Position numbers and translations under genes: made by a program. From Puniceicoccaceae bacterium (GTDB lineage: Bacteria; Verrucomicrobiota; Verrucomicrobiia; Opitutales; Coraliomargaritaceae), in NCBI GenBank assembly GCA_018402305.1, contig JAGYJE010000009.1, positions 58,282 to 122,281 on the forward strand: a DNA stretch of 64,000 nt. The letters run 5' to 3'. Under the pieces are notes generated by a model. The model worked only from the letters and a program-made list of their open reading frames with translations. It was not told the origin of the DNA and did no database searches. Position 1 is the first letter of the stretch; every line of letters starts with the position of its first letter. Positions 1 to 64,000 of this stretch are shown here, in pieces.

Positions 1-568
1 CAGTGGTGATGAAGCCAACAGTCCAGAGTGCTGTGGTTGGAAGAGAAATGATAAAATAAGTGCGCGCGCGCATCCCGACAAGGCCGAGCACAACATTTTG
101 TAAGGCATAAGGAATGCCTGGCGTCAGACGAAGGATTAAGCCCAATCGCAGCCCTCTGCCGGCGCCAAGGTCAGGGAGGGGGCGGTTTTTATAGAGGATG
201 CGTAACAGCCAAAGACGCAGCGGGCCGGCGGCGAGCGCATACGTCCACGTGGTGCAGAGCGCCTGCGCGCCAATTCCCAGCGCCAGCGTTGCCGGCAGGC
301 CGATGCGGGGCACTAAAACTATGCCAAACAGAAACAGAACAGGGCTGATTGGAAAGCCGATTCCCGGTACAGTACTCAGCAAGAGGACCAGGGCCCATGG
401 ATTGTTCTCCAAGAAGCCCATTCCTGCCTGGGCGAGGCTGAACCAATAATCGATGTTGGGCCGGCTCTGCCAGATAAAGAAGACGATGCCGCCGAACACT
501 AAGGCAGCTCCGGTGAGAAGCGCGCCATTTTGCTTCAAGCGGGATCGATCTTCTGTTTGTTGGCTCAT
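1..568 (-). CDS. TVP38/TMEM64-family (VTT domain) membrane protein, partial
   Basis: The reading frame starts at an ATG (complement of 566-568) and is still open at the left edge, so the C-terminus is missing. About 189 residues are visible. They show a short polar N-terminus, a first membrane helix near residues 16-33, and then the hydrophobic core typical of VTT (SNARE-associated/DedA-like) proteins, including PGIGFPISP and the R-L-TPGIPYALQNVVLG motif near residue 150. Such proteins are inner-membrane proteins proposed to move lipids or act as transporters; the substrate here is unknown. It is transcribed divergently from the LysM gene across about 145 bp. Family assignment is by motif reading only. 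Confidence 0.75.
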   Translation of the reverse strand, partial: MSQQTEDRSRLKQNGALLTGAALVFGGIVFFIWQSRPNIDYWFSLAQAGMGFLENNPWALVLLLSTVPGIGFPISPVLFLFGIVLVPRIGLPATLALGIGAQALCTTWTYALAAGPLRLWLLRILYKNRPLPDLGAGRGLRLGLILRLTPGIPYALQNVVLGLVGMRARTYFIISLPTTALWTVGFITT

Positions 569-713
569 CCTTCCGAAAAGGAAAGAGGTTAGCAATCCAG
601 CTGGCAAGACACCGCATGGGAAAAGTTTGGCTATATTTGCGGGAATTGAAGAAAGGCAGGATCCTCAGAACGCTGGCTTGCCAGATGCAAGAAAGCCCTT
701 AACTTGCACGCTC

Positions 714-1370
714 ATGGACGAAGAAATCGAATCATCATCGGGCGCTTCCATTTTGCCGATCGCGATGGCCGTGCTCGCGGTTGCGCTGGGTGGTGCGGGC
801 CTTTATTTTGGCATTAACGCAAGTCAGCAGGTATCGCCCCTGGCTGATTCGATCGATTCCGGAACCAGTTCCGTAGCCCGCCTGGAAAAGCAACTGTCAT
901 CTATCGAGACGCGACTGGCGGAAATTGGCGCAAGTAGCGAGCAACTGGGAAAGACGGTGGAGCGTTTGCGGATTTACGGAACACAAAGCGAACAAGCAGT
1001 TAAGCAGGTGGCCTCGGCGGCGCGCTCGAATCGCGAGGAAATCGTGACGCTGGCTGGAAAGATGAACGAACTTGCCGAGAGCATCACCTCTGGCGGCAGT
1101 ACACGCAGCGCGCCCCCAGGCCCGGGGCAAAGCTCAGATTCCAGCAGCCAAAGCAGGGTCAGCGCGTCGGTTCGCCCCGCATTGGCGGAAGGCGACTCCG
1201 ACGCCCAGTCTGGTAGCGAAAGGAGCGGGAGGTCCTACCGGATACAGGCAGGAGATACCTTTGCCAAGATTGCAACCAAACTTGGGATCAGCTTGAATGC
1301 GCTGATTGATGCAAATCCGGACGCCGACACACGGCGCCTCCAAATCGGGCAGACGATTCAGCTGCCGTGA
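714..1370 (+). CDS. Membrane-anchored LysM-domain protein with coiled coil
   Basis: About 218 residues. A short acidic N-terminus is followed by one membrane helix (about residues 12-35), a long coiled-coil stretch (about 45-130, rich in E/Q/L heptads), a Ser/Gly-rich linker, and a C-terminal LysM domain ([19 protein letters not shown]...QIGQTIQLP, about 172-218). LysM binds peptidoglycan, so the protein probably bridges inner membrane and cell wall. I chose ATG 714 because upstream codons in the same frame overlap the divergent VTT gene and lack protein-like character. It is followed 4 bp later by the NUDIX gene, so the two are probably co-transcribed. Confidence 0.8.
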
Positions 1371-1374
1371 CGGA

Positions 1375-1980
1375 ATGAGCGATTTTTCGCAAACAGATAC
1401 GGAGCCCAAGGCCTTGCGGGAGGCCCCTTCTTGTTGGGAGGTTTTGAGTGATCGCCCACTCCACGATTGCCGCGTCTGGGAACTTCGTGAGCGTCGCTAT
1501 CGTCACCCAAAAAATGGCCAAGAGGGGGATTTTTATTATTTGAATTCAAAGGATTGGGTTTTGGTCGTCGCTCGCACGCGGGAGGGTCAACTTCTACTCA
1601 TTCGCCAATTTCGATGGGGCGCAGACGAGCTCTCTTGGGAGTTACCCGGGGGCATTATGGATCCTGGTGAAGACCCCGTCGCGGCTGGACTTCGCGAATT
1701 GCGCGAGGAAACAGGGTATACTGCGGAAAGTGGCCGTTTAATCGGTCGTGCAAGGCCGAATCCAGCTATTCTGAACAACCATTGCCATGTGGTTTTTGTC
1801 GACGGGGTCGAGCCGCATTCCAAGGGCACGGATTGGGATGAGCACGAAGAAATCGAAGTGCGGGCCCTGCCAGAGTGCACCGTTTTAGCGTGGGTTAAAG
1901 CGTGGAAAATCGGTCACGCTTTGGCGCTGAATGCTTTATTCTTCTATTTATTGGATCAGGAAACAGATCTGGAAACCTAA
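1375..1980 (+). CDS. NUDIX hydrolase, ADP-ribose pyrophosphatase-like
   Basis: About 201 residues. The NUDIX box is complete: [18 protein letters not shown] followed by REETGY, matching Gx5Ex7REUxEExGU near residues 92-114. The preceding [21 protein letters not shown] is typical of ADP-ribose/NDP-sugar pyrophosphatases, which hydrolyse ADP-ribose to AMP and ribose 5-phosphate. The exact substrate cannot be read from sequence. ATG 1375 lies 4 bp after the LysM stop and gives a normal N-terminus; earlier starts would overlap the LysM coding region. The next gene starts 13 bp downstream, which suggests an operon. Confidence 0.85.
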
Positions 1981-1993
1981 TGTCTGATTGTTT

Positions 1994-4912
1994 ATGAAGT
2001 TTCTTTTTAGAACACTGCTGGCCTTGGTGTTCCTGTTGGCCATTCTGATCGGGATCGCCTACGTCACAATGACCCGGCCGAGTGTGCAGAAGCGAATTTT
2101 TGAAGCGCAGTTGCCGGAAGGCAGCTCCATTGAGCACATTCAAGTAACTCCCTCAAAACTCATCTTAAGGGGCGTGGACGTTCAATTGCCCGATGGAAGT
2201 CGCCTACAAGTCGGTCTTATCAAATCGGGCTTCTCACCCTTGGCAGCTATCTTCGGTCAGACGATACGGTTAAACGGAGTTAAGGTGGAGTCACTCCTGA
2301 TCCAGTTGCCAAAAGCGGTGTTCGGCGGAAGTGACCTGCCGGACCGTTCACTCCCCAGCGATCGCTCGCTTGATCCAATCACGGCAAAGTCCGACCGGCC
2401 AGTTGTCACCGCCGGTTCGGCAAATGCTCCGGAGGATGTACTCTATGCCTTAGGCGAATTGCAATGGCTCTGGGACATCGATGGCATCAACCTCCAAGGG
2501 GTGATTATTGACGGGTATGAAAATCGCTATTTTTTTAATGTCCAGTCGGGGGCAATTGCACCAGGTGTCGAAACGGAACTATACGCATCGCTTGAATTAA
2601 AATCAAAAGAAGCGCTGGAGGGGGGGCTACAAAATTTGTCAACCAATCTGCGGTTGCAATTCAAACAGGACCAGAGGGGGGGCTTTGAGTCGTTCAAAAT
2701 GGACTCTAAAACGTCCGGCAGCGATTCGGCTGGCGCGAGTTTATTGAGTGCTTCGCAGACGCTGGCTCTTCAGGTCGATGCCTCTGGGCGAAGCGCAGAG
2801 CTTACCTTCGAAGCAGACGTGAATCTTCCGGAACCAGGGGTCTTCCTGCCCGAGATGAGTTCGTTGCGGGACTTTGTGCTCAAAGCTGATTTAAAGGCGA
2901 AGGCAAATGGATCGATGCTCACCTTCAATCAGGCGAACCTCGATCTCACGGCGGATAGCCAAGCGATCGCCAGTGTTAAGCTGCAGCAGGCCCTTACCCT
3001 CGGAGGCGGACAGCAATTTGCCGGAAGGCTTGTGTCGGTGGAGTTGCTTCGGTTGCCTCTGGAATGGGTCAACCCGTGGCTTCCAGAAGGCGTGAAATTG
3101 ACGGGGGCTCCTTTTGCTGCGGAAATTTTTTTACAGGGCGGGAGCGATGGCTCCCTTGTGGTGTTGACGGAGCAACCCCTGAATTTAGGCCCTTTTTCTG
3201 TCCTGCAAGAGGAGCAAGTGCTTTTTAATGACCTTACGCTGCGGATGAATCCTGTTCTCCGGGCAGCCCCGGACCAGACGCTTCACTACGAACTTACGGC
3301 GTTGCAAGTAACGGATGGCTACGGGCCGTTTATCAATGCTGAGGTGAAGGGCCGGAAAAAAAATGACAATAAAGATGCGCAATTTGGCGGACTGCAAAGC
3401 GAGGCAATATTGAATGTGGGGCTTTTAGAGCTGCTACAGCAGCCTGCTCTTGCAGGCAAGGCGGGAGTCCTCTCAGGAAAGGCACTGCTCCGTTTGAAAA
3501 TGGAGCAGTCCGCTGCTTTCCCAATGGCGATCGAAGTTTCGATAGATGATCTTCGCGGCCATAGTCAGCCGGGGTTAGGGCAGGATTATCGGTTAACCGC
3601 ACGGTTAAGGCGCTTGGGAAGCGGCGGCTACGCTATAGATGCTGATTTACAGGCTGGCTTCAAAAATAGTCCGAGCACGAGCATTCAGGTGAGCGGTCAA
3701 GTTAATCCAAGTCAAATACCGGTACCCTTCAATCTGGATGTAACAGCCACTGATATCCTGCAACGCGACTTGGATATTCTAATCGCAGCATTGGCTCCAT
3801 CCGAGGCACTCGGAGTGTCTAAGACTGGGCGACCGAAGCAAGGGCAGAAACCTTCGGTCTCAGCAACGCCACCAGCGTCTCTTCCGTCTTCCGCGGATGT
3901 CGAACGTCCCGCTTGGGCAGATCTCGACGGATCAGCAACCGTTCAGATCGACGAGTTTATCCTGAATTCCGGCCAAGTAATCCAATCAATTACGGCTCAA
4001 GCGACGGTTAGTGAATCGCTGCTCGAAGTAAAGAATATGAAAGGGAGGCTTCAGGAAGGGCCGATAGCGGGGCGTGCCCGGATAGACTTCGCCGCCGCCG
4101 ATCCCATGCCTTACAAAGTGCTCAGTCAAATCAACTTCGAAAACGTGGATCCAGCGGTCTTCTCGGGAAAACAGTCTGGTAGTTTCCCCGTGCGAGGAAT
4201 GTTTAACGGAGAATTCAAACTGGAGGGCAAAGGAGGGACGCTTGAGGCTGCTCTTGAGAACTCGGAGGCGGGATTTTTAATCACTGGACGGAAGGGTGTG
4301 TTGACGGCATTCGATTTGGATAACCGTAGTCAACTCGGTCTATTGGGTGTCGGCCTTCTGGGGCGTCAACTGGATCGCCCTGGTATCACAGCCATGGCGA
4401 AGGCGGTTCCGTACTTTAAAGACATACACTTTGAAAACTTTACGCTTAACTTGACCCGTGGTCAGGACAAAGTTGTTCGAATACCGGAGTTGGTCTTTCT
4501 GGGTGACAACATTCGCATCGAAGGCCAGGGTTTTATTGGAGCGAGTCGGCTCGACGCGATAATGGATCAACCGCTGCAATTGTTGCTCGAACTCGGTGCC
4601 AAAGGTAGGCTGGTCGATTATCTGGAAACCCTTCAGTTACTTTCGAATCAAACCAGCGAGAATGGATTTCGCACTTGGAAAGAAGCCCTTGAGATTAGCG
4701 GGACGATTGGCAATCCCGATACCAGTGCACTCAAGGATATGCTCAGTGAGGCAGCAGGCCGGGCAATCAGCGGACGCTCGGCTTCTTTACAAAGCACCGA
4801 GGTCGAAGGGGAGCCGACCGATCCCGCGATCTCCAAAGAGCCTCAGCAACAGCGACGCCTGAATGAAATCGATATCGGCCTTGATTTATTGAATTCAGTT
4901 TTCGGTAACTAA
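1994..4912 (+). CDS. Large AsmA-like membrane-anchored periplasmic protein
   Basis: 972 residues with an N-terminal signal anchor (about residues 4-27) followed by a long beta-rich region without catalytic motifs. It carries repeated IEVEGVxL/LRGVDVQLPDG-type strands and a C-terminal AsmA-like part (GFLITGRKGVLTAFDLDN ... FENFTLNLTRGQDKVVRIPELVFLGDNIRIEGQG, about residues 755-860). AsmA/TamB-type proteins are thought to form periplasmic lipid-transfer bridges; the specific role here is inferred. I start at ATG 1994 rather than the TTG two codons earlier. A variable low-complexity Pro/Ser/Ala linker lies around residues 600-640. Confidence 0.7.
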   Translation: MKFLFRTLLALVFLLAILIGIAYVTMTRPSVQKRIFEAQLPEGSSIEHIQVTPSKLILRGVDVQLPDGSRLQVGLIKSGFSPLAAIFGQTIRLNGVKVESLLIQLPKAVFGGSDLPDRSLPSDRSLDPITAKSDRPVVTAGSANAPEDVLYALGELQWLWDIDGINLQGVIIDGYENRYFFNVQSGAIAPGVETELYASLELKSKEALEGGLQNLSTNLRLQFKQDQRGGFESFKMDSKTSGSDSAGASLLSASQTLALQVDASGRSAELTFEADVNLPEPGVFLPEMSSLRDFVLKADLKAKANGSMLTFNQANLDLTADSQAIASVKLQQALTLGGGQQFAGRLVSVELLRLPLEWVNPWLPEGVKLTGAPFAAEIFLQGGSDGSLVVLTEQPLNLGPFSVLQEEQVLFNDLTLRMNPVLRAAPDQTLHYELTALQVTDGYGPFINAEVKGRKKNDNKDAQFGGLQSEAILNVGLLELLQQPALAGKAGVLSGKALLRLKMEQSAAFPMAIEVSIDDLRGHSQPGLGQDYRLTARLRRLGSGGYAIDADLQAGFKNSPSTSIQVSGQVNPSQIPVPFNLDVTATDILQRDLDILIAALAPSEALGVSKTGRPKQGQKPSVSATPPASLPSSADVERPAWADLDGSATVQIDEFILNSGQVIQSITAQATVSESLLEVKNMKGRLQEGPIAGRARIDFAAADPMPYKVLSQINFENVDPAVFSGKQSGSFPVRGMFNGEFKLEGKGGTLEAALENSEAGFLITGRKGVLTAFDLDNRSQLGLLGVGLLGRQLDRPGITAMAKAVPYFKDIHFENFTLNLTRGQDKVVRIPELVFLGDNIRIEGQGFIGASRLDAIMDQPLQLLLELGAKGRLVDYLETLQLLSNQTSENGFRTWKEALEISGTIGNPDTSALKDMLSEAAGRAISGRSASLQSTEVEGEPTDPAISKEPQQQRRLNEIDIGLDLLNSVFGN

Positions 4913-5149
4913 TCCAAATTCCGGAGTTTCGTAACGATGATTGTGGGTGAGCAAACCAACAAAAGTGCCCAAAAGTCGGCGCATCGAGGAACTGTCTTGC
5001 TGATCATTAGCTGTAGAGTCTTATAGGTTCAACCGTCGTTAAGCGGGTATAAAGCAGTCAGAAAATAGGCAAGGCCTTATCAAATTTTTTAGCCTGGTCA
5101 TAATTTTTTGGTTGACTCGTGTTGTTTTGGCGGAATAGTGGACGGGATT

Positions 5150-6265
5150 ATGGGAAGACGGATACGCAGATTGGTTTCTAGGAAATCTACAGTTATCCAC
5201 CATGCGATGAGTCGTATTGTGGGTGGGCAGATGCTTTTGGGGGACCGGGAGAAGGAGGTGCTGCGGCGTCTGCTCTGGCGTGTGTCGGATTTTTCGGGGG
5301 TGGAGGTGCTAACGTACTCGATCATGAGCAACCACTTCCATGTGCTGGTACGGGTGCCGGAGAAAGACCGGGCGGTCTCGGATGCGGAGCTTTTGCGGCG
5401 CTTTAAGGTGCTCTACCCGAAGCCGACGCGGTATCAGACGGCTTCGTTTGCCCGATTGGAGAGCGCTCTTCGGGAGGGCAATGAGGAGGCGGTGGCGGTG
5501 CGGGCGCAGCTATTGGCCCGGATGCATGATCTATCAGAGTTTATGAAAACGCTGAAGCAGCGCTTTTCGATTTGGTATAACCGGAACCATGACAATCGTC
5601 TGGGGACCTTGTGGATGGACCGTTTTAAGAGTGTGCTGGTGGAGGGGAAGGGCAATCCGCTACAGACGATGGCGGCTTATATCGACCTGAACCCGGTGCG
5701 GGCGGGGCTGGTGGAGGATCCGAAGGATTACCGCTGGTGCGGCTATGCGGAGGCGGTGGCGGCGAATCTGAAGGCACAGCGTGGGCTGGAGGTGGTTTGG
5801 GCGACCTATGCGAGTGGCGAGCTACGGGATACGGGTGGCGAGATGCGGGATGCGGGATGCGGGGTGCGGGATGCGGGTGGCGGGATGCGGGATACGGGTG
5901 ACGGGGTGCGGGATGCGGGATCCGGGATGCGGTTGAAGTCGGCTTTGGCGGCGCACCGGAGTTTGATATTTGGGAAGGGAGCTTCGCCATGGGATTGCCG
6001 GGGGAAGCGGATTGACCGGGCGACGGCGGAGCGGGTTTTGAACGAGGAAGGAGGCGAGTTGCCGATGTCGGTAGTTCTGCGCTGCCGGGTGCGATATTTT
6101 ACCGATGGGGCGGTGCTGGGCACGGCGGAGTTTGTGCGGAGCTACGCAGCAGCTTGGCAGGCGGGGCGCGAGCGACGGCATCCGATTAAGGTGCATTCGG
6201 CGCGGGGGGCTCCGTGGGGGGATGTTGCGGTAGTCAATGCTCTGCGGCGGGCGGTGTTTGGGTGA
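5150..6265 (+). CDS. REP-associated tyrosine transposase (RAYT, Y1_Tnp/IS200-like)
   Basis: 371 residues from ATG 5150. The N-terminal part has the Y1 transposase signature: [17 protein letters not shown], then [14 protein letters not shown] with the HUH-type HFH metal-binding motif, and later [20 protein letters not shown] and [15 protein letters not shown], which are characteristic of RAYT proteins. These are chromosomal single-copy relatives of IS200 transposases that act on REP palindromes. A 21-bp tandem repeat encodes a heptapeptide block at about residues 223-262, between the Y1 domain and the C-terminal segment. No IS ends were found around it, so it is annotated as a domesticated gene, not a complete IS. 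No obvious operon partner. Confidence 0.85.
5818..5933 (+). repeat. In-frame 21-bp minisatellite inside the RAYT gene
   Basis: About 5.5 imperfect 21-bp units built from GCGGGAT/GCGGGTG heptamers. In the RAYT frame they encode (E/G)(M/V/L)RD(A/T)G(G/C/D/S) repeated about five times. Because the unit is a multiple of three, copy-number changes keep the reading frame. Confidence 0.9.
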
Positions 6266-6294
6266 GTTGATGGTTTCCCGAGGGTATACTTGCC

Positions 6295-6699
6295 TCAGCC
6301 GACCCAGATCTGTTCAAATATTGCAACGAGGTCCTCTGGGGGTCTCTGAGCGCGGCCTTGCCGATCCATAAAACCGTGACTGGACTTGCCGGTTGCGAGG
6401 AGTTCGCTGTCGCGGAGGACTTCATAATCAAAGTGCATGCGTGCCCGAGGTTTCTGCTTCATGTAAAGGTGGACGTCGAGGCGGTCATCAAAGCGGGCCG
6501 GCTTATGGAAGGCTGCGCTGACTGTGAGCACGGGAAGGAAGAGTCCTCGAGCCTCGATCTCGCGATAAGGGATACCAATTTCGTCGAGCATTTGGATGCG
6601 TGCCGTTTCAAACCAGACAAGATAATTGCTGTGGTAGACAACATCCATACGATCGGTTTCGGCATAACGGACGCGTAGTTTAGTAACACTGTGGATCAT
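6295..6699 (-). CDS. Acyl-CoA thioesterase, 4-hydroxybenzoyl-CoA thioesterase/YbgC-like hotdog protein
   Basis: 134 residues, the usual length of the single-hotdog family. The N-terminal [25 protein letters not shown] is the catalytic signature of the YbgC/4HBT group, in which the aspartate after the YHSNY-type turn region hydrolyses the acyl-CoA thioester. The natural acyl substrate is unknown. The start codon overlaps the stop of the upstream HAD gene (ATGA), so the pair is translationally coupled. Confidence 0.85.
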
Positions 6700-7367
6700 G
6701 AAAGGATGAAGGACTTGTTCAGTTGGGGAAGCGATGAAAAAGCTGCGGTAGCTCCAGCGTCTAAAAGTTCTTCGAGACTGTGGGCACCTGTGGCAATAGC
6801 ATAGCAGTTGAGTTGTGCATTACGGGCAACTGCAATGTCGGTGGGTGAGTCACCAATTATGACAGCACCTTCGGGAGTGGCATCGATTTGATGCAGAGCG
6901 TGCCGGGTGAGCTCAGGTTGCGGTTTTTGCCACTGTGTATCGCTGCTGCCAATGCAGGTTGGAATGTATTTTGAAAAGCCCGCGTAGCGGCTGACCTGCC
7001 TGGCTGTCTCGCCATGTTTGTTGGTCAAGAGCGCTTGAGGGATGCGGGCTTTGAAGGCTTGTTCAATTAGTTCAGGCCCCCCGGGCAGAATGACAAGTCC
7101 ATCGAACATGATCTGGGGGAACCGGGCACGGAAGCGGAGGCAGGCTTCCTCCAACTTGGTTACATCGACGAGCACCGCCATGGTCTCGGGCATGGTGCCC
7201 CCCATGCTTCGACGAATCGCTGGTTCGCTCGGTGTGGGATAGCCCATTTGGGTGACCACGTCGGCAAAACAGGAGAGGATGGCCGCTGTCTGATCGATTA
7301 GGGTGCCATCCAAATCCCAAAGGATGGCCGTGGGCTGTGGCAGTTGAGTTGGGTGGCGTGAAACCAT
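6696..7367 (-). CDS. HAD-superfamily phosphatase, phosphoglycolate phosphatase-like
   Basis: 223 residues. Motif I is WDLDGTLIDQT (about residues 17-27) with the nucleophile and acid/base aspartates; motif II is LLTNK (about 115); the lysine and the GDSPTDIAVARNA motif IV (about 167-179) follow. The all-helical cap between motifs I and II is typical of Gph/PGMB-type enzymes. It probably dephosphorylates a small metabolite such as 2-phosphoglycolate; substrate is inferred. It is the first gene of a two-gene unit with the thioesterase and is divergent from fabZ across about 180 bp. Confidence 0.8.
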   Translation of the reverse strand: MVSRHPTQLPQPTAILWDLDGTLIDQTAAILSCFADVVTQMGYPTPSEPAIRRSMGGTMPETMAVLVDVTKLEEACLRFRARFPQIMFDGLVILPGGPELIEQAFKARIPQALLTNKHGETARQVSRYAGFSKYIPTCIGSSDTQWQKPQPELTRHALHQIDATPEGAVIIGDSPTDIAVARNAQLNCYAIATGAHSLEELLDAGATAAFSSLPQLNKSFILS

Positions 7368-7548
7368 AATGTGCGGTGTCGAACAGGCTTTTACAGCTGA
7401 TATCGGAAGCGTGTAACGGCCCTGAAAATTGACAACATCGAAATACAGATCCCGGTTGGCAACACGAAGATAGCTCGCGGGTTACCGCAGAGTCGCAGGA
7501 ATTCATTTTCGGCGTGCATTTTCCTCGTTTCGGGCTTCACTCCAGCGA

Positions 7549-7989
7549 ATGGAAGAGATTCTACGCACTATACCGCATCGCCCCCCCTTTCTTTTTATTG
7601 ACGAGATCGTATCGATTCACGAAGACGGGGCAAGCTGCAAGCGAACCATACGGGCGGAGGAGCCGCAGTTTGATGGTCACTATCCTGGTAACCCCATCAT
7701 GCCTGGCGTTCTCCTTTGTGAGTCCTGTTTTCAAACTGGAGCGATTTATTTGGCCAAGCAAATCGAGAAGAAAGGAAAGTCGCTCAATGAGGTGACACCC
7801 GTGCTTTCCCGGATTTCCGACGCGCGCTTCAAGCAAATGGTGAGGCCGGGCGACGAAATCACGATAGAGGTGACACTCAAAGAGACCGTCAGTCGATTCT
7901 TCTTCATGAAGGGAAAGGTTCTCAAAGGCGGCAAGCCAGCCCTCACGATCGAGTTCGCCCTGGCCATGGTGGAAGGAGCTTCCGCGTGA
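7549..7989 (+). CDS. fabZ: 3-hydroxyacyl-ACP dehydratase FabZ
   Basis: 146 residues, standard for FabZ. IPHRPPFLFIDEI near the N-terminus and FDGHYPGNPIMPGVLLCE in the middle carry the catalytic His (GHYPG) and the acidic residue of the hotdog active site. It dehydrates 3-hydroxyacyl-ACP in type II fatty-acid elongation. The stop overlaps the GTG start of fabI (GTGA), giving a dedicated dehydratase-reductase operon. Confidence 0.93.
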   Translation: MEEILRTIPHRPPFLFIDEIVSIHEDGASCKRTIRAEEPQFDGHYPGNPIMPGVLLCESCFQTGAIYLAKQIEKKGKSLNEVTPVLSRISDARFKQMVRPGDEITIEVTLKETVSRFFFMKGKVLKGGKPALTIEFALAMVEGASA

Positions 7990-8786
7990 GTTTTTTGAAT
8001 CTGAAGAATAAACGCTTCCTCGTAATGGGGGTGGCGAATCGAAAAAGCGTTGCTTGGTCGATCACTCAGGCACTCGAAGCCGAGGGTGCCGAGGTGATTC
8101 ACAGCGTCCGTTCGGCAGACCGTTTAAAAAGCCTGGAGAAATTGCTGGGTCATCGTAAAGCTTATATCTGCGACGTTGAATACCCCGAGCAAACAGCGGC
8201 ACTGGCCGAGCAGATCTCGGTGGACTACGGTGGCTTGGATGGCATTGTGCACTCGATCGCCTTCGCCAACTATTCCGAAGGCTTAAAGCCCTTCCATGAA
8301 ACGCTGCGAAAAGACTTTCTTCAGGCTACGGCCATCTCAGCCTTTTCATTGGTCGAAGTGTCGAACGCATTTAAAGCGCAACTGCGCAATGACGCCTCCG
8401 TGGTTTCCATCGGAATCAGCTCCACCGATGTAACGGCGGCAAATTACGGCTACATGGCGCCCATCAAAGCCGCCCTGGAAACCGCATCCTACAACCTTGC
8501 AAAGTCGTTTAGCGCAGACACGCGGATTCGGTTTAACACGGTCAACGCAGGGCCGCTCAAAACGAGTGCGTCGGCCGGAATTCCCGGGTATATCGATTGC
8601 TACCTGTATGCCGAGAAGCTCACGTTTCGGAAGCAGAACCTGACGACTCAGGAAGTTGCCAACACGGCGGTCTTTCTACTCAGTTCCGCCTCCAGCGGTA
8701 TCAACGGGCAGGGTATCGTTGTTAATGCGGGAATGGATCGAAACTACTTTGATAAAGATGTGATCGCCGGTGTTATGCACTCCTGA
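7986..8786 (+). CDS. fabI: Enoyl-ACP reductase FabI
   Basis: 266 residues. It belongs to the atypical SDR family of enoyl-ACP reductases: N-terminal FLVMGVANRKSVAWSITQAL nucleotide-binding segment, VHSIAFAN, and the YxxxxxxK-type catalytic pair in YGYMAPIKAALE (about residues 156-164). It reduces trans-2-enoyl-ACP in the last step of each elongation cycle. GTG start is set by the overlap with the fabZ stop. The presence of FabI rather than FabK/FabV is the usual target of triclosan-type inhibitors (family knowledge). Confidence 0.92.
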   Translation: MSFLNLKNKRFLVMGVANRKSVAWSITQALEAEGAEVIHSVRSADRLKSLEKLLGHRKAYICDVEYPEQTAALAEQISVDYGGLDGIVHSIAFANYSEGLKPFHETLRKDFLQATAISAFSLVEVSNAFKAQLRNDASVVSIGISSTDVTAANYGYMAPIKAALETASYNLAKSFSADTRIRFNTVNAGPLKTSASAGIPGYIDCYLYAEKLTFRKQNLTTQEVANTAVFLLSSASSGINGQGIVVNAGMDRNYFDKDVIAGVMHS

Positions 8787-8823
8787 AGGTCTTGCCCATC
8801 TGGAGTCGGGGGATTGGCGGTAG

Positions 8824-10479
8824 TTAAAGTGAGCCAAATAGCAGGCCAGTTAGGACGATAGCGGGCGGAACTGCTAAAAACAGGGCGGCTCCCCCGGCTT
8901 CGCCTCTTTTCCGCTCAATAAATATGAGTGCGGCAAAATAGAGGGTCAGCATCGTATAGGTCACCGTTTTGCTGAAATCCGCCGTCGGTAACATGCTGTA
9001 GGGGACCTGAATACCCGCCGCGACGATGCGATCCATCAGTCCGATTGTGACCCAGGCGGCATGGTTGATGAATTCGCTGAGGAGCGGCAGGCCCACGAGG
9101 GCCAAAACGAGGGAGATCACTCCTGTAATGATGGCTACTGCGACGAGATTAACGAGCAGGATATTAAGAATGATGGCCGACGGCGAGAAATAGCCGAAAA
9201 AGGCGGCACTCAAGGGGGCGCTTGCCAGCCATGCCGAAAAGCTGACCGAGAAGAGAAGTAGTGCGGCATCCAAGCTGCGGGCGTAAAGCCGTTGTCCCGG
9301 AGACCAATCGTTTTTTGGCAAATGGGAGAACGGAGTCAGTCGCTCTGAGGTTTTGGCGTAGAGTGGCAGTCCAAAAAGAAGGATGCTTAGAACCACCGTG
9401 TAGGAGAGTTGGAAGCCCAGGCTCCAGAGTTGGGCAGGCGCGATAATCAGAACGAAGACTGCCGATGCTGCGAGTGCGGCGAGAGGTGACCGTTGACGGC
9501 AGAGGGCGAAACTGAACCAGAAGAACAAAGCCATCAAGAAGGCCCGCACGGCCGATGGGGACGCACCGGTTATTTCGACGTAGAGGTAGAGCAGTGGCAG
9601 GCCGATGAAAGGGCTGATTTTACGCGGGACCCTTAAAAGCAGTAGAAACTGCGCCAGCACGGTAGCGATGACACCGATATGGAGCCCGCTGATGGCAAAA
9701 AAGTGCATCGTTCCCGAGGAGCGGAAGCGATCGCTTTGGTCTGGTGTGAGCTCAGCTTTCTTCCCCAACAGCATGGCAATATACACACGCTCAAGACCTC
9801 CTGAGTCCGGGGAGCCGAGGCGCAGGTAGGATTCGAAGCGTTCGTTCATACGCTCGCAAAAAATATCAAAGGCGCTCGGTCCGCGTGAGAGTTCCAGGGA
9901 GTGGATGCGGGTGAACTGGTGGAACACGCCGGTATCGGTCAGGTAGGAGGTGAAGCTATTGGCCGCTGTGGCCGGATCCATCGCGTTGATTAAGCCGACC
10001 GCCCGATAGTGGCCACCCCGCAGCAGTTCAAAGTCCGGGTCCGGCGGCAGTTTGAGCCGGAAGTAAATGCGGTCACCATAGGCGAGTCGGCTGGTTTGGC
10101 TGGCCTGAAGAACGCGGCCGATCCCAGTTGCGCTTCCATAAGCCGTGCGTTTCTGCATGATTTGGGTGACCTCAAAGGCGAGGGAAGCCTCACGGATCGG
10201 AAGAGCCAGTTCCTCGGGCCCGGGCGGGCTCGGTAAACGCCAGCTGGCATAGGAGCCTGCGCTCAGTATGGCTGCCGGGATGAAGCAAATCAGCCAGACT
10301 GGCTGGTCGGACCGTGCGAACCCGAGACTGACGAGGCAGAGAAGGAGCGCGACTCCCAAACTGAGCAAAACAACCGGAAAAGGAGCCTCAAGTTGGCCGG
10401 CGATGCAGAAGCCCAAGACGATTCCCGCAAGCAGGTAAAGGGAGGGTGCCCTGTGAGAAGATTGCTTTTGCGAAACCAT
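8824..10479 (-). CDS. comEC: ComEC/Rec2-type DNA uptake channel, short form
   Basis: About 551 residues from ATG 10479. It has several N-terminal membrane helices, a soluble DUF4131-like segment, then the competence-domain signature FRSSGTMHFFAISGLHIGVIA (about residues 255-275) and many further helices. ComEC transports one DNA strand through the inner membrane during natural transformation. The protein ends soon after the last helices, so the C-terminal metallo-beta-lactamase-like domain found in many homologues is absent. Start choice: codons before 10479 lack membrane-protein character. Confidence 0.85.
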   Translation of the reverse strand: MVSQKQSSHRAPSLYLLAGIVLGFCIAGQLEAPFPVVLLSLGVALLLCLVSLGFARSDQPVWLICFIPAAILSAGSYASWRLPSPPGPEELALPIREASLAFEVTQIMQKRTAYGSATGIGRVLQASQTSRLAYGDRIYFRLKLPPDPDFELLRGGHYRAVGLINAMDPATAANSFTSYLTDTGVFHQFTRIHSLELSRGPSAFDIFCERMNERFESYLRLGSPDSGGLERVYIAMLLGKKAELTPDQSDRFRSSGTMHFFAISGLHIGVIATVLAQFLLLLRVPRKISPFIGLPLLYLYVEITGASPSAVRAFLMALFFWFSFALCRQRSPLAALAASAVFVLIIAPAQLWSLGFQLSYTVVLSILLFGLPLYAKTSERLTPFSHLPKNDWSPGQRLYARSLDAALLLFSVSFSAWLASAPLSAAFFGYFSPSAIILNILLVNLVAVAIITGVISLVLALVGLPLLSEFINHAAWVTIGLMDRIVAAGIQVPYSMLPTADFSKTVTYTMLTLYFAALIFIERKRGEAGGAALFLAVPPAIVLTGLLFGSL

Positions 10480-10635
10480 GTTGATGCGTGCTTTTAGAGT
10501 CTCGATTGAGCCGGCTCGGCAATCAACCAAATTTACGCAAACTTAGGGTTGCTTTTCGTTTTTAGCCCTCTAGGGTTTTCGGTTTTCCCAAATTCCAAGG
10601 GCCTTCGCCCACGAATCGAGCTAGAGTTTTCCAAC

Positions 10636-11304
10636 ATGCAACAATACACACTTAAGGTAAGTAATCGCGACGGCGTTGGTCGTGGCGTCGCCCGTCGTCT
10701 TCGTGCGGGCGGTAGGATTCCGGCGTCGCTCTACGGCCAGGGCAAAGCGCGTTCGATTTCGGTTTCGGCGGTTGATTTTCGCGATTTGAATCGTGAGATC
10801 GGTGGCGGTGCCGCGCTGGTTGAGCTGACCGACGATGCAGGGGTCTCGGCACTTTGTCTGGTTCAGGATGTTCAGTATCACGCGGTCAAAAGCACCATCA
10901 ATCACATTGACTTTCAGGAGGTCGAGCGCGGCCACGCATTTACCACTAATATTCCGGTTTACGTTGTCGGCGAAGCAGATTGTGTTGGCGTCAAAAACGA
11001 GGGCGGCGTGCTGGATCACAAGTCCCACGAGGTCGAAATTCGTTGCCGTCCCTCGAAGCTTCCCGATCACGTCAACGCGGACGTGACCTCTTTAAAAGTA
11101 GGTGAAGCGATCCACATTAGCGATCTTCCAGTCCTTGAGGATGTTGAGTATCTAGGGGATCCCTCGCAAGTCGTGGTTTCAGTGCAGCATCCAACCGTTT
11201 CTGCGGAGGCCACCGATGATGCGGGCGGTAGTGTCGCGGCCGACGAAGTGCCCGCCTCCAAGGTCAGCGCCGACTCTGAGCAGGATAGCGACTCAAACGC
11301 TTAG
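10636..11304 (+). CDS. rplY: 50S ribosomal protein L25, CTC/TL5 type
   Basis: 222 residues from ATG 10636. The N-terminal L25 beta-barrel (GVGRGVARRLRAGGRIPASLYGQGK) binds 5S rRNA, and the longer C-terminal domain (VPVYVVGEADCVGVKNEGGVLD..., then HISDLPVLEDVEYL) marks the two-domain CTC/TL5 form. The tail is acidic and low complexity. First gene of a run with pth, rpsF, ssb, rplI and dnaB. Confidence 0.93.
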   Translation: MQQYTLKVSNRDGVGRGVARRLRAGGRIPASLYGQGKARSISVSAVDFRDLNREIGGGAALVELTDDAGVSALCLVQDVQYHAVKSTINHIDFQEVERGHAFTTNIPVYVVGEADCVGVKNEGGVLDHKSHEVEIRCRPSKLPDHVNADVTSLKVGEAIHISDLPVLEDVEYLGDPSQVVVSVQHPTVSAEATDDAGGSVAADEVPASKVSADSEQDSDSNA

Positions 11305-11310
11305 GTACGA

Positions 11311-11365
11311 ACCTTTGGAAAACCTTTGAAAAACCTTTGGAAAACCTTTAGAAAACCTTTGAAAA
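11311..11365 (+). repeat. 11-bp tandem repeat between rplY and pth
   Basis: Five head-to-tail copies of ACCTTTGGAAA (variants ...TGAAAA and ...TAGAAA) immediately after the rplY stop. Not part of a coding frame. Confidence 0.9.
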
Positions 11366-11412
11366 ACTTTTAACCCCGGAGGCTCGACAAGTCTCCTTCA
11401 TCGTTCTTTTAC

Positions 11413-12012
11413 ATGTCCATTGCGGTTATCGCCGGCCTCGGAAACCCTGGTGCCAAATACCGCGACACCCGGCACAATATCGGATTCAAGCTGGCCGATA
11501 AGTTGGCGGCAAAATACGGCGGCACCTGGAAGCAGGAAGCCCGTTTTGAAGCCGATGTTGCCGTCATTACGCACGCTGGACGCAAGCTGATGCTACTCAA
11601 GCCACAGACTTTCATGAACGCCAGTGGTCGTTCTCTTGGAGCTGCGCTGCGCTACCGAAAACTGAGACCGGACGCACTCATGGTCATCTACGATGATCTG
11701 ACCCTAGACGTTGGCCGAAGCAAACTAAGCGTGAGTGGGGGCGCGGGGGGGCACAACGGGGTGGCAAGCATACTCTCCGAGGTGGGTAACGGATTCGCGC
11801 GCTTTCGGGTGGGAATCGGTGCGAAACCTGACAAATCGATGGACCTGGCTGAATATGTCCTCAGCAAATTTTCAAAAGATGAAGCAACTCATTTGGAGGA
11901 ACGAAGCCCATTCTTCATAGAGCAGATTGACCTGATCTTGAATGAAGCTATTGAATCCGCCATGAATACAATTAACCAACGCAAAGCACCACCGCAAAGC
12001 ACATCCGCATGA
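11413..12012 (+). CDS. pth: Peptidyl-tRNA hydrolase
   Basis: 199 residues. Diagnostic motifs are AGLGNPGAKYRDTRHNIGF (with the catalytic His), KPQTFMNASG, and YDDLTLDVGR...GGAGGHNGVASI. It frees tRNA from peptidyl-tRNA that has dropped off ribosomes. The stop overlaps the start of rpsF (ATGA). The rplY-pth order is common in bacteria. Confidence 0.95.
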   Translation: MSIAVIAGLGNPGAKYRDTRHNIGFKLADKLAAKYGGTWKQEARFEADVAVITHAGRKLMLLKPQTFMNASGRSLGAALRYRKLRPDALMVIYDDLTLDVGRSKLSVSGGAGGHNGVASILSEVGNGFARFRVGIGAKPDKSMDLAEYVLSKFSKDEATHLEERSPFFIEQIDLILNEAIESAMNTINQRKAPPQSTSA

Positions 12013-12308
12013 GCGCAACAACAATCAATAAATACAAAGCAACTTTCATCCTGGACCTCCGTGACTCCGAAGACGACACCGCGAAGGTTTTGGCTGAATT
12101 GAAAGAACTCCTCAGCTCCATCGGAGCCGAGTCCACGGACGGCGAAGACCTCGGTCTTCGCGACTTTTCCCGTGCGGCCGATCGCCGATTCACACAGGGC
12201 CACTACGTGGAGGTGATTTTCGATGGCCCCGGCTCCGTTCCCGCGCGGCTCAAAGAAAAGCTTAAACTCGACAAGCGGATCAACCGCACCTTCATCGAGG
12301 CCCTCTAA
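12009..12308 (+). CDS. rpsF: 30S ribosomal protein S6
   Basis: 99 residues. YKATFILDLRDSEDD at the N-terminus and the C-terminal LKLDKRINRTFIEAL helix/strand fit S6. Its position before ssb and rplI is the conserved rpsF-ssb-(rpsR)-rplI order; rpsR (S18) is not in this gap. Confidence 0.9.
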   Translation: MSATTINKYKATFILDLRDSEDDTAKVLAELKELLSSIGAESTDGEDLGLRDFSRAADRRFTQGHYVEVIFDGPGSVPARLKEKLKLDKRINRTFIEAL

Positions 12309-12331
12309 GGCTCTGTCTAAATAGATCCACT

Positions 12332-12826
12332 ATGGCCTCCTTTAACAAAGTAATCCTTCTCGGCAACCTCACCCGCGACCCTGAGACACGCGTGACGGCA
12401 AACGAATTGACAATTTGTAAGATGGGGCTGGCGGTCTCGCGCAGTTTTTCAACGCGCGATGGCGAGCGTCGCGAGGAAACGACCTTTGTTGATGTCGACG
12501 CGTTCGGTCGCCAGGCCGAAGTCATCACCAAATACCTGCGAAAAGGCAGCCCAATTATGATTGAAGGGCGTCTCCGGCTCGACCAGTGGGAAACCAGCGA
12601 CGGACAAAAGCGAAACAAGCTTTGCGTGGTCCTGGAGAATTTTCAATTTGTCGGCGGACGCGAGGACAACGGCGGCAGCGGCTCGGACGGTGGTTCCGGC
12701 GGGGGATACGAGCAAAATTCACCGCCAAGACGCGACTCCGGGGCATCCGGCGAACCTTCACGAAGCGAGGCAAAGAGCGATTTTTCAGCAGAGGGTGACA
12801 CGCTCGACGAAGACGTTCCCTTTTAA
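12332..12826 (+). CDS. ssb: Single-stranded DNA-binding protein
   Basis: 164 residues: OB-fold at about 1-108 (FNKVILLGNLTRDPETR ... TTFVDVDAFGRQAEVITKYLRKGSPIMIEGRLR) followed by a Gly/Ser/Asp-rich linker and the acidic DEDVPF C-terminal tip that recruits partner proteins. Lies between rpsF and rplI. Confidence 0.95.
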   Translation: MASFNKVILLGNLTRDPETRVTANELTICKMGLAVSRSFSTRDGERREETTFVDVDAFGRQAEVITKYLRKGSPIMIEGRLRLDQWETSDGQKRNKLCVVLENFQFVGGREDNGGSGSDGGSGGGYEQNSPPRRDSGASGEPSRSEAKSDFSAEGDTLDEDVPF

Positions 12827-12886
12827 ACTCCTTGATAGAAATTCCATTCAACACTCAAAATCAAATCTTTATACAAGATACGCATC

Positions 12887-13393
12887 ATGGCTAACAATCA
12901 GGTACTCCTCCTTCAACCCGTAAATGGACTCGGCGCCGAGGGCGACACAGTCACCGTGCGCGCTGGATACGCCCGCAACTTTTTGCTTCCACGCAAACAG
13001 GCCCTGCCAATTACGCAGGCTAACAAAAAATACGTGGATTCGCTTTTGAAAGCGCGTGAGGCGCGCGAGCAAAAAGAGTTTGAGCAGGCTCGTGATCTCA
13101 GCGAGCGCATCGTGAAAACGAGCATCGCGATCGCCGTTAAAACGGGTGAGGGTGGCAAGATGTTTGGTGCGGTTACCGCGAACGACCTGATCACCCGCCT
13201 CATGGAGGAGGGGATTGAGCTCAGCAAGAAGCAACTGCTGCTGGCTGCGCCAATCAAAGAGCTCGGTTCGCACACCGCCACGGTCAAATTGCACGCCGAC
13301 GTAGAGACAGAGCTGAAGTTTGAAGTCGTTTCGGAGAATCCGATTGAAGAAGCGTCCGATTCCGAAGAGGAATACGACATGGATGACGAGTAG
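12887..13393 (+). CDS. rplI: 50S ribosomal protein L9
   Basis: 168 residues. The N-terminal domain with VRAGYARNFLLPRKQALPIT is the L9 signature; the central helix and C-terminal domain (GAVTANDLITRL...) follow, with an extra acidic tail of about 20 residues (EEEYDMDDE). Located between ssb and dnaB as in many genomes. Confidence 0.95.
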   Translation: MANNQVLLLQPVNGLGAEGDTVTVRAGYARNFLLPRKQALPITQANKKYVDSLLKAREAREQKEFEQARDLSERIVKTSIAIAVKTGEGGKMFGAVTANDLITRLMEEGIELSKKQLLLAAPIKELGSHTATVKLHADVETELKFEVVSENPIEEASDSEEEYDMDDE

Positions 13394-13429
13394 TCTGTGG
13401 GCAGAATCGTATAGACATCTTTCGATACG

Positions 13430-14869
13430 ATGCCGCCTGAATCAAGTTCATACAGCCGCGATGGCTCTGCCCGCTCTTTCAAGGGCAAGCGGAACAAACC
13501 TTCCCGCGATGATCAGGCGCGCGTGCAGCCGCACAGTATTGAAGCTGAAGAAGGCTTGCTCGCAGCTTGTTTGATTGATGGCGGGCGGGAGATTCTGACC
13601 GAGTGCATAGAGGCGAAGATAGCACCTGAATTTTTCTTCAAGACCGCGCACCAGGAAATCTACCGGGCGCTGCTATCGCTCTATGAGACGGGGGATCCGA
13701 TCGATGAAATCCTGTTACTGGAATACCTGCGAAAGAATGGCATTGAAGAGGAAGTTGGCGGAATCAGTGCGATCTACGCGATTCAGGACAGGATTGAGAC
13801 GCCCGCGCACGCACGCTACTTTTCAAAAATCGTCCACGAAAAGTATTTGCTTCGTCGATTGATTCGCACATCACGTGAGGCAATCGAAGCCTGTTACGAA
13901 CAGCAGGAGGACATGTCGGCTTTCATCGAAAAGATTGAGCAGGACATCTTCGAAATCAGTCGTGATCGTATCACCGACGCGGCCAAGCCGATCCGGGAAT
14001 CCCTGGATGAGGCCGTGGCTGACATTCACGCGCTTCTCAATGGGCGTGATGATGCCGACGGCGTGCTCTCCGGCTTTCGGGACCTGGATGGTATGACCTA
14101 TGGCTTCCATCCCGGACAAATGATCGTCCTGGCAGCTCGGCCCTCAGTTGGTAAAACAAGTCTTGCGATGAATTTCGCTGAGCACGCGATTCTCCCGGAC
14201 GGGGGGCGCAAATCATCCGGCGCGCTTGTTTTCAGTCTGGAAATGACGGCAGCGCAGCTGGCCATGCGGCTAATTTGCAGTCGTGCGCGGGTTGATATGA
14301 AGCGCATCCGCGATCGGGTGATTTCGAAACAGGACTCGGCGGATATTGCGACCACGGTAAAAGAGTTGAAGCAGGCACCACTTTGGATTGATGATTCATC
14401 GAGCTCGACAATCCTCGACATTCGGGCGAAGGCTCGTCGTCTGCACACCAAGAATGCCCTCGGAATCATCGTGGTCGACTATCTCCAGTTGATCCGTGGC
14501 ATGGACAACCGGGTGCAGCGAGAGCAGCAAATTGCCGATATTTCGCGTGGCATGAAGGGGATGGCGAAGGAGCTGAACGTACCAGTGGTCGTGCTTAGTC
14601 AGCTCAATCGAGAGTCTGAAAAAGAGAACCGGGACCCCCGCCTCTCCGATTTGCGGGAGTCTGGGTCGATCGAGCAGGATGCGGACGTCGTTTTGCTACT
14701 GCACCGCCCGAAAAAGCGGGAGGACGACGAGGCGATGAGCGACGGCGGCATGCCGGGTGATGTGGAGCATATTAAATTAATTATTGCCAAGCAGCGTAAT
14801 GGACCCGTAGGTGAGGTGGATCTTACCTTTGTGCGCCGCTATACCCGCTACGAGAATTTTAAACGCTGA
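13430..14869 (+). CDS. dnaB: Replicative DNA helicase DnaB
   Basis: 479 residues. The N-terminal DnaB helical domain ([19 protein letters not shown]...) is followed by the RecA-like motor with Walker [15 protein letters not shown] (about residue 235), Walker [11 protein letters not shown] and the sensor region [19 protein letters not shown]. It unwinds DNA ahead of the replisome as a hexamer. About 30 extra N-terminal residues are polar and low complexity; a later start is possible. Confidence 0.95.
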
Positions 14870-14883
14870 GGCGCTCATCAAAA

Positions 14884-17286
14884 ATGCCAGATATGCAATT
14901 CATCCGAACTATTTTCTTTGCCGCAGCCCTTGCCTCCGGCCTATTTTTTATGTCCGGCCCGCTGCCTGGGCAGCAAGCAGGAGGGGCTAGCGGAGAATCC
15001 TACCCGGTTATCAACCGGATCATTCCGGAGTTTAATGGATTTCGTGCGGTCAGCGATCAATACATTCTGGGTAACATTCAGCTTCGTCCCGGCATGAACT
15101 ACAACCCGACGCTGGTTGATCAATCAATCCGTGCGCTCTACGGGACCGGGCAATTTGAGTTCGTCGAAGTGCGGGTCGATCCGACTGCGGATAACGAGGT
15201 CGATGTCGTCTTTGAGTTTGTCTCCAAATACACGATTGAGCGCATACGCTTCAATGGGAACAGTTCCTATTCGGTATCGCGATTGGCTTCGAAGATCGAG
15301 GTCGAGAGTGGAAATCCGCTCGACGAGTATGACGTGAGTCTCGGCGCGGATGCGATCACCGAGTATTACGTGGAGAAAGGCTTTCCGGACGTTCAGGTTG
15401 ACTACCGAATCCAGCGGGACGAGCAGACGGGCTACGCGGTTGTTGATTATGATATCAGCGAGGGTGGCAAGGTGCGCATCGGGAGGATCAAATTTGAGGG
15501 CAACGAGGCATTTTCGGACAAGAAACTTCGGAAAGAACTGGAAACGAAAAAGCACGGCTGGCTGTCTTGGTTGCTGGGTTCCGGGAAGTATGATGAGGTT
15601 GTTTTCAAAGAGGATTTGACCACGCTGCGGACATTCTACCGCGATGCGGGCTATCTTGATTTTGAAGTCAACGAGGCAAACGTTTTGATTGATTCCGTAA
15701 AAGATGATGAGATCGAAATTACGATCCCGGTCACTGAGGGCCGGCTTTACTATCTCGGCAAATTTTCGGTGGTTAATGCGACGATCTACACAGAAGGTGA
15801 GCTCCTCAGCGTCGTCGGCCTCGAAACGGGCGATCCATTTTCTCCTCAGGATGTGGATGATGCCGCGACTGCCATCCGCGAGTATTATACGTCCAACGGC
15901 TATCTCGATAGTGGCGTGCGCGCGGAGCGGGTACCGAATATGGAGACGCGGCAGATCGACGTCATTTTCCGTGTTCGTGAGAGCGAAAAGTTTTACGTTG
16001 AGTCGATTAAGTTGGAAGGGAACACCAAGTCGAAAGCCCGAGTGATTATTCGCGAATTGGCGCTGAGTCCCGGGGATGTGTTTGACCGCCGCCGGATGGA
16101 AGTGAGCCAGCGACGGCTGGAGAACACCAGCTACTTCGAAAACGTTCGTCTAAGCCCTGAAAATACCAATGTTCCGGGACGTAAGGATTTGGGCATCGTC
16201 GTGCAGGAGGGTCGCACCGGCAACTTTACCTTCGGTGCGGGCTTCGGTTCGGTCGAGAGTGCTGTAGTTTATTTTGAAGTTTCGCAGGGAAATTTCGATC
16301 TTTTTAACTGGCGCTCCGGTTTTCAGGGAGATGGCCAGAAGTTCCGCTTCCGTGCATCGGTTGGCACACGAAGTAACCAGGTGCTGGTCGCCTTTGAGGA
16401 GCCATGGCTTTTTGAGCAGCGTCTCGCCTTTGGTGTCGAGCTCTACCGTACCGAGTCTGACTTCAACAGTGCGGACTACAACGAGCTGCGTACCGGCTTC
16501 GAATTGTATCTTCGCCGCCGTCTTTTTGAGTTGGTGGAGGCACGTCTATCCTACCGGATGGAATTGGTGGAGATTTTTGATGTGGCCCGTGGGGCTGGTC
16601 CGGTGAACCCGGATGGTTCTGTTGATAACGACGGCGTACCCAATGTCTTTCAGCGTGCCGAAGGCGAGGACCTGGTCTCTAAGGTCGGCCTGACTTTCCT
16701 GCGGGACACACGCGAAACGCTCATTTTTACGCGAAAAGGCAATCGCTCCAGTCTTGCTTTTGAATACGCCGGTGTGGGCGGGGACGTGAATTATTATAAA
16801 TTTGAGGGCCGCACGGCGCATTTCATCCCCACCTTCGACACACTGGATCAGTCGCTTTCAATTATTGCACGAGTGGGAAATATTACACCCTTTGGGCAAA
16901 CCGATACGGTTCCCTTCTATGACCGCTTCTACCTCGGCGGGCCGGACACACTGCGGGGCTTTGATTTTCGTGAAGTGGGACCACGCGACGATGATTCGAC
17001 GGCCGGCGATGAGGCGGTGGGTGGCAATACCTATTCGATGGTTTCTTTTGAATATGGATTCCGCGTGGCGGAACCTTTGGGGCTTGTCGTTTTCTATGAT
17101 TGGGGTTTTGTCAACGAAAACGATCTCGATTTTAGTGCTTCCGACTATGCTGACAACTGGGGCGTCGGTGCCCGGATCATGCTGATGGGCTCGCCGCTCA
17201 AGCTTGACTTGGGTATCCCGATCACGTCCCCGGAAGGTGCAGACGGTGGCACACAGTTCAATTTTTCCTTTGGCACTCGCTTTTAA
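14884..17286 (+). CDS. bamA: Outer membrane protein assembly factor BamA
   Basis: 800 residues. Signal peptide at about 1-30, then successive POTRA domains to about residue 430 (e.g. [60 protein letters not shown]), then a 16-strand-type barrel with the L6-loop motif [25 protein letters not shown] and a final strand ending in aromatic F. It inserts beta-barrel proteins into the outer membrane. It is followed by ompH and lpxD, the classic envelope-assembly order. Confidence 0.95.
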
Positions 17287-17330
17287 TTCTGTCTTACTCA
17301 GTCAACTCAACACCATAAAACACTAAAAAT

Positions 17331-17873
17331 ATGAAAAAACTCACAACACTATTCCTTGCGTCAATCCTTGCCGCTTCCGCATTGGTTGCTCAAAAGGCAC
17401 CTATCATGGGGGTCGTTGATGTCGAACGCGTGCTCAACGACTACTCGGCCTTCCAAGCTGCGGTGGAGAAGGTCCGTGGTTCGGTCGCTCCAGTCGAAGA
17501 AGAGATGCAAAAGATGCAGGCAAGCCTGCAGGAGATCGTCACCGAGGGTCGCGAGGCAGAGACCCGCGCAAACAATCCCGCAGCCAGCGAAGAGGCGCGC
17601 GCCGAAGCCCAGGCAGAGCTTGGGCAGTTACAGCAGCGGCTTCAGCAGGCTCAGGGTGAACTGCAGCAGTTTCGCCAGCAAGCCCAGCAAATGGCCCAGC
17701 GCGGGCAGCGCGAAGAACTGGAACCACTCCAGGAAAAAGCAGTGGAGGCAGTCCGGATGGTTGCTGAAGACAAGGGGATCGACCTCGTCGTCGCTAAAAA
17801 CTCCGTGATCTATGCGGCGGATACCTTGGAAATCAGCGATGCCGTGATCGCCTTGCTTAACGCTGGCGAGTAA
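17331..17873 (+). CDS. OmpH/Skp-family periplasmic chaperone
   Basis: 180 residues. Cleavable signal peptide (about 1-20, ending AxA-like LVAQ), a core IMGVVDVERVLNDYSAFQAAVEKV and a long Gln/Glu-rich coiled coil (about 45-140) forming the tentacles, then IDLVVAKNSVIYAADTLEISDAVI, a conserved Skp C-terminal segment. It escorts unfolded outer-membrane proteins to BamA, encoded immediately upstream. A terminator follows. Confidence 0.88.
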   Translation: MKKLTTLFLASILAASALVAQKAPIMGVVDVERVLNDYSAFQAAVEKVRGSVAPVEEEMQKMQASLQEIVTEGREAETRANNPAASEEARAEAQAELGQLQQRLQQAQGELQQFRQQAQQMAQRGQREELEPLQEKAVEAVRMVAEDKGIDLVVAKNSVIYAADTLEISDAVIALLNAGE

Positions 17874-17895
17874 ACCGGGAATCAAGCATTTTTTC

Positions 17896-17930
17896 AAAAC
17901 CCTGTTCTCGCATGGAGCAGGGTTTTTTCT
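17896..17930 (+). terminator. Rho-independent terminator after ompH
   Basis: Inverted repeat AAAACCCTG ... CAGGGTTTT with a short loop and a run of T. It separates bamA-ompH from lpxD. Confidence 0.8.
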
Positions 17931-17944
17931 TATCCTTCTACCAA

Positions 17945-19009
17945 ATGGTGCACACATACAGGCTCGATCAGTTACTGGAACTACTCGGTGGGGACGGCTC
18001 TACGGTTGGTTCCTATGATGGGGTTATCCACGGAATCGCATCCCTTGAGAAAGCGCGAGCGGGGGATTTGTCTTTTTTGGGGAATCCGAAATACCGACCT
18101 TTGGTGAAGGGGTCGCAGGCTTCGGTGATTCTTGTGCCGGAGGATTACATGGAAGGGCCGGCGGACGGGCAGCTTTTGATTCATACAAAAAATCCTTCTT
18201 TTGCGCTCGCCCTGATTTGCCGCGACATTGAAAGCAAGCTGCTCGCCCGACCGGCGACTGGGATCCACTCCAGCGCCGTCATTGAAGACGGGGCCGAGGT
18301 TTCACCGGAGGCCAGTGTGGGAGCTTTTTGTTTTATTGGAGCCGGGGCCAAGGTGGGCTCTGCTGTTTTGCAAAGCCATGTATCGGTGGGGCGCTCGGCG
18401 ATGATCGGGGATGGATCCTACCTCTTCCCGCATTGCTGGGTGGGAGACTATTGTGAAATCGGGCGGCGTAACCGCCTCCTGGGCGGTTGCCTGATCGGAT
18501 CGGATGGTTACGGCTATGAATTCATGGAAGGGGCGCACCAGCGGGTGCCGCAGGTTGGCAATGTCGTCTTGGAGGATGACGTCGATGTGGGCGCCAACAC
18601 CACGATTGACCGCGCCCGTTTTGGCTCCACGCGGATCGGCGCGGGCAGCAAACTCGATAACCAGGTTCAGATTGCGCACAATGTAAACGTGGGGAAGCAT
18701 TGCCTGATCGTTGCCCAAGTGGGAATCAGCGGTAGTACCGTGCTGGAGGATGGCGTTGTGGTTGGCGGACAGGCCGGCATCGCGGGGCACTTGAGGGTTG
18801 GTGCGGGTGCGATGATAGCGGGTGGCACAGCGGTGGTTAGTGACGTTGACTCCGGCAGTAAGGTGCGCGGTTATCCGGCAATGCCTATGATGCTCTTCAA
18901 CCGGATAGCGGTTTTACAGCGAAAGTTGCCCGATCTCTTCAAAAGGTTTGATCAACTCGAAAAAAACGTGAAGTCTCCAATTCCTGAGCCGAACCGACCC
19001 AATCAATGA
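17945..19009 (+). CDS. lpxD: UDP-3-O-(3-hydroxyacyl)glucosamine N-acyltransferase LpxD
   Basis: 354 residues from ATG 17945. N-terminal uridine-binding domain (about 1-100: LEKARAGDLSFLGNPKY), then a left-handed beta-helix of hexapeptide repeats (VIEDGAEVSPEASVGAFCFIGAGAKVG...) with the catalytic-type His in DNQVQIAHNVNVGKHCLI, and a C-terminal helix. Third step of lipid A biosynthesis, showing that the host makes lipid A. The stop overlaps the prs start. Confidence 0.93.
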   Translation: MVHTYRLDQLLELLGGDGSTVGSYDGVIHGIASLEKARAGDLSFLGNPKYRPLVKGSQASVILVPEDYMEGPADGQLLIHTKNPSFALALICRDIESKLLARPATGIHSSAVIEDGAEVSPEASVGAFCFIGAGAKVGSAVLQSHVSVGRSAMIGDGSYLFPHCWVGDYCEIGRRNRLLGGCLIGSDGYGYEFMEGAHQRVPQVGNVVLEDDVDVGANTTIDRARFGSTRIGAGSKLDNQVQIAHNVNVGKHCLIVAQVGISGSTVLEDGVVVGGQAGIAGHLRVGAGAMIAGGTAVVSDVDSGSKVRGYPAMPMMLFNRIAVLQRKLPDLFKRFDQLEKNVKSPIPEPNRPNQ

Positions 19010-19962
19010 TTATGACAGAGAGCCCGATGAAAATCTTTTGTGGCAATTCCAATCCGGCTCTGGCCGGAGATATTTGCAAATATTTGGATGTCCCTCTGGG
19101 GGAAGCTGATGTGGTTAGTTTTCCGGACGGGGAAAGCTTTGTCCGAATTAACGAAAACATTCGCGGGGCAGACGTCTTCATTATTCAATCAACCTGCAAT
19201 CCTGCTAACCAAAATCTGATGGAGCTCTTCATCATGATCGACGCGGCCCGCCGTGCCTCAGCAAACCGGATCACTGCGGTATTGCCCTTTTACGGTTATG
19301 CCCGCCAAGATCGGAAGGATCAGCCCCGTGTGCCCATTACTTCGAAGCTGGTAGCTAACCTACTGGTTTCCGCCGGGACGGACCGCGTGCTGACGGTGGA
19401 TCTGCACGCGCAGCAAATTCAGGGCTTTTTTGATATACCGGTGGATCATCTCTACGCTTCGCCCGTGCTTTTTCAGTATTTGAAGAACATTGATACGGCG
19501 AACTTGACGCTCTTTTCCCCGGACGTCGGCGGGATGAAAATGGCATCGGCCTACGCAGGCATGCTCGACGTTCCTCTCGGGTTTATTGCAAAGCGCCGCT
19601 TGAGTGCGGAGACGGTAGAGGCAACCTCGTTGGTTGGTGAAGTCGATGGGCGCGACATTCTACTGATAGATGACATGACCGAGACGGCGGGTACCCTTTG
19701 TGCCGCAGCGAAATTACTCAAGGAAAATGGGGCAAAGAGCGTGATGGCGGCAGTTAGCCATGGCGTCCTCAACGAGATGGGTTACCAGCGTTTGGCGAGC
19801 GGGGTGATTGATCAATTAATCACTACGGACACGACTCCGGTGGAGGCGCGCCCCGGCACGCCGATTACCGTCCTGAGTGTTGCTGAATTGCTGGGCGAGG
19901 GCATCCGCCGGATTCACAACAATGCCAGTGTAACCGGTTTGTTCGATATTAAGGGCTTCTAA
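19006..19962 (+). CDS. prs: Ribose-phosphate pyrophosphokinase
   Basis: 318 residues. FCGNSNPALAGDICKYLDVPLGEADVVSFPDGE, the flexible YGYARQDRKDQPRVPITSKL loop, VDLHAQQIQGFFDIPVDHL and the PRPP-binding DILLIDDMTETAGTL are all present. Makes PRPP from ribose 5-phosphate and ATP for nucleotide, His and Trp synthesis. The start overlaps the lpxD stop; ATGs at 19012 and 19027 are alternatives. Confidence 0.95.
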   Translation: MIMTESPMKIFCGNSNPALAGDICKYLDVPLGEADVVSFPDGESFVRINENIRGADVFIIQSTCNPANQNLMELFIMIDAARRASANRITAVLPFYGYARQDRKDQPRVPITSKLVANLLVSAGTDRVLTVDLHAQQIQGFFDIPVDHLYASPVLFQYLKNIDTANLTLFSPDVGGMKMASAYAGMLDVPLGFIAKRRLSAETVEATSLVGEVDGRDILLIDDMTETAGTLCAAAKLLKENGAKSVMAAVSHGVLNEMGYQRLASGVIDQLITTDTTPVEARPGTPITVLSVAELLGEGIRRIHNNASVTGLFDIKGF

Positions 19963-19974
19963 TTCCTCAAGTCT

Positions 19975-20208
19975 GTGATCGGGCTGAACGTAGAATTATT
20001 TTTCCTGCTCTACCTTGGGATGGGCTTTCTCTTGATATTTGGACTTTGGTTCTATTACGAGCGGCGCGATGGTCGGCTCTACGAGAGTCGGCGCTCCCGG
20101 GTGATTTTTCACTGTATCAAATGCGGGCAGATCTATATGGGTCCGGATCACAGAGAGGAGCGGGACTGCCCGCAGTGTGGTTTTACGAACGGGCGCTTAC
20201 GTTTCTGA
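19975..20208 (+). CDS. Small membrane protein with zinc-ribbon
   Basis: 77 residues from a GTG start, 12 bp after prs. One membrane helix at about 7-27, a basic stretch, then two CxxC pairs (HCIKCGQIYM ... RDCPQCGFTN) that could bind zinc. Function unknown; position suggests co-transcription with prs. Confidence 0.7.
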   Translation: MIGLNVELFFLLYLGMGFLLIFGLWFYYERRDGRLYESRRSRVIFHCIKCGQIYMGPDHREERDCPQCGFTNGRLRF

Positions 20209-20247
20209 GTCCGGAGAAGTGGTCCGATGGTTCCATTTCCAATTCGC

Positions 20248-21057
20248 TCACGGCTTATCGGGAGTGGTATCAGCTAAACCCTTGGGCTGGGCGCCTTGAA
20301 GGACTTCCTCTAGTTCCAGCCCGGTCATGGTTTTGATCCCCCGAAGGAGCTGCATAAGAGCAACCATCATAATGAGCATGCTGGGGATCGCGATCACGGG
20401 CCAGCTCCATGCCATCATTTTACTGACTTCGGCGTTAAATGCCTCGGTCCCGCTGGGGCTGACCACAATCCAGCGGGCGAGAAAATAATTAAGAACGCTG
20501 CTAAGAAGAAAGGACGCTGCAAGTAACCAGGTGCAACGTACCAGTAGTCTCTCGAATGCGGCCTCGGCTGCGTGCGCCTGAAGCCTGGCATGGACTTTTT
20601 CAACATTGATAATCTCAGGATTGTAGAGAAGCGTGCGAATAAGAGGATAGGGCGTTTTAAGCGAAATGAGAACAGCAAGCCCGAGCAGAAGGGGAATGCC
20701 GGCTTCTTTGATGGCGAACCAGGCGGTTGGGATCTCTAGAATACCGATCCCCCCGGTCAAGAGGACGCTGAACAGGCCCAGAATGGAGAAGATATTGTAT
20801 TTTGCCCGCTTGAAGTAGTCGTAAATAAAATAGCCTACTGGAAATGCGATGGCGATGAGGAGAACGCCGACGGCGACATTATCGAAGTAGGGTGCGAGGT
20901 AATCGCCGAGCCATCGCTCTCCCTTGCTCAGCAGGAGGATGGGCAGTAGCAGGTTGAAGCCTAGATTCAGAAAGGTGTTTTCCCGCTTTACCGGGGGCGT
21001 GGACTCCGGAGGGGGAATTTTATCTGCGGGCGCGTTGCTGGGTTGCGGATCAGGCAT
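20248..21057 (-). CDS. VC0807-family integral membrane protein
   Basis: About 269 residues from ATG 21057. A proline-rich cytoplasmic N-terminus is followed by about six membrane helices. Segments such as [23 protein letters not shown] and [20 protein letters not shown] resemble the VC0807/septation-protein-A-like group. Biochemical role unknown. It is divergent from coaB with only 25 bp between the start codons, so the two promoters must overlap the coding ends. Confidence 0.65.
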
Positions 21058-21082
21058 AAGTTCGACTAGGGTTTTGGCTCTT

Positions 21083-21751
21083 ATGTCGAATGCAAGCACT
21101 ATTCGTTGTCTTATCACCGCTGGTCCCACCCGGGAGTTTATTGATCCGGTTCGGTTTATCAGCAATCCATCCACGGGAAAGATGGGCTTCGCGCTGGCGG
21201 AAGCCGCCCTGCAAGCGGGTTGGAATGTCGATCTCGTTGCCGGGCCGGTCGATCTGGAGGAACCCGATGGGGCGATTTTGTATCCAGTCACCACCGCGAA
21301 GGAAATGTTTCATCAGGTGGATGCGCTTTTCGACGCCTGTGATGTCCTCATTATGACAGCTGCGGTGAGTGATTTTCGTCCGGTTCGGCAGCACGCGTGG
21401 AAAGAGAAGAAACACGATGCTACGATGACAATTGAATTTGAGCGGACCACCGATATACTAAAGGCAGTTGCTCAACGGAAACTAGGGCAGACAGTTGTTG
21501 GTTTCGCGGCGGAAACACACGACCTGATTCGCTATGCCAGGGAGAAATTAGAATCCAAGGACCTCGACTTCATTGTGGCCAATCAGGTAGGGCGGGCAGG
21601 CGCTGGTTTCGCTGCTGAAAGCAACGAGGTAACGCTCATTGCGGCAGATGGTAGCTCGTTTAAGATCGGTCCTGCCAGCAAGGCAGTCATTGCGAAAGAG
21701 CTGATCGCGCTGATTACTCCAGAGCGGTCTTTAGCAGGGGAAGTATTATGA
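21083..21751 (+). CDS. coaB: Phosphopantothenoylcysteine synthetase domain protein (CoaB)
   Basis: 222 residues covering only the CoaB half of the usual CoaBC fusion: [43 protein letters not shown], and [21 protein letters not shown]. It joins 4-phosphopantothenate to cysteine in CoA synthesis. The partner decarboxylase (CoaC) is not next to it. The stop overlaps the start of the kinase gene by ATGA. ATG 21083 is chosen because the in-frame upstream part overlaps the divergent gene. Confidence 0.88.
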
Positions 21752-22917
21752 AAACCACAGGACTCGATAAAATACTGGGGAGGATTGAGGACTTGGATTC
21801 GGTCAATCTCGGGATCCTCGTTCAGCGGCTAGCCAGAGAGCGTAATTTGCAGGAGACCGTATTCAATACGATTCGCGACGGGATCCTGGTGATTGATTCA
21901 GACGGGGTCGTTCAGTATGCCAATGAGGCGGCACTCAATTTGATCGGACTCAAGGAGAATGACGTCGGCGTCACACGCCTGTGGAAGATGGTGCCCGACT
22001 TGGCGAAGTCGATTGATCGGGATGCGGTTTCCGGTAAAAAGACAAAATCGCCGCTGCTTTCGCGCGAGGTTGAGCTGAGCTACCCGGAGCATCGTGTGGT
22101 GCGGCTTTATATGGTTCCGATCGATGCTCAGATCGGGCACCACGATAGTGGGGGCTACGTCATTGTACTAACCGATATCACGGAGGACCGGCTTTCCATG
22201 GAGGAGCGTATTGAAAATGAGCGAACCGGTTCCATCGTGCGACTCGCCGCCGGTGTGGCGCATGAGCTGGGAAACCCACTGAACTCTCTGACGATCCATC
22301 TGCAGCTGATCGAGCGGAAACTCAAAAAGCTGGAAGATCAGGCTGAATCGAGGAAGCTTTCTGAGTCCCTTCAGGTATGCCAGGGGGAGGTACAGCGGCT
22401 TGATTCGATCATTACGCACTTTCTGGAGGCCGTTCGCCCACAAAAGCCGGAGCTCAACGAATTGAACCTTCTCGAACTGATTGAAGAAGTGCTTCAGTTT
22501 CAGGAGGCGGAGTTAAGCAACCGCCGGATCGAGATCAAGGTCGAGGTGAGTGACCAAATCCCTTCGATCCTGGGAGACCGGGGGCAGGTCAAACAGGTCT
22601 TTTTCAACCTTATCAAGAATGCCATGGAGGCTATGCAGCCCGGCGGGGGTCTGCGTATTCTGGCGCGGAAGGATGATGAATACGTTTTTCTGCAGTTTGC
22701 CGATACGGGGTCCGGCATTTCGGAGGAAGATCTCTCAAAAGTGTTCCAGGCTTACTACACTACCAAGAAAGAAGGACATGGCCTTGGTATGATGATTGTG
22801 CAGCGCATCATGCGTGACCACGGAGGGTATATCAACATCGAGTCACGGAAAGACATCGGAACGGCGATCACCCTGCAGTTTCCGCAGCAGCATCGTCGTG
22901 CGCGGATGCTTGAGTGA
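21748..22917 (+). CDS. PAS-domain sensor histidine kinase, NtrB-like
   Basis: 389 residues, no membrane segments. PAS domain at about 35-135 ([27 protein letters not shown]), HisKA with [17 protein letters not shown] (phospho-acceptor His near residue 172), and a HATPase_c domain with N box [14 protein letters not shown]1 DTGSGI and G2 [13 protein letters not shown]. Soluble kinase, signal unknown; no response regulator is adjacent, so it may be an orphan or phosphorelay member. Translationally coupled to coaB. Confidence 0.88.
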
Positions 22918-22977
22918 TTTTAGCTTGGCTTTTTAAGGCCAGCCCGCCGGGGCGGAGCGCTATCTCAGCCATTCGGG

Positions 22978-24012
22978 CTAGGCAATCGTTCGAGTCAATT
23001 GACAGGCGTGAGCGGCAAATCCGGCACCGAAGGAGGTCAGCCAAATCGGCTCAGCGTTGGACGTATCCTCGAGGATTTTTTCCAGAGCGATGAGCGCGGA
23101 GGGGCTGCTCGTGTTCCCGTATTGGGCGAGCGCTTCCCAGCTGGCGTCCAGCCGTGGGCAGCCTAGAGAGGCCTCAAGTGCCAGCAGGACGTCGCGGCCG
23201 CCAACATGGGCGGCGATACGGGCGCTATCCGGGACCGACGAACGCGCTCGAAGCGTTTTCACCGCTCTGGCTGCCAGCGCGGGGACCGACCGATGCAGCT
23301 GGTTGCGTAGCTTGCCTCCCCGGTTGGTAAATCGTAAAGATTCGCGGCTTTCCGGAAGATGAAGCGTATCGAAATTTTCAATACGGTAGCTTTCAGAATT
23401 GGACTGTCCTGACCAGATGCTGGCGGAGGCCGCATCACCAAAAAGGCTGGCGCTGATGAGGACTCCCGGATCGTCGTCCAGATAAAAAGCCGCGGAACAG
23501 ATCTCCACGGCAATACAGGCGACGGTTGCTTCGGGATGGGTGTTGAGGAAGCCCTGGGCGCTTCGTAAGGTAGGAATCGCCGCACCGCAGCCGAGACCAA
23601 CGATATCCTGGAGGTAGGTGTATGGAGAGAGCTCAAGGTGCTCGGCGACGTAGCTGCTCACGCCGGGACACAGGTATCCGGAGCAGGTGCAGATAAAGAG
23701 CGCATCCAGCGCCCCCGCAGCGATACCTGCTTTGACGAGGGCTTTCTTGAGGGCCGCTCCGGCGAGTCTGGGCGCCTCCGCTTCAAAGCTCTTGTTAAGT
23801 GATTCAGCATCCCGGGAAAAGAGCGCCTCAATTTGGTTGGTGGCGAAATGACGGGTGACGATTCCACTTTGGCCCAGCAGGATTTTCTCCAACATGGCTT
23901 GGGAGCGGATTTTCAACTGCCGGAAAATGGGGGCGCCTTGCAGGGCCTCCCAGCATTCTGCTTGTGTGAAGACTGGGGTGGGAACGGCGTGGCTGATGGA
24001 TTGCAGAAACAT
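22978..24012 (-). CDS. Type III polyketide synthase (chalcone/stilbene synthase-like)
   Basis: 344 residues from the ATG that shares its A with the upstream gene stop (TAATG at 24012). The thiolase fold is recognisable: catalytic Cys in DIVGLGCGAAIPTLRSAQ (about residue 135), His in IAAHVGGRDVLL and Asn in YGNTSSPSAL, the Cys-His-Asn triad of type III PKS enzymes. It should condense malonyl-CoA units on an acyl starter. Forms a coupled three-gene unit with an FAD reductase and a methyltransferase. Product unknown; alkyl-resorcinol/pyrone-type is a reasonable guess. Confidence 0.87.
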   Translation of the reverse strand: MFLQSISHAVPTPVFTQAECWEALQGAPIFRQLKIRSQAMLEKILLGQSGIVTRHFATNQIEALFSRDAESLNKSFEAEAPRLAGAALKKALVKAGIAAGALDALFICTCSGYLCPGVSSYVAEHLELSPYTYLQDIVGLGCGAAIPTLRSAQGFLNTHPEATVACIAVEICSAAFYLDDDPGVLISASLFGDAASASIWSGQSNSESYRIENFDTLHLPESRESLRFTNRGGKLRNQLHRSVPALAARAVKTLRARSSVPDSARIAAHVGGRDVLLALEASLGCPRLDASWEALAQYGNTSSPSALIALEKILEDTSNAEPIWLTSFGAGFAAHACQLTRTIA

Positions 24013-25031
24013 TAGTGGGTCAGAGAGTAGAGCAGTGAAAAAGGCAGCAAGCCCAGGCGGGCCACTCCACCGAGAAGGCGTTGGCGGTTGGGAGAATGGA
24101 TCCACGGGTGCAGCCAGCGGGCCGCCCGTAAGCGCTGGTCAAATGCGGCGTGCTGGGCACTCTGGATTCGAACAACAGTCGTTTCCCAATTGAGATCGCC
24201 CGAGGCATAGTCCAGGGCAATGGGGTGAGCCAGTTGAGCAGCTTCCAGTGCGATGGACATGCCGTTTCCGGTGAAGGGAGGGATCACGCTGTAGGCGTCT
24301 CCCAAATACAGCTGACTATCCCCGGACCTCGGTATGCGTGCAAATTCCACCCCGGCCACTCCGCAGTGGCTGTCCGGAATGATCTGAGCGGCTCGCAATC
24401 GTTCTGCTACAGGTGCGAGGTTACAGGCCTCGAGGTAGCGGCAGAGCCATTCCTCACGGTTTGCTTTCAGGGCTGGGCGTTGTTTGAAGAGTCCGCAGAT
24501 GTTGACCCGTCCGTTTTCGATTTTGGACAGGCCGACATAGCCCTGATCGCCGAGGTGCAATTCGAGGTCAGCAGCCGTCTCCAAATCGACACAGTGCACT
24601 TTGAGGCCGATCCAATCACTCCGTGCGGCCTTGCGTCCATCGCATCGGACCTGGCCCGGTTGGCCTCCAGCGCATTGTTTACGGGTTTTCAGGTGAAGTT
24701 TCCCGCCCGCTTGCAGGAATATTTCGGCGAGTCGCTGATCGAGTACAAAGCGGGAAAGTCCAATGGCAGGGGCGGGGAGATCACGCCGCAGCCTTTCCGC
24801 CCCACAGATCGTCCAGAGGGTACTGCGGTGCTCGGCCGCACCTGCGAGCGTTGCTTCCAAACCAAGGGACCGGAGTGCATCCGCTCCACGGCCACAGATG
24901 AACTCGCCACAAACCCGGTGCCGGGGAAGGGTACCCGCCTCGTAGAGGGTAACAGGGACGCCTGCCCGTTGTAGCGAGTTTGCCAATGCCAGACCCGCGA
25001 GACCCGCGCCTATTATCTCGATGGGCTTCAT
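24012..25031 (-). CDS. FAD-dependent oxidoreductase, geranylgeranyl-reductase/monooxygenase-like
   Basis: 339 residues. N-terminal Rossmann motif IIGAGLAGLALANSLQRAG with acidic residue ending strand 2 (LYEAG), the RHRVCGEFICGRG segment typical of GGR-type proteins, and the second FAD motif LYLGDAYSVIPPFTGNGMSIALEAA (about residues 245-270). Probably tailors the polyketide by oxidation or reduction. Overlaps both neighbours by 1-4 bp. Confidence 0.8.
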   Translation of the reverse strand: MKPIEIIGAGLAGLALANSLQRAGVPVTLYEAGTLPRHRVCGEFICGRGADALRSLGLEATLAGAAEHRSTLWTICGAERLRRDLPAPAIGLSRFVLDQRLAEIFLQAGGKLHLKTRKQCAGGQPGQVRCDGRKAARSDWIGLKVHCVDLETAADLELHLGDQGYVGLSKIENGRVNICGLFKQRPALKANREEWLCRYLEACNLAPVAERLRAAQIIPDSHCGVAGVEFARIPRSGDSQLYLGDAYSVIPPFTGNGMSIALEAAQLAHPIALDYASGDLNWETTVVRIQSAQHAAFDQRLRAARWLHPWIHSPNRQRLLGGVARLGLLPFSLLYSLTH

Positions 25032-25684
25032 CGCTTATCTGCCCGCATGCGGTAGGCCCCCATCCAGGTTTCGCTGATCGACCAGTTCCACGCAGCCGGG
25101 TTGAGCCCGAGAAGATGCGGTAGTTCGCTCGCACGGAAGCCGGCATCGATGCTGACGCAGCCGTCGTTGAGTGTGACGTAGTTAAAACCGATCCATTTGC
25201 CGGCCTGCAATTGTTGTTTGTGAACGGAGCGACGGCAAGGCTCGCAGGCGATGATGCAGCGAATAGTGCTTTGTTCAATCCGGTGACCAAGTTGGCTCAA
25301 TTCGCAGGCACTGAAATGGTGGAGGATTAGATTTCCCAGCAGGTGCGTGTAGGCCCCGTATCCTTCAAACTGCAAAAGATCGCAGCAGTGCCAAGCCGCC
25401 GGCTCCGGCCAATCTTTGGGTGCACCGCATTGGTCCAGCGCATGGTAAACGGCGCCGTCGAGCCGGCTGCGTAGTTTCCCGGCCAAAGTACCATCGCCGG
25501 CACCGATCTCAAGAAAACGGGCATTACCCGATAGTTTCGCAGCAAGCACCTGGCGCCGCATCCAGCGAAAGTTACCCATGAGGTGATTAATCTTAACGAG
25601 GTCCCGGCGACTGGCGATGGCGTCAACATTGCAGGCAGGCAAGTCATCGAGGATTTCGGGTTGAACGGTTCGTTGCATGAACAT
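25028..25684 (-). CDS. SAM-dependent methyltransferase of the type III PKS cluster
   Basis: About 218 residues. Class I motif I FLEIGAGDGTLAGKLRSRL near residue 60, followed by an acidic residue-poor second strand and LLGNLILHHF at the motif IV position. Likely methylates the PKS product or intermediate. Two near-by ATGs (25684 and 25678) are both possible starts. It is the first gene of the cluster, and divergent from the HNH gene. Confidence 0.75.
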   Translation of the reverse strand: MFMQRTVQPEILDDLPACNVDAIASRRDLVKINHLMGNFRWMRRQVLAAKLSGNARFLEIGAGDGTLAGKLRSRLDGAVYHALDQCGAPKDWPEPAAWHCCDLLQFEGYGAYTHLLGNLILHHFSACELSQLGHRIEQSTIRCIIACEPCRRSVHKQQLQAGKWIGFNYVTLNDGCVSIDAGFRASELPHLLGLNPAAWNWSISETWMGAYRMRADKR

Positions 25685-25780
25685 ATCAACGTGGCACCTC
25701 ACGGCTATGTGTCAAATAAGTGAAGCTTTCGCCGAAAAGGTTGACAAAGAGCCATCCTTTAATAAATCAATAGGTCCCAG

Positions 25781-26383
25781 ATGGGAACGGGTTTACAATA
25801 TCAAGTGTTGGTTTTGAATCGGCTGTGGCAGCCAGTAAACATCGTCGGCGTCCAGCGGGCCTTCAGTCTTCTCTTGCAGGACCATGCCCAGGTTATTTAC
25901 ACGGGGGATGAGAGCTTCCGCATGATGACTGCCGCCGCTTGGTTGGAGCTTTCGCAAAACGAGTCGCCGGATGATGATGAAGCCTACGTGCAGACCGTAA
26001 AACTGCGGATTCGGGTGCCGAAGGTGCTTTTGCTGCGGAGCTACGATCAGTTGCCGGTGCAAGAGGTCCGCTTCAATCGGGAGAGCGTTTTTGAGCGCGA
26101 CGACTATCGCTGCCAGTATTGTGGCAACCACTTTGAGCCGGTTAGTCTGAATCTCGATCACGTCATCCCCCGCGACCGTGGCGGAAAGACGTCGTGGGAG
26201 AATATCGTGACCTCCTGCATCAAATGTAATTCTCGCAAGGCCAACCGTCTGCCGCACCAGGCGAGTATGCACTTGATCCGCAAACCCGAGCGCCCGCGCT
26301 GGCGGCCATTTATCAGTTCCCTCATTGGGCAGGACTACGATGAGGACTGGAACCACTTCATTAACTTGAAGAAACTAGCCTAG
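25781..26383 (+). CDS. HNH endonuclease-domain protein
   Basis: 200 residues. N-terminal VLVLNRLWQPVNIVGVQRAFSLL is the conserved lead-in of a widespread bacterial HNH family; the nuclease core is YRCQYCGNHFEPVSLNLDHVIPRDRGGKTSWENIVTSC with zinc-type CxxC pairs and HVIPRDRGG..N. Likely a cytoplasmic nuclease with a housekeeping or repair role; not linked to any phage or IS here. Confidence 0.85.
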   Translation: MGTGLQYQVLVLNRLWQPVNIVGVQRAFSLLLQDHAQVIYTGDESFRMMTAAAWLELSQNESPDDDEAYVQTVKLRIRVPKVLLLRSYDQLPVQEVRFNRESVFERDDYRCQYCGNHFEPVSLNLDHVIPRDRGGKTSWENIVTSCIKCNSRKANRLPHQASMHLIRKPERPRWRPFISSLIGQDYDEDWNHFINLKKLA

Positions 26384-26455
26384 GCTCGGGCGGCTTCTAT
26401 CCCGGGCTCGGGCAGCTTCTAGCCTGGGCTCGGGCGGCTTCTAGCCTGGGCTCAG
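26383..26455 (+). repeat. 22-bp tandem repeat after the HNH gene
   Basis: Three units of GGCTCGGGCGGCTTCTAGCC plus two bases, starting at the last base of the HNH stop codon, followed by a 7-bp partial copy. Units 2 and 3 differ by one base. Confidence 0.9.
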
Positions 26456-26538
26456 AAAATCATCCAGCCGATCAGGGCGAGGATCAGAATTAGAAGAATG
26501 ATCGAGAGGCTGCTGCGTTCTTGTTTAGTTAAGCGCAT
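26452..26538 (-). CDS. Putative 28-residue membrane microprotein
   Basis: ATG at 26538 (complement) opens a 28-codon frame: MRLTKQERSS then a single hydrophobic helix LSIILLILILALIGWMIF, stop TGA. The basic N-terminus and uninterrupted helix look like a real small membrane protein. It sits 6 bp downstream of the polysaccharide gene stop on the same strand, so it could be the last gene of that operon. Too short for homology to be judged. Confidence 0.45.
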   Translation of the reverse strand: MRLTKQERSSLSIILLILILALIGWMIF

Positions 26539-26544
26539 AATTGT

Positions 26545-28410
26545 TTATAAAATGCCCCAGGGTGTATATTCTGGCACTTGTTCCCGGATGTAACGTTTGA
26601 GGGTGCTTGCGTCGGACGTCATCATTCGTTCATTCAGGCCCCTAATGAAGGCGGCGAAATCCGGTCCAGGCCCGTTGTCCGCAACAAAGCGCAGAATTCT
26701 CGGGTGATCGGTCGGTTGCAGTGATTCGTTAATGTGCTGAACCTCTTCGTAAAGTTTCTCGCCGGGTTGTAGGCCGGTGAAGACGATATCGATATCTGAG
26801 CCCTCGCGTAAGCCGCTCAGGGCGATCATCTGGCGGGCCACGTCGAGAATTTTCACGGATTGCCCCATATCGAGAACAAAGATCTCGCCCCCCACACCCT
26901 GCGTGGCGGATTGGAGAACCAGCCCGACGGCTTCTTCGACAGTCATGAAGAAGCGCGTCACCTCGGGATCCGTCACCGTGATGGGGCCGCCGTTGGCGAT
27001 TTGCCGACGGAAGATCGGGATCACACTACCGGATGAGCCGAGCACATTGCCGAAGCGCACCGCCATGAAGCGCGTCGTGTTGGCAGCAGTATGTTGCTGC
27101 GCAAGGAGCGCCAGTTCCGCCAAGCGTTTGCTGGCACCCATCACGCTGGTCGGGTTGATCGCTTTATCGGTCGAGATCAGGATAAAACGTTCACAGGCCG
27201 ATCGGGAGGCGACTTTGGCCAAAAGCGCGGTGGTCAGGAAATTATTGCGCAGTGCCTCCTCCGGCTGATCCTCCATGAGGTGCACGTGCTTGTGTGCCGC
27301 CGCGTGAAAGACGACCTCCGGCTGCACTCTTGAAAAGGCCCTTTCAAGGGCTGACTCTTGGCAGATGTCCAAGACCTGCGTGCTTATCTCGGTCTCGGTG
27401 TTGAGTGGGGCGACGACTTCTTGTTGCAAATTAAACACGGCGATTTCGGCCTGATCGATACAATGCAGGCGAGCCGGATGATATTCCAAAATCTGGGCGA
27501 CGAGTTCGCGGCCGATACTCCCGCCTGCGCCGGTTACAAGCACGCGTTTGCCCTTCAGCATTCTGCGGATTCCGCCTGAATTCAGGTCAACCGGGTCGCG
27601 CCCGAGGAGGTCCTCCAGCTGAATCGGGCGTAGTTGCGAGAGCTCCGCCCGACCGCTCACAAGGTCGGTCAAAGCAGGCACTGTATCGACGCTCAGGTCG
27701 GACGCACGGGCCAGTTCGGCGACTTCGCGCACCCGCTTAACCGAGGCAGAGGGAAAAGCGATCACGGCTTTTGTAGCCGCGTATCGCTTGGCGACTTCGG
27801 TCAATTCCTCCACCCGCCCGACGACCTGCACGCCGTGAACGAAGCGTCCGATCTTCCACGGATCGTCATCCAGAAACGCCACGGCCCGCATACCCAGACG
27901 CGACTTACTGAGCAGATCGGAGCAGAGGCCCGCACCGACCTCGCCTGCGCCCACGATAATGACATTTTCCAACTGATCAAAAGCAAACCAGTCCTCCAGA
28001 CCACGGCTTGATTTGACTCGCATGCCCACCCGAAAGCCGGCGAGAAGGAGGAAGTTCAGCAAGAAATTCGAGAGAATGACGGCCCTGGGCGGCACATTAT
28101 TACCGCCATAGACATACCACATGAAGAGCAGGATGATCGCGCAGGCAAAGAGGCCAAGAAAAAGGCGGAGTGCATCCGGCAAACGGAAGTAGGAAAGAAT
28201 CGAATCAAACTGACCGCTGGCAAAGAGCAGCATTAACTGGAGCCCAACGACCCAGCTGATCGTATGAAGCCGGTCCGTTGCGTGGTTCTCCGGCACGCTG
28301 AAATCAAAGCGCAGCTCGTAAGCCGCCCAGTAGCTAAACCCCGTAACGGCCGTATAAAATAGAAACAGCGCGAGGGTCCTGAGATTGAAATAGCGAAGGA
28401 TTGGGTGCAT
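26545..28410 (-). CDS. Nucleoside-diphosphate-sugar epimerase/dehydratase, CapD/WbpM/PglF family
   Basis: 621 residues from ATG 28410. Four N-terminal membrane helices (about 10-140), a CoA-binding-like Rossmann module (NVIIVGAGEVGAGLCSDLL), then the catalytic extended SDR: VLVTGAGGSIGRELVAQILEY, FHAAAHKHVHLMEDQPEEA, and STDKAINPTSVMGASKRLAEL (the modified YxxxK as MxxxK). These enzymes are UDP-GlcNAc 4,6-dehydratases that start synthesis of unusual surface sugars. The adjacent aminotransferase fits the next steps (PglF-PglE-like). Confidence 0.87.
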   Translation of the reverse strand: MHPILRYFNLRTLALFLFYTAVTGFSYWAAYELRFDFSVPENHATDRLHTISWVVGLQLMLLFASGQFDSILSYFRLPDALRLFLGLFACAIILLFMWYVYGGNNVPPRAVILSNFLLNFLLLAGFRVGMRVKSSRGLEDWFAFDQLENVIIVGAGEVGAGLCSDLLSKSRLGMRAVAFLDDDPWKIGRFVHGVQVVGRVEELTEVAKRYAATKAVIAFPSASVKRVREVAELARASDLSVDTVPALTDLVSGRAELSQLRPIQLEDLLGRDPVDLNSGGIRRMLKGKRVLVTGAGGSIGRELVAQILEYHPARLHCIDQAEIAVFNLQQEVVAPLNTETEISTQVLDICQESALERAFSRVQPEVVFHAAAHKHVHLMEDQPEEALRNNFLTTALLAKVASRSACERFILISTDKAINPTSVMGASKRLAELALLAQQHTAANTTRFMAVRFGNVLGSSGSVIPIFRRQIANGGPITVTDPEVTRFFMTVEEAVGLVLQSATQGVGGEIFVLDMGQSVKILDVARQMIALSGLREGSDIDIVFTGLQPGEKLYEEVQHINESLQPTDHPRILRFVADNGPGPDFAAFIRGLNERMMTSDASTLKRYIREQVPEYTPWGIL

Positions 28411-28417
28411 AGTTTCC

Positions 28418-29542
28418 TTAGACGACTTTGCTTTGAACCGACGATTCCACGAGGTCAATCACGCGTTGCCGCTCATCTGCAGTGAGGGAGGAGCCGCTTG
28501 GCAGGCAGAGGCCCCGGTTGAACAGATCTTCGGCGACCTCCCCACCGAAGGTCCGGCGTCCGGCGAAGACCGGTTGCAGATGAAGCGGCTTCCAAATCGG
28601 GCGCGCCTCAATAGCCACTGCCTCCAGAGCATCAATTAGATCATCCCGCGAGCACGCGCTGAACTCTGGATGAAGCGTGAGGCAGGTCAGCCAATAATTG
28701 GGTGCATCGGGATCGGCGATGGGCATAAAGCGGATTCCGGCCAGCCCGTCCAAGGCGGACTGATAGGCTTCGAAATGAGCCCGGCGCGCGGCGATACGCC
28801 GATCCAGATCCTCCAGCTGGCTCTGGCCCAGCCCGGCCAAAACATTGCTCAGCCGATAATTGTAGCCGATCGCTTTGTGCTCGTAGTGCCGGACCGGTTC
28901 GCGCGCTTGTGCGCCGAGGTAACGGGCGCGGGCGATCAGGTCGACATCGTCGGAGAGGAGCATACCGCCGCCCGAGGTGGTGATGATCTTATTACCGTTA
29001 AATGAAAAAAACGAGAGCGTCCCCATAGAGCCCGCGGGCCGCCCCTGATAGCTCGCTCCCAGCGCCTCGGCGGCGTCTTCAACGATCGGCACAGCGAACT
29101 CCCGGCAAAGTGCTTCGATGGCATCCATTTCCGCACACTGTCCGTAAAGATGAACCACGACAACCGCCTTGGCATTCGGGTGGGCTTTCAGCGCCTCGCG
29201 GAGGCGGTCGGGGTCCAGGTTCCAGGTGCGGCGTTCACAGTCGACAAAGACCGGCTCAGCCCCGAGGTAGCAGATCGGGTTGGCGCTTGCCGCGAAAGTC
29301 AGCGTGGGGCAAATAACGGTATCACCCGGACCGACCCCGAGAATTTGCAGAGCGAGGTGCAGCGCGGCGGTCCCCGAGTTGAGTGCCACGGCATGCGCAC
29401 GCTTCGCGCGTGCAGCCACAGCGGCTTCAAAGTGATCCAGGGCAGGCCCTACCGGGGCCACCCAGTTTGAGTTCAGGACGGCGGCCACGGCTGCGTGGTC
29501 GCGCTCGCTGATGTCGGGCGGAGACAAATAGATGCGGGGCAT
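28418..29542 (-). CDS. DegT/DnrJ/EryC1/StrS sugar aminotransferase, PglE-like
   Basis: 374 residues. IYLSPPDISERDHAAVAAVLNSNWVAPVGP at the N-terminus, EDAAEALGASYQG and the PLP-lysine motif SFNGNKIITTSGGGML are all diagnostic. Converts a 4-keto-6-deoxy NDP-sugar into the 4-amino sugar using glutamate, directly after the dehydratase product encoded 8 bp downstream. Suggests bacillosamine-type glycan synthesis. Confidence 0.88.
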   Translation of the reverse strand: MPRIYLSPPDISERDHAAVAAVLNSNWVAPVGPALDHFEAAVAARAKRAHAVALNSGTAALHLALQILGVGPGDTVICPTLTFAASANPICYLGAEPVFVDCERRTWNLDPDRLREALKAHPNAKAVVVVHLYGQCAEMDAIEALCREFAVPIVEDAAEALGASYQGRPAGSMGTLSFFSFNGNKIITTSGGGMLLSDDVDLIARARYLGAQAREPVRHYEHKAIGYNYRLSNVLAGLGQSQLEDLDRRIAARRAHFEAYQSALDGLAGIRFMPIADPDAPNYWLTCLTLHPEFSACSRDDLIDALEAVAIEARPIWKPLHLQPVFAGRRTFGGEVAEDLFNRGLCLPSGSSLTADERQRVIDLVESSVQSKVV

Positions 29543-29543
29543 T

Positions 29544-31346
29544 TTACAAACGTGAGATCAACAGCTCGCGCTCGAAGATCATTTCTTTGGGGAGGTGGGT
29601 GTGCAGTTTGAGGAAAAGTTCCTCATGCGGCAACGTTTGCATGCGCATGCGCTCACGATCGATATGCATGAGTTTATCAAAGGCCTCCTCGCTCATGTCC
29701 AGACCACGCCAATCCATATCGCTGTAGCGGGGCATCCAGCCGATCGGGGTCTCCTTGGCACCGACGCGGCCCGTTGCCCGCTCAACGATCCAGCGCAGGG
29801 GGCGCATGTTTTCACCAAATCCCGGCCACATAATGTGACCGTCCTCATCCGTGCGGAACCAGTTCACGTTAAAAATGCGCGGAGTTTCGCTAAGCAAGCG
29901 CTGCATTTGAATCCAATGCCGGAAGTAATCCCCCATGTGGTAGCCGCAGAAGGGCAGCATGGCCATCGGATCGCGGCGAATCGTGCCGACTGTGCCCTCC
30001 GCAGCCGCCGTCATTTCCGAGCCGGTCGTCGCACCGAGATACACTCCATGCCCCCAGTTGAATGCCTGCGTGACGAGTGGCACATCGTGCATCCGGCGCC
30101 CGCCGAAGATCATGGCATGAATCCGCACACCCTCCGGCCGTTCCCAATTCGGGTCAATCACAGGACAATTGGCAGCCGGCGCAGTGAAGCGGCTGTTCGG
30201 GTGCGCGGCGGGCGTCTCGCTTTCCGGCGTCCAATCCTGCCCCTTCCAGTCGATGAGATGCGCGGGTGGTTCTTTCGTCAGCCCCTCCCACCAAATATCA
30301 CCGTCGTCGGTCAGGGCGACGTTCGTGAAGATGGTGTCTTTGGAGCAGGAAGCCAGCGCGCTGGGATTCGTGCGCTCGGAGGTTCCCGGGGCTACCCCGA
30401 AAAAGCCGGCCTCGGGGTTGATGGCGCGTAGGCAGCCATCCGGCCCTGGTTTGATCCAGGCGATGTCGTCACCCACGCAGGTCACCTTGTAGCCCTCCAT
30501 CTCCTTCGGCGGGATGACCATGGCAAAATTCGTCTTTCCGCAGGCGCTGGGGAAGGCGGCCGTTACATAGGTCTTCGTGCCGTCCGGTTCCTCCACCCCG
30601 AGGATGAGCATGTGCTCCGCCATCCAGCCCTCGTCCCTGGCCAGCGTGGAGGCGATTCGCAGGGCGAGGCACTTTTTGCCCAGCAAGGCATTGCCGCCAT
30701 AACCGGAGCCATAGGAAACGATCGTCCGCTCCTCGGGGAAGTGGACGACGTAGGTGTCCTCCGGATTGCAGGGCCAGGCAACGTCCTTTTCGCCAGCTTC
30801 GAGCGGGCAGCCGACTGAGTGCAGGCAGGGCACAAAAAAGCCGTCCGCGCCCAAGACTTCAAGGACGGCGGTCCCCACCCGTGCCATGATGCGCATATTA
30901 ACCACCACATAAGGTGAGTCGGTTATTTCCACACCGATCTTTGAAATGGGGCCCCCGATAGGGCCCATGCTGAAGGGGATAATATACATCGTCCGCCCGT
31001 GCATGCAGCCCTTGAATAATTGCTTCAGCTTGCGCCGCATCACGCGCGGTTCTTCCCAATTATTGGTCGGGCCCGCGCCGTCCTTATTCTGTGAGCAAAT
31101 GAAGGTTCTTGATTCGACCCGTGCCACGTCGCGCGGATCGGAGCGAAAGAGGTAGCTGTTGGGACGCTTCGTTTCGTTCAGCTTAATGCAGCTGCCCTGC
31201 TCAATCATTTCAGTAAAAAGCTGATCGGCCTCTGCCTGAGAACCATCACACCAGTGGATACTGGCAGGTTCGCAAAGCGTCACCATCTTCTTGACCCATT
31301 TTTGGAGTGCTTTGTGGGAGATTTTCGCAGAGGAATTTTTCGCCAT
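29544..31346 (-). CDS. pckG: Phosphoenolpyruvate carboxykinase (GTP)
   Basis: 600 residues, normal for the GTP-dependent class. [15 protein letters not shown] near the N-terminus, the hyper-reactive-cysteine P-loop [12 protein letters not shown] (about residues 275-286), [18 protein letters not shown] and [21 protein letters not shown] are all family hallmarks. Converts oxaloacetate and GTP to PEP, CO2 and GDP for gluconeogenesis. The next gene downstream begins 2 bp away. Confidence 0.95.
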
Positions 31347-31539
31347 GGTAAAACCCTAACAGCACCCGGCGCCATGGTAAGCAAAAAGAGGCCGTTTGGC
31401 TGACTTTTCTTTTAAAGATTCAGGCGGGTGTTCGCGGGGAATTCGCCTTTTAGAAAGAGCTACTATAAGATAAACGAAAAAATCCGCATTGCATTCCTCT
31501 GCGGGGAACCTAGCAATTCGGGATCAGGCATTTATTGGA

Positions 31540-31776
31540 ATGAGCGAACAGGATCTTATACATTTACTTGGCCGCCGCGGCGTGGCCTCATGGCGTCAAT
31601 CTCTGGGCCGCTGGGTGGAGTCGGGCCCGGTGCAGACATTCATCATCGCGGTGATTTTGCTGAATGGGTTGATTCTTGGGCTCGAGACAAGTGATGCTCT
31701 CATGGCAACGCTCCACCGCATGGAGTCGGACCTGGCGACCCTGCGCAGCCACATCAATAAGGAAAAGCGGGATTAG
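31540..31776 (+). pseudogene. Internally deleted voltage-gated ion channel remnant
   Basis: About 78 codons from ATG 31540. The first 55 residues resemble the start of bacterial NaChBac-type ion transporters, including the S1 helix FIIAVILLNGLILGLETSDAL. The sequence then jumps to a coiled-coil C-terminus, TLHRMESDLATLRSHINKEKRD, of the kind that ends such channels. Helices S2-S6 and the selectivity filter are missing, yet the frame is intact across the junction. It could be a dead remnant or a translated microprotein. No close partner gene. Confidence 0.55.
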
Positions 31777-31783
31777 GCAAATC

Positions 31784-32944
31784 CTACTCGTCGTCGTCAT
31801 CGTCGGACTGGAGCTTGGGTGCGTCGGTGACGTCGCCAAAGATTCCGCCGGAAAGGCTGCGGTTGTGTTTGCGGCGTTGGTTGCGCTCGTGCTCCAACTG
31901 GCCCTCTACGGAGTAGCGGGCAAAGGGCACCGCCGCCAAGCGGGCCGCCGGGATGGGTTTTCCGGTGACCGCGCAGACGCCGTAGCTGCCGTCCTTGATG
32001 CGCAGGATTGCTTCCTCAATCTCGTTGAGGGCCTCTTGCTCACTGGAAACAAGGCTCAGAGCAAAGTCGCGGTCAAAGCTGTCGGTTCCGGCGTCGGCTT
32101 GGTGATTGCCGTAGCCGGAGGAGTCCCCAAAGTCGTCGCGGGCAGAGTGCTTCAGGGTGTCCGATGTGTGCAGTGTGATCTCTTCGCTGACGTGCTTGCG
32201 CAGCTCAATCAGCAGCTTGTAGTATTTTTTGAATTTTTTTGGAATCTGTTGATCGTCGAGCTCTGTCCGCTTCTTTTTTTCGGCTGGATTAAAGCCGAGA
32301 ATGTCGGCTAAAGAGGCGGCAGCATGGGAGCGTTTCTTCACCGGTTTGTCGTCGATGAGAGGCTTGGTCGACTTTTCCGGTGCCTTGGCTACTTTTTTAA
32401 CGGGTTTTGGCTGGGGCGTCTCCCCGGAGGCCTTTGACTTCTTCGCAGCCATAAGCTCAGCCACGTCATCCAGAGAGAAAACAACCGGCCCCGCTTTTTT
32501 GTCAGGGCTGACCTCTGAGCGCGAGACCTCGGGTTTTTTGAGAGTATTGGGCGACGAGGGCGTCGCTTGCTTGACCGGGGCGAGCGATTTGTTCGGGCTT
32601 TTCTGCTTGGCGGGTGCTTTTTTCGCCACGGTCTTCTTGGCTACAGTTTTTTTTGAAGCTTTTTTCGCCGGAGGCTTCCCCGCGGGCTTTTCGGCCACTT
32701 TTTTCGGCGCGACTTTCGCCACTTTTTTCGGCGCGACTTTTTTAATCACGACTTTCTTGGCAGGTGTTTTTTTCGCCGTTTTTTTCTTCGCTGCGGGTTT
32801 CCTGACAGTTTTTTTAGAAGCGGGTTTTTTCTTCGCGATTTTTTTTGCCGTGGTTTTTTTGACAGGCGTTTTTTTTGCCGGTGATTTTTGGGTCACGGTT
32901 TTTTTGGCGGTTTTTTTGGGAGTGGCTTTTTTCTTGGCAGGCAT
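31784..32944 (-). CDS. DksA/TraR-like protein with histone H1-like Lys/Ala/Pro tail
   Basis: 386 residues in two parts. Residues 1 to about 135 are almost only K, A, P, T, V (repeats such as KKTAKKT, APKKVAK) and resemble eukaryotic H1 tails. Residues about 245-386 form a DksA-like coiled coil plus C-terminal module (GNHQADAGTDSFDRDFALSLVSSEQEALNEIEEAILRIKDGSYGVCAVTGKPI). Only one of the usual four zinc cysteines remains (GVCAVTGKPIPAARL). It may bind DNA non-specifically through the tail and RNA polymerase through the DksA-like part; both are inferred. Transcribed divergently from the channel remnant side and upstream of nothing in its operon. Confidence 0.8.
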   Translation of the reverse strand: MPAKKKATPKKTAKKTVTQKSPAKKTPVKKTTAKKIAKKKPASKKTVRKPAAKKKTAKKTPAKKVVIKKVAPKKVAKVAPKKVAEKPAGKPPAKKASKKTVAKKTVAKKAPAKQKSPNKSLAPVKQATPSSPNTLKKPEVSRSEVSPDKKAGPVVFSLDDVAELMAAKKSKASGETPQPKPVKKVAKAPEKSTKPLIDDKPVKKRSHAAASLADILGFNPAEKKKRTELDDQQIPKKFKKYYKLLIELRKHVSEEITLHTSDTLKHSARDDFGDSSGYGNHQADAGTDSFDRDFALSLVSSEQEALNEIEEAILRIKDGSYGVCAVTGKPIPAARLAAVPFARYSVEGQLEHERNQRRKHNRSLSGGIFGDVTDAPKLQSDDDDDE

Positions 32945-32980
32945 TGTTTTAAACAGCGGGTGTGGTGTGGTGTGATTTGT

Positions 32981-35809
32981 TTAGGCAGACATAGCCTTCA
33001 GTGCATTGGCGCACCGCGGAGAGACGTCGCCCCATGTTTCGGTTTCGATAAGTTTGGGGACCCAGCGCCAACTGCGGGGGCAGCGGACGCCATCGGCGTG
33101 ATCGACCTCGACGGAAAGCTCAGTTGCGTCGCTCGACTCGATGAGGATGACTTGGGAAAGGATAAAGAGTTCCGGGAGATCGCTTTCGTATTTTTGGAGA
33201 CGGGCGAAGTCAGGACTTGTTGGAGGCCCGGTGATGGTGGCCTTGGCATCGAGGCTTTGGCCGATGGTCTTTTTTTGCCGCAGGGCTTCGAGGGGGTCGT
33301 TTAACCGGGTCGACAAAAAGTTCCGCAGAGCGCGGATGTCGGCGGCCGTTTCAGCATGTTCCCAGGCGGGGTCGACGGTGGGCCAGTCGGCCAATGCGAT
33401 GGGTTGCTCGCCAAAATCGCCGTCGCACTGCGCGTAGCTCCAGGCCTCGTCCGCCGTGAAGGGAACGAGGGGGGCGATGAGTCGCGTGAATGTCGAAAAA
33501 ATAATATCGATGGCGGTCTGCGAGGACCGGCGGAGCGGGTCGTTCGGGCTGCGGGTGTAGAGGCGATCCTTCAGGATGTCGTGGTAGGTGGCTGACAGTG
33601 TGTTGGCGACGAAGGGATCAATGAAATCTTTGAAAGCGCGGTGGAATTCGTAAGCATCGTAGGCTTCTGTCACCTTGCGCACAAGCTGCGCGAGTTCGTT
33701 GAGGGCCCACTTGTCGAGCGCGTTCAACTGGTCGAGCGGCACGGCGTCTTTGGCCGCATCGAAGTCGTGCAGATTACCGATTTGAAAACGCAGGGTGTTT
33801 CGCAGGTTGCGATAATTATTGGCCACATTGTTGACGATCTTGTCGGAGACCGGCACATCGCCCCGGTAATCCTGCGAGCAGATCCAGAGACGAATGATGT
33901 CGGCTCCGTAGCCTTGGATCCACTCGTTGAGCGGACGGGCCGCACCGTCGCTCTTGGAGAGCTTGGTGCCGTCTTCTTTCACGATAAAGCCGTGGGTCAG
34001 CAGATTTTTGTAGGGGGCGGCTTTGTCGGCGATAACCGAGGTCCAGAGCGAGCTTTGAAACCAACCTCGGTGCTGATCGGAGCCCTCCAGGTAAAGATCG
34101 GCGGGCCATGCAAGGTTGGGGCGCTTTTGCAGGACGGCGCGGTGGCTCGTGCCGGAGTCGATCCAAACATCAAGGGTATCGTTGCCGCAGCGCAGCTTTT
34201 CGGGGCTGGGCCAGTCGGCAGGCCGTTCGATCCCCTCCAGGAGCTCGGCGGCGCTCTGCTCGAACCAAATATTCGTGCCGGCCAGGGCAACCTTTTTAGC
34301 CAGCCCGCGGATGACAGCGGCGTCGATATAGGTGCCGCCATCCTCATCGTAAAATGCGGGGATCGGGACGCCCCAGGTGCGTTGGCGGCTGATGCACCAG
34401 TCGGGCCGGTTCTCCACGGCCGCGCGGATCCGGTTTTCACCCCAGCTGGGGATGAAGTTGACCGCTTTGAGCGCTTCGAGGGCGCGCGCGCGGTCGCCGT
34501 TTTTGTCCAGGGCTATGAACCACTGGTCCATCGCTCGGAAAACGACGGGTGTCTTGGAGCGCCAACAGTGCGGGTAGCTGTGGTGAATTTTCTTTTTCCC
34601 AATGAGCGTATCATTTTCGGCTATTATACGGAGTACCCCGAGATTGGCCGGGGAGGGCTTGCCATCTTCGGATTCGAGGACGGAGAGGCCGACGATTTCG
34701 GCGGGCACCTGACCATCATCGACGTAACAGCCGTTATCATCGAGTGGACAGTAGACTTCGAGGCTATTGTTGATTCCGGTGATATAGTCGTCCAGACCGT
34801 GCCCGGGCGCGGTGTGCACGCAGCCGGTGCCGCTTTCGGTGGTAACATAGTCGGCCAGAAGAATGGGTGAGGGGCGATCAATAAAGGGGTGGCGGGCCTT
34901 GAGCTTCTCCAACTGAGCGCCTTGGAAGGTGGCCAGCGTCGTGAAGTCCCCGATTTTGCATTCGGCCGCGACAGTTTGCAACCGATCCGTCGCGATAATC
35001 AAGGTGCCATGCGCTTCCGTTTTGATTGCGGAGTATTCGATATTTGAATGCACCGACACCGCCAAATTGGCCGGGAGCGTCCAAGGGGTTGTCGTCCAGA
35101 TAACGATCGCGCTGTCTTCGTCTGGAAGCCCCAGCTGCCTCCGGGCCGCCTCCTCGAGGGGCATTTTTACATAAATGGAAATGCTGCTGTGTTCCCTATA
35201 TTCGATTTCGGCCTCAGCCAGTGCCGTGGCGCAGGGGATCGACCAGTAGACCGGTTTCTTACTTCGGTAGACCAGCCCCTGCTCAACGAAGGTGGCAAAG
35301 GTCTCCAGCTCGGCGGCCTCGTATTCGGGGTGAATCGTCCAATACTCGTTGGCCCAGTCTGCCGTGACGCCGAGCCGCTCAAACTGCTCACTCTGGATCC
35401 GGCGATACTTGTCGGCAAACTCGGCGCAGGCTTTGCGCACTTCCAGCGGGGTGTAATCGGTCCGGCCGGAATCCTGCAACTCGCGCGAGACTTTGTGCTC
35501 GATGGGGAGCCCATGACTGTCCCAGCCAGGAATGTAGGGGGCCCGCATACCCTGCATCCATTTGTAACGCAGGATCGTGTCTTTCAGCGTCTTGTTCAGT
35601 GCGTGGCCAAGGTGAAGATCCCCATTGGTAAACGGGGGGCCGTCGTGCAGGATGAAAGTGGGTCCATCGCTGTTTTTCGACTGAATCCTTTCGTAGAGCC
35701 CAATTTTTTTCCAGTGGTCGACGCGCTGTGGTTCGCGCTCGACCAAATTACCCCGCATGGGGAAGTTGGTTTTTGGGAGATTGAGCGTATCTTTGAGGTC
35801 TTGTGCCAT
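32981..35809 (-). CDS. ileS: Isoleucyl-tRNA synthetase
   Basis: 942 residues from ATG 35809. Class I signature HIGH-type GDLHLGHALNKTLKD, WDSHGLPIEHKV, the editing domain (TTTPWTLPANLAV, GTGCVHTAPGHGLDDY) and KMSKS-type TKLSKSDGAARP are all present. The C-terminal zinc-ribbon is partly degenerate (CPRSW...SPRC). Charges tRNA-Ile. The start used lies just before MAQDLKDTLNLPKT, the normal N-terminus. Confidence 0.95.
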   Translation of the reverse strand: MAQDLKDTLNLPKTNFPMRGNLVEREPQRVDHWKKIGLYERIQSKNSDGPTFILHDGPPFTNGDLHLGHALNKTLKDTILRYKWMQGMRAPYIPGWDSHGLPIEHKVSRELQDSGRTDYTPLEVRKACAEFADKYRRIQSEQFERLGVTADWANEYWTIHPEYEAAELETFATFVEQGLVYRSKKPVYWSIPCATALAEAEIEYREHSSISIYVKMPLEEAARRQLGLPDEDSAIVIWTTTPWTLPANLAVSVHSNIEYSAIKTEAHGTLIIATDRLQTVAAECKIGDFTTLATFQGAQLEKLKARHPFIDRPSPILLADYVTTESGTGCVHTAPGHGLDDYITGINNSLEVYCPLDDNGCYVDDGQVPAEIVGLSVLESEDGKPSPANLGVLRIIAENDTLIGKKKIHHSYPHCWRSKTPVVFRAMDQWFIALDKNGDRARALEALKAVNFIPSWGENRIRAAVENRPDWCISRQRTWGVPIPAFYDEDGGTYIDAAVIRGLAKKVALAGTNIWFEQSAAELLEGIERPADWPSPEKLRCGNDTLDVWIDSGTSHRAVLQKRPNLAWPADLYLEGSDQHRGWFQSSLWTSVIADKAAPYKNLLTHGFIVKEDGTKLSKSDGAARPLNEWIQGYGADIIRLWICSQDYRGDVPVSDKIVNNVANNYRNLRNTLRFQIGNLHDFDAAKDAVPLDQLNALDKWALNELAQLVRKVTEAYDAYEFHRAFKDFIDPFVANTLSATYHDILKDRLYTRSPNDPLRRSSQTAIDIIFSTFTRLIAPLVPFTADEAWSYAQCDGDFGEQPIALADWPTVDPAWEHAETAADIRALRNFLSTRLNDPLEALRQKKTIGQSLDAKATITGPPTSPDFARLQKYESDLPELFILSQVILIESSDATELSVEVDHADGVRCPRSWRWVPKLIETETWGDVSPRCANALKAMSA

Positions 35810-35950
35810 GATAATAGACCGTAGGCCGATGGAAAAGCGCGGCAGTGTGGGGGCTTGATGACCCAAGTCAAGCACTCAGAATTTTCTCGCGAAGAATCGC
35901 CAGATGCCTTTCCTGCGGCCTGTGCGGATGGTTTGTTTGTATTCAGATTT

Positions 35951-36961
35951 ATGAGCCTTGCTTTTTTTCAACTGCCTTTTCCAGAACTCCATTTTTTGTG
36001 GTTGGTGCTGCTCATTGTGCTTGGTCTGGCGGCCCTGACCTATGGCGGCGATATTTTGACGGGTGGTGCGGCGGCCATTTCGGTTAATTTGAAGATTGCC
36101 CCGATCGTGGTCGGTCTAACCGTGGTTTCGATCGCGACCTCGATGCCCGAAATGGCCACCTCGCTAACAGCGGCTACCGACAACCCGGGAATCGCCCTGG
36201 GCAATATCCTTGGCAGCAATGTGGCCAACATTGGTCTGATCCTTGGGATTTGTGCCGTCATCGCCCCGCTCAAAATTGAGCTGCGTCTGATCCGTCGCGA
36301 AGTCCCCATCCTGATCGGGGTGACTTTACTCTTCGGCCTTTTTGCCACGGGTGGCGGCTTTAATCGCTTGGAAGGCATTGTTTTACTTGGGCTGACAGCG
36401 GCCTACCTTCTTTATATCGTGCGTGGTGCCATGGCCGAGAGGTCTCCCAAGCTGGACGAGGAATTCGCTCAAGAGGCTGAATCCTTTCAGAAGAAAACAA
36501 CCATGACGGCCCTCTTCTTGCTGCTTGCGGGGGCGGTGCTTCTTGCGGTGGGCGCGGACCTGTTGGTCGGTGCCTCGGTCGAGATGGCATTGCGCATGGG
36601 TGCGAGCGAGCTCTTCGTCGGTCTGACGATCGTTGCGATCGGGACCAGTCTTCCCGAATTGTCGGCTTCGCTCTCGGCCGTTCGCGCCGGCCACGGGGAT
36701 ATGTGCGCGGGTAACATCGTCGGCTCCAACTTATTTAACATCCTGCTCATTGGTGGCGCGGTCTCGGCCATCGCAGGTATGGAGGTGCGGGATAAGCTCC
36801 TCTACATCGAGTTTCCCGCGCTCATTTTGCTTTCCGGCATACTACTGTGGATTTTTAAAACCGGTCGCATCGTCTCGAGGAAAGAGGGCGTCATTTTGCT
36901 TGTCTTGTATGCGGTGATTCTCTCCCTGTCCGGCTTGTCGCAATTTGGGCTGCTTTTTTAG
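35951..36961 (+). CDS. Calcium/sodium antiporter, CaCA family (YrbG-like)
   Basis: 336 residues from ATG 35951. Ten hydrophobic segments in two inverted halves; each half carries the alpha-repeat ion-binding motif: [17 protein letters not shown] ... [16 protein letters not shown] and [17 protein letters not shown] ... [16 protein letters not shown]. Inner-membrane exchanger of Ca2+ (or K+) against Na+. A longer in-frame N-terminus from 35855 is polar and unlikely to be used. Confidence 0.9.
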
Positions 36962-37088
36962 GTTCGGTTTATCCGTTTCCCGTTGCACTGGTAATCCATC
37001 AGCCAATAACCAAATAACCGAAAACTGAAAATCTGAAAACCGATCAACTGGCTACCGTTCAATCGAAAACCAATTCCACCGAATCCAA

Positions 37089-38666
<1,578 letters not shown>

Positions 38667-39311
38667 GTGAAAATCACCTCCGCCCAGTTTACCGGTTGCG
38701 CCACGGACCTTGAAAGTTGCCCGCCGTCGAGCCTGCCCGAGTTCGCCTTCGTCGGGCGCTCCAATGTGGGCAAGTCGTCCCTCATTAACCTGCTGGCGGA
38801 GGTCAGCGGCCTGGCAAAGACCTCCGGCACCCCCGGTAAAACGAAGCTGATCAACTTTTTCCGGATCAACGAGCAGTGGACCTTGGTCGACCTGCCGGGC
38901 TACGGATTCGCCAAGCTATCGAAGGCAAAGCAGGCAGCCTTTAATGAGCAGGTCAGCGGCTACCTGACCGGTCGGGAAAATTTGAAGCAGGTCTTCGCTT
39001 TACTGGATTCACAGCTCGAGCCGCTTGATACCGATCTGGCTTTCATCGACTGGCTTCAGCAGTGCGGGCTACCGTATTCGATCATTCTGACGAAGACCGA
39101 CCGCAGCGCGGATTCCAAGGTGCAGAACCATGAAGCACAACTACTCGAGGCTCTGGAGGACTACGGCCTCAACCCGAATGAAGTCTTCAAATGCAGTGCC
39201 AAAACCAAACGCGGCCGCGGGGCGGTGCTGAACTGGATCGAGGGCCAGCTTCCAAAAAAAAGTAAAAAGAAGCGCGTTCAATCGATCCAACTCGGCTGGA
39301 TGAAGCGTTAG
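38667..39311 (+). CDS. engB: Ribosome-biogenesis GTPase EngB/YsxC
   Basis: 214 residues, GTG start directly after the gpmI stop. G motifs are in order: G1 [13 protein letters not shown]2 region TSGTPGKT, G3 DLPGYGFA, G4 TKTD, G5 SAKT. This circular arrangement and length mark YihA/YsxC GTPases needed for 50S assembly. Stop overlaps the end of the convergent gene by 4 bp. Confidence 0.93.
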
Positions 39312-39994
39312 GGGTTACCGAAATCGACCACCTCGGGGTAGATCTGGCCGGTTGCCCCGATTCTAAAGAGATAGACCTTGTCCGGTTCGACTTTTGTATA
39401 AATCGCATTGCCGAAAACGGCCGTGATGCCGTATTCGCTGAGGCGGTTGGGGTCGTTGGCCAGCGACCAGACCGCCTCCCAGAAGGTCTCGCGGTCTTTC
39501 ACCTTCAATGATTGTGTGATCGCGTGGTAGCGCTCGGGCGTTTTGCCGGGAATTTGGATTGGCTGGCCTTTTTCCGGGGGTGTCTGCTCCCCGTAAATCC
39601 GCCGCCAGAGATAAAGCGCCCGTTCCTCCCCGGCCCGCACGGCCTGATCGCTGAATTTCACGATCAGCGCATCAAAGTGCACCACATCGCCGACGATCGT
39701 AAAAACCTGCTCGTCCACGATCTCTCGGGGCTTTCCGGCGGCGGTTTGCACAAACTTCAGCTCGGTGGTCACCTGACCGAGGCTGTCGCGCTGCTGGTTG
39801 ACCACCGTGGCGAAACCGATCTGTTCCTCGCGGGTTAGATTGGAGAGGGCCTTGTTCAGCTCGTGGTTTTCGGTCAGTAAACTATGGATACTGGAACTGG
39901 AGAGATAAAATGACAGCCCGAGGCCCGCCGCAGTGGCCAGCGCGGCCAAGGCAATGAGCGAGCCAATGATTTTTCCAGAATTTCCTGTGCGCAT
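39308..39994 (-). CDS. Uncharacterised single-pass membrane protein
   Basis: About 228 residues from ATG 39994 (40015 is an alternative). One N-terminal membrane helix (about 8-32), a short coiled coil, then an extracytoplasmic region with [22 protein letters not shown] and [20 protein letters not shown] do not recognise a family. It faces engB tail to tail. Confidence 0.6.
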
Positions 39995-40184
39995 GGGGGG
40001 AGTGTGGTCGATCATTAACCGCACGCCAACTTATTTCACGCGGGCGGTGTGCTTTGGCTGTTGGCTGACGCGCCGTAATGGCCTGCGTGAGCGCAGACGC
40101 CACGTTAGCTCGTTTGTGGCTGGCGGGGTGAAGAACCGGCTCTCACGTCTGATGCCGCGCCCCGAAAAAATTCAAAAAAGGTGC

Positions 40185-40212
40185 TTGCACAGAAAAGTCG
40201 AAAGGCTACTTT
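40185..40212 (+). promoter_or_regulatory. Candidate promoter of the rpsL operon
   Basis: TTGCAC and TACTTT boxes separated by 16 bp, 35 bp before the rpsL ATG. Sigma-70-like by eye only. Confidence 0.4.
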
Positions 40213-40246
40213 CCTCATCTTTTCTCAAAACCAGCGATCCAATTTA

Positions 40247-40627
40247 ATGCCTACAATCAACCAACTCGTCCGTAACCCTCGCGTCGTGCAGAAGGAGAAA
40301 TCCAAGTCACGCGCACTGAACCGGAATCCGTTTCGTCGCGGGGTCTGCGTTCAGGTCATGACCCGTACACCCAAAAAGCCAAACTCGGCTATCCGCAAGG
40401 TGGCCAAGGTTCGCCTGACGAACGGTATCGAAGTCATTGCCTACATTCCCGACGAGGGTCACAATTTGCAGGAACACAGCATCGTGCTCGTTCGCGGTGG
40501 CCGTGTGAAGGATCTTCCCGGTGTGCGTTACCACATTGTGCGTGGCACTCTCGACTGCGTCGGCGTTGAAAAGCGTCGCCGGAGCCGCTCCAAATACGGC
40601 GTGAAGCGTCCAAAGGAAGCTTCCTGA
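40247..40627 (+). CDS. rpsL: 30S ribosomal protein S12
   Basis: 126 residues from ATG 40247. [39 protein letters not shown] and the decoding-site loop with the [11 protein letters not shown] and [15 protein letters not shown] motifs are invariant S12 features. The lysine at the classical streptomycin-resistance position (TPKKPNSA) is wild type. First gene of the str-type operon. Confidence 0.97.
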
Positions 40628-40672
40628 GTTAATTTCCAAACGCTGAATTCCTAAATTTAATCGCCGCCTACT

Positions 40673-41146
40673 ATGTCACGTCGCCGCCAAGCCGTCAAAC
40701 GTCCGATCATCCCGGACCCTCGCTATAACAGCACACTCGTCACCACTCTGGTGAATATGATCATGGAGCGCGGGAAGCGCACAGTCGCTCAGCGCATCGT
40801 CTATGATGCCTTTCAGCGTGTCAGCGAAAAGCTCGGTAAGGGCGATCCGGTTGATTTAGTCATGGGCGCACTCGAAAATACCCGCCCAAAGCTGGAAGTA
40901 AAGAGCCGCCGAGTCGGTGGTGCGACCTATCAAGTGCCGGTTGAAATTTCCTTTGAGCGTCAGCAAAGCCTTGCTTTCCGCTGGATGGTCAAAGCAGCCC
41001 AGGGCCGCAAGGGGGTCCCCATGAATGAGGCCCTTGCCGACGAAATCGTCGACGCCTACAACAACACAGGTGGTGTCGTTAAGAAGAAGGAAGAAACCCA
41101 CCGTATGGCACAGGCCAATCGTGCCTTTGCGCACTTGCGTTGGTAA
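40673..41146 (+). CDS. rpsG: 30S ribosomal protein S7
   Basis: 157 residues. MSRRRQAVKRPIIPDPRYNSTLVTTLVNMIMERGKR and the C-terminal KKKEETHRMAQANRAFAHLRW are S7 hallmarks. It nucleates assembly of the 30S head. Second gene of the rpsL-rpsG-fusA-rpsJ order. Confidence 0.97.
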   Translation: MSRRRQAVKRPIIPDPRYNSTLVTTLVNMIMERGKRTVAQRIVYDAFQRVSEKLGKGDPVDLVMGALENTRPKLEVKSRRVGGATYQVPVEISFERQQSLAFRWMVKAAQGRKGVPMNEALADEIVDAYNNTGGVVKKKEETHRMAQANRAFAHLRW

Positions 41147-41234
41147 GCAGTTCCCCGCGCGGCGGGTTTCGGTCGCTTTGGTGACGCGAACTCACGGCGC
41201 ATCCCCCCGTTCTTTTCCAGTCGAATCTCTTTCA

Positions 41235-43382
41235 ATGCCCGCTTTAAGCACAGCGTCAGTTAACTCACCGAAGCGTAAGTTCCCCTTGGAGCATACGCGC
41301 AATATCGGTATCGCTGCGCATATCGATGCGGGAAAGACGACGACGACGGAAAGAATTTTATTTTATGCCGGGGTGGTCCACAAGATGGGCGAAGTCCACG
41401 AGGGCAGTGCCGTGACGGACTGGATGGAGCAGGAGCGCGAGCGCGGCATCACCATCACATCCGCGGCGATTTCTTGTAATTGGACGAATCCGACGGGCCC
41501 TTTTGGCGGGATTCAGCACCAAATCAATATCATCGACACGCCTGGGCACGTCGATTTCACGGCTGAGGTGGAGCGTTCGCTGCGCGTGCTTGATGGCACG
41601 GTCGGCGTTTTTTGCGCGGTCGCAGGGGTGCAGCCCCAGTCCGAGACGGTCTGGCGGCAAATGGGCAAGTATCGGGTGCCGCGGATTGCTTTTATCAACA
41701 AGATGGATCGGGTCGGGGCGGATTATTTCGCGGCCATCGAGTCCATGCGTGAGCGTCTTGCTGCCAACGCGCACCCCATCTTTCTGCCCATCGGTTCGGA
41801 GGAGGCTTTCATTGGTCTGATCGACCTGGTGGCCATGGAGGCGCGGATCTACGACGCCGCCGATGCCAGCGGCATGACCTATGCGACGACGGAGATACCG
41901 GCGGACTACCTCGAACAGGCCAGGGAGTATCGGGAAAAGTTAATCGAGGCGCTGGCTGATTTTGACGATAGCTTGGCGGAAAAATACCTTGAAGGTGAGG
42001 ACCTCGCGCCGGATGCGATCCGCGCGGTGATTCGGAAGGCCACCATTTCACTCGGGTTTTGCGCCGTCATACCTGGCAGCGCGTTTAAGAACAAGGGGGT
42101 CCAAGCCGTCCTCGATTCGGTTGTTAATTACCTGCCCTGTCCGCTCGACCTTCCGCCGATGAAGGGCGAGACCGAGCAGGGTCGCGAGATCGAAATTGCC
42201 CCGGATGATAACGCGCAATTCGCCGGACTCGCTTTCAAGCTGATGAACGATAGCTATGTCGGTAAATTGGTCTTCCTGCGCGTCTACTCCGGCAGTCTGG
42301 CCAAGGGCACGGCATTGCACAATCCCCGTACGGGAAAGACCGAGCGGATAGCGCGCCTTCTCATCATGAAGGCTGATTCCCGTGAGGATATTGATGTGGC
42401 TTATTCGGGTGATATCTGCGCCATCGTCGGGGCCCGCGATGTGGTCACGGGGGATACGCTTTGCACCAAGGGCTTTGACGTGCGGCTCGAGCCGCCGACT
42501 TTTCCCGAGCCGGTCATATCGATGTCCATCGAGCCGAAAACCACGGCTGACCAGGAGAAGATGGCGGCGGGCTTGCAGCGGCTTGCCGAAGAGGATCCCA
42601 CCTTTGTCGTGAGCACTGATGAGGAAACGGGGCAAACCATTATCGCCGGGATGGGCGAGCTTCATCTGGATATCATCAAAGATCGGCTTTTTCGGGAGTT
42701 TAAAGTCGGCGCGGAAGCCGGCCGCCCGCAGATCGCCTACCGCGAGTCGCTTAGCAAGCTATCTGAAGGGGAGGGGAAATTTATTCGCCAGACCGGTGGC
42801 AGCGGCCAGTATGGCCATGCTCGAATCAAACTGGAGCCATTGGAGCGCGGTAAAGGTATCGAGATCGTCGACAAAGTCGTGGGCGGGGTCATACCCAAGG
42901 AATTCATCAAGCCCACCTTGGAAGGCATTCGTGAAGCGGCCAACAACGGCGCGGTCTGTGGCTATCCAGTCGTGGATTTCAAGGTGACGCTTTTGGATGG
43001 TTCCTTTCACGAGGTGGATTCCTCTGAGATGTCCTTCAAAATGGCCGGCATTTTTGCCTTTCGCGACGCTATTGAGAAGGCGGGCCCGATTCTTCTGGAG
43101 CCCATGATGCAGGTCACCGTAGAGACGCCGGAAGATTATCAGGGCGACATCATGGGGGATTTAAACCGGCGTCGCGGTCAGATCCAAAGTGTCGTCGGTA
43201 AGACAGCTTTTATTTCGATTGCCGCGCTCGTCCCGCTCCAGGAAATGTTTGGCTATGCCACTAGCGTGCGCTCGCTCAGTAAGGGCCGCGCTTCCTACAG
43301 TATGCAGCCTGACTCCTTTGAGACGGTTCCACAAAACGTCCTCAATACCATCCTGGAAACCTCCACACGGGGGCGTTTTTAG
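41235..43382 (+). CDS. fusA: Elongation factor G
   Basis: 715 residues from ATG 41235. G1 [15 protein letters not shown], switch [11 protein letters not shown]3 [10 protein letters not shown]4 NKMDRVGAD; domains II-V continue to [16 protein letters not shown] near the C-terminus. Catalyses ribosomal translocation. The in-frame codons upstream of 41235 overlap rpsG and are not used. tuf is not next to it; rpsJ follows after about 107 bp. Confidence 0.96.
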
Positions 43383-43393
43383 GGAATTGCCAA

Positions 43394-43428
43394 AGAGGAA
43401 AGAGGAAAGAGGAAATAGGAAAGACGAA
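43394..43428 (+). repeat. 7-bp tandem repeat between fusA and rpsJ
   Basis: Five head-to-tail heptamers AGAGGAA (last two ATAGGAA and AGACGAA) just after the fusA stop. Confidence 0.85.
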
Positions 43429-43489
43429 ATTTGATCACGACTTTGAAATCAAGAACCGGGAAACCGAAAACTTAACCAACCAAAACAAA

Positions 43490-43798
43490 ATGAGCACACC
43501 ACGTATCCGTATCCGCCTTAAAGGCTTTGATTATCGCGTTATCGACCAGTCCGCTGCGGACATCGTCGAAACCGCCAAGCGCTCCGGCGCTCGCGTTGCC
43601 GGCCCCGTGCCGCTTCCGACCAAGATCGAGAAGCTCACGGTGAACCGCTCGGTCCACGTCAATAAGAAGTCGATGGACCAGTTCGAAGTGCGCACCCACA
43701 AGCGCCTGATCGACATTGTCGAGCCAACTGCTGCGACTGTCGATGAGCTGAAGAAGCTCAATCTGCCCGCCGGCGTCGATATCTCGATTAACGTTTAA
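43490..43798 (+). CDS. rpsJ: 30S ribosomal protein S10
   Basis: 102 residues. [43 protein letters not shown] and the long loop [22 protein letters not shown] identify S10 (NusE), which also acts in transcription antitermination. A terminator follows, so the operon seems to end here and the S10 operon proper (rplC etc.) is not contiguous. Confidence 0.97.
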
Positions 43799-43822
43799 TC
43801 GGAGCCTCAGCTCCATGCTTTC

Positions 43823-43859
43823 AAAGCCTCGCCCGGAACGACCGCGCGGGGCTTTTTTT
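43823..43859 (+). terminator. Rho-independent terminator after rpsJ
   Basis: Inverted repeat AAAGCCTCGC ... GCGCGGGGCTTT followed by T7. It lies between convergent rpsJ and the pseudouridine synthase and may serve both strands. Confidence 0.8.
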
Positions 43860-43882
43860 GCGGGGATGCGTTGTTGAAAATG

Positions 43883-44662
43883 CTACCAGAGTGATGATAC
43901 CGTCGTTCCGAGTTTCTTTTTGCAGTAACTGAGCAGATCCTCTGGCATCGGTGCGGTGAAGCGGACGCTGCCCTCGGGGAACTGGAAATCATATTCGTAG
44001 CAGTGTAGGGCCTGGCGCTGCATGGGCAATGCGGCCGCCAGTCGGTCGGTCCAGCCTTTTTCGATAAACTCGATATACAGTGTTTCATCCGGCCCGTAAA
44101 TCTTATCACCGACAATGCGGTGCCCGAGATGTTCGGCGTGCACCCGGATCTGATGCTTGCGGCCTGTCTGCGGTTCGACGCGGCAAAGCGTGAGCCCGTT
44201 CGCGGCGATGAGGGGATGAAAATCCGTAACCGCAGATTGGGCAGTGCGATCGTCGCTCACCTCTGATTTAACCATGACCGGGCCGCCCCGGCGGCGGGCG
44301 ATGGAGCGATCCACATGCAGAGGGGCCGTCAGTTCGCCCTCCATCAGAGCCAGGTAGGTCTTCTTGACGATGCGGTTCTGAATCGCCATCTGAAATTTTC
44401 GAGCCACTGAGGGGCGCTTGGCAAAAAGAATCAAACCGCTGGTTTCCCGATCGAGGCGGGCGACAAGATGAAGTTTGTCCGCGCCGATATATTCGCGAAC
44501 GACACCGACAAGGCTTGAAAGGGGGCCGTTCTTCGAGGGGTGGCAGACCAGCCACCCCGGCTTGTTGATAATCAGAAGGTTCGCATCCTCCTCCACGATC
44601 CAGTCAGGGAAATCGGCGAGATCAACAATGGGCGCTTCTTCGCCGTAGGGATCGGTGTTCAT
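43883..44662 (-). CDS. RluA-family pseudouridine synthase
   Basis: 259 residues. The catalytic motif is HLVARLDRETSGLILFAK (Asp near residue 70), preceded by LLIINKPGWLVCHPS and followed by GRKHQIRVHAEHLGHRIVGDKIYG. No S4 domain is present. Isomerises uridine in rRNA or tRNA; the target position cannot be told. Start overlaps the upstream SDR stop by 4 bp. Confidence 0.9.
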   Translation of the reverse strand: MNTDPYGEEAPIVDLADFPDWIVEEDANLLIINKPGWLVCHPSKNGPLSSLVGVVREYIGADKLHLVARLDRETSGLILFAKRPSVARKFQMAIQNRIVKKTYLALMEGELTAPLHVDRSIARRRGGPVMVKSEVSDDRTAQSAVTDFHPLIAANGLTLCRVEPQTGRKHQIRVHAEHLGHRIVGDKIYGPDETLYIEFIEKGWTDRLAAALPMQRQALHCYEYDFQFPEGSVRFTAPMPEDLLSYCKKKLGTTVSSLW

Positions 44663-45507
44663 CGATGTTGTTCAAGGCGAAGTTTGCGAAGTATGCGAGC
44701 ACCGATTCGAGTGATCCAGACAATCGGCAACTTGCTTCCGAAAAATGCAATGGCTCGGTTTTTCCAACCAGTCACTACGAGCGTCTTTTCGCGGACAATT
44801 CCCCGTAGCGTGAAGAAGGCGACTTCATCGGCAGTCATATCCAAAGAGGCGGCTCCGGATTGTATGGGCGGCTTGGTGAACCCGGCGGCTTTAAAGAAAT
44901 TCGTCCGCGTCGGTCCAGGGCAGACCGTAAGCGTTCGAACACCGGTCCCGCGCAGGTCTTCGTTAAGAGCAAGGCACCAGTTGCGTACGAAGGCCTTCGT
45001 GGCCCCATAAGTTGCGAGAAAGGGAGTCGGCTGAAAGGCGGCGGTGGAGGCGATGGTCACCACGGTGCCACCCCGTATCATCAAAGCAGGCAGCAAACGC
45101 GTGGTTAAGTCGACCACCGCACGAATATTCACGTCAATCATTCTTAGTTGTTTGGCGCGATCGAGATCAGGGAGGCGGCCATAGTCGCCGAAGCCGCTGT
45201 TGTTCACGAGGAGGATTTTGCCTGGAGGCGCCGCCGTCGCCCGCTTGAGGAGCTCCTCAGCGGTTCTTGCAAGGGCGTCTGCATCATTCAAATCAAGACA
45301 CTGATGGCTCCCAAACTCACCTAAAAAAAATGCCGGTTTTGACCGAGAAATGTTGCACACCCAGATGTTCGGAACTACCGTCCTAATTGCTTTGATAATA
45401 GAGCATCCAATTCCAGAAGAACCGCCCGTGATGATCATCAGGGAAAAGCCCTTGAGGTATGCAATGTCCTTTGTTGTGAGCTCAATGGCCTTTGTTGTCA
45501 TCTTCAT
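44659..45507 (-). CDS. Short-chain dehydrogenase/reductase
   Basis: 282 residues. Cofactor motif MIITGGSSGIGCSII (about residues 24-38), NNSGFG, the catalytic Ser in IASTAAFQ and YxxxK in YGATKAF. The C-terminus has a hydrophobic/basic stretch (IVWITRIGARILRKLRL) that may contact membranes, as in lipid-modifying SDRs. Substrate unknown. Coupled with the RluA gene. Confidence 0.85.
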   Translation of the reverse strand: MKMTTKAIELTTKDIAYLKGFSLMIITGGSSGIGCSIIKAIRTVVPNIWVCNISRSKPAFFLGEFGSHQCLDLNDADALARTAEELLKRATAAPPGKILLVNNSGFGDYGRLPDLDRAKQLRMIDVNIRAVVDLTTRLLPALMIRGGTVVTIASTAAFQPTPFLATYGATKAFVRNWCLALNEDLRGTGVRTLTVCPGPTRTNFFKAAGFTKPPIQSGAASLDMTADEVAFFTLRGIVREKTLVVTGWKNRAIAFFGSKLPIVWITRIGARILRKLRLEQHR

Positions 45508-45598
45508 GGCGGGGCTTCTCGGGGGGGGACTTCTCGGGCGGGGCTTCTCAGGCGGGGCTTCTCAGGCGGGGCTTCTTTCAGGCGGGGCTTCTTTCAGG
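45508..45598 (+). repeat. 14-17-bp G-rich tandem repeat upstream of the SDR gene
   Basis: About six copies of GGCGGGGCTTCTCA, the last ones expanded to GGCGGGGCTTCTTTCA. It starts at the base before the SDR ATG (minus strand), so it forms that gene's 5' leader. Confidence 0.9.
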
Positions 45599-45684
45599 AT
45601 TTGGTTTTTATACTCAGATTTATCAGGCAGCGGCGTCAACCGGCTCCGTTCAATTGAACCAATAATAGAAAAGGATAGATACCT

Positions 45685-46050
45685 ATGAAGCAACACGACG
45701 TTATTATCTCAGGTTTGAACATGGAATTAACCGAGGCGATCAAAAACATGGTTCATGACAAAGCTGAAAAACTCTTCGAACACGACGATCACATCATACG
45801 AATGCGCGTGGAACTCGAATACGATCCCCACCAATCGACCCACGAGAAAGAATTTATTGCCAAAGGCCAGCTGGAGGTAAGGGGCAACGACCACTTTGCC
45901 ACGGCTGCGACAAACGACCTCTATAAATCAATCGATGAGCTTGTGCAGAAGCTGGACCGCATGCTGCGCCGCCGCTCCCGCTTAAAAAAGGTCAAGCGCA
46001 AGGACACCCATAGGGTCGACATTCCCGCAGAAATCCCCAAGGCGATTTAA
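45685..46050 (+). CDS. hpf: Ribosome hibernation promoting factor, short HPF/YfiA type
   Basis: 121 residues. DVIISGLNMELTEAIKNMVHDKAEKL and the basic C-terminal helix DELVQKLDRMLRRRSRLKKVKRK fit HPF/RaiA. It binds the 30S decoding groove and silences ribosomes in stationary phase. Lacks the C-terminal dimerisation domain of long HPF. Confidence 0.9.
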   Translation: MKQHDVIISGLNMELTEAIKNMVHDKAEKLFEHDDHIIRMRVELEYDPHQSTHEKEFIAKGQLEVRGNDHFATAATNDLYKSIDELVQKLDRMLRRRSRLKKVKRKDTHRVDIPAEIPKAI

Positions 46051-46051
46051 C

Positions 46052-46108
46052 CGTACCGGGGGGTTCCTTTCGTACGGGGGGTTCCTTTCGTACGGGGAGT
46101 TCCTTTCG
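46052..46108 (+). repeat. 18-bp tandem repeat after hpf
   Basis: Three units of CGTACGGGGGGTTCCTTT (first one CGTACCGGGG...) directly after the hpf stop. Confidence 0.9.
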
Positions 46109-46146
46109 GCATTGCACTCCGCGTGAATTCACCTTTTCTCAGCTAA

Positions 46147-46506
46147 ATGAATGCAAACGTTTACCAAGTTCTTCACCTTGTCGGCATCCTCATGGTTTTT
46201 CTGGGCTACGGAGCCCTTCTGGCCCGCAGTATGGCGGCGCCCGACAATGTTTCAGTACGCAAGCTCGGCTCCATCACCAGCGGCATTGGCCTGCTCTTGG
46301 TCCTTGTTGCCGGCTTTGGGCTGATTTCAAAAATTGGCTACAGCTTCACGGCACCCTGGTTGCTCGTTAAGCTGCTGGTCTGGTTTGCTCTGGGCGGATT
46401 GATTGTCCTGATAAACCGGAAACCGCAACTGGCCGTTCTTCTTTGGTGGCTCCTGATCGCCCTCGGTGCGGTGGCCACCTTTACAGTTTATATAGGGCGT
46501 TTTTAA
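46147..46506 (+). CDS. Small four-helix inner-membrane protein
   Basis: 119 residues with four hydrophobic segments (about 8-26, 43-62, 71-86, 93-113) joined by short basic loops. No catalytic motif; family not recognised. Last core-chromosome gene before tRNA-Arg and the cassette array. Confidence 0.6.
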   Translation: MNANVYQVLHLVGILMVFLGYGALLARSMAAPDNVSVRKLGSITSGIGLLLVLVAGFGLISKIGYSFTAPWLLVKLLVWFALGGLIVLINRKPQLAVLLWWLLIALGAVATFTVYIGRF

Positions 46507-46592
46507 GCGGTTCCATTCCGAAAAGTCATTTTTTTGAAACTTCTGCTTGATCTCAAGTAGTACCTTTGTCTTGATCCACGATCTTCCAAGAT

Positions 46593-46669
<77 letters not shown>

Positions 46670-46770
46670 TGGAGCGGAGAAGAATACGTCTGGAAGGATT
46701 CGGTTTTTTGGCTTCCTTCCCCGGACTTGGAGAACTGGCACCCCAGCCAGTGGGGTTCGGATTTGTTTGT

Positions 46771-46827
46771 GAAGGCTAGACATGGATGAGCGCAGCGAAA
46801 TCCATTGTCTATGCCGTCTTGATCTGC
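46771..46827 (-). other. attC of cassette U (array end)
   Basis: Hairpin AGACATGGAT ... ATCCATTGTCT with one extrahelical A. Right box GATCTGC versus the cassette U opening box GCAGAAC: 6 of 7 complementary. The left box is degenerate; last site of the array. Confidence 0.7.
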
Positions 46828-47057
46828 GGGGTGAGGGCGTGGAGGTGCTCCGGAGCAAAGTCTGCACCGTTCGGCCACGCAAGTGTGTGCCCCTCAAGTG
46901 TGAACTGCTTGAAATATTCAGTATCTTTTAGCGGCTCGAAAATAGGTCCATCCAATTCATGTTTGAGATCGACCTCTCCATCTGTTCCATCGCTGAACTT
47001 GAGCCATACGCGATGGTCATCCAGATACTTGGCTTCTTCAATATGTAGGAATTTCAT
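46809..47057 (-). CDS. DUF2442 protein (cassette U), possible antitoxin-like partner
   Basis: 82 residues. IEEAKYLDDHRVWLKFSDGTDGEVDLKHEL...FEPLKDTEYFKQFTLEGHTLAWPNGADFAPEHL is a typical DUF2442 profile. Such proteins often follow DUF4160 genes in two-gene units that look like toxin-antitoxin pairs, but activity is unproven. The ATG shares a base with the upstream stop (TAATG). The stop codon lies inside attC-U. Confidence 0.85.
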   Translation of the reverse strand: MKFLHIEEAKYLDDHRVWLKFSDGTDGEVDLKHELDGPIFEPLKDTEYFKQFTLEGHTLAWPNGADFAPEHLHALTPQIKTA

Positions 47058-47314
47058 TATTCGAGGGGTTGAATTCGTTCGAGTGGTTTCCGCTGTTCCG
47101 CAAGCTCCCAGTCCCGCTGCAGCGCTTCTTTGTTTATTTCATACCATTCCAGGACGGCTTTCAACGCGCGTCTCGGGAAGTGGCCTGTGACAACCCCGGT
47201 CGCGATCTCAACAGTGATTTCATATTCGCCATACTCCGCATGAAAATGGGGCGGTGCATGGTCGCGATAATACATCCGGATGATAATCCCGAGAAATCTG
47301 GAAATTTCAGGCAT
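47057..47314 (-). CDS. DUF4160 protein (cassette U)
   Basis: 85 residues from ATG 47314. MPEISRFLGIIIRMYYRDHAPPHFHAEYGEYE is the DUF4160 core with its conserved HxPPHFH segment. A longer in-frame N-terminus back to 47443 lies partly in attC-T and is probably not used. Paired with DUF2442 downstream. Confidence 0.85.
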   Translation of the reverse strand: MPEISRFLGIIIRMYYRDHAPPHFHAEYGEYEITVEIATGVVTGHFPRRALKAVLEWYEINKEALQRDWELAEQRKPLERIQPLE

Positions 47315-47358
47315 GTCAGCAAAACTAGGTAATCGCCGTGGAACTTTCAATTCCTTTC

Positions 47359-47488
47359 GCAGAACGTAGAGATGAGGCACCGATGCAGCGGTAAGCGATG
47401 CCGAGATTGCAACAAGAGTGATCAAAATTTTCGTGGAGGTCAATCACGCGGCGGCTGTATCGGTTGTTCCTCTGTCGTCTTGTTCATC
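47359..47488 (-). other. attC of cassette T (130-bp class)
   Basis: Outer stem ACCGATGCAGC / GCTGTATCGGT, nearly identical in sequence to attC-D and attC-G. Right box GTTCATC equals the reverse complement of the cassette T opening box GATGAAC; left box GCAGAAC opens cassette U. Confidence 0.9.
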
Positions 47489-47900
47489 CTATTTTTTTTC
47501 GTGGTTGAATGAGTTCGATAGGAAAGTGCTTTCTGTAGAGTAGATAGTCCTTATCTTTCGACAATATGGGAACGCCCCAATACACGGAGCATGCACATAT
47601 CAGAAAGTCTGTGTTAGAACCTTGAATACCCTTACTCCGAGATAGATTTGAAAACTTTGCCGCCAAAACGTAGACTTTAGACTCAATCGGCCGGTCAACA
47701 AACGCTGCAAGCTTATCTGAGAAAGCATCGAAGACTTTCTGGTCTCTGATTCCGGATAAAACTTCCATTCGAATCAGCCCAATGATCTCGAGGCGCCCTT
47801 CTTGAATAAGATCGATTAACTCGTCCACATAAGTCGATTTTTTGCCCTTCTTCTTCCTTAGAGCCTCTGACCAGACATCAGTATCCACCAAAACTTTCAC
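47484..47900 (-). CDS. vapC: PIN-domain toxin VapC (cassette T)
   Basis: 138 residues. LVDTDVWSEAL gives the first catalytic Asp, RMEVLSGIR the Glu, and NTDFLICACSVYWGVPILSKDKDY the later acidic pair: a PIN ribonuclease. Overlaps the antitoxin gene by ATGA. The stop falls inside the right box of attC-T. Confidence 0.9.
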   Translation of the reverse strand: MKVLVDTDVWSEALRKKKGKKSTYVDELIDLIQEGRLEIIGLIRMEVLSGIRDQKVFDAFSDKLAAFVDRPIESKVYVLAAKFSNLSRSKGIQGSNTDFLICACSVYWGVPILSKDKDYLLYRKHFPIELIQPRKKIG

Positions 47901-48097
47901 TGAACTTTTCTCTGTCTTTTGTAGTCAAAATCAGGGTCTAAATCGACTTTTCCGAAAAAATCCAAAATTTCGATTTGTTCCCTGCGCTGGACATATTCGG
48001 AAAGCGCTTGATTGACGGCTTCTTTCTTTGTTTTCATGTCGCCAAGACGCATCGCCTGACTCAGAAGCGGTTCATTTAATTCTATGTTGGTTGCCAT
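47897..48097 (-). CDS. vapB: VapB-type antitoxin (cassette T)
   Basis: 66 residues from ATG 48097. ATNIELNEPLLSQAMRLGDMKTKKEAVNQALSEYVQRREQ is the ribbon-helix-helix N-terminus of the VapB (type II antitoxin) family, and the acidic tail (FGKVDLDPDFDY) would wrap the PIN toxin. Encoded upstream of and overlapping vapC. Confidence 0.88.
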   Translation of the reverse strand: MATNIELNEPLLSQAMRLGDMKTKKEAVNQALSEYVQRREQIEILDFFGKVDLDPDFDYKRQRKVQ

Positions 48098-48139
48098 GTG
48101 CGTAGGTTCGCACAAAAGTTTCGAAAGTCAAATTATTTT

Positions 48140-48245
48140 GATGAACGTCGAGAGTAGTCGATGCGAGCCTGTTGGGTCAATCGTGCACATGGTTCTCGGA
48201 TAATCCGGCGGGTGATCTCGCATTGACTATCTCGTCTGGATCAGG
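48140..48245 (-). other. attC of cassette S (106-bp class)
   Basis: Stem GAGTAGTCGATGCG / CGCATTGACTATCTC. Left box GATGAAC opens cassette T. Right box GATCAGG does not match the opening box of cassette S. Shares ATGGTTCTCGGAT with attC-Q. Confidence 0.8.
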
Positions 48246-48449
48246 TTCCGAACGTCCAGAATGCCCGGACCGATCAACTGCACCGATTCTCTGTATGCCC
48301 AGCAAAGCTGGGAACCGCTAATGTGCGCTAATTTACGCTTATGGGGTGATTTCATTTTTTTTTATTCCACGCATGAGAGGATAAGCGTCAATCAGCGTAA
48401 ATAAGCGGTGAAAAATACGTCTGAAAGGATTCTGTTTTTCGGTTTTCTT
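48246..48449 (-). other. Gene-less cassette S
   Basis: The 400-bp stretch between vapB and hicB holds only attC-S, this body and attC-R. No convincing ORF. It contains an inverted pair TTTACGCTTAT ... ATAAGCGTCAATCAGCGTAAAT, and ends in a 45-bp segment (48409-48455) also found near-identically at 46676-46725, beyond the last attC. Confidence 0.6.
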
Positions 48450-48516
48450 TCCCTGCGTGGAGGTGTATCACGCAGTGAGCAGCGCGAACGGAGTTGATAC
48501 CACCGACTGGCTATGA
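48450..48516 (-). other. attC of cassette R
   Basis: Stem GGTGTATCAC / GTTGATACCACC with extrahelical bases. Right box GCTATGA versus opening box TCATATC of cassette R: 6 of 7 complementary. Left box TCCCTGC. Confidence 0.85.
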
Positions 48517-48726
48517 CGCGACCTCAAGGTAGGCCGATTCCGAAGAGGGTTCGGGGATGGGGTATCCCTCTTCTTGCATTCCTTCCAAATGGAATTCGAT
48601 TGCCTCCCGCATGTTTGCCTCGACCTCGAGCCGGGTGGCACCGGTTGATACACATCCGAGGAGATCCGGAGAGTATGCGGAGAACCCAGTTTCAGTCTTC
48701 TCTATGATTATTAAATACTTATGCAT
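48511..48726 (-). CDS. hicB: HicB-type antitoxin (cassette R)
   Basis: 71 residues. YLIIIEKTETGFSAYSPDLLGCVSTGATRLEVEANMREAIEFHLEGM is the partial RNase H-like HicB fold. No C-terminal DNA-binding domain, i.e. the short form. It follows hicA by 14 bp, and its stop lies in the right box of attC-R. Confidence 0.9.
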   Translation of the reverse strand: MHKYLIIIEKTETGFSAYSPDLLGCVSTGATRLEVEANMREAIEFHLEGMQEEGYPIPEPSSESAYLEVAS

Positions 48727-48740
48727 GGCTAAGGATGGTT

Positions 48741-48926
48741 TTACTTTAATTGTGACTGCTTCAAGATACTGTTTTCCGTTCCGGGCGCAAGATCATCGCT
48801 CGGCTTTCCCGGCACTGTAACCAGACCTCTTTTCTGCGGGTGCTTATACTGCCTGTGGCTGCCCTTTGTGCGGTTGAGGGTCCATCCATCTGCTTCGATG
48901 AGGCGAATGATTTCTTTAACTTTCAT
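48741..48926 (-). CDS. hicA: HicA toxin (cassette R)
   Basis: 61 residues. KEIIRLIEADGWTLNRTKGSHRQYKHPQKRGLVTVPGKPSDDLAPGT has the dsRBD-like fold and the conserved GSHRQYKHP with the catalytic His of this mRNA interferase. Toxin-first order is normal for hicAB. The start is 7 bp from the cassette junction. Confidence 0.92.
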   Translation of the reverse strand: MKVKEIIRLIEADGWTLNRTKGSHRQYKHPQKRGLVTVPGKPSDDLAPGTENSILKQSQLK

Positions 48927-48932
48927 TCTTTT

Positions 48933-49036
48933 TCATATCGATGAGGCCAGGCACCCAGCCTGACGGGTTAGTGATTCAAATGGTTCTCGGATTTCCGGGC
49001 GAGTTACATGGGTTGACCTGTGCCGACTTGTTCAGC
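48933..49036 (-). other. attC of cassette Q (104-bp class)
   Basis: Stem GGCCAGGCACCCAG / GGGTTGACCTGTGCC. Right box GTTCAGC is the exact reverse complement of the opening box GCTGAAC; left box TCATATC opens cassette R. Confidence 0.88.
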
Positions 49037-49270
49037 TTTGAGTCGTTCAGACATCCAGACCTTCATTATGGACTGTCGTGTGACGCCAACACGCTTCGCT
49101 TCTTGATCCAACGAGTCAATCATCCAGTTTGGTAAGTCCAGGTTGACTCTTCTCTGTTCTAGGTTGGGTCTGAAAGCCTGATCAAGATTCAAGAATTCAG
49201 TGATGTCTTCGCCGTCGTCAAAACGGCGATCCAATTCCTCAGCTGTTATGGTATGTTCTTTTTTCGCCAT
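49004..49270 (-). CDS. brnA: BrnA-type antitoxin (cassette Q)
   Basis: 88 residues. ITAEELDRRFDDGEDITEFLNLDQAFRPNLEQRRVNLDLPNWMIDSLDQEAKRVGVTRQSIMKVWMSERL is a BrnA ribbon-helix-helix antitoxin. The start overlaps the end of brnT by 32 bp, and the last residues are encoded by attC-Q. Closely related to the second brnTA in cassette L. Confidence 0.9.
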   Translation of the reverse strand: MAKKEHTITAEELDRRFDDGEDITEFLNLDQAFRPNLEQRRVNLDLPNWMIDSLDQEAKRVGVTRQSIMKVWMSERLKAEQVGTGQPM

Positions 49271-49502
49271 TTCTCGCCCTTCTGCATGATATGATTCTTA
49301 TTTTCTTTTCTCGATAGGTAAATATGGCCGTCCAGAGTTTGCCCATGTAGGTGGCAATCAAAGCGCTACGAGGCTCGGTTTCGCTTCGTGCCGGAACTTC
49401 GAGGGCTGTCACATCCCTCCAAAGCTCCTGAACTTCGACGAAGTCGATTCCATGCTTTGCCTTGTTTTTTGCGGACTTCTCAGGGTCGAACTCAAAATCC
49501 AT
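49239..49502 (-). CDS. brnT: BrnT toxin (cassette Q)
   Basis: 87 residues. FEFDPEKSAKNKAKHGIDFVEVQELWRDVTALEVPARSETEPRSALIATYMGKLWTAIFTYREKKIRIISCRRARNGEKRTYHNS matches the BrnT RelE-like ribonuclease fold from start to end. Downstream brnA neutralises it and represses the operon in known systems. Confidence 0.92.
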   Translation of the reverse strand: MDFEFDPEKSAKNKAKHGIDFVEVQELWRDVTALEVPARSETEPRSALIATYMGKLWTAIFTYREKKIRIISCRRARNGEKRTYHNS

Positions 49503-49545
49503 AAAGGTATAATTATTGAATAATTATAGATTTCAATCTTTTTTT

Positions 49546-49601
49546 GCTGAACGGTGAGCTGTTGCACGGAGTGAGCGTTGACCACCGGCGACTGGATGGC
49601 A
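49546..49601 (-). other. attC of cassette P
   Basis: 56 bp, short class. Right box GATGGCA is the exact reverse complement of opening box TGCCATC; left box GCTGAAC followed by GGTGAGC opens cassette Q. Confidence 0.88.
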
Positions 49602-49856
49602 TCAGTAGTGGTATCGTAGCTGGGCGATGTGAATCTCATCTTTACTGATTCGATAAACCAGCCGATGCTCTTCATTAATTCTCCGAGACCAGAAGCCGGA
49701 TAGTGAATGCTTTAAGGGCTCGGGCTTGCCAATCCCCTCATGCTGGTTCCGATCAATATCCTTAATCAGTTCGTTTACTTTCTTGAGCATGCGCTTGTCA
49801 TTTTTCTGCCAGTATTGGTAATCCTCCCATGCTCGGTCTGAAAAGATTTTCTTCAT
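49602..49856 (-). CDS. yoeB: YoeB toxin (cassette P)
   Basis: 84 residues. IFSDRAWEDYQYWQKNDKRMLKKVNELIKDI ... GKPEPLKHSLSGFWSRRINEEHRLVYRI ... IHIAQLRYHY contains the RelE-fold catalytic Glu, Arg and His-Tyr end of YoeB ribosome-dependent RNases. Start overlaps the antitoxin stop (ATGA). The stop abuts the attC. Confidence 0.95.
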   Translation of the reverse strand: MKKIFSDRAWEDYQYWQKNDKRMLKKVNELIKDIDRNQHEGIGKPEPLKHSLSGFWSRRINEEHRLVYRISKDEIHIAQLRYHY

Positions 49857-50104
49857 TCAACCAGCACTCTTTCTTTGCCTTTCCCTTCCTCAAGCTGCTG
49901 GATCGATTCCAAGAGCCTGCGGGCATTCTTGGGGCTTCGCAGCAGATAGGTGGTCTCTTTCATCGATTCGTAATCCTCCAAAGACATCATCACCACAGAT
50001 TCGATGCCTTTCTTCGTGATGATCACCGGATCGTGATTGCGGCAGACTTCTGTGATCGTGTGCGCGAGGTTTTCTCTAGCGCTGGAATAAGTGATTGCGT
50101 TCAT
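49853..50104 (-). CDS. yefM: YefM/Phd antitoxin (cassette P)
   Basis: 83 residues from ATG 50104. AITYSSARENLAHTITEVCRNHDPVIITKKGIESVVMMSLEDYESMKETTYLLRSPKNARRLLESI is a full YefM. I reject the longer in-frame start at 50257 because it runs through attC-O. A perfect palindrome just upstream is a likely operator. Confidence 0.93.
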   Translation of the reverse strand: MNAITYSSARENLAHTITEVCRNHDPVIITKKGIESVVMMSLEDYESMKETTYLLRSPKNARRLLESIQQLEEGKGKERVLVE

Positions 50105-50107
50105 AGT

Positions 50108-50129
50108 GTTGTCCAATTTGTTGGACAAC
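50108..50129 (-). promoter_or_regulatory. Candidate YefM-YoeB operator palindrome
   Basis: GTTGTCCAA-TTTG-TTGGACAAC, perfect 9-bp arms, 4 bp upstream of the yefM start codon. Type II antitoxins bind such palindromes for autoregulation (family knowledge). Confidence 0.6.
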
Positions 50130-50154
50130 TTGGATCCTGTCAATTCATTTTTCC

Positions 50155-50223
50155 TGCCATCCGGGTGTATGCGCAGTGAGCGACGCAGGAGCGAACGGAG
50201 TTGATACGACCGTCTGGATATGG
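50155..50223 (-). other. attC of cassette O
   Basis: GGTGTATGCGCAGTGAGCGACG ... CGGAGTTGATACGACCGTC core. Left box TGCCATC opens cassette P. Right box GATATGG does not match the opening box TTAAATC of tiny cassette O. Confidence 0.8.
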
Positions 50224-50272
50224 ATTCCAAAGTGCCCGGTGGGGTCGAATCCGGCAAGTGCTTTCTCTTCCC
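50224..50272 (-). other. Gene-less mini-cassette O
   Basis: Only about 50 bp separate attC-O from attC-N, with no ORF. Either a deleted cassette or a spacer left by recombination between attC sites. Confidence 0.55.
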
Positions 50273-50329
50273 TTAAATCGGTTTGTTTGAGCGAAGCGAA
50301 CCGGAGTTAACTACCGCAACTGGTTCGCC
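50273..50329 (-). other. attC of cassette N
   Basis: 57 bp. Right box GTTCGCC is the exact reverse complement of opening box GGCGAAC of cassette N. The palindrome is weaker than in other sites; left box TTAAATC. Confidence 0.75.
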
Positions 50330-50332
50330 TTT

Positions 50333-50794
50333 TTAATTATAGAAAACAGGGTATACCGCCGCGAGCGTTTCATTTCGGAACGAATCGACATTCTGTGCCT
50401 TCTGCCCCATAAGGGATTCCGCACGTTTGATAAACTCAGAGACATAAATATCCGACTGTTTCTCTATAATTTCTCCGAGATGCTTTCCTTTATTTTCTAG
50501 TTCAGGATGTATCATGGACAAGAAGACTACACGCCAGAACCAGAAGCCCAATTTTGTAATCTCTTCGTTTGATTCACGCTGAACTCTTGTGAATAGTGGT
50601 CCAAGTTGGGCTATTCCCTTTTTTATATTTTCAGTTGCGGAATCGCGGTCCACCTGCAATAAATTGTCACAGAATGCAGCAGCGTCATCGTTAAATAAAA
50701 GCCTCCATGTTTCGGGGGTATTCTTTGCAGATGAGTGCAAAATATAAACATCTTCGCTGTTAGCTTTTGAGAATCTTTCGATCAAGTTATCCAA
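50333..50794 (-). CDS. Hypothetical protein (cassette N)
   Basis: 153 residues, mostly helical by composition (DNLIERFSKANSEDVYILHSS ... KLGFWFWRVVFLSMIHPELENKGKHLGEIIEKQSD). One hydrophobic stretch GFWFWRVVFLSMI near residue 83 is too short and too interrupted to be a clear membrane helix. No signal peptide and no recognised family. It is the only gene of its cassette. Low-GC composition compared with core genes suggests foreign origin. Confidence 0.6.
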   Translation of the reverse strand: MDNLIERFSKANSEDVYILHSSAKNTPETWRLLFNDDAAAFCDNLLQVDRDSATENIKKGIAQLGPLFTRVQRESNEEITKLGFWFWRVVFLSMIHPELENKGKHLGEIIEKQSDIYVSEFIKRAESLMGQKAQNVDSFRNETLAAVYPVFYN

Positions 50795-50853
50795 TTCGGA
50801 CTCGATCGCTCTTCTTCCGAGATTTTTTAGTAGCTTTTGAACATATTTTTAGT

Positions 50854-50924
50854 GGCGAACGGTGAGGATGAGCGCGACATGGAGGCGCAGCCGTAATGTC
50901 GTTGATCACTCCGTCTGGATGGTG
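50854..50924 (-). other. attC of cassette M
   Basis: Stem GCGACAT / ATGTCGTT. Right box GATGGTG is the exact reverse complement of opening box CACCATC; left box GGCGAAC + GGTGAGG opens cassette N. Confidence 0.88.
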
Positions 50925-51271
50925 CTTTTTAGTTTCTTCGAAATAGCGTCGAGGCGCTTATCGAGAGTCCACAACGGAGATTTACTAATCATCGAAGACG
51001 CCAAGATATGTGCATCCGTGTAGCCAATACCCTTCCCGTATAACTTGTTCGACTCTATGAGATGAGTTACTTCTCCATTTGATGCCTGTCGACACTGGGG
51101 GAGACTTTCTATCAGGTCTAAGAAGTTTTTTCGCTTCGATATGTTCCCAAGTCTCAACTCTCCGATGACAAACGGATGTGTTGAAACTTCCCCCTCATTC
51201 AGAAGATCCGAAAGCAGGGAATCGCCTTCCCGCAAGAAACCAATCCAGACAGAAGTATCGACCAGAACCAT
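50906..51271 (-). CDS. vapC: PIN-domain toxin VapC (cassette M)
   Basis: 121 residues. MVLVDTSVWIGFLREGD (first Asp), FVIGELRLG (Glu), GIGYTDAHILASSMI and LWTLDKRL complete the PIN acidic quartet. The start shares a base with the antitoxin stop (TAATG). The stop lies inside attC-M. Confidence 0.92.
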   Translation of the reverse strand: MVLVDTSVWIGFLREGDSLLSDLLNEGEVSTHPFVIGELRLGNISKRKNFLDLIESLPQCRQASNGEVTHLIESNKLYGKGIGYTDAHILASSMISKSPLWTLDKRLDAISKKLKSTIQTE

Positions 51272-51453
51272 TACCGACGAGGGATATTCTGAGCTTTAGG
51301 AGAGGTGCCGCCAAGCATAGCTAAGCGCCTTGCACTTTCCTTTTCGATAAGTGTTTTGAGACCTTCGTGAAGTAAGAGGGTCTTTTCTTTTATTCCAGTG
51401 AGTTTTGAGGCTTTCTCGAATATTTTCTCGTCAAGATTTAATGTAGTTCTCAT
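51271..51453 (-). CDS. vapB: VapB antitoxin (cassette M)
   Basis: 60 residues. MRTTLNLDEKIFEKASKLTGIKEKTLLLHEGLKTLIEKESARRLAMLGG is the standard VapB ribbon-helix-helix plus toxin-binding tail. Upstream of and overlapping vapC. Confidence 0.92.
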   Translation of the reverse strand: MRTTLNLDEKIFEKASKLTGIKEKTLLLHEGLKTLIEKESARRLAMLGGTSPKAQNIPRR

Positions 51454-51496
51454 GCATAAAGATATGCATAAAATGTTCGCATCTGCAAGTGGTTTT

Positions 51497-51787
51497 TCAC
51501 CATCGGTGAGAGTGAGCGCGGCGGATGCCGTTGCTCACCTCGCCTTGTTCGACTTTGATTCTTTCGGATATCCAGACCTTCATAATTGACTGTCGTGTAA
51601 CGCCGATTCGCTTCGCTTCCGTATCAAGCGAGTCAATCATCCAATTCGGTAGGTCGACATTCACGCGACGCTGTCCAAGATTGGGACGATGTGCCTTCTT
51701 GGTGTCCAAAAACTCTGAAATGTCTTCACCTGCGTCAAAGCGCCGGTCGAGTTCTTTAGCTGTTATGGTAGATTCTTTTTTCGCCAT
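51497..51787 (-). CDS. brnA: BrnA-type antitoxin (cassette L)
   Basis: 96 residues: ITAKELDRRFDAGEDISEFLDTKKAHRPNLGQRRVNVDLPNWMIDSLDTEAKRIGVTRQSIMKVWISERIKVEQ, a BrnA. The last 18 or so residues (after VEQGE) are encoded by attC-L itself, and the stop codon is at the left edge of the site. Overlaps brnT by 32 bp, like the cassette Q copy. Confidence 0.9.
   Translation of the reverse strand: MAKKESTITAKELDRRFDAGEDISEFLDTKKAHRPNLGQRRVNVDLPNWMIDSLDTEAKRIGVTRQSIMKVWISERIKVEQGEVSNGIRRAHSHRW
51498..51553 (-). other. attC of cassette L
   Basis: 56 bp. Stem GAGTGAGC / GTTGCTCACCTC. Right box GTTCGAC is the exact reverse complement of opening box GTCGAAC; left box CACCATC + GGTGAGA opens cassette M. 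Confidence 0.9.
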
Positions 51788-52019
51788 CTCGTGCCCTCCT
51801 ACATGATATGATTCTTATTTTTCCTTCTCTTCGGGTGAATATCGCAGTCCATAGCTTCCTCGAATGTCTGGCGATTAAAGCCTCGCGTGGCTCGGTTTCA
51901 CTTCGGGCAGGTAACTCAAGGGCGGTTACATCCGCCCAAAGCTCCTGCGCTTCCACAAAATCGATTCCATGCTTTTCCTTGTTTTTTGCCGACTTCTCAG
52001 CATCGAACTCGAAATCCAT
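51756..52019 (-). CDS. brnT: BrnT toxin (cassette L)
   Basis: 87 residues, same length and about four-fifths identical by eye to the cassette Q BrnT (FEFDAEKSAKNKEKHGIDFVEAQELWADVTALELPARSETEPREALIA...). A RelE-like ribonuclease of the BrnTA family. Having two related copies raises the question of cross-neutralisation. Confidence 0.92.
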   Translation of the reverse strand: MDFEFDAEKSAKNKEKHGIDFVEAQELWADVTALELPARSETEPREALIARHSRKLWTAIFTRREGKIRIISCRRARDGEKRIYHNS

Positions 52020-52060
52020 AATGGTATAATTATGGTTTAATTTCGGATTTCAAGTTTTTT

Positions 52061-52125
52061 GTCGAACGGTGAGCGTAGTCATGGAGCGAGGCACGAGCGG
52101 AATTGACTACCGCGTCTTGATATGC
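52061..52125 (-). other. attC of cassette K (the DGR cassette)
   Basis: 65 bp. Stem GTAGTCAT / ATTGACTAC. Right box GATATGC (52119-52125) is the exact reverse complement of GCATATC at 55188-55194, which opens the cassette. Left box GTCGAAC + GGTGAGC opens cassette L. Confidence 0.92.
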
Positions 52126-52223
52126 CCCGCGGAGACTCCGTAAAGGCTTTGTAAGTCTTGACCAATCCACTTCACTGCGCGGGTTCATTTTTTCCTGCTT
52201 TTATTCTTTTCCTTAGAAAAAAT

Positions 52224-52269
52224 CCCCGGCCACGTCGTTCGGCGTTTCGCCTACTTGCCGTGGCCGGGG
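52224..52269 (-). terminator. Terminator of the DGR cassette, double hairpin
   Basis: 11-bp stem CCCCGGCCACG / CGTGGCCGGGG enclosing a second hairpin GGCG-TTT-CGCC. On the minus strand it is followed by ATTTTTT. It lies about 130 bases after the TR and overlaps the end of the RT reading frame. Could also define the 3' end of the TR RNA. Confidence 0.75.
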
Positions 52270-53585
52270 GCGGGTTCTTTGCCCGGAGGGATGGAGGCCT
52301 CCGCGCGGGAGTGCCGGGTGCCTTCCCGAAGCGGCGCGGCGGCGGGGGCGATGCACCCCGGCCGTTCTGGCCGATCAGGCTGGAGGGCCTGTCCGAAGGC
52401 TGGAGACGCGGAATCCGATGTTGTTGTTCTCGTTGGTCGGATTGTTGTTGTTGCGGTTCGAGGACTGCAGGTTGTTGTCGTTGTTGTTGAACGAGCCGCC
52501 CCGCAGCCCGCGGTTACTGGTGTCCCAGCACCCCAAAGTTCGATGTCGCGAAAGATGTCCCGCCGCAGGCGGTAGCTCTGCGCGTGGCTGGCATGGGCGA
52601 TCCAGCTGCGAGTGCGCTGCCGCAGGTCAGTCAGATCCATGCGCCCGGTGCGCACACACCAGGCTTGCCGCTTAAAGCGCCGCACGAAGCGGCGGACATT
52701 GGCATCGCGCAGGCGGATGCGCCCGTCTGGAAACACAACGAAACCGACAAAATCGACCCCGCGCTCCGTCGCCGTAAGCCGGAACTTATCCGGGTGGATG
52801 CGCAGGCGCAGCGACTGCACATACTCCCGCACCCGCTGGCCCTGAGCCTTCAGAGCGGAGCGGTCGTCACCAAACAGTAGAAAGTCATCCACATAGCGCA
52901 GGTAGCCCTTGACCCGTAGCTCGTGCTTGACGAAGAGGTCGAGGGGATGCAGGTGGATGTTGGCGAAAAACTGGCTGGTCAGGTTACCGATGGGGAGTCC
53001 GCGTGGATGCTCGACAACGCTGAAGAGATCACCCGCATCCGACCATTCCTGTGCAATGCCGTCAGTATGGCTGGCGAGGATGCGGTCGATGACTTCAAGC
53101 ACGCGGCGGTCGCCCACCGCCCGCTCGATCTGTTGGCGCAGCAGCGCATGGTCGATATGAGGAAAATATTTCTGGATGTCGCACTTCAGGCAGTAGCGGT
53201 AGCGCTTGGTAAACTGATGGGCGCGGGCCAGCCCGGCGTGAGTGCCCTTGCCGGGGCGGCAAGCGTAGGAGTCTGCGATAAACCGTGGGTCAAAGATCGG
53301 CTCCAGCACGCGCACGAGGGCGTGATGCACGATGCGGTCGCGAAAGGGCGCGGCGGCCACCTCGCGCTCCTTCGGATCGGTGATGGTGAAGTAGAAATAC
53401 TCCCCCGGCTGCCAGGTGCCCGCGACGAGATCATCGCGCACACCGACCACCGCCTTTTCCAATTCGCCGAAGCAACGCGCCACAGGGATCTTGCCTCGCT
53501 TGCCCCGCATCGCCTTGTGCGCGGCGGCGAACAGGTTCTCCAGCGCGACGACTTGCCCAAACAGATGCTTGTGGCGCTTCGGCAT
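52251..53585 (-). CDS. DGR-type reverse transcriptase
   Basis: 444-residue frame. RT motifs: KCDIQKYFPHIDH (first catalytic Asp, about 136), LPIGNLTSQFFANI (about 197-210; the IGxxxSQ form is diagnostic of DGR enzymes, where retroviral and group II RTs have QG), YLRYVDDFLLFG (catalytic YVDD, 231-234) and a thumb with RIHPDKFRLT...GVDFVGFVV. The recognisable protein ends near residue 345 (DIELWGAGTPV). The remaining 100 residues are translated from the TR and spacer and are Thr/Pro-rich (e.g. ARSTTTTTT), so the frame may simply lack a stop. It copies TR RNA with errors at adenines. SD AAGGAGG lies in the avd end, 6 bp before the ATG. Confidence 0.95.
   Translation of the reverse strand: MPKRHKHLFGQVVALENLFAAAHKAMRGKRGKIPVARCFGELEKAVVGVRDDLVAGTWQPGEYFYFTITDPKEREVAAAPFRDRIVHHALVRVLEPIFDPRFIADSYACRPGKGTHAGLARAHQFTKRYRYCLKCDIQKYFPHIDHALLRQQIERAVGDRRVLEVIDRILASHTDGIAQEWSDAGDLFSVVEHPRGLPIGNLTSQFFANIHLHPLDLFVKHELRVKGYLRYVDDFLLFGDDRSALKAQGQRVREYVQSLRLRIHPDKFRLTATERGVDFVGFVVFPDGRIRLRDANVRRFVRRFKRQAWCVRTGRMDLTDLRQRTRSWIAHASHAQSYRLRRDIFRDIELWGAGTPVTAGCGAARSTTTTTTCSPRTATTTIRPTRTTTSDSASPAFGQALQPDRPERPGCIAPAAAPLREGTRHSRAEASIPPGKEPAPGHGK
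52397..52522 (-). repeat. DGR template repeat (TR), 126 bp
   Basis: Aligns without gaps to 54167-54292. All 20 differences are at A on the minus strand; none of the other 87 positions differ. 39 adenines are present, mostly in AAC codons: in the variable-protein frame it would read GGSFNNNDNNLQSSNRNNNNP then TNENNNIGF. It lies inside the 3' part of the RT reading frame, read there in another frame. Confidence 0.97.
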
Positions 53586-53591
53586 GGAAAG

Positions 53592-53942
53592 TCAGCCCTC
53601 CTTCACACTCCGCAGCCACCCGCCCAGCATTTTTCCGCATTCCGTGAGCTGTTCGGCGCTGTATTCGTATTGACGCGGCGTGATGACTTTGCGGTCTTTC
53701 GCCAGGCGGGTCAGCCAGCGCAATTGCTCCAGCTTGACGTTGGCGCGGTGCAGCAGGCTGGCCTTGTGGTGGGTGTAGCTGGCCTCGATGAGCAATTCCA
53801 TAATGTCGAGGGTCGTGTCGGCCAGGCGCGTGCCAAAGATGAATCGCTGGTTCTTGGGGAAGCTGTCCACCCGCTCCAGCAACCATTTGGTGTGTTCATA
53901 CCAGCGCACCAGCAGCACCGGTGCTTCCGGTTTTCGGGCCAT
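53592..53942 (-). CDS. avd: Avd, DGR accessory variability determinant
   Basis: 116 residues, basic and all-helical, four-helix-bundle type: LVRWYEHTKWLLERVDSFPKNQRFIFGTRLADTTLDIMELLIEASY...LLHRANVKLEQLRWLTRLAKDRKVITPRQYEYSAEQLTECGKMLGGWLR. In known DGRs Avd forms a pentamer that binds RT and the TR RNA and is needed for mutagenic cDNA synthesis. Placed between the variable-protein gene and RT, 6 bp from the RT start, as in classic cassettes. Confidence 0.92.
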   Translation of the reverse strand: MARKPEAPVLLVRWYEHTKWLLERVDSFPKNQRFIFGTRLADTTLDIMELLIEASYTHHKASLLHRANVKLEQLRWLTRLAKDRKVITPRQYEYSAEQLTECGKMLGGWLRSVKEG

Positions 53943-53952
53943 GCTCGGGTTT

Positions 53953-53980
53953 AAAAAAAATTTTCGACCGCCTTCGGCGG
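53953..53980 (-). other. Hairpin with T-tract just upstream of avd
   Basis: CCGCC-TTC-GGCGG; on the minus strand it is followed by TCGAAAATTTTTTTT. Eleven bases before the avd start. A weak terminator or processing site. Confidence 0.5.
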
Positions 53981-54011
53981 AAAGAGTGCGGGGACCTCAC
54001 GGCCCCCGCAG

Positions 54012-54045
54012 AAAAGAAAAAAGGGAAGCGGCGCTAACGCGCCGC
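54012..54045 (-). terminator. Terminator after the variable-protein gene
   Basis: GCGGCGC-GTTA-GCGCCGC (54028-54045) followed on the minus strand by TTCCCTTTTTTCTTTT. A third hairpin, TGCGGGG ... CCCCGCA, lies at 53987-54010. Confidence 0.7.
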
Positions 54046-54069
54046 GATAAAGGGTAAAAGGGCCAAAGG

Positions 54070-55020
54070 CTAAAGGATGCCGCGCCCTTTTCGCCTCGTC
54101 AGTGCCAGCGAGAGTCCAAGGCAACCTAAGATCGCAGCGTAAGCGGACGGTTCAGGAATGGGCGCGAGGCTGGAGACGCGGAATCCGAAGCTGATGAGCT
54201 CGAGGGTCGGATTGGAGTTGTTGCGGGCCGAGGACTGCAGGAGGAAGTCGAAGTCGTTGAACGAGCCGCCCCGCAGCCCGCGGAGACTGGTGCTCACAAT
54301 AGCATCATTCCACTCCCACACGTTACCGCCCTGATCGAAGGTGCCGTAGTGGCTGTCGGACCCCGTGTAGGCACCCACGTCGGTCACAGTGCCGGGGCCA
54401 CCGGAAAAATTCGCGCTGTTGGCGCCGCCAGGAGGGTTTTCTGCCGTCGGTGCCGTGTCACTCTGCGTCGGATACAGCGTATAACCACCGTTTCCGTCGT
54501 AATACGCTGCCTTATACCACTCGTTCTCGCTGGCGACGGCGACACCGCCGTTGTTCCAGGCCGTCGCGTTGCGGGTGATCGTGTTGTTCGAGATGCCGGT
54601 TGCATCCAGCACGTATACGCCTTTCTCGGTATTGCCTGTCGACAGCCAGTTGCTGAAGCGCGCCGCGTCCCAGAAGCTAACGAAGTTTACTGGCTTGTTG
54701 CCGAAGCCGTCCTTCACGCTGTAACTAAAGCTGCCGGAGGTGCCCGACTGGTTGATACCACCATGGGTATTGGAGCCCATGTCCGTGTTGTAGAGCGAGT
54801 GCGTGTCCGTCACCGCCGTCGCGTTCAAGAAGGCCGTGTATTGGCTGTTCGTCACCTCATAGGTGCCGATGTGGTAATTGTAGCCGATCCCGCCGTAGCC
54901 AGTAGTGCTGTCGTTGGCGTTGCCCGCATCGCCGACTAGGACGGTGTCGATGTTGATGGCGGCCGAAGCGGCGGAAGCGGCTAGCAGGCCAGCTGCGAAA
55001 AGGGCAATGTGTTTTTTCAT
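54070..55020 (-). CDS. DGR variable protein: secreted FGE-sulfatase/C-type-lectin-fold domain with PEP-CTERM anchor
   Basis: 316 residues. Signal peptide about 1-20 (ALFAAGLLAASAASA). Residues about 25-285 are a formylglycine-generating-enzyme/SUMF1-like domain: YHIGTYEVTNSQYTAFLNA, KPVNFVSFWDAARFSNWLS, ASENEWYKAAYYDG, FDQGGNVWEWNDAI, LRGGSF. Its C-terminal 42 or so residues are the VR (about 243-285). Directly after comes IPEPSAYAAILGCLGLSLAL plus TRRKGR, a PEP-CTERM exosortase signal. In known DGRs this fold presents the hypervariable residues on a ligand-binding face. Here 12 of the sites are N-to-D/F/L/A/S/I and one I-to-F change relative to TR. An exosortase must be encoded elsewhere. 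Confidence 0.95.
   Translation of the reverse strand: MKKHIALFAAGLLAASAASAAINIDTVLVGDAGNANDSTTGYGGIGYNYHIGTYEVTNSQYTAFLNATAVTDTHSLYNTDMGSNTHGGINQSGTSGSFSYSVKDGFGNKPVNFVSFWDAARFSNWLSTGNTEKGVYVLDATGISNNTITRNATAWNNGGVAVASENEWYKAAYYDGNGGYTLYPTQSDTAPTAENPPGGANSANFSGGPGTVTDVGAYTGSDSHYGTFDQGGNVWEWNDAIVSTSLRGLRGGSFNDFDFLLQSSARNNSNPTLELISFGFRVSSLAPIPEPSAYAAILGCLGLSLALTRRKGRGIL
54167..54292 (-). repeat. DGR variable repeat (VR), 126 bp
   Basis: Same length as TR; 106 of 126 identical, all 20 changes at TR adenines. The changes fall mostly in the first two positions of AAC codons, giving L, D, F, F, L, A, S, L, L, I, S at former Asn positions. The 3' end (GATTCCGCGTCTCCAGCCT on the minus strand) is unchanged and should hold the initiation-of-mutagenic-homing site. 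Confidence 0.97.
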
Positions 55021-55075
55021 AGTGATGTGTTTTTGATAATTGTAGTTTTTAACGATGATTTTTTATCTATGCCGA

Positions 55076-55095
55076 GGGTGGGGGGAGGGGGGGGG
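55076..55095 (+). repeat. G-tract in the leader of the DGR variable-protein gene
   Basis: GGG-T-GGGGGG-A-GGGGGGGGG, about 55 bases upstream of the variable-protein ATG (C-tract on the coding strand). It holds nine consecutive G and could slip or form a quadruplex. Confidence 0.7.
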
Positions 55096-55187
55096 CAAGT
55101 GTAAAAACACGGAGATTGTGAAAATTTCGTTACGCGGCGAGACGCTTGCATTCGTGAAAGATCTTTGTGGTTCATTTTTTTTCTTTG

Positions 55188-55291
55188 GCATATCGTAAAG
55201 CGTGATCACCCAGTCAGCGAGCTTGGACTTTCTGAAATGTTCCCGGCAAACTGGCGGCGTAAAATGGGTTGATCACCGCGTCTTGATCGGC
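55188..55291 (-). other. attC of cassette J (104-bp class)
   Basis: Stem CGTGATCACC / GGTTGATCACCGCG with one extrahelical base. Right box GATCGGC versus opening box GTCGATC: 6 of 7. Left box GCATATC opens DGR cassette K. Confidence 0.88.
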
Positions 55292-55762
55292 TCATTCGAT
55301 TCTTAAGTTGATCTCGATGTAGAAGATGCTCTCACCATTCAACTCTAGTTCTTCGAAATACCGATTTTCGTCGGAAGGAAGCAGTTCTGATTTATCGTAG
55401 TGAAGCGGTCTATCGTAGAAACTAGAGCTGTCTTTCTTTTGAGTTTTTATCCGTAATTCGGTAATATTTTGCTTACGGTTCGATAGGTGATAACCTGGGT
55501 AATTGTAGATGAAAATTTCTATCTCGCGGCTATCGCTTCCGTCAATTACGGTAGTCTCGAAATCTGAGTTCTTATCAAACCGAGCCTGTACAATTAACTT
55601 TTCTTTCTTCCCGATTGAGACCTTTTTATAGGATCCGTGCAGGCCTAGCAGTTCTGCCTGTTTTTTCGTGAATTCGTTATCCGTTTTTGGCGCTTTCAGT
55701 TGCTGCCAAGCGTTCAGTTGGCAAGTTACAGAAAGTAGCAGAATTAGTAATAGCGGTTTCAT
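55292..55762 (-). CDS. Secreted hypothetical protein (cassette J)
   Basis: 156 residues from ATG 55762, which lies 9 bp inside the cassette; the longer frame to 55831 runs through attC-I. Signal peptide about 1-19 (KPLLLILLLSVTCQLNA). The mature part is charged, beta-rich by composition (KVSIGKKEKLIVQARFDKNSDFETTVIDG, ELELNGESIFYIEINLRIE). No family recognised; orphan cassette gene likely exported to the periplasm. Confidence 0.65.
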   Translation of the reverse strand: MKPLLLILLLSVTCQLNAWQQLKAPKTDNEFTKKQAELLGLHGSYKKVSIGKKEKLIVQARFDKNSDFETTVIDGSDSREIEIFIYNYPGYHLSNRKQNITELRIKTQKKDSSSFYDRPLHYDKSELLPSDENRYFEELELNGESIFYIEINLRIE

Positions 55763-55771
55763 TATTTTATG

Positions 55772-55845
55772 TCGATCGGTGAGATGTGGCACGGAGTGAG
55801 CGACGAAGGAGCGAACGTAGTTGTCCACCATCGACTTGTTGGAGT
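55772..55845 (-). other. attC of cassette I
   Basis: Stem TGTGGCAC / GTTGTCCACC. Right box GTTGGAG versus opening box CACCAAC: 6 of 7. Left box GTCGATC + GGTGAGA opens cassette J. Confidence 0.88.
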
Positions 55846-55846
55846 T

Positions 55847-56581
55847 TCATTCTTCAAACGTTAGGGGCTCGACCATCACCTTGAAAAATGCTGAGGACTC
55901 TGACTCAGACAACTGATAAGTCTTAAATAGTGAAGACACATAGCTATTCCCTTGTAGTGAATTCGAACCTGCATCGGGGACTTCAAACCATTGGGACAGA
56001 TTATAACTCACCATCAGCTTTTGTGAGTAACCGGAAGAGGCTGAAAAAGATACGTCGATGAATTCATTTCTCTGTTCAATCTGCATTTCCTTTTCTTCAA
56101 GAGCTGGCGTGTATGCCCAATACCCGAGAATCTTCCCGTAAGTATCAGTGCCGATTCCCCATATGCCACCATATTCTGAGGCTGACCAATCCCCTTCCAC
56201 TGAGATCGTGAAATCCCGATAAAAAACCATTCCGTCGCCATAGTCTAAAAGCTTCGATCCATCCCAAAGGATTTCTTGAAAATCGAAGAGCTCAGAAAGA
56301 GTCGTCACTGGATCTGTCGATTCACGTCTCGATACTGAAAAGATGCGATGCCTGTCAAAACTGTGAGACAGCCAACGATCCGTAAAGTTAAAGATGCGCA
56401 ATTCTTGGCTCGGGATGTCGAATATGAAAAAAGCAGGTTCTTCACTCTGAATAGCCACGACAGGGAACTCTGCCGAAGGAAAACCGGTTGAGGTATAATC
56501 AAACTGGCCAGTGATTTGATTGGCCTTGAGTGCGCCTACAATTGCGAACAATAGCAGAGTAAATTTCTTTATTTTATTCAT
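55847..56581 (-). CDS. Secreted protein with C-terminal Verrucomicrobia-type module (cassette I)
   Basis: 244 residues. Signal peptide about 1-20. The N-terminal two thirds are beta-rich (FPVVAIQSEEPAFFIFDIPSQELRIFNF). The C-terminal part, QKLMVSYNLSQWFEVPDAG ... SSAFFKVMV, resembles the short domain that ends many Verrucomicrobia exported proteins (S-x-DLxxW ... FFR). Its ATG is only one base from the recombination box, so the ribosome-binding region must come from the neighbouring attC. Function unknown. Confidence 0.65.
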   Translation of the reverse strand: MNKIKKFTLLLFAIVGALKANQITGQFDYTSTGFPSAEFPVVAIQSEEPAFFIFDIPSQELRIFNFTDRWLSHSFDRHRIFSVSRRESTDPVTTLSELFDFQEILWDGSKLLDYGDGMVFYRDFTISVEGDWSASEYGGIWGIGTDTYGKILGYWAYTPALEEKEMQIEQRNEFIDVSFSASSGYSQKLMVSYNLSQWFEVPDAGSNSLQGNSYVSSLFKTYQLSESESSAFFKVMVEPLTFEE

Positions 56582-56582
56582 T

Positions 56583-56651
56583 CACCAACGTCGAGGATGA
56601 TCACGTAGAGGAGCGCAGCGACTCGGAGTTGATCACTCCGCCTTGATCGCT
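56583..56651 (-). other. attC of cassette H
   Basis: TGATCA-containing stem arms (GATGATCACG / GTTGATCAC). Right box GATCGCT is the exact reverse complement of opening box AGCGATC; left box CACCAAC opens cassette I. Confidence 0.88.
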
Positions 56652-57008
56652 CTGATTCCTCGGGACGTGAGGGAGTGTGAAATACATCACCGACTCCTTC
56701 TTGAAGAGAAAGTAGAGAGCCAATGCACACAAAGGCAAAAATGGACTGCCCAACGTTATGAAGAAGTAGGTGATGGCTGTAACCCAAGCCCATTTCTTTG
56801 CTTCTCTTAATTTCTTGCCTGCGATAAGGCCTAAAATTCCGAGGGCGACAAAAACAACCGAATAGATTATTTTTTCATTCAATGTGTTGGAGTTTGACGC
56901 ACTGAAAAATGCAAGTGGAGGCAAAGCCAACATGAGCACTGATTCTATCCACAAAAGAACCGAGCAGTATTTGATGCCTTTGGTTGGTGGATGTCGAAAT
57001 TCCTTCAT
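56601..57008 (-). CDS. Multi-pass membrane protein (cassette H)
   Basis: 135 residues with four hydrophobic segments (about 13-35, 46-64, 72-90, 93-106) and a basic KKLREAKKWAWV loop. The C-terminal 25 residues (PRNQSDQGGVINSESLRSST) are encoded by attC-H. No family recognised. An orphan cassette gene, start 9 bp from the junction. Confidence 0.6.
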   Translation of the reverse strand: MKEFRHPPTKGIKYCSVLLWIESVLMLALPPLAFFSASNSNTLNEKIIYSVVFVALGILGLIAGKKLREAKKWAWVTAITYFFITLGSPFLPLCALALYFLFKKESVMYFTLPHVPRNQSDQGGVINSESLRSST

Positions 57009-57016
57009 TTATTTTC

Positions 57017-57146
57017 AGCGATCGTGGAGATGAGGCACCGATACAGCGGTAAGCGGTGCTGGGATTGGAATCAGGGTGGTCGGAATTTCTGTAAAGGTCA
57101 ATCGCGCGGCGGCTGTATCGGTTGTTCCTCAATCGTCTTGTTCTGG
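57017..57146 (-). other. attC of cassette G (130-bp class)
   Basis: Stem ACCGATACAGC / GCTGTATCGGT; almost identical to attC-D. Left box AGCGATC opens cassette H. Right box GTTCTGG does not match the cassette G opening box AATCATC. Confidence 0.88.
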
Positions 57147-57151
57147 CTTAT

Positions 57152-57853
57152 TCAATTCGGTGGCTGTTGAAGTCTGTAGAACTTTCTCGGATTCGAAATT
57201 TCGAAAAAGTATTTTTTCGTGGTTCCATCGCCTTCAACATCAATGATGATGGGATCCCAGTTCTCTAAGTCTGTTGACTCTTCTATAGAATATGTGCTCC
57301 CAATTTTCGAGTCAAACCTGAGTAGCACTGCTGTTTCGATTGTTAATTGAGATTTTTTTTCATGGGGTACTGTCGAGAATGTAATAGAATCTGTATTTTC
57401 ACCAGCTCCCCAAGTGTAGCTAACGGTGTTGTTCTCAGTGACTCCAAGTGTTGCAAAAGTGTGACCCGAAAAAGTAAGGGTTCCGCTTATCGAATCACCC
57501 GATGTATAACCTTTAGGCAGCCATAGGCTTGGGTACCCCGTCATAACTCCAAAGACATCTCCAGCGGCGGAACCAGTCGCACCTGTCCCAGTTCCCATTG
57601 AACCCGATACTCTTAAGTTTGAAATTCCCCAGAAGTCGCAATTACCACCTGCCGAAATGTCGTTATCTAATGGTTCTATATCAGTATTAGCAATTCCTTC
57701 GCCTTCATAGGATAACTCTGTGGTGTTAATAAAACCTTTATAGGTAAAGATAACATCATTTCCGACTTCTTGGCCTGTTATTAAAACGGCGGCAGCGCAC
57801 GGTGCCGTAGAGGCAATTAATATTAAGGCGCGGATTGCTGACTTTATTTTCAT
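57152..57853 (-). CDS. Secreted protein with C-terminal DLENW...FYRL module (cassette G)
   Basis: 233 residues. Signal peptide about 1-22. The middle contains a PEP-CTERM-protein-like beta domain (NCDFWGISNLRVSGSMG, GYPSLWLPKGYTSGDSISGTLTFSG), and the end reads STDLENWDPIIIDVEGDG ... PRKFYRLQQ, the Verrucomicrobia extracellular module also seen in cassettes C and I. No PEP-CTERM anchor of its own. Function unknown; probably an exported structural or adhesive protein. Confidence 0.7.
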   Translation of the reverse strand: MKIKSAIRALILIASTAPCAAAVLITGQEVGNDVIFTYKGFINTTELSYEGEGIANTDIEPLDNDISAGGNCDFWGISNLRVSGSMGTGTGATGSAAGDVFGVMTGYPSLWLPKGYTSGDSISGTLTFSGHTFATLGVTENNTVSYTWGAGENTDSITFSTVPHEKKSQLTIETAVLLRFDSKIGSTYSIEESTDLENWDPIIIDVEGDGTTKKYFFEISNPRKFYRLQQPPN

Positions 57854-57869
57854 AATTTAATATTCTCAG

Positions 57870-57930
<61 letters not shown>

Positions 57931-57931
57931 T

Positions 57932-58426
57932 TTAGCTTCTGAATGACCAATACCAAAGGTCATCGAAGATTTTAAGTATCTCTGGGTTTGGTCTCTTCTT
58001 TTCATCTTCATCCTCAGCTTTCGTATCTTCTTTCTTTGGTGCTGCTGAAGGATCAAAGTAGTATATGATCATCTCTGCTTTGCTCACCCACTTGTGGAAG
58101 TAGAGTCCTATCTGGCTATCTCTCAGAATAACCAACCTCACACCATGCTTTTTGAATGCCGGTGGCCAGTCTTCTTCTCTTTCGGTAAGCCTCCCGATCT
58201 CAAGGTGAGGTTTCAATTCTTTAACCGCTGGTAAAATCTCTGAGTGAAACGATTCCTCAATTGTATCAATAATCTTTTCTCTCTTTGCTACATATCGCCG
58301 CATCTGCTCTTCGTATAGCTGCCTTTTGTATAGCTTGAATGCTTCAGACTCAGTGAACGGAACTTTCTCCTCAGCAATACAGCTAAAAGCTATCAGAAAT
58401 GCTATTATGCTTATTATGGCTTTCAT
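57932..58426 (-). CDS. Secreted charged protein (cassette F)
   Basis: 164 residues. Signal peptide about 1-18 (IISIIAFLIAFSCIA). The mature protein is a charged helix-rich region (KLYKRQLYEEQMRRYVAKREKIIDTIEE), then GVRLVILRDSQIGLYFHKWVSKAEMIIYYFDP and a lysine/glutamate-rich low-complexity tail. No family recognised. Confidence 0.6.
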   Translation of the reverse strand: MKAIISIIAFLIAFSCIAEEKVPFTESEAFKLYKRQLYEEQMRRYVAKREKIIDTIEESFHSEILPAVKELKPHLEIGRLTEREEDWPPAFKKHGVRLVILRDSQIGLYFHKWVSKAEMIIYYFDPSAAPKKEDTKAEDEDEKKRPNPEILKIFDDLWYWSFRS

Positions 58427-58437
58427 TTCATTCCGTT

Positions 58438-58508
58438 TTCGAACGATAAGCTGTCACATGGAGTGGAGGCGGAGCCGTAACGGAATTGTGACTAGCGCCT
58501 TGATAGAG
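58438..58508 (-). other. attC of cassette E
   Basis: Stem GTCACAT / ATTGTGAC with one extrahelical A. Right box GATAGAG is the exact reverse complement of opening box CTCTATC; left box TTCGAAC opens cassette F. Confidence 0.9.
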
Positions 58509-58514
58509 TCCTGT

Positions 58515-58877
58515 TTAGTCGATGGTCACCTTAGCAGTTCCTTTTGCTCTTGGCCTAAATCTTTCATCGTTCCTCTCGAAGATTAAATGCTCTCCTGCCG
58601 TGAAAAGAACATCGACTGCCCCCTCTATTCTTAGAGAAGCAATTTCGCCTTCAGCCATGGTATTTCTGTAAAGTTCCTCCGACGTCGCTTTTTCTTTCAC
58701 TAACACGTAAACATTTCCGGTAGCTCGGATAATGAGAAGATCGTCAACTTTCTCGGGCTGCGCCGAGCTTATGCTATTTTCTTCCTCTTGAGTCATCTGT
58801 GGCTGCACGTGATCGGTTGTGGTGCACCCGGCTAAAATGACAAAGGCAGCAAGAATTATAATTTGTTTCATTTTCAT
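58515..58877 (-). CDS. Small lipoprotein (cassette E)
   Basis: 120 residues from ATG 58877 (3 bases inside the cassette). Lipobox-type leader KQIIILAAFVILAGCTTTD, lipidated Cys near residue 18. The rest is a compact beta domain (DDLLIIRATGNVYVLVKEKATSEELYRNTMAEGEIASLRIEGAVDVLFTAGEHLIFERNDERFRPRAKGTAKV). The pattern of a small SH3-like or RodZ-C-terminal-like domain (ATGNVYVLVKEK...GEIASLRIEGAVDVLFTAGEHL) is suggestive. Outer-membrane location expected; function unknown. Confidence 0.7.
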   Translation of the reverse strand: MKMKQIIILAAFVILAGCTTTDHVQPQMTQEEENSISSAQPEKVDDLLIIRATGNVYVLVKEKATSEELYRNTMAEGEIASLRIEGAVDVLFTAGEHLIFERNDERFRPRAKGTAKVTID

Positions 58878-58879
58878 TT

Positions 58880-59009
58880 CTCTATCGTGGAGATGAGGCA
58901 CCGATACAGCGGTAAGCGGTGCTGAGATTGGAATCAGAGTGGTCAGTATTCCTGTAAAGGTCAATCACGCGGCGGCTGTATCGGTTGTTCCTCAATCGAA
59001 TTGTTCTGC
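58880..59009 (-). other. attC of cassette D (130-bp class)
   Basis: Stem ACCGATACAGC / GCTGTATCGGT. Right box GTTCTGC is the exact reverse complement of opening box GCAGAAC; left box CTCTATC opens cassette E. Confidence 0.92.
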
Positions 59010-59509
59010 CTCAAGTTCTCTTTTGCTTTGGTTAAGAACTCTTCAATTTGTTCTCTTTGGTGCCCTTCAACTAAGTCCATGGGTCTTGCAACGTATTCAC
59101 TCGAAAATGGGTTTCTTTTCAATATCCATACCCAGAGTGTGTCTTCTTTAACTACAGGGGAATCTCTATATCGCTCTGGATATATTATTTTAACCAGTCC
59201 GACTTTATCTGGTTGGATGCTGCTGGAAGATTCAATTTTAGGGAACGTAAACTTTCGTTCGTAGGTAGGCGGAATCCGGAAATTCCATTCTTCCACGTGT
59301 ATGAATACAAAAATTCTGCCGCCTAGGTAATGTTGGATACTGTCTCTCTGGTTTCCTCTGGCAGTATGGTAGTGAAACCTTTCATTTGCTTCCTTTAGGA
59401 CGCCCACGACCACATAGTCTGCTTCGTCCAAATCGTCTTCTATTGTAGGACCGGTTGTAGCACCAAGAATCAAAGGCGTCATTAGAAGGGCTAGTGCTAT
59501 AATCTTCAT
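58961..59509 (-). CDS. Secreted hypothetical protein (cassette D)
   Basis: 182 residues from ATG 59509. Signal peptide about 1-16 (IIALALLMTPLILG). The mature part has DEADYVVVGVLKEANERFHYH and IFVFIHVEEWNFRIPPTYERKFTFPKIESS, reading as a beta-rich exported domain. The last 16 residues (NSIEEQPIQPPRD) are encoded by attC-D. GAAAGAAAAA before the ATG is a weak purine-rich leader. No family recognised. Confidence 0.6.
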   Translation of the reverse strand: MKIIALALLMTPLILGATTGPTIEDDLDEADYVVVGVLKEANERFHYHTARGNQRDSIQHYLGGRIFVFIHVEEWNFRIPPTYERKFTFPKIESSSSIQPDKVGLVKIIYPERYRDSPVVKEDTLWVWILKRNPFSSEYVARPMDLVEGHQREQIEEFLTKAKENLRQNNSIEEQPIQPPRD

Positions 59510-59519
59510 TTTTTCTTTC

Positions 59520-59592
59520 GCAGAACGTAGAGGAGTATCACGGAGTGAAGCGCGGAGCGCGAAACGGAGTTGATACAATTGACTTGTTGGAC
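59520..59592 (-). other. attC of cassette C
   Basis: Stem GTATCAC / GTTGATAC with one extrahelical A. Right box GTTGGAC is the exact reverse complement of opening box GTCCAAC; left box GCAGAAC opens cassette D. Confidence 0.92.
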
Positions 59593-59601
59593 CTCGTGTT
59601 T

Positions 59602-60834
59602 TTAAAGTCGCGTGTGGTTGGAGTCAGGTATCCTTAGATTTTCGCCCTCTTGGAGGGTGGTTTCATATTCGCCTGAAGCGTTCTGATACCGAATGTATAG
59701 AGTTTTTGATACTCCGGATATTGGATCACCGCCAAGCGTGTGGTTCCCCACCGTCATATCTACTGTGTCATCGACAATATCATCCCCTATGTAGGTTCGA
59801 ACATCATTAAAGGTATCTTCTGCGCCATATAGTGCCTCAATAATTACAAGATTCGACGCGGCACCTGATGTGACCACAACCCGATAAAACTTTTTTAGCG
59901 AGGATGCAGAGTCGAAAAATTCAACAGTCTGTTCAGTTCCTTGGATTACTGAACCAACATTGTTCCATGATTCCATATCATTGGAAAACTGAACCTGATA
60001 TGTCTTGTTCGACTGAGTCATCCATTGAAGACTGATGGCTTGTGAAATACTTACAGTGGGAACTTCATCAACTGGTCCAAGGCTTTCGACCATCTCAATC
60101 TCGAAGTAGAGAGTCGCAGATTGTCCTGACCTAGAATTAAACGGGATACCATCGGGAGTGTCTACCTGCGCTTCATTCTCTATCACCCGAAAGGATAAGT
60201 AGGCGTAGAATATCGAGCCAACGGGTTGCGGAAGCCAAGACACCTCGGTAGTGCTTGCTGCCATCGAGGAACCTCCTGCACCGCCATCTCTCCATAATTC
60301 AAATTCGATACGACTTCCAGACGGAGCTGATGACCAAGGTGCAATCTGGAAACGCGGATCTGATGCCAGAACTCTCAATCGACCGTTGTGCCATGTGCCA
60401 TTCACTATTTGCGGTTGGAAACTCGGTGGTGCTGTAGATGATACGGATATCGTCGGATCAACTGTTCCATTCGAATTACTCCCTGAGATCGCCCATGTGT
60501 AGCTTCCATCTGGAAACAGAGTGGTAAGTTCTGAAAAAGATGTGCTACCCTGTCGGAAAACGTGATGAGCACCTTTTCGCTGAAAGGCTGTCGCTGGATT
60601 CGGCGTGTATGAAGAACCAACAGGAAGGGAAAGTGCCTGATCTTGGTCGGAGAATGTGTTACGAGCACTAGCGCGAAGGGCGTAGGGATGTGTGGGGTCA
60701 GAAAAAGATCCAGTATCATCGGTTTGGCGAAAGACTGATTCAATAAAGATATCGCTGTCGTTCCACGCATCGCCAAATGCACTTGAGGCGAACAGGGCAG
60801 CGAACAATAAGATAATAAGGGATTTCGTTTTCAA
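59602..60834 (-). CDS. Large secreted protein with C-terminal NDMESW...FYRV module (cassette C)
   Basis: About 410 residues from the TTG at 60834, chosen because it opens directly on a signal peptide (KTKSLIILLFAALFASSAFG) 6 bases inside the cassette; upstream ATGs lie across attC-B. The body is Ser/Thr-rich and beta-rich. Near residues 300-350 is QVQFSNDMESWNNVG ... SLKKFYRVV, the same Verrucomicrobia extracellular module as in cassettes G and I, followed by a further 65-residue domain (YGAEDTFNDVRTYIGDDI...TLGGDPISGVSKTLYIRY). Largest single-gene cassette of the array; function unknown. Confidence 0.7.
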   Translation of the reverse strand: MKTKSLIILLFAALFASSAFGDAWNDSDIFIESVFRQTDDTGSFSDPTHPYALRASARNTFSDQDQALSLPVGSSYTPNPATAFQRKGAHHVFRQGSTSFSELTTLFPDGSYTWAISGSNSNGTVDPTISVSSTAPPSFQPQIVNGTWHNGRLRVLASDPRFQIAPWSSAPSGSRIEFELWRDGGAGGSSMAASTTEVSWLPQPVGSIFYAYLSFRVIENEAQVDTPDGIPFNSRSGQSATLYFEIEMVESLGPVDEVPTVSISQAISLQWMTQSNKTYQVQFSNDMESWNNVGSVIQGTEQTVEFFDSASSLKKFYRVVVTSGAASNLVIIEALYGAEDTFNDVRTYIGDDIVDDTVDMTVGNHTLGGDPISGVSKTLYIRYQNASGEYETTLQEGENLRIPDSNHTRL

Positions 60835-60840
60835 TTTTTC

Positions 60841-60916
60841 GTCCAACGTCAAGGTGTGGCATGGAGTGGAGGAGCGGAGCGACGTAACGGAATTGTCCAC
60901 CACCGCCTTGTTGTGG
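60841..60916 (-). other. attC of cassette B
   Basis: Stem GGTGTGGCAT / ATTGTCCACCACC. Right box GTTGTGG is the exact reverse complement of opening box CCACAAC; left box GTCCAAC opens cassette C. Confidence 0.92.
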
Positions 60917-60958
60917 TTTTCCTTTACTTCTCTTCGAGGTGCGAGGATATTCTTACGC

Positions 60959-61177
60959 GTGAGCAAGATTTACGGAACAAAAGAAGCTGCCGAGAAACTG
61001 GGAGTAAGTCAGACGCGAATTCGACAATATATCCAAGAAGAACGGCTTCAAGCGATAAAAATAGGACGTGACCACATCATTGAAGGTGTTGTTTTAGAAG
61101 ACTTTGCGGAATATGGACGGAAAAAGTCTGGTAGACCCTCAAAAAAGTCTTGCGCTAGAGAAAGTATAATTGAATAG
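60959..61177 (+). CDS. Excisionase-like helix-turn-helix protein, possible R-M controller (cassette B)
   Basis: 72 residues from GTG 60959, with a GAGGAT Shine-Dalgarno-like stretch upstream. SKIYGTKEAAEKLGVSQTRIRQYIQEERLQAIKIGRDHIIEGVVLEDFAEY is a MerR/excisionase-type wHTH. It lies just upstream of the methyltransferase on the same strand, opposite to the array direction. It may regulate the restriction-modification genes (inferred) rather than act in excision. An upstream in-frame extension crosses attC-B and is rejected. Confidence 0.75.
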   Translation: MSKIYGTKEAAEKLGVSQTRIRQYIQEERLQAIKIGRDHIIEGVVLEDFAEYGRKKSGRPSKKSCARESIIE

Positions 61178-61184
61178 TGATCAC

Positions 61185-62063
61185 ATGATCAGCCACATCT
61201 TACCCGAAAATACCAACATCAGTATGCAGAATGACTCGCTAAAAATAATCCACGGGGATACTAGGAGTCGTATCAAAGAGCTCCCGGATCAATCCGTGAA
61301 CTGCGTGGTAACTTCTCCACCATATTGGGGTGTTCGTGATTATGGCGTAGAAGATCAGATCGGTGCTGAACCGAATATCCAAGACTACATCAATTCTCTT
61401 GTATCAATCTTTTCGGACATGAGGCGCGTCTTAAAAGACGATGGCACGTTCTGGCTCAATATCGGAAATACTTATACCTCGGGCGGTCGAAAGTGGAGGC
61501 AGGAAGATAAAAAAAACAAGGGTCGTGGTATGTCATACCGTCCGCCAACACCCGAAGGCTTAAAAAAGAAGGACTTGATCGGTGTTGCTTGGATGCTTGC
61601 CATGGCATGCCAGCTTGATGGCTGGTATCTAAGGAATGACATCATTTGGTATAAGCCAAACTGCCAGCCTGAGAGCGTAAAAGACCGCCTTACGGTATCC
61701 CATGAATACCTTTTCATGTTTTCCAAATCCGAGCGCTACCATTTTGATCAAGCAGCTATTAAAGAAAGCTGTGCGAATGGTAACGGCTTGAAAAACAAGA
61801 GATCAGTCTGGTCGATAAATACAGAGCCTTGTCCAGAAGCTCATTTCGCAGTATTCCCTAAAGCACTAGTCAAACCATGCATTCTTGCTGGAAGTCGTGC
61901 GGGTGATACTGTCTTAGACCCGTTCTACGGAACTGGAACCGTTGGTGAAGTGGCTCTTGAACTAGATAGGAAATGTATCGGCATCGAACTCAACCCGGAA
62001 TACGTAAATATCGCGAAAAAACGGACTGGATCGGTCCAAAAAAATCTCATTCCTGTGGGATAG
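61185..62063 (+). CDS. Type II DNA methyltransferase, beta-class, probably N4-cytosine (cassette B)
   Basis: 292 residues from ATG 61185 (a TTG at 61170 or the ATG at 61224 are alternatives). Motif IV is VVTSPPYWGVRDYG (TSPPYW favours m4C), and motif I, DPFYGTGTVGEVALELDRKCIGIELN, follows at the C-terminal end: the beta-class order. The target-recognition part lies between (GRKWRQEDKKNKGRGMSYRPPTPEG). It would protect host DNA from the endonuclease encoded convergently, with 17 bp overlap at the 3' ends. Confidence 0.9.
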   Translation: MISHILPENTNISMQNDSLKIIHGDTRSRIKELPDQSVNCVVTSPPYWGVRDYGVEDQIGAEPNIQDYINSLVSIFSDMRRVLKDDGTFWLNIGNTYTSGGRKWRQEDKKNKGRGMSYRPPTPEGLKKKDLIGVAWMLAMACQLDGWYLRNDIIWYKPNCQPESVKDRLTVSHEYLFMFSKSERYHFDQAAIKESCANGNGLKNKRSVWSINTEPCPEAHFAVFPKALVKPCILAGSRAGDTVLDPFYGTGTVGEVALELDRKCIGIELNPEYVNIAKKRTGSVQKNLIPVG

Positions 62064-62811
62064 AGAATGCCCATCGGGCATGAACTATACACTCTGTTTT
62101 CAGGAGATTCTGGACCTGCAATTTTCTCTCGCTACCGCCATCGAAGTATAGACGAAATAGTTTGGCCCCACCTTCTTCAACATAGCAGTAACCAGGTTTA
62201 GGATATTGTTTACTCTTGGTTCTCATTTCTAGTCGCCCCGACCTAGCTTTCTCTAACAAAGTCTTCGGTATCTCGACCAGTTCGTAAATCCAGTCCGGAG
62301 CCTTACTCAGGGCTCGTAGCGTGAAAATCCGATCATAGCTCTGCATATGGGCAAAGAACATCTCCCTCAAAGCCGATAAGTCATTAGGATCATCACCCCA
62401 ATTTCCTTTGCCCAGTTCCATAAACTTACTGATCCAAATTTTTTCTTCTTTTATTTCCTTGTCTGCTTGAGTCTTCAACGAGACCGGCACTCCATCAATG
62501 GTGATGTCATGTCCAGGATTGCCCTTTGAGGACAGCTGCGCTCTATTTTGGTCGAAATTTATAACTTTTTCCAAGACGTATTCGAATTTGTCTTTTGAGA
62601 AGGGCTCTACGGAAAAACTGTGATGGATTCTAAGGGCATCGCCAAAATTTTCTAGCGTGCTTGCGTCGAGCAGTCCGTCTTGGAAAATCTCGAAGTTATG
62701 AGGGAATCGAAAGATGCGAACCGTGTTTTCAAGCCACGTGATTTGGCCAGGCGTGAGGTCACGGACTGCCGCTAGTAAATTTTCGATTCTTTGATTTTCT
62801 TTTTCTGTCAT
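62047..62811 (-). CDS. Putative type II restriction endonuclease (cassette B)
   Basis: 254 residues. The likely PD-(D/E)xK-type centre is GNPGHDITIDGVPVSLKTQAD (about residues 100-120), where an acidic residue, a beta strand and S-x-K are spaced as in many restriction enzymes. The position next to a type II methyltransferase supports the assignment. The lengths of this protein and of the methyltransferase resemble those known for SmaI-type systems; this is a weak hint only, and specificity is not predictable here. Its start lies 11 bases from the cassette opening box. Confidence 0.7.
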   Translation of the reverse strand: MTEKENQRIENLLAAVRDLTPGQITWLENTVRIFRFPHNFEIFQDGLLDASTLENFGDALRIHHSFSVEPFSKDKFEYVLEKVINFDQNRAQLSSKGNPGHDITIDGVPVSLKTQADKEIKEEKIWISKFMELGKGNWGDDPNDLSALREMFFAHMQSYDRIFTLRALSKAPDWIYELVEIPKTLLEKARSGRLEMRTKSKQYPKPGYCYVEEGGAKLFRLYFDGGSERKLQVQNLLKTECIVHARWAFSIPQE

Positions 62812-62821
62812 AAATTCTTTT

Positions 62822-62895
62822 CCACAACGGTGAGCTGTGGCACGGAGTGAGCGAGGAACGAGCGAACGGCGTTGACCACCAGCGACTGGTTCTAC
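62822..62895 (-). other. attC of cassette A
   Basis: Stem GTGGCA / TTGACCAC with extrahelical base. Left box CCACAAC + GGTGAGC opens cassette B. Right box GTTCTAC does not match TCCTATC at 63981. Confidence 0.88.
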
Positions 62896-62900
62896 TTTTC

Positions 62901-63680
62901 TTAAAAAATCCCCGCAACGTTTTGTGTATCTTCGGCCTCAGTGATCTCCGCTTTAAGCCTTTCAGATTCAGAACGCGCTAGATTTGAGGCAAATATCTTC
63001 ATGCTCATTTCTTGATTTCTAAACGAGTTGTTGGATAACCAATTATTACTTCCACAGATTATATATTCTGAATCTTTAATCAGCACTTTCTGGTGGTTTG
63101 CAAACTTAGTCATGTAAAAACTATCTGGATATTTTTTCGAAATTCTTTCTAGTCTAGTAATCGCATCAACTGAGCTTGATGAACTCGCATGAGAGCCGCT
63201 TGAATCTTCCCATCCATATCCAATATAAATCTGAACGCCTCTTCGAATAGTCGCTTCTATCTTTTTAGCAAAACTGTCGTTGACGACACTAGAGGTAATC
63301 CAGCCGGATAAGATAATTATGGTATCCCTAGCAGAGTCTATTGCCGTCGAAAGTTCTCTCCTGTGAGCATCTCCAACAATTTTGTCTATTCGAGAACCTT
63401 TTGCCTGATCTTCAATGCGAGTTTGCATCGAGACTGGATATGCCGAAAGAGCTGCCTTTAGCTCATTTATTTCCTGATGGTTGCCTGCCATAAACGTGCA
63501 GAGCGCAAAGGTGCCCCAAGTGAACCCGAGTTGGGTGACCACTAGTGGTGGGTATGACAATAAGACGACCGTCCATGCAGTCCAAAAGAAAGAGACATAA
63601 AGTGCCTTCTTTTTTCCTCCGATTAGATAAGTCAGCCCAACGGTGACAACAATGATCAGCTGATACTTTATTACGTCCAT
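62901..63680 (-). CDS. Membrane-anchored PLD-like nuclease/phospholipase-domain protein (cassette A)
   Basis: 259 residues. Three hydrophobic segments in the first 66 residues, a linker, then a phospholipase D-like domain: DTIIILSGWI, GVQIYIGYGWED, and the HKD motif HQKVLIKDSEYIICGSNNWLSNN (about 197-219: H-x-K-x4-D-x6-GSNN). Only one HKD is present, so a dimer is needed for catalysis, as in single-HKD nucleases. It directly follows the small membrane gene (stop next to start), and the pair forms one cassette. A defence or toxin role is possible but unproven. Confidence 0.8.
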   Translation of the reverse strand: MDVIKYQLIIVVTVGLTYLIGGKKKALYVSFFWTAWTVVLLSYPPLVVTQLGFTWGTFALCTFMAGNHQEINELKAALSAYPVSMQTRIEDQAKGSRIDKIVGDAHRRELSTAIDSARDTIIILSGWITSSVVNDSFAKKIEATIRRGVQIYIGYGWEDSSGSHASSSSSVDAITRLERISKKYPDSFYMTKFANHQKVLIKDSEYIICGSNNWLSNNSFRNQEMSMKIFASNLARSESERLKAEITEAEDTQNVAGIF

Positions 63681-63950
63681 CTACTGTTCTTTCTTTTTTC
63701 TTCTATTCGATGCTATCCAGAAGAATAGCCCGCTCCAAGCTGCTACTGCGATTGGTTTAGCGACAAAGAAGATCGGGGATGGTGAACTTCCAAGACTAGA
63801 AATCAATACAACGTTGAGTGGGATCACGACGAGACAGCCGACCAAGACAGACAATCCATAATTCTTGATCAAGAAGCCTGTCGCTATGCAGATGATTATG
63901 AGAATAGGGTCAAACATTGCCCCAAGGGTGTATCCGATTAATTGTGCCAT
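63681..63950 (-). CDS. Small membrane protein, partner of the PLD-like protein (cassette A)
   Basis: 89 residues with three hydrophobic segments (about 9-27, 32-51, 63-81) and a basic end (SNRRKKKEQ). Ends immediately before the PLD-like gene start, so translation is coupled. No family recognised; it could be a co-factor or immunity component. Confidence 0.65.
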   Translation of the reverse strand: MAQLIGYTLGAMFDPILIIICIATGFLIKNYGLSVLVGCLVVIPLNVVLISSLGSSPSPIFFVAKPIAVAAWSGLFFWIASNRRKKKEQ

Positions 63951-63980
63951 ATTATTTTGAAAATTTTGTGTATTTAAAAT

Positions 63981-64000
63981 TCCTATCGGTGAACCTTCTA
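63981..64000 (-). other. Left end of another attC, cut by the window edge
   Basis: TCCTATC followed by GGTGAACC. The 7-bp box plus GGTGA is how six other attC sites in the array begin. Suggests the array continues to the right. Confidence 0.5.

What the first reader, a model, noticed from the sequence alone, without database searches (positions are those of the whole stretch)
52067..55193. A complete diversity-generating retroelement packaged as one integron gene cassette
Variable protein with VR, Avd, DGR reverse transcriptase and TR lie between two attC sites. The opening box GCATATC (55188) and its attC box GATATGC (52119) are perfect reverse complements, exactly as in 12 other cassettes of the array, and no attC occurs inside. 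A DGR that can be excised, shuffled and captured by an integron integrase would combine two diversification engines: cassette exchange and adenine-targeted hypermutation. I do not know of a described case; novelty is my inference.
Basis: partly seen in the sequence, partly recalled or inferred. Interest (0 to 1): 0.97.

Follow-up and report, generated by a model that had tools for sequence, protein, structure and literature searches.

The report
Hypermutation retroelement as integron gene cassette
One gene cassette in a bacterial integron consists of a complete diversity-generating retroelement, whose variable gene segment differs from its template only at adenines; because the cassette lies between the integron's recombination sites, the integron is predicted to be able to cut it out and move it, so the mutator would spread the way resistance cassettes do.

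Summary
Window 52067-55193 (3127 nt, minus strand) is one cassette in an array of about 20 attC sites. It holds an FGE-domain target with VR, Avd, a DGR reverse transcriptase and TR; all 20 TR/VR differences lie at TR adenines. Both flanking attC sites score with a model built without them (57.1 and 29.3 bits), none lies inside, and the opening box matches the cassette's own attC box exactly. Such matches are 12 of 18 in the array, against at most 6 in 100,000 shuffles. An intact integron integrase lies on another contig. A second MAG carries the same cassette (same attC box, identical TR, different VR) followed by a different cassette. In a third genome, of another genus and without a detected RT match, a target-only gene sits between two attC sites, the downstream one 59/65 identical to the DGR's. 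The window genome holds four further target copies and a second TR, but no other full-length relative of this RT was found. Excision, capture and trans-diversification are inferred. Of the papers found, one (2012) speculates about DGRs using integrons; none reports a case. Preprints were not searchable.

The parts
52067..55193 (-). the DGR gene cassette, 3127 nt (reads from 55193 down to 52067)
   Evidence: box complementarity, attC model
54070..55020 (-). target gene, 316 aa, FGE-sulfatase domain; PEP-CTERM-like tail named from recall
   Evidence: PF03781 76.6 bits, cut-off 23.3
54167..54292 (-). variable region VR
   Evidence: 20 of 20 differences from TR at TR adenines, P 8e-13
53592..53942 (-). 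avd accessory gene
   Evidence: NF033474 112.1 bits, cut-off 80; PF22296; 4dwl
52251..53585 (-). DGR reverse transcriptase ORF, 444 aa; RT-like part about the first 355 aa, the open frame runs on through TR
   Evidence: PF00078; YVDD and IGNLTSQ, no QGxxxSP; best solved relative 8ub7, E 1e-47
52397..52522 (-). template repeat TR (39 adenines of 126)
52217..52270 (-). terminator-like hairpin with T run, where homology with the attC-less C75 copy ends
   Evidence: read by eye and the alignment; not listed by the scan
52061..52125 (-). attC at the end of the DGR cassette (R'' 52125-52119; its R' 52067-52061 beyond the G belongs to the next cassette)
   Evidence: R1 57.1 bits, E 5e-15, held out of the model
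55188..55291 (-). attC of the preceding cassette; its R' (55194-55188) opens the DGR cassette
   Evidence: R1 29.3 bits, E 1.3e-6, held out of the model
46762..62895 (-). the cassette array: 20 curated attC sites plus one found by the model at 50155-50223

Best explanation
A complete diversity-generating retroelement (target gene with VR, Avd, reverse transcriptase, TR) forms one gene cassette of an integron array, and the integron integrase is predicted to excise and re-insert it as a unit. Shown: the cassette anatomy, adenine-only TR/VR differences, and the same cassette with a different VR and a different downstream neighbour in a second genome. Inferred: the RT copies TR into error-prone cDNA that rewrites the VR of its own target, a predicted secreted and surface-anchored FGE-fold protein, and likely also the VRs of target copies elsewhere in the genome, where no other full-length relative of this RT was found. 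Also inferred: excision by IntI as a circle, capture at attI or attC, and separate spread of targets as cassettes (a target-only gene between attC sites exists in a third genome).
For: Opening box equals the cassette's own attC box; 12 of 18 boundaries perfect in the array versus 1 of 362 non-own pairs and at most 6 in 100,000 shuffles. Both flanks found by a model that left them out, none inside. Intact IntI in the genome: TIGR02249 352 bits, cut-off 265; 2a3v E 1e-72. Avd, DGR-type RT motif and adenine-only TR/VR differences. L038: same attC box, L arms and cassette end, different next cassette, TR identical 126/126, VRs differ at 25 positions. L125: target-only gene between attC sites of 37.7 and 50.1 bits, the latter 59/65 identical to the DGR attC. 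Other VRs of the same genome differ from TR mostly at adenines: C10 19/19, C6 22/23, C75 21/23, C2 26/30.
Against: No junction reads or assay: excision and capture are untested. IntI is on contig C15, whose link to this array is not shown: no end overlap and no attC match in the first 6 kb of C15. The upstream attC scores modestly (29.3 bits) and R1 misses or barely sees three long-loop sites of the array. Single-strand folding of the integrated DGR flanks is no better than shuffles. In L038 avd and the RT start are lost, its upstream attC is not on the contig, listed coverage is 0.94, and its bin has 6% contamination. In L125 the upstream box does not match its own R''. The genome is 90.39% complete, so another RT could be missing.
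Confidence: 0.86

Rival explanations
1. Passenger reading: the DGR entered an existing cassette or the array by homologous recombination, and the unit between the two attC sites is not an excisable cassette today.
For: Related target genes and a DGR remnant lie elsewhere in the genome without attC (C6, C2, C75), and the C10 copy is nearly identical to the cassette in its 3' half including the VR, so recombination between copies happens. GC 60% against 45-47% for the rest of the array.
Against: Recombination would not make the opening box match the DGR's own attC box; the same DGR end, tail and attC occur together in L038 with another neighbour.
Confidence: 0.09
2. Assembly or binning artefact: the DGR was wrongly joined into the array.
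For: The genome is fragmented (76 contigs) and holds similar target copies on C10, C6, C2 and C75.
Against: The DGR lies inside a 122-kb contig with array attC sites on both sides, and an independent assembly (L038) shows the same DGR-attC junction.
Confidence: 0.03
3. The RT belongs to a group II intron inserted at an attC site, a known association.
For: RTs next to attC sites in sister genomes include a group II intron maturase: the L019 RT scores 393 bits on TIGR04416, cut-off 300. Literature: PMC7923331 (abstract), PMC4424553 (passages).
Against: This RT scores 133 bits on TIGR04416, under the cut-off of 300, has IGNLTSQ and no QGxxxSP, and comes with Avd and an adenine-mutated TR/VR pair.
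Confidence: 0.01

Closest known systems
Bordetella phage BPP-1 DGR (parts recalled; brt record AY029185.2)
   Same: target with VR, Avd, TR and a related RT (32%); adenine-specific differences
   Different: there on a phage with a tail protein target (recalled); here an integron cassette with an FGE-domain target
Plasmid DGR with SUMF1-type target, avd and RT (Vibrio sp. 0908 p0908, NC_010113.1)
   Same: same gene order target-avd-RT and same target family name
   Different: RT 33.5% identical; lies among phage-like genes; attC was not searched there
Gene cassettes of chromosomal integrons
   Same: attC boundaries, box complementarity, toxin-antitoxin cassettes as neighbours
   Different: 3.1 kb, three genes and a template RNA region; carries a mutator
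Group II introns at attC sites (PMC7923331, PMC9229058, PMC4424553)
   Same: a reverse-transcribing element tied to integrons
   Different: introns insert into attC sites by themselves; here the element is the cassette content and does not disrupt an attC
DiGReF 2012 (PMC3521204) suggestion for Vibrio sp. RC586
   Same: DGR on a mobile element; [quoted passage not shown]
   Different: a suggestion near Tn7 sequences without attC evidence; here the attC-bounded cassette is seen

Membership tests
Diversity-generating retroelement | RT of DGR type ([ILV]GxxxSQ, YxDD; motif knowledge recalled) | tested here: met
   IGNLTSQ at 199, YVDD at 231, QGxxxSP absent
Diversity-generating retroelement | Avd accessory protein | tested here: met
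   NF033474 over cut-off
Diversity-generating retroelement | TR/VR repeat with differences at TR adenines | tested here: met
   20 of 20
Diversity-generating retroelement | VR at the end of a C-type-lectin/FGE-like domain | tested here: met
   PF03781 spans residues 48-282; VR ends at the end of it. The fold itself was not confirmed (model pLDDT 46)
Diversity-generating retroelement | mutagenic retrohoming | not testable with these tools
   VR divergence from an identical TR in two genomes is indirect support
Integron gene cassette | attC at the end of the unit and one before it, none inside | tested here: met
   with the two flanks held out
Integron gene cassette | opening bases complementary to its own R'' | tested here: met
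   7 of 7; array 12 of 18
Integron gene cassette | attC hairpin in the excised form | tested here: inconclusive
   re-joined site folds R and L stems as expected, but z is only -1.25 and -1.08 against shuffles
Integron gene cassette | integron integrase in the genome | tested here: met
   C15, TIGR02249 over cut-off
Integron gene cassette | integrase in cis with this array | tested here: inconclusive
   contig ends before it; no overlap with C15, no attC match in C15:1-6000
Integron gene cassette | found with other neighbours | tested here: met
   L038: other downstream cassette; upstream side not on that contig
Integron gene cassette | recombination by IntI | not testable with these tools
   needs reads or an assay
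Group II intron at attC | group II RT/maturase (TIGR04416 over cut-off; QGxxxSP) | tested here: not met
   133 bits, cut-off 300; motif absent

The most novel reading that the evidence does not exclude
A two-part mobile hypermutation system spread by integrons: a mutator cassette (target, Avd, RT, TR) and separate target-only cassettes that circulate without it. One cassette-borne RT serves several variable genes scattered in the genome in trans, so that gain or loss of a single cassette switches a whole receptor family's diversification on or off.
Probability: 0.35. Interest if true: 0.96.

Novelty: new variant of a known kind. Interest (0 to 1): 0.9.

Why it matters
Integrons shuffle genes; DGRs rewrite them. 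Joining the two makes hypermutation itself a capturable cassette and gives DGRs, which are said to hitchhike on phages, plasmids and transposons (PMC3521204), a further concrete vehicle. It also makes an old question testable: how cassettes arise. The same genome holds the DGR with an attC (C76) and a related, decayed DGR without one (C75), and their homology ends at the same terminator-like hairpin about 90 nt before the attC.

Tried and rejected
Rfam gave no match at the attC sites (gathering threshold; only a tRNA). Two pattern scans for attC were too loose and served only for reading. Folding of the integrated DGR flanks is no better than shuffles (z 0.71 and 0.88, 1.15 and -0.75); of two other sites one is (site 12, z -2.54) and one is not (site 1, z 0.23). 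The structural case therefore rests on the model and on complementarity, not on energies. R1 misses the long-loop sites at 58880-59009 and 57017-57146 and gives the one at 47359-47488 only 10.9 bits; its best off-array match in the window is 13.2 bits. The promoter and terminator scan gave counts like shuffles and supports nothing. The structure prediction of the target came out at mean pLDDT 46 and was not used (38 of the 120 listed proteins were aligned). R1 found no attC in 23 RT-bearing loci of other lineages, but R1 is tuned to this lineage, so that negative says little; tblastn with this IntI found none in the RT loci given to either. In 17 further loci of the order, 10 with related RTs (Avd found in 2 of them) and 7 with RT or target fragments, no attC match below E 0.1; some contigs are short (L098 is 3033 bases). 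R1 does find attC in 9 of 9 genomes of the order tried (9 of the 10 other genomes with an RT match, G047 left out). Viral contigs gave one distant RT, best attC match 14.5 bits, E 0.11. Considered and rejected: group II intron; artefact; DGR merely recombined into the array.
Full report
WHAT IS THERE. On the minus strand the window carries a cassette array from 62895 down to 46762, next to a tRNA-Arg gene (46593-46669). I curated 20 sites; the model later added one at 50155-50223, just past the truncated site at 50329. A site has R'' (7 nt), a 5-nt spacer, an L'' arm, a variable loop, L', a 5-nt spacer and R'. Between 55193 and 52067 lies one unit of 3127 nt with three genes, all minus: a 316-aa target (FGE-sulfatase domain, PF03781, then a PEP-CTERM-like tail that I name from recall), avd (NF033474, over cut-off) and a reverse transcriptase (PF00078; YVDD; IGNLTSQ). 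TR (52397-52522) lies inside the 3' end of the RT open frame; VR (54167-54292) lies at the end of the FGE domain. TR and VR differ at 20 of 126 positions, all 20 at TR adenines (39 A in TR; hypergeometric P 8e-13). GC is 60% in the cassette, 45-47% in the rest of the array and 56% in the rest of the window.

IS IT A CASSETTE. Three tests. (1) In an integron the bases that open a cassette come from its own attC, so they should be complementary to the R'' at its far end (recalled rule). Of 18 boundaries that can be tested, 12 match 7/7, 4 match 6/7, 2 match 2/7; the DGR is one of the 12. Of 362 non-own pairings 1 matches 7/7, and 100,000 shuffles reach at most 6 of 18. I placed the R' and R'' boxes by eye and pattern before counting, which favours matches somewhat. 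(2) A covariance model R1 was built from 12 other short-loop sites, leaving out both DGR flanks and 6 further curated sites. It scores the DGR's own attC at 57.1 bits (E 5e-15) and the upstream one at 29.3 bits (E 1.3e-6) and finds nothing inside; its best off-array match in the window is 13.2 bits, and it misses two long-loop sites of the array and nearly misses a third. (3) The genome has an intact integron integrase on C15 (TIGR02249, 344.8 bits, 352, cut-off 265); its best solved relative is 2a3v, IntI4. C15 starts about 750 bases before intI in an orientation that would fit the end of C76, but the contig ends do not overlap and no attC matches in C15:1-6000, so the link is not shown. Two short intI pieces lie near attC clusters on C12 and C34.

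RELATIVES. RT searches covered 56 related genomes, 372 genomes of the order and one scan of named genome contigs. The nearest RT (95%) is on a 3259-base contig of MAG Verrucomicrobia bacterium GSL.Bin9 (L038; L014 is the same stretch as held for G005). There target, RT, TR, terminator-like hairpin and attC are homologous up to the crossover, and then a different cassette gene follows. R1 scores its attC at 49.8 bits. TR is identical, 126 of 126, although the surrounding DNA is 76-94% identical by segment; the two VRs differ at 25 positions, and L038's VR differs from TR at 16, all adenines. So both copies appear to have been diversified from one conserved template. Against over-reading: this contig has listed coverage 0.94, its bin has 6% contamination, it starts at a poly-C run before the upstream attC would appear, avd is replaced by a small ORF that looks GIY-YIG-like (my reading, not searched) and the RT start is lost, so this copy is probably inactive.

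A TARGET-ONLY GENE BETWEEN attC SITES. A search of 43 genomes of the family for 23 bases of the DGR attC (up to 3 mismatches) gave 6 places in 5 genomes. One, in G024 (another genus), is L125: a target homologue (309 aa, 69%) with no avd or RT match, between attC sites of 37.7 and 50.1 bits. The downstream attC is 59/65 identical to the DGR attC, whereas 12 other attC sites of the window are 52-64% identical to it. Its VR differs from TR at 27 aligned positions, 22 of them adenines, with 3 gap columns. G024 (listed 99% complete) has no RT match; it has two matches over the integrase cut-off, one with a stop inside. Against: the box before it (GTTCGAG) does not match its own GCATATC, and a 52-base direct repeat (51 of 52) flanks the gene, so its history is not simple.

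THE SAME GENOME HAS MORE TARGETS. TR as query finds 2 TRs (C76, C75) and 5 VRs (C76, C75, C10, C6, C2). Differences from the C76 TR at adenines: C76 20/20, C10 19/19 (one base missing, frame broken), C6 22/23, C75 21/23 (6 gap columns), C2 26/30. C6 and C2 are complete target genes (P0010, P0006) with no TR and no attC match below E 0.04 in the stretches fetched. C75 has its own TR but an Avd/RT fusion remnant with most of the RT gone, and no attC match on its contig. C10 is a truncated copy beside an attC; its 3' half, VR included, is almost identical to the cassette's. The cassette RT is the only full-length match in this genome (90.39% complete, so another could be missing). That it serves the other VRs in trans is inference. 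Across 43 family genomes, targets at E 1e-50 or better occur in 3: G000 (5), G005 (1), G024 (1).

HOW IT LIKELY WORKS. Shown: anatomy, adenine-only differences, two copies with different neighbours. Inferred from known DGRs: RT with Avd copies TR RNA with errors at A, and the cDNA replaces VR. Inferred from known integrons: IntI excises the unit at G|ATATGC and inserts it at attI or attC. Inferred from sequence only: the target is secreted and anchored by an exosortase (two PF09721 genes). The DGR ends in a terminator-like hairpin, where homology with the attC-less C75 copy also stops, and the attC follows about 90 nt later. Group IIC introns are reported to insert at terminators and attC sites (PMC4424553, passages; a paper in its reference list, by its title, proposes a role in cassette formation), and RTs lie near attC sites in sister genomes, one of them tested as a group II maturase, so an intron-mediated origin of the cassette is an idea to test. 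No other RT matched in this genome.

WHAT IS KNOWN. Literature searches: (20 of 32 listed); open-licence PMC only, no bioRxiv, most subscription journals absent. None of the listings or passages seen shows a DGR in an integron cassette. [quoted passage not shown] Passages seen in PMC4891356, PMC11054128, PMC9229058, PMC12926258, PMC4424553 and PMC8144416; abstract and outline of PMC7923331. The 2021 global DGR survey PMC8144416 does not contain the word integron. No paper held both 'diversity-generating retroelement' and 'PEP-CTERM'. A report on the subject could exist unseen.

VERDICT. Confirmed and extended. Each half is a known kind; the union appears new in what I could search. Control: in 10 further loci of the order with related RTs none has an attC match below E 0.1, although R1 finds attC in 9 of 9 genomes of the order tried, so cassette carriage looks like the exception.

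Noticed in passing
window 46762-62895: Many attC sites have GAT/ATC instead of GTT/AAC at the crossover box: of 19 sites with an R', 10 begin GTT, 7 GAT, 2 neither; of 20 R'' 11 end AAC, 8 ATC, 1 AGC. The DGR cassette is of the GAT type.
   Followed up: partly
window 52251-53585: The RT open frame runs on through TR; the RT frames of L038 and the C75 remnant also run through their TRs.
   Followed up: no
L013 9640-11650 (G000:C75): A second, decayed DGR: target, Avd fused to the C-terminal part of RT, and a TR that differs from the cassette TR at 2 non-adenine positions.
   Followed up: partly
L121 12642-14039 (G000:C10): A truncated, frame-shifted target copy beside an attC; its 3' half including VR is almost identical to the cassette's, its 5' half about 85%.
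   Followed up: partly
L122 7285-7410 and L013 9953-10728: Marker bases of the two TRs appear swapped among VRs: the C6 VR carries the C75-TR base at position 18 but the C76-TR base at 112; the C75 VR the reverse, a hint of cross-templating.
   Followed up: no
L038 1074-1337: A small ORF that looks GIY-YIG-like sits where avd and the RT start would be in the GSL.Bin9 copy.
   Followed up: no
L105, L106, L107: Genomes of a sister genus keep only the first 36-48 residues of this RT, 57-83% identical: decayed copies or a retained piece.
   Followed up: no
L125 221-272 and 1446-1497: A 52-base direct repeat (51 identical) flanks the target-only gene of G024.
   Followed up: no
window 61170-62811: One cassette holds two opposed genes, one resembling DNA methyltransferases (104 bits to CcrM, far below its cut-off) and one without a family match.
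   Followed up: no
window 47484-52019: Toxin-antitoxin cassettes crowd this end of the array: BrnT/CopG, YoeB/YefM-like, VapC-like.
   Followed up: no
G000 contigs C12, C34, C10, C25, C45: Further attC sites on many contigs (44 matches in the genome), with 3' pieces of intI beside the C12 and C34 clusters.
   Followed up: no
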